This document shows, piece after piece, positions 1-23,784 of a stretch of 23,784 bases of DNA; position 1 is the first letter of the stretch; every line of letters begins with the position of its first letter. Under the pieces are notes generated by a model, which saw only the letters and a list, made by a program, of their open reading frames with translations, made no database searches and was not told the origin of the DNA. Made by a program: the position numbers and the translations under genes. The stretch covers positions 1 to 23,784 of the forward strand of contig BCIG01000049.1 in the NCBI GenBank assembly GCA_001599915.1, read 5' to 3'. Source of the DNA: Symbiotaphrina buchneri. Its lineage: Eukaryota > Ascomycota > Symbiotaphrinales > Symbiotaphrinaceae.

Positions 1-142
1 ACCATTTCTTGGTTGCAGAGGGTTTGCTTTCTGCGATTTGCTCATGTTGCTGGAGGAGATTGATCGATAGCCAGCTGACAAGCAGGACAGTAGCTACCCC
101 GATGCCGACGGTGGCTCGCGAATAATGTCGAAGTGGCACCAT
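1..142 (-). CDS. N-terminus of a type II membrane protein (partial, cut by window edge)
   Basis: The reverse strand from 142 reads MVPLRHYSRATVGIGVATVL and on for 47 residues before the window ends. A short basic N-terminus is followed by one hydrophobic stretch at about residues 11-30 (TVGIGVATVLLVSWLSINLL) and then a polar Gln/Glu/Ser/Lys-rich stem. That is the signal-anchor layout of Golgi type II enzymes and other single-pass proteins. The catalytic part is outside the window, so the family is unknown. The neighbouring sugar transporter and glycosyltransferases make another glycosylation enzyme a reasonable guess, but this is inference only. The start was chosen because it is the ATG directly preceding the anchor. 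A non-coding stretch of about 1.2 kb lies upstream. Confidence 0.55.
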   Translation of the reverse strand, partial: MVPLRHYSRATVGIGVATVLLVSWLSINLLQQHEQIAESKPSATKKW

Positions 143-1331
143 CGTCGGTAATGCGAGCGAGGCGGGTTGAGCGACCCTGAAGCAACGAATTGAGGTTTCT
201 CTTTTTTTTTTACCTGACGAAGACACTGGGGCTCAGCCAGAGACATGGAGAGCGAGGTATACATTATGCGAAAGGCTGCATACCGTCAGGTTGTATGTCT
301 TGTAAAGCATACGGTAAAGCTGTCTTGTGTTTCTGAAGGCAGCAGGTAAAGGTACGAAGTCCACCATCGGGGATTTTCGACCATCTGGGCAGCCGGCTCC
401 GTGGTCCCTGGTTCTTGAGAAATCCAAAGTGGCTGCTTCCAGCCGCTCTTCAGCTGTGGATAGTTCCTCGCTGGCACTTTCCAAGCACGATGTCGTACTA
501 CCCAGACGCGAGCCTCCGTGCCCGTACAGAAGTTGTGCCCCACGCGACCACTTGCCTAGGAGAGAGTTACGCAAAGTACCTGGATCTTCGCTCTGCCGTC
601 CAGCATTCAGTGGCTGACGCCAAGCAGAAAGTTAAACGGAGACTTGAAATCTCCCTGTCTGGACTGTAATCGACCAGCAGGTGGCTGTATTGGCGTTCGC
701 CGGTCTCATCTGGATTGAAGCAGAAGATTGTGGACAAGCAGCTTCCAGAGCGGAAGCCACATTTTGATTGTTCCTGTCGGGATACGGGGAAGACCACCGG
801 CAAGCAGGCGTCCGAGACATGCTTAGCACCTTTCCCCTTGGCTCTCGCTACAAGCATACAGGGGTAGCGTACCTTCCACACCTTAGTCCCGAATGGAAAG
901 TATGGAGTAAGCTTTAGTCTTGAACCTAGATTGATTGACGGTTCCTTTTCCTCGAACGGTCGGTGGGTCATAGCGCGCGCATTTACACCACACCGAGGCT
1001 TCTGGCAAGCCCAGCCCTCAGCTGGAGCAGAACATCCTCTCGATATCATTACAGGTTACAGGAATCAATACAGTATCATGATGACACAAGAATGAGCCGC
1101 AGGCTGGCCCGCTTCAAATCATTAGCGGCTCACGCCTCCTGAGAGGGTTTGAGACTGTTGAGGCTCATACATTCATAATCTGGACAATCGAGCTTTTATC
1201 GTCTTGAGCTTGTCCTCAGCTAGTTAATACAGCGATTGACCCTACATCTACAACAATAGGACCAATTGTTTCATGGAACCAAGCTACATGGATCGGAAGC
1301 ACAGGACTGTAGAAAATAAACGAGTATTCAT
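143..1331. other. Intergenic region, no supported gene
   Basis: This stretch lies between the partial gene's start and the 3' end of the transporter gene, both on the minus strand. It should hold the promoter of the partial gene. Open frames here (for example minus 1049-567) show no recognisable domain, membrane segment or splice structure. A T-run lies near 200-210. I see no repeat or RNA gene. Confidence 0.6.
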
Positions 1332-2550
1332 CTAAAGCTTCAATCTAGTCTCCACAGACCGTTGCACGGAATACCTAAAGACCTTTAGCAAGAGTTCCAT
1401 AACCCACAAAGGACTCACCCACCCAACGATACCCATTATGGCAATACCAGCTCCCAGGATACTCATAGAGTTCACTGAGCGGCCTCCATAGAGCCAACCA
1501 AGCGCAATGATAATGATGGACTTAAGATGCCCTACAACTGTCCCAATAACGGGACCGGCAGAATTTACCATGGCGAACTGTGACAGGTTCACAAGCCCGG
1601 CCAACAACCCGCTCTATCAACCCGGTAATATCAGTGCATGCCTTAAATGGCAAAGTAAGCGAACATACCAGACATATCATGCTCCACTTGCTCAATGGTA
1701 GATGAGACCACTCTGGCAGCTCATCCGTAAAAAGTGATGCACCTGCAATTAGCAAAGCTGCTTGTGGGAGCTGATTATACAGCAACTGCATGCTGTTTAC
1801 CTGCAGCCTCTCGTGATAACGAGTGATCAGGATACCGAAGACGGAGCTGACCAGCACGCCAAAGAACGCAAAGAAGACGCCCAGACCCGTCGTGGGGTTT
1901 GCAACCGCCGAGGATTCCCCATCGAAATACACCACCATCGCCACACCCACACAAGAAGGCACCAACGCTAGGACCGACCTGCCAGACAGCCGTGCCCCGT
2001 AGAGCGCGAAGTTGAGCACCGCCGTGACGGGCGTCAGCAGGATGCGCACGATCTGGTGGAAGATGATCGATGAGAATGCGAGAGAGAGGTTCTGCAACAC
2101 CGTACTTGCGCCCATGGTCAAGGCGAGCGGGATCGCGGCGCCCAAAGGTGCGCGCTTGGGCTGAAAGAGCCCGATGCCCGGCCGCGAAGCCACGTACAGC
2201 GAAAGGAAACTGACGCAGAAGTGGAAGGCGGCAAAGGTCGACTGGCTCTGCCGGAACGAGTGGTCGTCAAATATCACTTTGTTGACGTAGACCTGGGCGC
2301 ACCGCGGGTTTGGTCAGAAGAAGAGCGCGGAATCATGGACTGTATGGATGATGCGACGTACGATGGAGACTGTAGAGAGAATATTCAGGGTGATCCATAG
2401 ACGGGCACCACGTCCACGCTTAGCATTCTCCCCGAGATGTGGCACGAAGCCCTTTTCAATGTCTTTGTCGGGCCTCTCTAGTACGTTTTTAGAGATGTCA
2501 ATAAGCTTCGATGGTTTCTTGACGGGAGCCGTCAATGCAGAAGTTGGCAA
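1332..2550 (-). CDS. Nucleotide-sugar / triose-phosphate transporter family protein (DMT superfamily, SLC35-like)
   Basis: Three exons are read: 2550-2362, 2292-1669 and 1613-1332, with introns of 69 and 55 nt (GTACGT..CAG and GTATGT..TAG). The joins restore family sequence: LNILSTVSI joins VYVNKVIFDDHSF, and MICL joins SGLLAGLVNLSQF. The protein is about 364 aa, normal for the family. Visible hallmarks are NKVIF after the first membrane helix, FAAFHFCVSFLSLY, the QNLSLAFSSIIFHQIVRILL stretch, and a C-terminal GHLKSIIIIALGWLYGGRSV. The residues after the first 45 are largely hydrophobic helices, about ten. The family exchanges nucleotide sugars or phosphorylated sugars across Golgi or ER membranes; the substrate cannot be read from sequence. 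An extra 36-nt GTGAGT..AAG segment near 1419-1384 could be a third intron; removing it keeps the frame. The GT34 and GT8 neighbours fit a role as lumenal sugar-donor supplier. Confidence 0.88.
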
Positions 2551-3657
2551 GGAGTTGAAATTGGATCGTCAGCCAGACGAATAGGGGATGATAATGAAGG
2601 CTGACAAGTTTGGTGAGAACCACGACATCTTCTTTCGATAGGCAGGTGACTTTGAAAGATCAATGCTGCTTATTGTTGGTGTAAAGAGAGATGCTGGGGC
2701 GGAACAAGTGACTGAGATATCGATTTATTTCCGGCACCACTATCTCCAAGCGCCAGAGGGGGTTTCGCCCGTCACAATTAATTACGCAACGGTCATCACC
2801 ATTTCGATTTCTTTGCCTTTACAGAACAGCATAACACGACTCCCGCAGGGTTGATCGGAGGTACAGCACTTTACTCGGTATGGACATACGGTCCGACTCG
2901 AGCTTCTTAGCGGGAACTGAGATGGTGTATCTTCAATCCTCGAGATACGCCATGGAATTCAAGGCAATGGGCTGGCATCACGGGCCGAGAAAGTTTGTGC
3001 CCAAGTCTTTGTAGAACAGCTATCCTGCGCTCATCTGAACCAGCTCGGCTGAGAACACGGTAAGCTACGAGCGCTCAGATATCTAGGGAATCCATCTGAA
3101 AGAACCGTCTGGAGGAACCCTGTTGGGACGCCAAGGATGGGCGTCAACTTCTTTTTCCCAGTTTAGCTCAGGGGGAAGCAAGAGGGTGGCTCGGTTCTAT
3201 GGCATGGCGTGGCATCTTGGAGACGAGCTCGCTGCTTTTGTTGCCTGCCAAGCTGTTCTCAATGATCTGCCGTCTTCCACCCTAAGAATGAACTTGTTGC
3301 GCTGGGCGTTTTACACTGCAACAGACCGCCGCTTTCTATGCGGACTCGTTTAGGCAACATAATCTAGAAGTCACAGGGCTGATGGTGTGAGTGCCCAGAC
3401 TAATCAATGTCTGAGGTGCTCTTCTCAGCCGTGTTGTGGACCTGTGGCGGTCATTGTGAACTACCTTAGCCATCAACGGGCGACGAGATGTAGCCCAGCT
3501 ATCAGCGCCCTGTTTCGAACCCAGTCCATCTCTGTGCTGCTCTTCGCACTCGATGGGGAGGACTTCTGTCACCCTTGGCAGGTCTGTTGGTGTCAGTCCT
3601 GGGTGGGTAGACAGCACCAGGAGGATCTCGTAACCTGCCCGCCTTTACTACGCAAGA
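2551..3657. other. Divergent intergenic region between transporter and GT34 genes
   Basis: About 1.1 kb separates two genes that point away from each other, so it probably carries both promoters. Small open frames on the plus strand (2663-2854, 3123-3353) lack domains or splice context and I do not call them. I see no repeats or RNA genes. Confidence 0.55.
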
Positions 3658-4956
3658 ATGCATGTCTTCAGTCGGTCGACGGACAGGTATCCATCCAGCC
3701 ATGCCAGTGAATCAGGCAGTTCATGGCTATCGGGATCGTGGACACTGCAACGCAAACACAAGAAAAGGCTGCATCGATTCGGGTTCGTCCTGGCAATATG
3801 TCTTGTGTGGGCATATCGCCTCCGAAACATCCTGCCGTCCTCGTCGTCGCCCGACATGATCATGGCCGCGCTGAAGCACTCCTGGTCGCCAGAGATCCGC
3901 GACGGCCTCTCTCAAGAAGTCCTCACTGCACCAACTCAACCAGCTGCTCCCATGGCTGAAGAAGAGGCCTCCTCCTCTGCCCCTAGTGACGACGACCAAG
4001 CGTCTTCTCCAGACCCTGCCCCGAACACACTAGTCGACGGGCGGCGAAGCGCTCGCATTGGCAAAGTCACAATGCTATTCGGCGAGCCAAATCCCATCTA
4101 CGAGCGCGCGCTGGCCCTGCACGAGGTACACAATGCGCGGATGGGGTACCGAATGTTCGTACTGCGCGAGCAGATCCTCTCCGGCTTATGGTCGAAGCTC
4201 GCGTACCTGAGCGCGCTGGTGGCGAATGAGCTTTCGAAACCTCAAGACGAGCGATTGGAGTGGCCCTTGTAGGGCACATCTGTCCCTGTTTCCCAGTCAG
4301 GGGGCTCCGCATTCTAATCTCATTCATACTGTAGATGGCATGACGCCGACGTCGTCATCATGAACCCCAACGTGCCGCTGGAGGTGTTCCTCCCGCCGCC
4401 GGAATTCGATCATATACACCTGCTGTTGACCGATGACCACAACGGGCCACATGACGGCGTGTTCCTGCTGCGCGTCTGCGAATGGTCCTACCGGCTGCTG
4501 GCGGCCGCAGTCTCGCTACACTATTTCAGGCCCGACGTCGTCCTCAAATACAGCGAGCAGTCGGCGCTTGAGATCCTGACCCACGAAGAGGTGCGTATAA
4601 CATGTCCAGTCCATTCTTATCCTGGCCGGAAAGAGCCCCAATGCTGAAACAGAACCTCCCTCCAATAATAGGGCCGATTCAATCATTCATCCGTTCACGT
4701 CCCGCAACGCTGGTTCAATGCCTTTTGTCCTAGGACGCTGGATGCGAATAACTACCGGCCGCATCACGCACGCCCCGGCAGCTTGCTAATTCACTTTGCA
4801 GGCAATAGGGACGGGCATCGGCTGGAGCGCATGCAGAGCTGGCTAGATCGCGCCGAGGCCCACACGCCCGAGTGGGAACTGCCACTGGAGGAGACGGAGT
4901 ATGTGAGTGAGGTTAGGAAGTTCTGGGCGAGCAAGACAAAAGATGCTGCTACATAG
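3658..4956 (+). CDS. GT34 family galactosyl/mannosyltransferase (GMA12/MNN10-like)
   Basis: Three exons are read: 3658-4268, 4335-4590 and 4672-4956, with introns of 66 and 81 nt. They give about 383 aa. A short N-terminus leads into a signal anchor (about residues 40-55, FGFVLAICLVWAYRL), then an acidic Ser/Pro stem, then the GT34 domain. Visible family motifs are RIGKVTMLFGEPNPIYERAL, YRMFVLREQIL, the metal-binding DxD in LWHDADVVIMNPNVPLEVFL (about residues 207-209), DDHNGPHDGVFLLRV, HVPQRWFNAF, LLIHFAGN and a closing W-rich segment. Splicing rebuilds the DxD motif across the first junction. GT34 enzymes are Golgi alpha-galactosyl- or alpha-mannosyltransferases acting on cell-wall and secretory glycans; linkage and acceptor are not readable here. 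The usual NG-N-G loop reads NGPHDGV, a mild variation. It is convergent with the GT8 gene, with 150 nt between them. Confidence 0.92.
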
Positions 4957-5106
4957 GATATAGTGTTTCCGGATGGATCGATAATCATTTATATTTATAA
5001 GTATATATGTTCGGTACTGAGAGTCAAAGACATACTTCTGTTGTAGGGAATAGATATTTGCCAACTCATTCGTTCTATTTACTGTGCAATTACTGCCGCG
5101 TACGTA

Positions 5107-6231
5107 TCACAACAAGCCGCCTGTTTTCTCCCTGGCCGCATCTGCCCCTTCGAAAAACCCTTCCATCTTCCACCTACTCCTGAGCATAATGTCACGCAGC
5201 TCCGGCTCCGGCCCGGCGTCCCAGAACTTCGTATGCAGCGACGCCGCGCCTGCCTTAAAATCTCGAAAAGTGGCCCAATTGACATTCCACGTGGGATCTA
5301 ACTGCTTCCATGGCATGTTTCCGTCACGGCGATGCACATAATTCCAGAGGTTCTGCTCGGGGTACTTGCTGTCGAAGCGGTCCGGCAGCGCCGCCACAGT
5401 CAGGTAGTGGCGGAACAGATCAACGGACGGCTGGAAGAGGACAAAGCCGGCGTTGACTGCACGGCCAGCCCGCGGTGGCCATGGGTGGTCGTAGCCACCC
5501 TGACCCGAGACGCCGGCGAAGACGTACGACGACGGCTGCTGGCCCTCGTCCGCCTTGCGCGCCGCCGTATCGTTGAAGCTGTAGCTTAGCTGGGCGGCGG
5601 GGTCGTCGAAGATGGCGTCCAGGCGTTTGGCGATGAGCATGTCCGAGTCGAGGAATAGTACTCGGTCGTACTGGGTCAGAGTGAACATGTGCAGCTTGGA
5701 CAGCACGCTGTTCCAACGGCTGCGAGAGGCCTGGATCCAGGGGAAGTCGATGCGTGAGATTGGCAATATGGAGGCGCCGTCGAGGGCGAGACGAGCTCTC
5801 TTCTGTTCAGGCACGTCCTCGGTGACCAGGACAAGGAACGGGATGGAGGAATTTGTGCGCGTGATGGGATCATGTAGCAGCTGGTAGGCAAGCATGCGTG
5901 TGGCGGTGAAGTAGTTGTTATCCGTGTCGTCCTGATCGCTGGTAAGAAAGGCAGCATAGGCGTATTTTGACGATGTACGGCGGTTGTGGACTGTATGGAG
6001 CCCAGTGATGGCCCATGTGGCGCCGTCGATGTTGAGGCCCAGTCTTGCTGCAAGCACAATAGTGGCCAGGATTCCAGTTGCCACAACAATGAAGCGCCTC
6101 ATACGAGCATTCAAAACATCCCCGTGAGGCCGAAGACCGCTGTCAACACGACCTTTGGCCATCTTGATGGTCGTGTAGAGTTTGTACGAGGTGAAGCTGG
6201 ATGGATCAAACAGAGTCACCCAAACAACCAA
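5107..6231 (-). CDS. GT8-like nucleotide-diphospho-sugar transferase (type II membrane glycosyltransferase)
   Basis: One uninterrupted frame of 374 aa. Domain marks are SKYAYAAFLTS at the start of the catalytic region, KLHMFTLTQYDRVLFLDSDM with the DxD at residues 195-197, NAGFVLFQPS, EQNLWNYVHRR, DPTWNVNW and a late LHTKFWD. This pattern matches the glycogenin/GT8 fold and fungal GNT1-type enzymes, which use UDP-sugars in the Golgi. The membrane anchor is RRFIVVATGILATIVLAARL at about residues 45-65. Met24 (6162) or Met44 (6102) would give a more typical short cytosolic tail than Met1, so the true start is uncertain. The gene lies tail to tail with the GT34 gene. It is not glycogenin itself, because it has a signal anchor and lacks the long glycogenin C-terminus. 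The donor and acceptor sugars are unknown. Confidence 0.87.
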   Translation of the reverse strand: MVVWVTLFDPSSFTSYKLYTTIKMAKGRVDSGLRPHGDVLNARMRRFIVVATGILATIVLAARLGLNIDGATWAITGLHTVHNRRTSSKYAYAAFLTSDQDDTDNNYFTATRMLAYQLLHDPITRTNSSIPFLVLVTEDVPEQKRARLALDGASILPISRIDFPWIQASRSRWNSVLSKLHMFTLTQYDRVLFLDSDMLIAKRLDAIFDDPAAQLSYSFNDTAARKADEGQQPSSYVFAGVSGQGGYDHPWPPRAGRAVNAGFVLFQPSVDLFRHYLTVAALPDRFDSKYPEQNLWNYVHRRDGNMPWKQLDPTWNVNWATFRDFKAGAASLHTKFWDAGPEPELRDIMLRSRWKMEGFFEGADAAREKTGGLL

Positions 6232-7500
6232 GAATCCTAGTGGACGTAGGACCTTCCCAGGTGTCTGGCGAGGACCTGGAAGCTCGATCTGAACGAGCAG
6301 CTGAGACAGACACTTGTAATCCTTATTGGCTCATCTGCGAAAGTCCACCATGAAGTGGCGGCTCCAAACGTGTCCTAGAACTCTCTGCCTCTCCACATCG
6401 GTCTTTCAGCTGTGCGTCCGAGAGCGGTGTCTATCGGACTTTGCCCCAATAAGGGAATTGGCCCTTGTTAGCTGTCCAGTGCAGCGGTCTGTGTCGGTTG
6501 GTCAGTACTTGCACAGGTCCAAAGTGCCGTCGGCTGAACAGAGATGTATCCAAAGCAAGCAAGAGCTCCTTCTGAACACGGCTGCGCTAAATTAAAGCTT
6601 CCGATACAGCCGTATACGATGTCCAGCCGCTCTACAAGGAACTCCTTGGTTGCCGAAGTAAGTGCCAGTGTCCCAAGTACATCGAGGATATCACGGCTCG
6701 CGAGTTTTGGTGATTAATTGGCTCCCATTCTTCCAAAATGCCACACACCTGCCAAGGCTGTGACTGCCAAAAACGATGGCCGTGGTTGATAGCTGCAGGT
6801 CCGTTCGCCGTTGCAGCTGTCTACTGATCACCAACCCTTCGCCAAGGTTATGTGGCTGCTGCTACTCTTATCAAAGCAAAGTCACACTAACAGTTGTTTA
6901 TCTAGGGTTTAAGCTTTCCTGCCCAGCAGACGTCTGTCTGTGCACCCTTATCTGGACTTTGTAGACTTCTGTTAACGGGGAAGGGTACCGGCCTAGAATC
7001 GGAGAGTTTGCAAAGCCGAAGCTCTACATTTAGTTGACGGCGAGAAGTGTTGTGGGAATAGACTTTACTACTACCAGCCGCTGCCTCCCTATTCGCTGTA
7101 ACACTATCGCCATGTCGTCTCAATGCAGCAGTAAGGTAAGCGATGGCGCCACCAGCCAGACACCAGGTAGGGTCATCTGGTGGGTGCCACACACAGTGAG
7201 ACAGGAGGAACTGGGCCGTTAAGTCTACAAGCAAGTACTCATACTATCACAGTCTCGACTTGCTGGGCATGTGCAAGACAGCATTCCGGATGGGCTTTTC
7301 TTGGAATAGGCAGTGCGCCTCCACGGTACTTTACTCAAATAGGCGTTCGTGGCTTGGGCTAGTTCGGTAAGAACTGGCACTTTGGTCTCGCGGGGCAAGC
7401 GCCATGGCAAGCCCAAGTCGCTTCCAGAGCTAGAAACTACCTCATGGGGGGTGCTGTCGCGTGCTCTCTTTGGACGAGGAAGAGATGGGTGGGTGACTGA
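6232..7500. other. Intergenic region upstream of the GT8-like gene
   Basis: About 1.27 kb lies between the GT8-like gene start and the 3' end of the secreted-protein gene. Several small open frames occur on both strands but none shows a domain, signal peptide or splice structure. It probably holds the GT8-like promoter and the 3' UTR of the next gene. Confidence 0.55.
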
Positions 7501-8878
7501 TTATTGGGGGTTTTTGCGATGCCCCGCTCCCTTCGATATGGTACCTGTGATTGGGACTGGGAAATCTGCGAGTGTGATAAGGGGCATAATAGATTTATGC
7601 TTCCAAGTCGGCTGCGCCGTCTCTTCGGGCTCCTCGCACTCGTTCTCGGCACTTGGGTCCAACCCCGAGCCCGGTGTGCAGACCGAGGCTGTCGTGCTGG
7701 TAGTCTCTTCCTCGGTCTCGGTTGATGTGGTCGTTGTGGTAGTTGTGGCGAGAACGGTCGCGGGCGTGCTAGACGTCGTGGGAGGGATGGTGATGGGGCA
7801 GGGAAGCGTACTGGAGATTTCACGTCAGATACGGGTGGTTGGGCCAGTTGTGGTTATTAGTAGACTCCACTTACGAGCCGCTGATCACGGTTATAGTGAC
7901 ACTTGTTGTGATGGTCACCGTTCTGGTTACCGTCTCGGTGATCCACACCGTACGGGGACAGTTGTACACGGTCGTCGTCACGCAGTAGTCTTCGTAGACT
8001 GTGATTGTGTACACGCCATTGGTCGGTGCCCAGGTATGCGTCGAGTACGTCGCTGTGGTTGTGACCGTTGCAGTCGTGGTCGGTAAAGAAACCCAGGTCT
8101 CAGTATGCGGCACACACTTTCCTTTCAAACACCAGTTGATGCTGACAACTTGCCTGTACGTCGTCACCGCCGGCGCTGCAGGTGGGACAGCTGCGGGCGC
8201 CGGCTTGGGCTTCACGGCTGCGTTGCCCGGTGCTGAGCCTCCTGATGCTGGGCTCGGTGAGGCAGGTGCGATGCCGGCAGCGCACTCTTTGCAGAGTCCG
8301 CTGCCACCGTAGCCGGGGATCAAGAAAGGACCGATGGAGGCATATGGACAGGTGTAGTCTACTTCGTACACGATGACAGTGTACGTCTCTCCCGCCGCTG
8401 GCGAAGGCGCGGCCGGTGCCGGCGGCGTATATGCACCCGGCACCGGTGCAGGGGACACCCCATGAGGAGCGACTCTGGTGATGCTGTAGTTACCATGCCT
8501 GGCGGCGTAGACAGTGGAGGTGGCCAAAGCCGCAGAGAAGGTGACGAGCTGTTCTGTCTTCGTGATGGTACAGGATGTGATTGGTTTCTTGCCCTTCGCA
8601 GTGACATGGCATGGTATGACCGTCGACACCCAGGCGTACGTGGAGTAGGAGTAGTATGGCTTGCATTTACCATGGCCACATGTTGTTGTAGGCGTGCACG
8701 TCGATACGTTCTGGTATTGCTTGGTTACCTTGATCGGAGGTGGTTTCACGCTCTTCGGGCAGGCAGAACAAGGCTCAAACGTCGTGAGCACCTTTTTGGA
8801 TTTGCCAGCAGCGACGCCGTCGAACATGCCAACAAGGCAGAGAAAAAGAAGGAAGTAACGATATGGATGGAGCTCCAT
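7501..8878 (-). CDS. Secreted Thr/Pro/Ala-rich cysteine-containing surface protein (function unknown)
   Basis: Exon 1 is 8878-7875. A 64-nt intron (GTAAGT, branch CTAAT, acceptor CCAG) runs 7874-7811, and exon 2 is 7810-7501. The product is about 437 aa. It begins with a signal peptide (MELHPYRYFLLFLCLVGMFD, cut near VAAG at residue 24-25). Cysteine-bearing blocks alternate with Ala/Pro linkers: CTPTTTCGHGKCKPYYSY; an Ala/Pro linker; DYTCPYASIGPFLIPGYGG followed by SGLCKEC; a second Ala/Pro linker; and VYTITVYEDYC followed by a Thr-rich run. Exon 2 adds a Thr run, an acidic segment with CTPGSG and ECEEPEE, and a tail without a GPI signal. It is low in lysine and rich in potential O-glycosylation sites. 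I recognise no named domain. Among glycosyltransferase genes it could be a glycan carrier or cell-wall protein; that is inference. A further intron near the 3' end (GTACCA at about 7541) cannot be excluded. Confidence 0.75.
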
Positions 8879-10886
8879 GTTTCCAACTCCAGTATCAACT
8901 TTATTGAGAAACGAACGTCAGAGTATTGAAGCGTTCAAGGCAGCGAAGGTTATGACAGGAAGCGAGGCGGCGAGGATGGTTGTGTAAGAGTGATTCCCAT
9001 ATGCTCACAAGAGGCTTCTGATGCTGCGGTCCTTGTCGGTCAGCAATGTAGGAGACGGACCGAATAGGCATCAGTGTATGGGAAACCAAACGGTAGCGCC
9101 TATTTGACGACGCCAATGCCTTCATGAGGTGGGCAGTCCAAAGACCCCGAAGCTGCAACAAGTCCATGCAGGAAGCATACATGGCATACGCGCACAGAGC
9201 GAGAGCCTCCTAGGGTACAGTGCTATCAGCTCATCGTTTCACCTGAGGCGTGATGCCAACCATCGCTAATACACGAAGGCTTGCAATAGCATCGAGCCTT
9301 CGGAGAGCGATACGGATCGGCGATATCTCTCTCCATAGCTTCAGCTCACGATAGAGGTCCGTGACAACAGCGATCTCAGCCGAAAGCTAATGGAAGGCGT
9401 GGGAAACTCAGCGCAGTCACTGACGGTGATTTCGTACTTGGCCAGCTAGTGAAGCCACAGGAAGGCATTGCGGAACCCACGAATGCACTGAGTGGTCATG
9501 GCATTAGGGATTTGCGGTGGCCATTCGAGAATGAGACAGGGAGTAGATGTCGACATGTTGATCTGAGTGGAGACACCAAGATGATTTGTGAGACGCCACG
9601 AACGGCCTGGTCGAAGGTGGAACGAGAGCACACGATCTTGCCGAGCTGAAAAAGTGTCAAACCCAACCTCGCACGGCCGGATCGGCAAACATGAGAACGC
9701 CTCAAGGTCGTTGTGACTGCATCTGGATCCATTTGTCAATTAGTGGTGGTGCGAACGAAAAGGGGTGACAGGAAGCTTGCTGTCCGTAGGAGGGAAAAGA
9801 GAAGACATAAGAAAAAAGTTCACGGGAAATGTCAACAATGAATCTCGCAGTGCTATTGTCTTGGCCACTAATCCTGAACAGGGCATAGAGCATGCGCCGA
9901 TTTCCCCCATCTCGAGTCCAGAACGGTACAAATACGCAGTACTCGTACAACGGGTGTGTAGAGCGAGTACCTGTACTTGACGGACATGTACTCGTACAAA
10001 GCTCCCGTCTCGGCATTATGCTTGTCAAGGCGCAGGCAGCCACATCCCGCTGCTTTTACGACCAAAGCTTTGCTGCTCCCCGTAGAATCAATCATAACTT
10101 TCACATTTTCCCTTGCAAGCCACTAAGCTCTCGGCACTTGAATTAGAAGGAGCTCGCGTGAGCAATACGAGGACTGCGATCAGATCATGGTGTCCAAGAC
10201 CAGCCAAGGCGGACACCCCGCCCTCACTATCAGTCCTAAGCCACTATCTGCCGGGTGTCCATCTTCTTAGTCCACCTGATGTTGACTCGCTATAGTAGGA
10301 TAAAACGCTGCTTCAGCGGAAAAGCCTCCTCGGTTGCTCCAAAAATCCAATCTACCTCCAAGATCAGAGCACTGCACATCACAAGTAGAGTAGCGAAGCC
10401 ACAATGGAACCGAACATGAGCAGAAGGAATTGGTACTGGTTGAGTCCACACATAGCAGATCAAATCACCAATCTCGGCAATCCGGCTTGACCCAGATAGG
10501 AGCGGACTCAACAAAACCAAGAAGCATGTCTCTCTAGCCCGGGAGCATGAGATGCTGCAACAATACGAGAGCTAAAGCCTGCTAGTCTCAAGCCGGGCTT
10601 CATGGTGGATTTCCTCCGGCTCATGGCACGGCAAAAGGTCCGCTGAATGTAAAAGCTTGTTTCTGTTGGACCCTGTTAACCATCAGTTGCAAGTCACCCA
10701 GGCTTGTTGTTGATCGAGTGAGGAAATCGTACAGTATTCTGGCCATGACCCCTGTGCATGCGGCTCCGTGATGCCGACCGGCGTTCGCCAGAGATAGCAT
10801 ACGGCAAATGCTATAGTAGAGACACGATTGACTTGCTACAACACCCACTGAGCGATGTGTCGCGTCATCTCTTAACTTAGATCAAG
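8879..10886. other. Large divergent intergenic region (2 kb), no supported gene
   Basis: This region separates the start of the secreted-protein gene from the start of the Stealth gene. The open frames within it are short and have no recognisable domain or consistent splicing. It is long for an intergenic region in this window and may hold regulatory sequence for both divergent genes. The only internal structure I see is the small repeat pair at 9939-9999. Confidence 0.5.
9939..9999. repeat. Pair of 12-bp direct repeats, each internally repeated
   Basis: GTACTCGTACAA occurs at 9939-9950 and again at 9988-9999, starts 49 nt apart. Each copy contains GTAC twice, and further GTAC copies (GAGTACCTGTACTT) lie between them. 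The pair sits in the divergent region, roughly 0.9 kb upstream of the Stealth gene. A role as a protein-binding site is possible but unproven. Confidence 0.4.
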
Positions 10887-13389
10887 ATGCCAATCCGTGG
10901 TAATCGCTTCTCAAGATCCGAGAAGTCTCATCCTACTCAGCTATCATTACTTGATACCGCTTATACGCCCAAATGGCCACGGACACGACGAAAGCGCGTC
11001 CTACAAGCGATAGCGATGGCGATCCTCCTTGCCTGCTGGAGCACCAAATTACTGCCCTGGCCGCAGCAGAACTCTCGAAACGGTCCATGGTCTGTAGCCT
11101 CGCTGGTAGCGGCCAGGCAGCAGGACTCGAAGACCGACATTGTTGGGATGGAGGTGCCTGATTCTGAGGTTCTAGAGCCTCGAGAGGAACCGCACGGTCC
11201 AGCCAAGATCGAAGAAGACAATTCCATCGTGCCGCCAGCTGCCGAGCGATCTTTTACATCAACGGCACGCCACGAGGAGATTCGACGTCATAGGATACAT
11301 CAGCCGAAAGAAGGACAGCGAGCCTTGCCGGAAACAGCCCGTGAAGCTGATCAAGCTGCTCAAGGCACTATGGAAATGAGCAGTCAGGAAGTGAGCAGCC
11401 AGGAAGTTAGCAGCCAAGAAGTGAACAGCCAAGAAGTGAACAGCCAAAAGGCTGAAAGCCAAGTCGTGCTCTCCTCCATCGCAAGCCACGACGCAATCGA
11501 CGCGGCGCTTGCACATTCACAGGCAGCGTCGACTAGGCCGTACGAGTTTCCCAGCTACGATGACTACATGGCGCTCAGTGAAGCCGCCGAGGCCTTGCCT
11601 GACATCATCCACGTTCCCTTAGAAGAGGCCACCAAGGATACCGTCCTAGCAGGCTGGGAGGACGAGTGGGTTGCTGATGCAGAATTCAATGCTGACAGAT
11701 GGGGGATATTGGAAGAGCCCAAGATTGACTTCGTCTATACGTGTATATTATAAGGATCGCCCTCCCTGCGAGAGCCACTGGCTGATCTCATCATAGGGGT
11801 GAACGGCTCCGAACAGGCATTTCTCGACACGATGCTAGATTACGAGCTCAACTCGACACTGAACGACGGCGACGGCAGCTGGATCCAATCGCACCGCTCG
11901 AACCGCTACCGGGACTGGGACGAGCTTCGGTTCTCGCTCCGGAGCGTCGAATTGCATGCGCCGTCATTCCGCAATCGAATACTGCTGCTGGTCAATGCCG
12001 TGAAGAAGGATCCAGAGTACGGGAGACAGATCCCCGTTTGGCTCAACGACGACGCACAGACGCGTGATGTTGTCCAAGTCCTTTCGCAGGAGGATTTCTT
12101 CGACGACGAGCATAAAGACTGCTTACCCACATTCAACTCGCTGACGATTGAGAACCAGATTTTCAATACCTTCCGATGTAGACAGGGTACGTGTCCTGCA
12201 TCTCTAAAGTCATCATCACACATGTTGTTCTAACGAGACCCAGCTCTTCGCCTTATCGGACGACATGCTCCTCGGGCGTCCGCACGCCGCTTCAGACATA
12301 TACTCACCTCTCTTCGGCCCAACGCTAGGCTTCAAAACCAACGGCTACAACACGATCAACCCGCCCACCGACATCGACGCCCGGCGGTTCGGCGAGAAGC
12401 CGTACCTCATCTACACGTCCTGGCTACTGAACCGACGCTTTGGAAGCCGCAAACGGAAAGGCCAGGTGCACTTTGGCAAATCGCTTTCCCGCAGCGTGAC
12501 ACGCGAAGCCATCAATGCCTTCGCGCGGCCGGCCTTGCGTAGCGCCTGCCAGCGCTTCCGAGGCGAGACGGGCTTCCAGCTGTATTCCTGGTATGCTGCG
12601 TTCCACTACACCATCGAACGCCACCGCGAGGCGCTGCTGTGGAGCTATATCATGCTCCGCGCGGACGTGAACGGCGATGGGAATCTGGACTGGGAGGAGC
12701 GCCAGCAGGTCATGATGGAGTTGACTGAAGGCATGGAGAATGAAGGCAAGACCGCCTTTCGGGAACGGATTTTCTATCAGGTGGGTCCGCTGCATGAGAC
12801 AGCGGGACTCAAGCCACCGAAGGTGAATGTCGACGTGCTATGGACGTCCCTCGACGGGCCCGTGACGATCAAGGATATCGAGTGCTACGAGTTCGACGTC
12901 AATGAATGTCTGGCGCGCGGGTTTTCGACGCCGTACCCGGACATGAGCTTCGCGAGCCCCGTGTTCTCCACGGCGGCCATCCTCGATCGTGCTGCAAGGC
13001 AGGACGTCAAATGCGGCGACTGCCTCATCAAATTGCTGCTGAACCGCGTTCCCAAAGGGCTCTCTCCGTTGCTTCCCCCCGCAGAGACGAAAGCTAAAGC
13101 AAGGCGGACCGTGGTCAAGGCGCTGACGCGCTACCATTATACGGTCGTGGAGCCCGACGCGCTGTTCGTCATGGTCACGGATGCGGAGCAGGTCAAGCAT
13201 ACGTTGGTGAAGAGGCTGGTCAAGGGAGATCGCAAGGTCGGCCAGTTGTGCTTGAACGATGATGTCTCCGAGGATATGGATGAGAAGGATATCAAGAAGG
13301 TGGAGAAGGTCATGTCGGAGTTGTTTGAGGGGCTGTTTCCTCAACCGAGTAGATTTGAGATTGTGTCGGCACCTGGGGAGGAGCAGTAA
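10887..13389 (+). CDS. Stealth-family sugar-phosphate transferase with EF-hand (one frame break in the given sequence)
   Basis: Exons 10887-11742, 11797-12186 and 12244-13389, introns of 54 and 57 nt; about 796 aa. A signal anchor (about residues 37-55) is followed by a Ser/Gln/Glu stem with a five-copy pentapeptide repeat. Stealth regions are clear: CR1 IDFVYTWVNGSEQAF, with the Trp rebuilt by splicing; CR2 RYRDWDELRFSLRSVELHAP, QIPVWLNDD, LPTFNSLTIENQ and LFALSDDM; then CR3/CR4 with an EF-hand loop at 12664-12699 (DVNGDGNLDWEE) and YEFDVNECL. Stealth proteins, including fungal Xpt1 and animal GlcNAc-1-phosphotransferase, transfer sugar-1-phosphates to glycans in the secretory pathway; the sugar is not predictable. 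Exon 2 as read ends in the wrong frame: after IFN(T), the next frame gives PSDVDR, which runs through a consensus donor straight into LFALSDDM. So two bases appear missing, or one extra, at 12165-12172. It could be a sequence error or a recent pseudogene. Confidence 0.85.
11379..11453 (+). repeat. Coding minisatellite: five 15-bp units in the Stealth gene stem
   Basis: Five tandem 15-nt units, starting AGCAGTCAGGAAGTG, encode SSQEV, SSQEV, SSQEV, NSQEV and NSQKA at about residues 165-189. Units differ by one to a few bases, and the last is the most diverged. The unit is a multiple of three, so copy-number change would lengthen or shorten the lumenal stem without altering the frame. Confidence 0.85.
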
Positions 13390-13785
13390 GCCGGCAGGAA
13401 TTTAGACAGATAGATGGTAGTTGACGGCCCTTGTTGCATATGTCAGGAAGCTATTCCTATTTCAAACATCTTTATTAAGCCGAGAACCATAAGCTTCAAA
13501 AACAGCACGTCCTTCCAAACTGATGATGGAATGATGAGCCACCCCGGAACTGTAAACAAGGGACATAGTGCCAACGACTAGTCGCACAATTATCGAGAAC
13601 CCGAAGAACTGTATTACCACTTCCTCAACTTGTTGAAGAAGAGAATGCTAAGAATGCTTTGCCCCGCTGCAAGCAAAAAAGAAAGTTCGATTATCCCATA
13701 CACGCATTGTAATCGTTTTCATCATTTCATGCACGTTCCTCTGTCCAACCATGTCTGAACATCACCTATGATTTACCAACAGTGC
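13390..13785. other. Convergent intergenic region (3' ends of Stealth and regulator genes)
   Basis: About 400 nt lies between two stop codons that face each other. I see AT-rich sequence consistent with 3' untranslated regions of both genes, and no open frame or repeat worth calling. Confidence 0.6.
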
Positions 13786-15525
13786 CTATTGTGCAGGCTC
13801 CGTCGGTGTGGACTCTCCCTCTGCAGCTCCCTCTGCGGCTCCACTGCTCGCCGTACTTGGAACCCAGGGTCTTGACACCCAGAAATCCCTCAGATCCTTG
13901 AGAATCAAATGAACAGGCCACGCGGTAGCCCGTCTCGACTCGAGCAGGAACTGCTCCAAAGCACTTCGCTGGTTCCGTTGCGTTAAATATCTGCCACCTA
14001 TGAAAATCTTCAGTCGTGCTCGGTATATGAGCTCCTCCGCATGACTAGAAGGTACTTACAGAAGGCCAGAGGACCATAAGCATTGACTCTCGCAGCGACG
14101 TTATCATTAGTCCAGGCTAGGCCACAGATTCTTATAGCTCGATCTTCGGCAAACGCAAGTTGTGCCTGCGTGGTATGGCCCTTTGCAACCGCTGGGTCGT
14201 ATAGGGCTAGTAATATCTCGCCGACGGCGAAGTACGTGTGTGCAGCCACTGCGAGCCGGGAAAAGAGTTAGACAAGGTCAATAGCGGTTGGGGAGTTTGA
14301 CATACCGTGCCAGGGCTGGAGCATCCACAAGGACGGGAATGGATTCCCTTGCTTCGGTGCCGAGCTGAATAGCTCAAATGTATAAGGCAGGGTATTTTTC
14401 CAAGCACCCAAATCATTAGAAAGGGTTTGATATTTCGCGATCCGGTCTTTCTGTGTGGTACGGTCGGAAGGATCTCGGAAAGAGAAATTGATGATTTGAG
14501 CCAGGAGGTAGCTCATTTGATTTGCACGCATATCGGCAGCTTGACTTCCCGCGCGAAACGTGTCGAACATGTTACCTATCCGCACCTGTTTACGGCATTC
14601 AAGGGCGACTGTGATCTCTCCTCGTAGATAGTTCCAGGCACCGGCCTGGAAGAGCCCATGACTGCGGAAGTCAATTGGTCCGTTGATAGCATAACGGTAA
14701 GGGGTCAGAACGTGGCGTTGCGCAGGTTCTATTTTGCCTTGATTAGAAGCAGGATATGCAATCAGGACATCAGATTCCACTCACTATCCAGAATTTCATA
14801 GGACCGCAGCAAGCAAGTGGCGGCGAGGGCGTTTTCATGAGATCTTGTCTCCAACCTACTCATGGACAGCGGCAAATCCTCCATGCATGCGGTGTGAAAT
14901 GCGGTAGCCACTTCCCGCATGGCTGGGTTGGCCTTCGTCATATGCAAGGCAGAGAATGCAATGATGGATTTAAACAAACTCGGGCTTACCAGAGCTTTCT
15001 CTGGAATTATCGTGCCGAATGAGCGCTGGGAATCATTCAAGTCAAACCACGGTGCCAGAGCGTGTAGATAATTCGTGAAGACCTCCGCTATCCGAACATC
15101 TGCAAGTGCTTCCTGAGGAGGCAGAGCGGCTAATGACTCTGCCCAATGACGAGGCCCCTGAGATACGGGTTGGGAAGATGACCATTGTCCAATGAGTGTT
15201 CCTTTCGGACTGCTGGTAAGGTCTAGGTTTTCATCATGAATGAAATCCTTCATGCCTCGACTGCTGCGCTGCGTCGAAGGCAGGGTTGCTTGAGCTTGCA
15301 CGGCATCTGTAGGCTGCGGAGGCGGACTTGTTCGCCGACGTCTCCCTGGAGTTATTGTTACGAACTTCCAGCCCGCGGGTAGTCGGACACAATCTCTTCC
15401 AGAGCCAAGGCATCTCTGACACACAGGGAGCCTGCCATCGCCTACTCAGGACCAGTTAGCCCCATAGCTCACGGGCACTGGGGGTAGACATCGCACATCC
15501 TAGCTTCCTTTTAAGACATGTTTCA
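13786..15525 (-). CDS. Zn2Cys6 fungal transcription factor (5' end uncertain; frame break in zinc cluster)
   Basis: The body is clear in four exons: from 15424 to 14785, 14737-14306, 14248-14060 and 13997-13786 (introns 47, 57 and 62 nt). It includes CQRCLGSGRDC followed by WKFV, a basic linker GRRRRT, helical fungal-regulator sequence such as HALAPWFDLNDSQRSFG, LFKSIIAFSALH, AATCLLRSYEILD, GAWNYLRGEI and LQPWHV, and a C-terminal ALEQFL..TAWP segment. The first half of the zinc cluster lies upstream: a small exon at 15525-15497 reads ETCLKRKLGC, its first Cys probably completed from an earlier exon, and a 55-nt intron leads to CDGRLP at 15441-15425. Between that Pro and CQRC there is one nucleotide where three are expected, so the frame breaks at about 15424. 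It would bind DNA as a nuclear regulator; its targets may be the flanking glycan or sugar genes. The initiator ATG was not located. Confidence 0.78.
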
Positions 15526-15976
15526 CTGTTGTAATGTCTTAGCCACAGTGTTTGACAATCATGGTTCATTAGGGATCATTACCAACCTGCCGTGCTCCAG
15601 TCAGCTCATCCCTATATTTGAACGATGTCGAGATCCCGCAATACTCACTATTTTTGGCCGCGGCTCTCGGCATCCCACCGTCTGCAGTGGCTGAGTCTGA
15701 TGCTAGAGGTGGTTTAGAACGGGATTTGAGAGGTTCTATCTGTCAATCTAATGGGTAATGATAAGCATCATATGCGTAGATGACAATGAGTGTGGAGAAA
15801 GACTGCGGTGATGTTGTCGGTGAAGAGTTGGCCTTATGAAGGATTCTTTACCGAGCCTAGCTGTACGAGCAAAACCGTTAGCGCAGTAGCGCAGGAATAT
15901 TTGGCGCTTTTGACGCATTTTGCCTTCCCAGAATAGCTGCCAAGTCGCAGCTAGAGAGCTGCAGCCGAGCCACTCT
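15526..15976. other. Upstream region of the transcription factor gene, up to the Stealth relic
   Basis: This should contain the missing first exon and promoter of the Zn2Cys6 gene. A candidate donor that could supply the first zinc-cluster Cys lies near 15580 (..TTG followed by GTAATG on the minus strand), but no convincing ATG precedes it in frame. Nothing else is recognisable. Confidence 0.4.
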
Positions 15977-16211
15977 TCAGGCCTCGTTTCCCGTGTCAAC
16001 ATAAGAATTCTTCGTAGCAGATTTGGGAAGCAGCGAACGGCCTCGGTTCTGGAAAATGCGATCGACCATAAGCAGGAAGTTTGACAGGTTCATCGGGAAC
16101 ACGGGGCTCGCGAAGCTCATGTCCGGATGCGGCGTCGAGAACCCGGGCGCGAGACATTCGTTGACGTCGAACTCGTACCTTTGGCAGGTCGTTTTTGTGA
16201 TCGATACATGA
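15977..16211 (-). pseudogene. Relic of a second Stealth-family gene (inverted relative to the intact copy)
   Basis: The minus strand at 16177-16097 reads YEFDVNECLAPGFSTPHPD and continues MSFASPVF. This matches the intact Stealth gene at 12886-12966 in 25 of 27 residues and 75 of 81 nucleotides, counted by eye. Upstream residues VSITKTTCQR may extend the similarity weakly to about 16211, where a stop precedes. Downstream the frame stays open to a stop at 15977-15979, but the protein diverges quickly, with only a GRSLLPK segment reminiscent of the intact GLSPLLP. No CR1, CR2 or EF-hand counterpart exists nearby, so this is a small remnant. Most differences are silent or third-position changes, suggesting the parent was a functional paralogue before loss. 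It lies beyond the transcription factor gene in opposite orientation, implying a former inverted pair. Confidence 0.8.
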
Positions 16212-16534
16212 CATTTCTGGGTCCACTAGCATGACGTACGAACGAGCTTTCGGCTAGGGGTTGCCTAATCAGCAGCGCGAAACGCGCCGTTCAAGAATCG
16301 AAAACTTCAGCAAAAAACTGGGAAACTTCCCCGGAGGCCACTTGCATTTTGACGGAGGGGATAGATGCACTACACTCATGACTATAGGTTGGCCATGTAA
16401 CGAACGAAGCCTGTCACCCAAGCTTTCTCAATCAGACCAGATGGTATCTGTACATCAACCCCATAAAGGCAAAATATATTCATCTCAAATCTCACTAGCG
16501 ACAGACAATCTCCCTCAAACCAGTCAGAACAGTC
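16212..16534. other. Intergenic region 3' of the sugar transporter gene
   Basis: A stretch of about 320 nt contains no supported gene. It probably includes the 3' UTR of the transporter, whose stop is at 16535. No repeat or RNA gene is visible. Confidence 0.55.
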
Positions 16535-18503
16535 TCAAACAACTTCTTGACGCGTCGCACTCTCAACCCTATTGACCGTCTTCTCCTCTCCCAAGGCAGC
16601 CTCATGTCTCTTTCTCACAGCCTCAACACGCTCTTCAAATGTACCGCCAACCTTGTGGCTCCTCCACGGCGGGATGTTCTCCTCAAACAAGATATCGATC
16701 TCTTCAAGAGACCTACCGACGGTCTCGGGGTACAAGAAGAACACCCATAGACCCATGACGAAGCAGAACGTCCCGAAGATCATGTACGTCTTCCATTGGA
16801 TGTTGGTGGAGGACGGAGGCGTGAACTGTGCTAAGGCAAGGTTGAAGATCCAGTTGCCGGCCGCACTTAAGCCAACGCCTTTTGCACGGTACTTGAGCGG
16901 GAACACCTCGGAGGCGTAGATCCATGCGGCGGGTGCCTAGGGTGCGTTTGTTAGTCTCCAGATCGCGCAGAGTGATGCAGTGCAAATTTTCAACTTACCC
17001 AGGTAAGACCGTAGACTCCAACAAAGATGTAGGCAACTGCGATGACGCCCTTTGCCGGTGCACCACTGATAGACCATCTGAGGATATCATTGCCTAGTTA
17101 TGTAAGCTGGAGTACGCCGAGTGGATCTGCATGGGAATGTTACCATCGACTGAATCGACGTGATGCCCATATGAAGCCATCAGTGCACCGCTGATGAAGT
17201 GCAGGATACTGCAAATGAAGGCGCCAGTGATCAAAAGATCCCGTCTGCGGATCCTGTCAATTATCGGAAGCATTCCTCCTGTCGTTACGAGGAAGATGAC
17301 GTATTGGATAATCGCGGAGGTGAGAGAACTGTTACCCTACGGAGCTGTTAGTAGGTCGAGGTGGAGATGTGTAAACGAGATACTGACAAGGCCGGCCATT
17401 TCGAAGATATACACAAGATAATACAGCATGACGTTGCCGCCAAGTAGCTGTTGCCTGCGACGTTGTTAGTCATGCAAGAGATGTGGTGATTGAGGGAGAC
17501 TCCAGTGCTTACCAGATCTGTACGGACACACCGCACAACGTCCGTTTCCATACTTTACGGCCAAACAGACCGAAGAAGCCAACTTGTTTCTCCTGATGGG
17601 CAAGATGAGCAGCTTCCTTGACTATAGCGCACGATGTCAGCAGATGCCATAACAAAACATCGCAATGATGAGTTATACGATACCTTCCTCAAGCTCCGCC
17701 AGAACAACCGGGTCCTCGTGATTGCCCTTGGCGTGAAGATGGGCCAGTGTGTCCACACACTCCTCCCACCGATCCTTCTCAGCGAGCCAACGCGGGCTCT
17801 CAGGAGAGAAGAAAATTGCCGTAAAGAGGACAAACCCCGGAATAGCCTGGAGGCCCCAAGCAATCCTGAAGGAAGCTGTCCCGTTGATATATGTGCAGCC
17901 GTATGAGATGAGGCACATGACGAGGATACCCCACTCGATGGCCCATTGCTGGATGCCGACAATGCGGCCAGGGATTCGGCTTGAAGCCAGTTCGGCGAGG
18001 TAAACGCAGACTTGCGACGATGTGATGCAGACTATAATGGCCCCATGTCAGCTTCCAAGGCATGCACACGAGGGTTAGGTCAAGGCTTACTAGCAAGTCC
18101 GCTCACGATACGGCCGACGACAAGATGACCTACGTTCTGTGCGCTGCACTGGAGGACCGCGCCAATGACCCAGATGACGGATGCGACCTGCAGGACGCGG
18201 CGTCGTCCCAGGTGATCACAAAGGAAGCCGGAGGCGATAGCACCGACGAAGGATCCGCCGCTCATGGACGCGGTTATACCCCCCTGCCTCGTGGAGCGGG
18301 GATGACCGAAGTATTTGAGGTACTGATCGCTCCCGATCCAGGCGCTCATGGAGGAGATATCGAAGCCGAATAGGGCACCGCCGACGGTGCCGAAGGCGGC
18401 GAGGACTGTGGTTCACGTTGGTATCAATGGTCCCAGGGTAATGTGAAGTGTAGGAGTAAATGGTAGAGTGCGACGTACTGTAGATGTTCCAGATTGTATA
18501 CAT
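16535..18503 (-). CDS. MFS sugar porter (hexose/pentose or polyol transporter)
   Basis: Eight exons with compatible phases: 18503-18479, 18405-18091, 18031-17684, 17621-17513, 17454-17388, 17336-17144, 17093-16999 and 16936-16535. They give 517 aa, the normal sugar-porter length, with introns of 50-73 nt. Motifs include GGALFGFDISSMSAW in helix 1, CDHLGRRRVLQ in loop 2-3, RIVSGLA, YLAELASSRIPGRIVGIQQW, the sugar-porter marker SPESPRWL, QIWQQLLGGNVMLYY in helix 7, APAAWIYASEVFPLKYRAKG and PETVGRSLEEID at the end of helix 12. It would import sugars across the plasma membrane by proton symport. The exact sugar is unknown; the nearby L-arabinitol dehydrogenase makes a pentose or related sugar plausible by inference. 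The tiny first exon (MYTIWNIY plus one base) relies on the GTACGT donor at 18478. The gene appears intact. Confidence 0.92.
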
Positions 18504-19499
18504 TCTGTTGATGTTTGTTTCAACAAGATCACATTTGTATGGTTGATTTGTGGTGGAGAGGCGCTCCGTAGAGGGAAAGACATTTTATGCCAGAACATGA
18601 TACGGAATTATCTGCAGTCCTGGTGATAGGTCACACAATGATACTATTGGGGGAGCTCTGCTCCTGCTGCCGAGGTGTCCGCCCGAGAACCCCATGATGG
18701 AGGAGGAAGAGATCCGGGGTCACCCCATCTTTTGGCGGTTCATGGCAACGCCTAAGTGCTGCGTACCACTGCCTTCCACGGTCCTTGTTCGTCCCGCACA
18801 GATCCGCAGGACCACCATGTATCAAGGACACAAGAAATACCCCGATAAGGTCTTATAGCGATACAACCGGACAACGGCAATTATGCGTGGGAGGTCATGT
18901 AGATGACCCATCAAATGACCCCTTCTCTCATGATCTTATCATGCTATTCCGAGTCGTCAACTAGACACGAAGGGGCGTCCATTGAGGCTTACAAGGATCG
19001 GTCGTATTTAGGAGATTCTGCCGATGGTCAATGCGCGACGGGGAGCCACGACAGAAATCAACATCACGGCCTGAAAACGTGTCACTTGCGTGGGCACGGT
19101 CGTAATCAGCCGAAAATGGATCACGAGTTGCACTGTGCCCGTGGGGTCCCAGTCCTGTAGCCGCAATCATGGCTCTGGGAAGTTCTCCGGGTTATGGTGA
19201 CCGTACGGGCAGGCTTCATGACCCCCGCAAATTTGTTTTCGACTGTGACTCCCTGACTCGCTCACTAGCCTCTCGCAGACTCGAACGTCCGCACACCAGC
19301 TGTTTGACCCAGTCACTTCATGGGTTTTGGATACGAAATTGCGCCAGGGGGAAGGTATTCTGCACCTGCACACTGCTCGATATTTCACTGTAATAGTCAT
19401 CACATTGTACGCCCATTACTTGTAAATTCATCAAGTTCATTACTATACTGTAAAGATCACCAATCTCAACTCCACCAATGCTTCCAATCCATATAATCA
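18504..19499. other. Upstream region of the sugar transporter and 3' flank of the dehydrogenase
   Basis: About 1 kb without a supported gene. It should carry the transporter promoter next to 18504 and the 3' UTR of the short-chain dehydrogenase near 19400-19499. Open frames here show no domain and look random. I see no repeats or RNA genes. Confidence 0.55.
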
Positions 19500-20381
19500 T
19501 CACCACATCAACATCCCACCATTAGCACTAACCACCTGTCCGGTACACCAGCTCGCATCCTCCGTACACAACATGCCCACGATTCCCGCAATCTCACTTC
19601 TATACGCCGGCCTCCCGCCCGACGTCTTCGCATCCTCAATCAAATCCGGCGGGTCAATGCCCGGCCTCCCCTGCATCAACGGCGTATGCTCAATCCAGCC
19701 CCTCGCCGCATGTTTAAACTCCGCCGTATTCGCCTTATACATCGGTCCCTCGACTGGGCCCGGGTTGATCGCATTGACCGTCGCCCGCTCGCTCAGCTCC
19801 CTTGCCCACGTGCGCGTCATAGCCTCGATGGCAGCCTTGGTGCCGCCGTAGATGCTCTGCCCAACAAAGCCCGTCGACGCCGAGATGGACGATAGGCTGC
19901 ACCGCCTGCACGACCAGCAGCGAGCCGAGGACGTTGACGCGGAACGAGTCTTCGAATTCGGAGACTTTGATGTCGGGGATCTTGTTGTTTAGCGCGATGC
20001 CGGCATTGTTCACTACGATGTCGATCTGGAGCTTGTTGCCGTGATTGTTGCCGAACAGCTTGCGTGTTGCGGCGACGAGGTGCGCGGCGCCTTCGGGGGT
20101 GGAAATGTCTGCTTCGACGCCGACGACGCGGACGTTGTACTTTTGAGAGAGCTGCGTACTCAGCTCAGCGGCTTCGTTGGCTTGTGATGCGGCCGGATAG
20201 TCGAGCACAAGATTGCACCCTTTGCTGGCGAGGTTCTCAGCGATAGCGGCGCCGATTCCTGGAGGTGAGTTTGTTAGTAATCACTAGAGGAGGAGTGGAT
20301 TGACTTGAGAAGCTGACCTCTGGAGCCGCCGGTGACGATTCCTAGCTTTCCTGATAGTGGTCTAGCCTCGCCGACAGCCAT
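19500..20381 (-). pseudogene. Short-chain dehydrogenase/reductase, damaged by an internal deletion and frame break
   Basis: Exon 1 is 20381-20318, a 59-nt intron follows, and exon 2 starts at 20258. The N-terminal half is a good classical SDR: LGIVTGGSRGIGAAIAENLA (the TGxxxGxG cofactor loop, rebuilt by splicing), NLVLDYP, EADIS, VVNNAGIALNN and VNVLGSLLVVQAVQP. The C-terminal half is also good but lies in another frame from 19889: SISASTGFVGQSIYGGTK with catalytic Tyr and Lys, NAINPGPVEGPM and a final CTGQVVSANGG. At about 19890-19896 the expected 13-14 residues, including the RIVNVS strand, are absent, and the two halves are out of frame. The Ser in the catalytic position, 13 residues before the Tyr, is retained at the edge of the gap. 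It would be an NAD(P)-dependent oxidoreductase, possibly a sugar or polyol reductase. As given it should not make an active enzyme. Confidence 0.8.
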
Positions 20382-20421
20382 AATAGTGCTTGGTCGAAAT
20401 AGTTTACTGTCTGAGACTCCT

Positions 20422-20447
20422 CAAATAACAGTGACAAATAACAGTGA
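20422..20447. repeat. Perfect tandem duplication of 13 bp upstream of the SDR start
   Basis: CAAATAACAGTGA is repeated head to tail without mismatch, 41-66 nt before the SDR initiator at 20381. It lies in the probable 5' UTR or core promoter. An exact copy suggests a recent duplication or a doubled binding site. Confidence 0.7.
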
Positions 20448-20691
20448 TCGTACTCAATGTCGCTTTGGGTTATTGCGTTTGCCCGGCAACAGGTTCGAGG
20501 GGAGAGTTTTGAATACATATATAACGCCGCTCGGTTCTAGAAGGTCCGAATTTCCAATCACACCATGATCCGTTGCATGCAGTGCTGCAAATTTCCGTCC
20601 CCATTACTATGATTTCGTTCATCTCCGTAAGTGTCCCGTTACAATATGGCGTGGTCGTCCATCAACAATTGAGGCTTGCTGTGTTGCTGAT

Positions 20692-20699
20692 CGGATAAA
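20692..20699 (+). promoter_or_regulatory. AraR-like binding motif CGGATAAA
   Basis: CGGATAAA fits the CGGDTAAW consensus that I recall being reported for the Aspergillus L-arabinose regulator AraR. It lies about 311 nt upstream of the SDR start and 516 nt upstream of the L-arabinitol dehydrogenase start, so it could serve both. One eight-base match in 833 nt can occur by chance. Confidence 0.3.
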
Positions 20700-21214
20700 T
20701 TGTGTCGTCGGTTAATTTCTCAGGAGTCCCCCTTACCGCTTTCATCTCTGGTACGATGCGATCACAGGGTCTCGAAAACTTATCCTCATGTGAGGGGACG
20801 CCAAACCCGGAAAACCGCAATTGCCGAGGACCTTTGCAGCGGAGGCCAGGCGTGGGAGCGCATGCAAACGCACGTAAGGATGGGGAAGTACGAATCATGT
20901 GGCCGACAACGATGGCCCGGCCTTTCCAGGAGGGTTTCTTTCCTTACACGTTTCGTCCGTTCCAGCCCATTCCGTGATGGTCTGAGGCAGGTGCTACGGA
21001 GCACATGTTGAGGCCGCGAATGGCGACTGCTGAGCAGTGGGCTCTCATAAGGAGCGCACATATACAGGCGTCTGTACGCCGCATAACGACGATGAATACT
21101 CTTCAATTTATTGTATCTCCAATGATCCATTGATCCGTGAAACAAAATATTAATCACCACTTCGATACCCTTTATCTTTCCTCATCCTATATCGTCGTCT
21201 CATACAAACCACCT

Positions 21215-22413
21215 ATGGCACCATACGTTGTCGATACCCCTCTTGAGACCAACGATGCACCAAAAGTCTTAAAGGTTACCAAACCAAACATTGGTGTCTA
21301 CACCAACCCCCAGCACGATCTCTGGGTCAGCGATGCCGCCCCCAGTCTCGAGAGTGTGCAAAAGGGTCAAGACCTAAAGCCCGGACAAGTCACCGTCGCA
21401 ATCCGAAGCACCGGCATCTGCGGGTAATCATCCCCAACAACCCCAACCATCATAAACCCCTCACTAACCAAGCCACCAGATCCGACGTACACTTCTGGCG
21501 CGAAGGCCACATCGGCCCCATGATTGTGACCGACACACACATCCTCGGCCACGAGTCTGCAGGCGAAGTAATCGCCGTGCACCCATCCGTAACCACCCTC
21601 CACATTGGCGACCGCGTCGCCATCGAGCCACAAGTCATCTGCGGCGAATGCGAGCCATGCCTAACAGGCCGGTACAACGGCTGCGACCGCGTCGACTTCC
21701 TTTCCACGCCGCCCGTGCCGGGCCTGCTACGGCGCTACGTCAACCACCCGGCGGCGTGGTGCCACAAGATCGGCAACATGAGCTACGAGTACGGCGCGCT
21801 GCTGGAGCCGCTGAGCGTGGCGCTGGCGGCGATGCAGCGGGTGAACATCGTCGTGGGCGACCCGGTGCTGATCTGTGGCGCGGGCACGATCGGGCTCGTT
21901 ACGCTGCTTTGTGTACGCGCGGCGGGCGCGTGTCCGATCGTGATTACGGATGTGGATTTGGGCCGGTTGAAGTTTGCGAAGAAGATATGCCCGAGCGTCA
22001 TTACGCATAAGGTTGGGGGCGAGAAGAATAGCGAAGAGGCTGCCAGGAAGATCGTCGATGTGTTCGGAGGCCTGGAGCCTGCGGTGGCGATGGAGTGCAC
22101 GGGCGCCGAGAGCAGCGTCAATGCGGCGATTTGGGCCGTCAAGTTTGGCGGTAAGGTGTATGTCATCGGCTGCGGCAAGGACGAGATCAACTTTGCGTTG
22201 ATGCGCGCGAGCACTCGGGAGGTTGATATCATGCTGGAGTACCGCTACTCGAATACTTGGCCGCGCGCGATTCGTCTGGTTGAGAATGGTCTCGTGGACT
22301 TGTCGAGCTTGGTGACGCACCGATTCCCGCTGGAGAATGCTGTGGAGGCATTCGCTGCGGCGGCGGATCCTAAGACCGGAGCTATCAAGGTCCAGATCCA
22401 GAGCTTGGAGTGA
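21215..22413 (+). CDS. ladA: L-arabinitol 4-dehydrogenase (zinc-dependent MDR family)
   Basis: Exons 21215-21423 and 21480-22413 flank a 56-nt intron (GTAATC..CAG) and give 380 aa, the usual length. The enzyme oxidises L-arabinitol to L-xylulose with NAD in the cytosol, the second step of fungal L-arabinose catabolism. Catalytic zinc residues are Cys69 (RSTGICGSDVHFW) with His94 and Glu95 ([11 protein letters not shown]). The structural zinc cysteines are 124, 127, 130 and 138 ([15 protein letters not shown]). The cofactor fold shows CGAGTIGL and ITDVD, whose acidic residue favours NAD. The segments [20 protein letters not shown] and [17 protein letters not shown] are typical of LadA rather than xylitol or sorbitol dehydrogenase. 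An in-frame upstream ATG at 21137 exists; the one at 21215 is preferred because family similarity starts after it. The gene looks intact and is divergent from the damaged SDR. Confidence 0.93.
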
Positions 22414-22841
22414 TGTTATTGATTGCATGATGCCGACTTATGACTTGGAGTCATTGGAGTTTGAGGCGTTTGAGTCTTTTTGCAGTTTTGATAATCATGT
22501 ACAGCATGTATATGGTAGTGTATATTGTTAGATAATAATAATACTATACTACGTACATCTCCTTTCATACTCGAACTTGTTGTAGGCTGTTGTACTCGGG
22601 CCAGTTTTCCGCCCTTTGCCAAGACATTATTAACTAAACAAGAAACGAGATTACATAATCCCTCATAGTGTAGAATAACTCACCTATAAAAACTCTTGGC
22701 CTGTTGAAGTACAAATCCTTGACTTCGGTCGCAACTCTTTCAATAATAAATTGGTGCAACGGCATCTGCTGGTTAAGTACTTTGATCTTAATGTTCACAC
22801 AGATTCATAAAGTGTATTAGCGAGATCTTGCAAAAGGTCGT
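22414..22841. other. Intergenic region, AT-rich, before the tRNA
   Basis: About 430 nt of AT-rich sequence follows the dehydrogenase stop and presumably includes its 3' UTR. No open frame with a recognisable domain is present. Confidence 0.6.
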
Positions 22842-22912
22842 GGAGCAATAGCTCAGTGGTAGAGCATGAGATTGCAGATCTCAGGGTCATGGGTTCGATC
22901 CCCATTTGCTCC
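22842..22912 (+). tRNA. tRNA-Cys (anticodon GCA)
   Basis: The 71-nt sequence folds as a full cloverleaf. The acceptor stem is GGAGCAA with TTGCTCC, the D stem GCTC/GAGC with loop AGTGGTA, the anticodon stem TGAGA/TCTCA with loop TTGCAGA, the variable loop GGGTC, and the T stem ATGGG/CCCAT with loop TTCGATC. Anticodon GCA reads UGC/UGU, so it is cysteine. The internal A box (TAGCTCAGTGG) and B box (GGTTCGATCCC) are intact, and there is no intron. CCA is not encoded, as expected for a eukaryotic nuclear tRNA. Confidence 0.96.
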
Positions 22913-22914
22913 TG

Positions 22915-22919
22915 TTTTT
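22915..22919 (+). terminator. RNA polymerase III terminator of the tRNA gene
   Basis: A run of five T follows two nucleotides after the tRNA 3' end, the standard Pol III stop signal. A longer T-run lies at about 22926-22933. Confidence 0.8.
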
Positions 22920-23220
22920 ACTTCCTTTTTTTTAGCCCCACATGGTTCGAATTCCTTTGCGCCGTTCTACCTCTACTTCTTGATCCATGCAGCAACATTT
23001 TTTTCCACCTCTTGTGTTCCATAGAGCTCTTAAGAATATATAAGATCTGTTGTTTTCCAGACTGTGGAATGTGGCTTATTGAAATTGTTAAGTGTTATGA
23101 GGCTGTCATGCCTTGATTATCACTGAATACAGTTCTAAGAACAAGCTTTAATAATATCGATCTGGTTAAAGGAATAGGGGGACTAGATAAGATCTTAACC
23201 ATTACATGATCCATCGCCCG
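22920..23220. other. Intergenic region between tRNA and O-methyltransferase gene
   Basis: About 300 AT-rich nucleotides with no supported gene. They include the probable 3' UTR of the minus-strand gene that ends at 23221. Confidence 0.55.
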
Positions 23221-23784
23221 CTATAGCTTACCATCCGGTGCTAGCTCAAATTCAAGGGTACCTGTAAACATCCTGTATTGATGGAACTTTTTGAACGTCA
23301 ACCCTGCCGCTTCTCCGATTCTGCGGATATCGGCAAATGTTCTCTCCTTACCACCCATCAGCGCCATCGTACTTAGCTGCATCATGTGGCAGGTATCCGG
23401 GTATCCTGACTGTGCCGGAGGTAAGTGTTGGGACGCCGGAGCCTGGGCCGATGACTCAGGTGTGATCAGACTGGGAATGATCAGCTCATTGACGAGAACT
23501 TTTGCTTTGCGGTTCTTCCTGAGTGCTGGCTTCAGGCACGCAAGAAGCTTGGCAGAGGTCTCGTCTTCGTAGTCTCGCCTGGGCTTGGTCAGCCTTTGTT
23601 TGTGCAGAAAAGAAGTTGAAGCACGAACACTACTCCACGCAGCCAGTATACGTCTGCCACAGTCTCCTGCGGCGTGAAATAGTGCAGCTCTAGAAGGAGC
23701 ATGACGGGGTCCGGGTTTGGCGGCAGAATCGACGGCCTCGCCGGCGGGGAGCCAATGGGCGGGCCGGACGCGAAGGCGGTGGCC
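23221..23784 (-). CDS. O-methyltransferase (COMT-like), C-terminal part; cut by window edge
   Basis: Two exons are visible: 23784-23634 and 23583-23221, separated by a 50-nt intron (GTAGTG, branch CTGAC, acceptor AAG). The first contains HYFTPQETVADVYWLRG, matching the FFTPQ..ADVYxLR segment of SAM-dependent O-methyltransferases. After the splice comes RRDYEDETSAKLLACLKPAL, equivalent to the catalytic-region HDW-D-E block; the usual His is Arg here. The C-terminus has KVLVNELIIP, then MMQLSTMALMGGKERTFADI, RRIGEAAGLTFKKFHQY and a stop at 23221-23223. The first exon also carries an unusual proline-rich stretch (PPIGSPPARPSILPPNP), and the cofactor-binding part lies outside the window. Such enzymes methylate phenolic or polyketide hydroxyls and often belong to secondary-metabolite clusters; the substrate is unknown. 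The His-to-Arg change and the Pro-rich stretch leave its activity open. Confidence 0.75.
   Translation of the reverse strand, partial: GHRLRVRPAHWLPAGEAVDSAAKPGPRHAPSRAALFHAAGDCGRRILAAWSSVRASTSFLHKQRLTKPRRDYEDETSAKLLACLKPALRKNRKAKVLVNELIIPSLITPESSAQAPASQHLPPAQSGYPDTCHMMQLSTMALMGGKERTFADIRRIGEAAGLTFKKFHQYRMFTGTLEFELAPDGKL

What the first reader, a model, noticed from the sequence alone, without database searches (positions are those of the whole stretch)
1..13389. Candidate glycan-assembly gene cluster built around a Stealth phosphotransferase
Within 13.4 kb lie a nucleotide-sugar transporter, a GT34 enzyme, a GT8-like enzyme, a Stealth-family sugar-phosphate transferase and a secreted Thr/Pro-rich protein; a further type II membrane protein begins at the left edge. 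No unrelated housekeeping gene interrupts them. This could be one pathway making a phosphosugar-containing extracellular or cell-wall glycan, possibly carried by the secreted protein. The families are identified from motifs; the joint function is inference. I am not aware of this exact combination being described as a cluster in fungi.
Basis: partly seen in the sequence, partly recalled or inferred. Interest (0 to 1): 0.75.

Follow-up and report, generated by a model that had tools for sequence, protein, structure and literature searches.

The report
Fungal Golgi sugar-transfer gene neighbourhood
This stretch of what looks like fungal DNA holds several genes whose products may build and phosphorylate a sugar chain, but whether they work as one unit could not be tested, and the gene for the phosphorylating enzyme appears to be broken in this sequence.

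Summary
The gene content is real. Models and profile searches support an EamA/TPT-type transporter, a GT34 transferase, a GT8-like transferase (just under Pfam's cut-off), a secreted Thr/Pro-rich protein without a Pfam family, a Stealth sugar-phosphate transferase, and a cut-off membrane protein at the left edge. Stealth passes cut-offs for CR1, CR2 and CR4, and five of five key residues named for human GNPTAB are kept; one Asn of the NDD motif is Ser. A pentose-type catabolic neighbourhood follows on the right. After overlap correction no promoter word clearly exceeds shuffles. Best reading: a Golgi glycan-elaboration neighbourhood ending in a sugar-1-phosphate; plausible, unproven.

The parts
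1..142 (-). Truncated N-terminus (47 aa) of a possible type II membrane protein
   Evidence: Open frame from an ATG at 142 with one hydrophobic stretch, maximum KD19 2.06. Too short for a family call.
1332..2568 (-). EamA/TPT-type transporter (candidate nucleotide-sugar transporter), 4 modelled exons; start codon unresolved
   Evidence: Introns 1375-1422, 1614-1668, 2293-2361, all GT-AG; EamA 5e-10, TPT 1.5e-6 just under cut-off. No related PDB chain: one hit at E 0.36 to a dehydrogenase.
3658..4956 (+). GT34 glycosyltransferase, hydrophobic N-terminal stretch, DxD in WHDADVVIMNP, 383 aa
   Evidence: Introns 4269-4334 and 4591-4671; Pfam Glyco_transf_34 8.4e-11; weak PDB match to xyloglucan 6-xylosyltransferase 5, E 0.036.
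5107..6162 (-). GT8-like glycosyltransferase, single exon, hydrophobic N-terminal stretch, DSD motif
   Evidence: ORF; glycogenin-1 E 2.4e-6; Pfam Glyco_transf_8 9.6e-5, 22.5 bits against cut-off 24.3.
7501..8878 (-). Secreted Thr/Pro-rich protein, 437 aa, 18 Cys, intron 7811-7874
   Evidence: Gene model and composition; no Pfam family at E 1.
10887..13389 (+). Stealth sugar-phosphate transferase gene (3 exons), frame-interrupted
   Evidence: Introns 11743-11796 and 12187-12243; CR1, CR2, CR4 above cut-off; GNPTAB and CpsY matches.
11718..11852 (+). Stealth CR1 (IDFVYTWVNGSE), split by intron 1
   Evidence: Pfam PF17101 3.7e-9.
11904..12167 (+). Stealth CR2, first part (profile positions 1-73 of 108)
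   Evidence: Pfam PF11380 7.2e-12.
12168..12243 (+). Tail of exon 2 and intron 2: the frame of exon 2 does not continue into exon 3
   Evidence: Of 10 introns found that join the two frames without a stop, 8 remove the CR2 core (FNSLTIE) and 2, of 40 and 46 bases, use a GC donor.
12244..12303 (+). Stealth CR2 remainder (LFALSDDMLLG; Ser in place of the Asn of the NDD motif)
   Evidence: Aligned to LNDDIFLG of PDB chain 7dxi_A, though that stretch alone scores -2.7 bits.
12469..12606 (+). Stealth CR3 region with His and Arg matching H956 and R986 of human GNPTAB
   Evidence: Pfam CR3 E 0.0094, 16.3 bits against cut-off 24.2; alignments.
12661..12708 (+). EF-hand-like stretch between CR3 and CR4
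   Evidence: Pfam EF-hand_5 E 0.034, below cut-off.
13237..13374 (+). Stealth CR4 (CLND)
   Evidence: Pfam PF17103 1.8e-9.
11372..11463 (+). 15-base tandem repeat coding for SQEV(S/N) units between the membrane stretch and CR1 of Stealth
   Evidence: Tandem Repeats Finder, 5.0 and 6.1 copies in two overlapping rows.

Best explanation
A Golgi glycan-elaboration neighbourhood of a filamentous fungus. The transporter brings a nucleotide sugar into the Golgi. The GT34 and GT8-like enzymes add successive hexoses (most likely alpha-linked galactose or mannose) to O-mannosyl or galactomannan-type chains. The Stealth enzyme transfers a sugar-1-phosphate from a UDP-sugar to a hydroxyl of the chain, making a phosphodiester. 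Shown here: family-level homology, catalytic motifs, gene order. Inferred: Golgi location, sugars, joint action, acceptor. In this particular sequence the last step may be lost, because the Stealth frame is interrupted.
For: Families and motifs. Stealth exons 1-2 match zebrafish/human GNPTAB chains (E 9.5e-10 to 3.9e-8) and CpsY (1.9e-6), exon 3 matches GNPT chains (2.2e-6 to 4.5e-5). Residues aligned with human R322, D408, H956, R986 and N1151 (5 of 5) and E389 are kept; numbering from PMC11418123 (passages), and the spacings counted by hand on the alignments agree with it. S. pombe Gma12/Gmh (GT34) and Otg enzymes act on the same glycans, and Otg1p is active when co-expressed with Gmh6p (PMC12892413, passages). 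Stealth enzymes transfer hexose-1-phosphate to sugar acceptors; the same passage cites a Cryptococcus xylosylphosphotransferase (PMC7729866, passages). Four of five consecutive genes of this class is unlikely by chance under the stated assumption.
Against: No synteny or expression data. No promoter word clearly beyond shuffles. The Stealth frame is broken. The N406 position is Ser, and N406A abolished activity in the human enzyme. CR3 and the EF-hand are below Pfam cut-off; GT8 is below cut-off and the transporter's substrate is unknown. The genes lie on both strands with gaps up to 2 kb.
Confidence: 0.45

Rival explanations
1. A loose or chance neighbourhood: separate Golgi enzymes acting in general N- and O-glycan processing that happen to lie together, with no common product.
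For: All families except Stealth have many copies in fungal genomes (recalled, no call). Both strands are used. No promoter word clearly beyond shuffles. The secreted protein has no Pfam family, and a regulator and pentose-type genes follow directly.
Against: Runs of at least four in five glycan-type genes are expected only 5e-4 to 0.04 times per genome under the assumed gene fractions.
Confidence: 0.3
2. A decaying cluster: a formerly working phosphoglycan locus whose Stealth gene has become a pseudogene in this lineage.
For: Stealth exons 2 and 3 are out of frame. The nearby SDR matches its profiles in two frames. Only half of a Zn-cluster motif was found for the regulator (E 0.1).
Against: GT34, GT8-like, the secreted protein and the LAD-like gene read through without interruption. 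Stealth, SDR and regulator regions show no RIP-like dinucleotide shift. An assembly error explains the Stealth break as well. The SDR break is not proven: 97 of 257 candidate introns join its two frames.
Confidence: 0.2
3. The sugar-phosphate is a pentose phosphate (as in the Cryptococcus xylosylphosphotransferase), and the locus is functionally tied to the pentose catabolic genes on its right.
For: The right side holds a close relative of a solved L-arabinitol 4-dehydrogenase (3m6i, 653 bits), a sugar transporter and an SDR. A fungal enzyme transferring xylose phosphate is cited in PMC7729866 (passages).
Against: Pentose catabolic enzymes do not make UDP-pentoses (general knowledge), and no UDP-sugar-forming enzyme was seen among the ORFs searched.
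Confidence: 0.05

Closest known systems
GNPTAB, UDP-GlcNAc:lysosomal-enzyme GlcNAc-1-phosphotransferase (PDB 7s6n/7sj2 zebrafish, 7s05 and 9bgg human, 7dxi insect; the last organism is recalled)
   Same: Order CR1-CR2-CR3-CR4, EF-hand-like stretch between CR3 and CR4, residues aligned with R322, E389, D408, H956, R986, N1151 (numbering from PMC11418123).
   Different: No Notch or DMAP match at E 1; the CR3 match begins at residue 76 of exon 3; Ser replaces the Asn of NDD; the frame is interrupted here; a SQEV repeat lies before CR1.
Cryptococcus neoformans xylosylphosphotransferase (Reilly et al. 2009)
   Same: A fungal activity cited beside the Stealth reaction in PMC7729866 (passages).
   Different: Not compared: no sequence at hand, and the paper is not held. 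The gene name XPT1 and its place in the Stealth family are recalled.
S. pombe Gma12/Gmh (GT34) and Otg galactosyltransferases
   Same: A GT34 enzyme and a second transferase act on the same N- and O-glycans (PMC12892413, passages).
   Different: No Stealth enzyme appears in the passages seen. That Otg enzymes belong to GT8 is recalled. Not compared by sequence.
Bacterial Stealth enzymes of capsule synthesis (for example CpsY, PDB 8j2n)
   Same: Stealth core: the CR1-CR2 part matches CpsY at E 1.9e-6; CR1-CR4 described for CpsY in PMC10668966 (passages).
   Different: Here introns, an N-terminal hydrophobic stretch and an EF-hand-like stretch. Exon 3 gave no CpsY match at E 1.

Membership tests
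Stealth family | CR1 motif IDVVYTF or very similar | tested here: met
   IDFVYTWVNGSE after intron 1; PF17101 3.7e-9; definition from PMC10668966 passages.
Stealth family | CR2, about 100 residues | tested here: inconclusive
   Profile 1-73 of 108 matched at 7.2e-12, above cut-off; the rest lies in exon 3 in another frame.
Stealth family | CR3 | tested here: inconclusive
   16.3 bits against cut-off 24.2, but it aligns with GNPTAB CR3 including the His and Arg.
Stealth family | CR4 with CLND or CIND | tested here: met
   CLND; PF17103 1.8e-9.
Stealth family | Key catalytic residues (R322, D408, H956, R986, N1151 of human GNPTAB) | tested here: met
   5 of 5 in printed alignments; D408 rests on a stretch scoring -2.7 bits. 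N406, also needed in the human enzyme, is Ser.
Working Stealth gene in this strain | Uninterrupted coding frame | tested here: not met
   Only 2 GC-donor introns (40 and 46 bases) join the frames while keeping FNSLTIE. This bears on function, not on descent from the family.
Stealth family | Sugar-1-phosphate transferase activity | not testable with these tools
   Needs an enzyme assay.
GNPTAB proper | Notch repeats and DMAP domain | tested here: not met
   No such Pfam match at E 1 in the two pieces searched, so I do not file it as GNPTAB.
GT34 | Glyco_transf_34 profile with DxD | tested here: met
   8.4e-11, 42.5 bits against cut-off 23; DAD in WHDADVVIMNP.
GT8 | Glyco_transf_8 profile with DxD | tested here: inconclusive
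   22.5 bits against cut-off 24.3; glycogenin-1 2.4e-6; DSD present. Hence 'GT8-like'.
Nucleotide-sugar transporters (DMT superfamily) | EamA/TPT profile | tested here: met
   EamA 40.2 bits against 28.2; TPT 28.3 against 30. Superfamily level only.
Nucleotide-sugar transporters (DMT superfamily) | Transport of a nucleotide sugar into the Golgi | not testable with these tools
   No substrate signature tested; no related solved structure.
Fungal biosynthetic gene cluster | Conserved linkage in other fungal genomes | not testable with these tools
   No whole genome held; viral and prokaryotic scans gave 0 relatives.
Fungal biosynthetic gene cluster | Shared promoter element | tested here: inconclusive
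   7-mers in 5 of 5 regions: 0. 8-mers in at least 4: 0. 8-mers in at least 3: 7, reached in 20 of 200 shuffles. 9-mers in at least 3: 1, reached in 48 of 200. Nothing clear; low power.

The most novel reading that the evidence does not exclude
The locus is a fungal counterpart of a bacterial capsule locus: a dedicated, heritable set of transporter, two hexosyltransferases and a Stealth enzyme that makes a negatively charged phosphodiester-linked surface glycan in Pezizomycotina, possibly on its own Thr/Pro-rich wall protein, and that is gained, lost or broken between strains.
Probability: 0.1. Interest if true: 0.75.

Novelty: new variant of a known kind. Interest (0 to 1): 0.4.

Why it matters
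Wall charge, for example from mannosylphosphates, is named as one thing that sets the porosity and permeability of fungal walls (PMC12103488, passage). If the linkage is conserved, the locus would offer a small, testable gene set for how a filamentous fungus makes a sugar-phosphodiester glycan. The broken Stealth frame, if real, would make strain comparison a natural experiment.

Tried and rejected
Whole-genome search: no genome is held for this window. Scans for relatives with Stealth exon 3 and the GT8-like protein returned 0 relatives in 4 of 4; those collections are viral and prokaryotic, so this says little about fungi. AlphaFold2 of the GT8-like protein without an alignment gave mean pLDDT 39.3 and was not used. 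A first shared-promoter test gave 5 9-mers in at least 3 of 6 regions against a null mean of 0.4, reached in 0 of 100 shuffles, but two of its regions overlapped; with these treated as one the result fell to 1, reached in 48 of 200, so I rejected it. RIP as a cause of the breaks: Stealth, SDR and regulator regions have ordinary indices, but the secreted-protein gene (0.90 and 1.01) and the gap at 6.2-7.5 kb (first index 1.18) lie near or beyond thresholds that I recall for RIP; Thr-rich coding could explain the former. NCBIfam gave no match above cut-off for 3 of 3 proteins. The SDR break was checked for introns: 97 of 257 candidates join both frames, so it stays open.

Ten paper searches listed no paper that I recognised as describing a fungal Stealth gene cluster. 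Listings were cut (for example 20 of 63, 15 of 2,791, 5 of 18,186, 12 of 1,237), several terms were too broad, and the library is open-licence only, so this is weak evidence of novelty. I saw passages of five papers and whole text of none. Two papers looked up by id were not held.
Full report
What was checked. The window looks fungal: short GT-AG introns, a fungal transcription factor domain on the right and a close relative of a solved L-arabinitol 4-dehydrogenase, 3m6i (that this chain is from Neurospora crassa is recalled). No whole genome is held for it, and the species was not identified.

Gene models, left to right: the start of a type II-like membrane protein (142 to the edge, minus, 47 aa); an EamA/TPT-type transporter with introns at 1375-1422, 1614-1668 and 2293-2361 and no in-frame ATG found; a GT34 enzyme at 3658-4956 with introns 4269-4334 and 4591-4671; a single-exon GT8-like enzyme at 5107-6162; a secreted Thr/Pro-rich protein at 7501-8878 with intron 7811-7874; and a Stealth gene at 10887-13389 with introns 11743-11796 and 12187-12243. 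The transporter and GT34 are divergent with about 1.1 kb between them, GT34 and GT8-like converge with 150 bases between them, and the secreted protein and Stealth are divergent with 2 kb between them. Nine further ORFs, of the 61 listed, were taken from gaps and overlaps: 0 of 9 has a Pfam match at E 0.01.

Families. GT34 passes its curated cut-off (8.4e-11); the transporter passes for EamA and just misses for TPT; GT8 just misses (22.5 against 24.3 bits); the secreted protein has no family at E 1. PDB gives glycogenin for the GT8-like enzyme (2.4e-6), only a weak plant xylosyltransferase match for GT34 (0.036), and nothing related for the transporter. NCBIfam gave nothing above cut-off for 3 of 3 proteins.

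Stealth. CR1 (3.7e-9), CR2 (7.2e-12) and CR4 (1.8e-9) pass; CR3 does not (16.3 against 24.2 bits). The CR1-CR2 piece matches zebrafish and human GNPTAB chains (9.5e-10, 1.8e-8, 3.9e-8), CpsY (1.9e-6) and 7dxi (4.8e-5). Exon 3 matches 7dxi (2.2e-6) and the vertebrate GNPTAB chains (4.2e-6 to 4.5e-5). PMC11418123 (passages) names five key residues of the human enzyme: R322, D408, H956, R986 and N1151. All five have the same residue here, as has E389. By hand count, H956, H959, R986, Q992 and N1151 fall on chain 7s05_B with one constant offset, and the spacing from R322 to E389 is right, so the numbering holds; D408 rests on the motif and on a 7dxi stretch that alone scores -2.7 bits. H959 is Lys here and Asn406 of the NDD motif is Ser. 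N406A abolished activity in the human enzyme, so the Ser is either a tolerated variant or a sign of lost function. An EF-hand-like stretch lies between CR3 and CR4, below Pfam cut-off.

The break. CR2 matches only profile positions 1-73 of 108 in exon 2; the rest, LFALSDDMLLG, is in exon 3. One search found 10 introns (35-400 bases, donors about 12051-12262) that join both frames without a stop. Eight remove the conserved CR2 core; the other two use a GC donor and are 40 and 46 bases long. The gene is therefore frame-interrupted in this sequence, by a real mutation or an assembly error, unless a very unusual intron is used. The nearby SDR also matches its profiles in two frames: adh_short 10-122 and 134-191, adh_short_C2 7-120 and 127-201. 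There the break is likely but not proven, since 97 of 257 candidate introns join both frames. For the regulator only half of a Zn-cluster motif was found (positions 14-31, E 0.1). Dinucleotide indices of these three regions do not suggest RIP; the secreted-protein gene and one gap are borderline against thresholds that I recall.

Is it a cluster? If 1-3% of genes are of this class (assumption), three or more such genes among four neighbours of a Stealth gene has probability 4e-6 to 1e-4, and runs of at least four in five are expected 5e-4 to 0.04 times in 11,000 genes. That is suggestive, but post hoc and one-sided: the genes on the other side of Stealth are a regulator and catabolic genes. 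Scans of the viral and prokaryotic collections found 0 relatives in 4 of 4. A search for shared promoter words, corrected for overlapping regions, gave nothing clear: 8-mers in at least 3 of 5 regions were 7, reached in 20 of 200 shuffles, and the three other settings were at or below chance.

How it would work. In fission yeast GT34 enzymes add alpha-1,2-galactose and Otg enzymes alpha-1,3-galactose to the same glycans, Otg1p depending on alpha-1,2-galactose when co-expressed with Gmh6p (PMC12892413, passages). Stealth enzymes transfer hexose-1-phosphate to a sugar, and a Cryptococcus xylosylphosphotransferase is cited beside this (PMC7729866, passages). The simplest joint model is a Golgi-made side chain, built by GT34 and GT8-like with a sugar supplied by the transporter, and capped by a sugar-1-phosphate. 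Carriage by the secreted Thr/Pro-rich protein is possible and untested.

Verdict. Gene content confirmed, with corrections; joint function plausible and unproven; the centrepiece gene is interrupted in this sequence. Ten paper searches listed no such fungal cluster, but their listings were cut and the library is partial. Interest 0.4.

Noticed in passing
14000-22413: A different neighbourhood follows: fungal transcription factor (Fungal_trans_2), MFS sugar transporter and SDR, and a close relative of a solved L-arabinitol 4-dehydrogenase (3m6i, 653 bits). It looks like a pentose/polyol catabolic cluster.
   Followed up: partly
19500-20380 (-): The SDR gene matches its profiles in two different frames: likely a broken gene or an assembly error, though candidate introns exist (97 of 257 join the frames).
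   Followed up: partly
about 15400-15560 (-): Only the second half of a Zn2Cys6 motif could be found for the regulator (Zn_clus positions 14-31, E 0.1); the first half may be degenerate or split by introns.
   Followed up: partly
11372-11463: 15-base tandem repeat coding for SQEVS/SQEVN units ahead of CR1 of Stealth, possibly length-variable.
   Followed up: no
22842-22913: tRNA-Cys(GCA) by ARAGORN; tRNA also by Rfam.
   Followed up: no
23221-23784 (-): Part of an O-methyltransferase-like gene (Pfam E 0.0059, below cut-off), cut by the window edge.
   Followed up: no
7480-8878: Dinucleotide indices of the secreted-protein gene (0.90 and 1.01) differ from the rest of the window (0.69 and 1.23); Thr-rich coding may explain it.
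   Followed up: no

Follow-up and report, generated by a model that had tools for sequence, protein, structure and literature searches.

Candidate glycosylation gene neighbourhood around a frame-broken Stealth-family gene on a small contig of Symbiotaphrina buchneri

A small contig of Symbiotaphrina buchneri carries several glycosylation-type genes next to a gene of the Stealth sugar-1-phosphate transferase family, which raises the question of whether these genes serve one glycan or are neighbours by happenstance. The window, i.e. the whole stretch of DNA analysed here (23,784 bases), is the entire contig C49 of a genome assembly of 23.4 Mb in 82 contigs, and genes are cut at both of its ends; since the window is the whole contig, the left limit of the gene group is a limit of the assembly. 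The following features are predicted in the first 13.4 kb:

1..142, minus strand: type II membrane protein, first 47 residues, cut by the contig end (frame read)
~1335..2473, minus strand: carrier of the DMT/EamA-TPT type, candidate nucleotide-sugar transporter; introns 2293-2361 and 1614-1668, 5' exon unsure (splice trials, Pfam below cut-off, relative on contig C9, hydrophobic segments)
3658..4956, plus strand: GT34 (Gma12/Mnn10-type) glycosyltransferase, 383 aa; introns 4269-4334 and 4591-4671, N-terminal hydrophobic segment, DAD motif (Pfam, gene model)
5107..6162, minus strand: GT8-like glycosyltransferase, 351 aa, one exon; N-terminal hydrophobic segment, DSD motif (Pfam below cut-off, glycogenin matches)
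7501..8878, minus strand: secreted Thr/Pro-rich protein, 437 aa; intron 7811-7874, signal-peptide-like start, two N-glycosylation sequons (spliced model)
10887..13389, plus strand: Stealth sugar-1-phosphate transferase gene (Pfam, PDB matches, splice trials)
10887-11742, plus strand: Stealth exon 1, hydrophobic segment and start of CR1
11797 to ~12186, plus strand: Stealth exon 2, end of CR1 and CR2
~12244-13389, plus strand: Stealth exon 3, SDD motif, CR3, EF-hand-like loop and CR4

An earlier note on this DNA had read these genes as one candidate cluster around the Stealth gene. The families that it named are present within the 13.4 kb by Pfam or PDB matches (DMT-type carrier, GT34, GT8-like, secreted Thr/Pro-rich protein and Stealth; the carrier and the GT8-like enzyme lie below the Pfam cut-offs), and the start of a type II membrane protein at the left edge is real, with 47 residues read from position 142. 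The GT34, GT8-like and Stealth proteins each have a single N-terminal hydrophobic segment. The six gene models lie on both strands, and of the five gaps that separate them four measure about 1 to 2 kb; none of five open frames tested from the gaps of positions 1-13,389 matches any Pfam family, and a search with six proteins in NCBIfam gave no match. The earlier observation is confirmed in part, namely for the contents of the stretch and not for an unbroken Stealth gene.

The Stealth gene was searched in separate pieces, 11799-12185 and 12244-13386 (both plus strand). The CR1 motif is present as IDFVYTWVNGS and spans the intron 11743-11796; the genome scan with the Stealth_CR1 profile (PF17101) gave no match here nor in 14 control genomes, and is hence uninformative. 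Exon 2 matches Stealth_CR2 at 49.6 bits (cut-off 39.4; profile positions 1-73 of 108), and exon 3 matches Stealth_CR4 at 37.8 bits (cut-off 27.4), with CLND present; CR3 scores 16.3 bits, under the cut-off of 24.2, and equivalents of His-956 and Arg-986 align there with GNPTAB. PF11380 has one match in the genome, to be read as a lower bound, and none in the 14 control genomes, all of which are prokaryotes. The best PDB matches of exon 2 are 7s6n, 9bgg and 7s05 (GNPTAB; best E 1.1e-07), and the four best of exon 3 are 7dxi (Drosophila), 9bgg, 7s6n and 7s05 (GNPTAB), with E between 2.2e-06 and 4.5e-05; after these come calmodulin-like kinases, at E 0.0075 and above. The bacterial CpsY of Mycobacterium tuberculosis, which has the Stealth domain in common, matches exon 2 at E 0.0015, more weakly than GNPTAB, and is absent among the matches of exon 3. 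In the accessible part of the CpsY study, the Stealth CR1 motif is given as IDVVYTF or similar, and the N322A exchange in CpsY lowers activity 200- to 500-fold (PMC10668966).

GNPTAB residues named in the accessible text of PMC11418123 were mapped by eye onto the HMMER alignments. Arg-322, Ser-385 and Glu-389 are kept in exon 2, as are His-956, Arg-986, Gln-992 and Asn-1151 in exon 3. The catalytic motif of GNPTAB is NDD (406-408), whereas the window's protein has SDD, in which two of the three residues, both Asp (407 and 408), are conserved and Ser stands in place of Asn-406; this alignment, with LNDD of Drosophila, is of a segment that scores only -2.7 bits. Exchange of Asn-406 for Ala abolishes the activity of the human enzyme, and the place of His-959, which is Lys in the window's protein, is Phe in the fly, according to the same text (PMC11418123). 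Between the CR3 and CR4 matches lies an EF-hand-like loop, DVNGDGNLDWEE (Pfam EF-hand_5 at E 0.034, below cut-off), which aligns with a loop of Drosophila 7dxi. Further differences from GNPTAB are a 15-base tandem repeat within the N-terminal part of the gene, and the lack of Notch and DMAP in the Pfam matches of its separate pieces. An AlphaFold model of exon 3, computed without alignment, had a mean pLDDT of 36.3, too low for use. As judged from CR2, CR4 and most of the mapped active-site residues, which are common to the GlcNAc-1-phosphotransferases of the GNPTAB type (human, zebrafish, Drosophila), the predicted protein is a Stealth enzyme of this eukaryotic kind.

The gene is not continuous as assembled. 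Exon 1 joins exon 2 cleanly via the intron 11743-11796; for the join of exons 2 and 3, donors in 12131-12215 and acceptors up to position 12,260 were tried with introns of at least 35 bases, the frame of exon 2 being set by the CR1 motif. None of the nine GT-AG candidates keeps the frame that holds SDD, CR3 and CR4; three of five GC-AG candidates do, two of them with the donor GCATCT and one skipping part of CR2. The Stealth gene, which the earlier note had set at the centre of its cluster, is broken inside CR2 in this assembly. A product that ended at the break would be without SDD, His-956, Arg-986 and CLND.

The GT34 enzyme is recognized through its middle exon (4336-4590, plus strand), which matches Glyco_transf_34 at 27.1 bits (cut-off 23) and at 25.4 bits in the genome scan; the first and last exons gave no GT34 match in Pfam. 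The genome scan with PF05637 found three places, on contigs C23, C21 and C49, to which a protein search added a GT34 relative on C76 (61% over 44 residues); profile scans thus miss some genes, since the gene on C76 was found by the protein search and not by PF05637. The GT8-like piece (5110-6162, minus strand) scores 22.5 bits with Glyco_transf_8, just under the cut-off of 24.3, and glycogenin structures in PDB match the protein at E 2.5e-06. Its relatives by protein search are a gene on C10 (40%, query positions 61-346), which passes the Glyco_transf_8 cut-off at 24.8 bits, and, with a weaker match, one on C8. When the genome was scanned with PF01501 (E <= 0.01), places on C26, C8 and C10 were reported, without the GT8-like gene of the window. 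The AlphaFold model of the GT8-like protein, likewise made without alignment, had a mean pLDDT of 35.8 and was too low for use.

For the carrier, two exon pieces were compared with Pfam, and neither EamA (14.5 and 24.5 bits; cut-off 28.2) nor TPT (15.7 bits; cut-off 30) reached its cut-off in these pieces. The scan of the genome with PF03151 (E <= 0.01) found four other places and not the window's carrier, the search of the carrier core in PDB returned one chain only (a dehydrogenase, E 0.17), and no convincing start was found for the 5' end in splice trials. Five hydrophobic segments within one exon and a 50% identical gene on C9 fit a putative DMT-type carrier, whose substrates would presumably be of the nucleotide-sugar class. 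The secreted protein contains 17.8% Thr and 11.2% Pro in the spliced model; its first exon, to which the scan was confined, has no Pfam match, and no relative was found elsewhere in the genome at E <= 0.001.

Is this neighbourhood a cluster? The chance that four neighbours of the Stealth gene include at least three transferase/carrier genes is 2.4e-06 to 1.4e-05, and that eight flanking genes do so is 3.3e-05 to 1.9e-04, under assumed counts of 8,000 or 10,800 genes and 68, 100 or 165 transferase/carrier genes, and for a question framed after the genes had been seen. Under these assumed counts, the crowding of glycan genes beside the Stealth gene is unlikely by chance. Words shared by four promoter regions were near chance, each count lying within the range of 60 shuffles: two 7-mers in all four regions (shuffle mean 1.9), no 8-mer in four (0.07), five 8-mers in at least three (3.6), one 9-mer in at least three (0.33) and 16 10-mers in at least two (12.2). 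When stretches of 8 to 11.9 kb around the paralogues on C76, C9, C10 and C8 were compared with the remaining genes of the window, nothing related appeared at E <= 1e-4. The families have further members on C21, C23, C26, C17, C1, C4 and C12, so that a second group may lie elsewhere, although a second Stealth gene was not found. The scans of Stealth exon 3 against genome_contigs and viral_contigs (one each) gave 18 and four pattern matches, respectively, none of which was confirmed. In the open-licence literature, as represented by top-ranked titles and the starts of abstracts, no fungal cluster with a Stealth gene was found.

We tentatively favour the explanation that the stretch groups Golgi glycosylation genes whose products most likely share one class of target, the glycans of surface or secreted glycoproteins. 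It draws on the Pfam and PDB matches, the kept Stealth residues, the N-terminal hydrophobic segments, the signal-like start of the secreted protein, the single PF11380 match, the chance estimate and the lack of a second such group in the paralogue stretches; the frame break, SDD for NDD, Lys for His-959, the promoter words and the low scores of the carrier and the GT8-like enzyme speak against it. It is also possible, if rather doubtful, that these are individual Golgi glycosylation genes that serve different glycans and came to be adjacent by happenstance. Such neighbours would fit the near-chance promoter words, the mixed strands and the gaps of about 1 to 2 kb, the sugar-catabolism-like set of genes to the right and the four paralogue stretches without a like grouping, whereas three transferase/carrier genes beside the sole Stealth gene found are improbable under the assumed counts. 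It is unlikely, in our view, that the small contig carries a decaying accessory island, i.e. a gene group that formerly worked and has since suffered breaks in some of its members. The break in the Stealth gene, the change of frame within the SDR gene (19.5-20.3 kb; 11 positions of adh_short or six of adh_short_C2 are missing at this point), the carrier's 5' end without a convincing start, and the contig size of only 23.8 kb would all agree with decay. However, the gene models of GT34, the GT8-like enzyme and the secreted protein read through, and breaks also occur off the contig, namely a frame change within the conserved part of the GT34 gene on C76 and an in-frame TGA inside a gap-free alignment of the GT8 gene on C10; breaks on this 786-kb contig as well as on small contigs point no less to assembly errors than to decay. 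We rejected the view that the frame break proves a dead Stealth gene, since similar breaks are found in other genes of the assembly.

It is very improbable that the window represents a Cryptococcus-type xylosylphosphate pathway, in which the carrier would bring UDP-xylose and the Stealth enzyme would be a xylosylphosphotransferase (gene name Xpt1 in Cryptococcus). The heptapeptide CYDEGKR, which we take to be a signature of UDP-xylose synthase, has no exact match in the genome (a gene with an intron at this place or with a variant would escape), and a like pattern is absent from the loci examined, which account for 10 of the 16 PF16363 matches. This makes UDP-xylose improbable as the donor. 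In favour of such a pathway, PF03721 (UDP-glucose dehydrogenase family) matches the genome twice, on C27 (136.8 bits) and C28 (55.3 bits), and a review, in its accessible part, lists the Cryptococcus xylosylphosphotransferase as the fungal activity under the Stealth family (PMC7729866). Our guess for the donor is UDP-GlcNAc or a UDP-hexose. A dedicated ascomycete gene set with an SDD variant of Stealth, which would place a sugar-1-phosphate glycan from a donor other than UDP-xylose on the co-encoded secreted Thr-rich protein, is improbable.

Under the favoured explanation of a Golgi glycosylation neighbourhood, the carrier would import a nucleotide sugar into the Golgi, and the GT34 and GT8-like enzymes would extend mannose-based chains; the Stealth enzyme would transfer sugar-1-phosphate from a UDP-sugar to a chain hydroxyl, which would yield an acidic phosphodiester, and the glycan may be carried by the secreted Thr-rich protein. 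For this scheme we infer the donor, the acceptor, the order of the steps, the Golgi placement and the joint action, and we assume a working form of the Stealth enzyme, whose frame is broken in this assembly. One joint pathway for the group, as proposed earlier, is plausible and partly supported. Three proteins with a single N-terminal hydrophobic segment, a multi-pass carrier and a secreted Thr-rich protein, all probably placed in or passing through the Golgi, are what a common glycan route would need; the near-chance promoter words and the frame-broken Stealth gene count against it. If the group is real, it provides candidate genes for the phosphosugar decoration of ascomycete surface glycans, and it enables a gene-removal test by the loss of acid-labile phosphodiester glycans.

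The Cryptococcus xylosylphosphotransferase is the only fungal sugar-1-phosphate transferase placed under the Stealth family in the accessible portions of the literature that was found. It is likewise fungal, is cited under the Stealth family and acts on mannose chains, as far as the excerpts describe it (PMC9859814, PMC7729866); in the genome here, no exact match to the UDP-xylose synthase signature was found. Xylose phosphate is described on mannoses of Cryptococcus N-glycans (PMC9859814, in part), and in the available text of a 2020 article, the gene for N-glycan xylose phosphate is given as not yet identified (PMC7218283).

A precedent for clustering is the galactosaminogalactan cluster of Aspergillus and Metarhizium, which the accessible summaries describe as a five-gene pathway for an extracellular glycan in filamentous fungi. 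To our knowledge, its genes include no Stealth, GT34 or GT8 gene.

The right half of the contig, at about 14.3 to 22.4 kb, has genes for a transcription factor of the Fungal_trans_2 family, for a sugar transporter of the MFS type, for the broken SDR and for a zinc alcohol dehydrogenase, the N-terminus of which resembles that of L-arabinitol 4-dehydrogenase. The introns and the Fungal_trans_2 gene mark the DNA as fungal. As a whole, this half resembles a set for sugar catabolism that stands apart from the glycan genes.

The right half of the window (14271-22413) probably carries a gene set for sugar or polyol catabolism, followed towards the right contig end by a tRNA gene and a truncated gene:

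14271-22413 (within), minus strand, Fungal_trans_2 regulator
14271-22413 (within), minus strand, sugar MFS transporter
19503-20280, minus strand, short-chain dehydrogenase/reductase (SDR)
14271-22413 (within), plus strand, zinc alcohol dehydrogenase
22842-22913, tRNA-Cys (GCA)
23224-23784, O-methyltransferase-like gene, C-terminal part, truncated by the right contig end

The zinc alcohol dehydrogenase presumably resembles L-arabinitol 4-dehydrogenase. The SDR gene contains a reading-frame change, at which about 6 to 11 positions of the family profile are absent. The match of the O-methyltransferase-like gene to Pfam is weak (16.4 against a cut-off of 22.3), and its open frame is preserved by a 50-base intron at 23579-23628.

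Coding breaks were also found on other contigs of the assembly: a frame change in the GT34 gene of C76 (L010, 5512-7294) and an in-frame TGA in the GT8-like gene of C10 (L013, 5001-6269), each in otherwise conserved sequence; together, these two breaks hint at base-level errors in the assembly.

The search of the genome with PF16363 matched a gene on contig C26 (L019; 104965-105870) with 196.2 bits, which we take to be similar to nucleotide-sugar 4,6-dehydratases.

In the Stealth gene, the stretch that encodes the N-terminal part of the protein carries 5 to 6 tandem copies of a 15-base unit (window 11372-11463).
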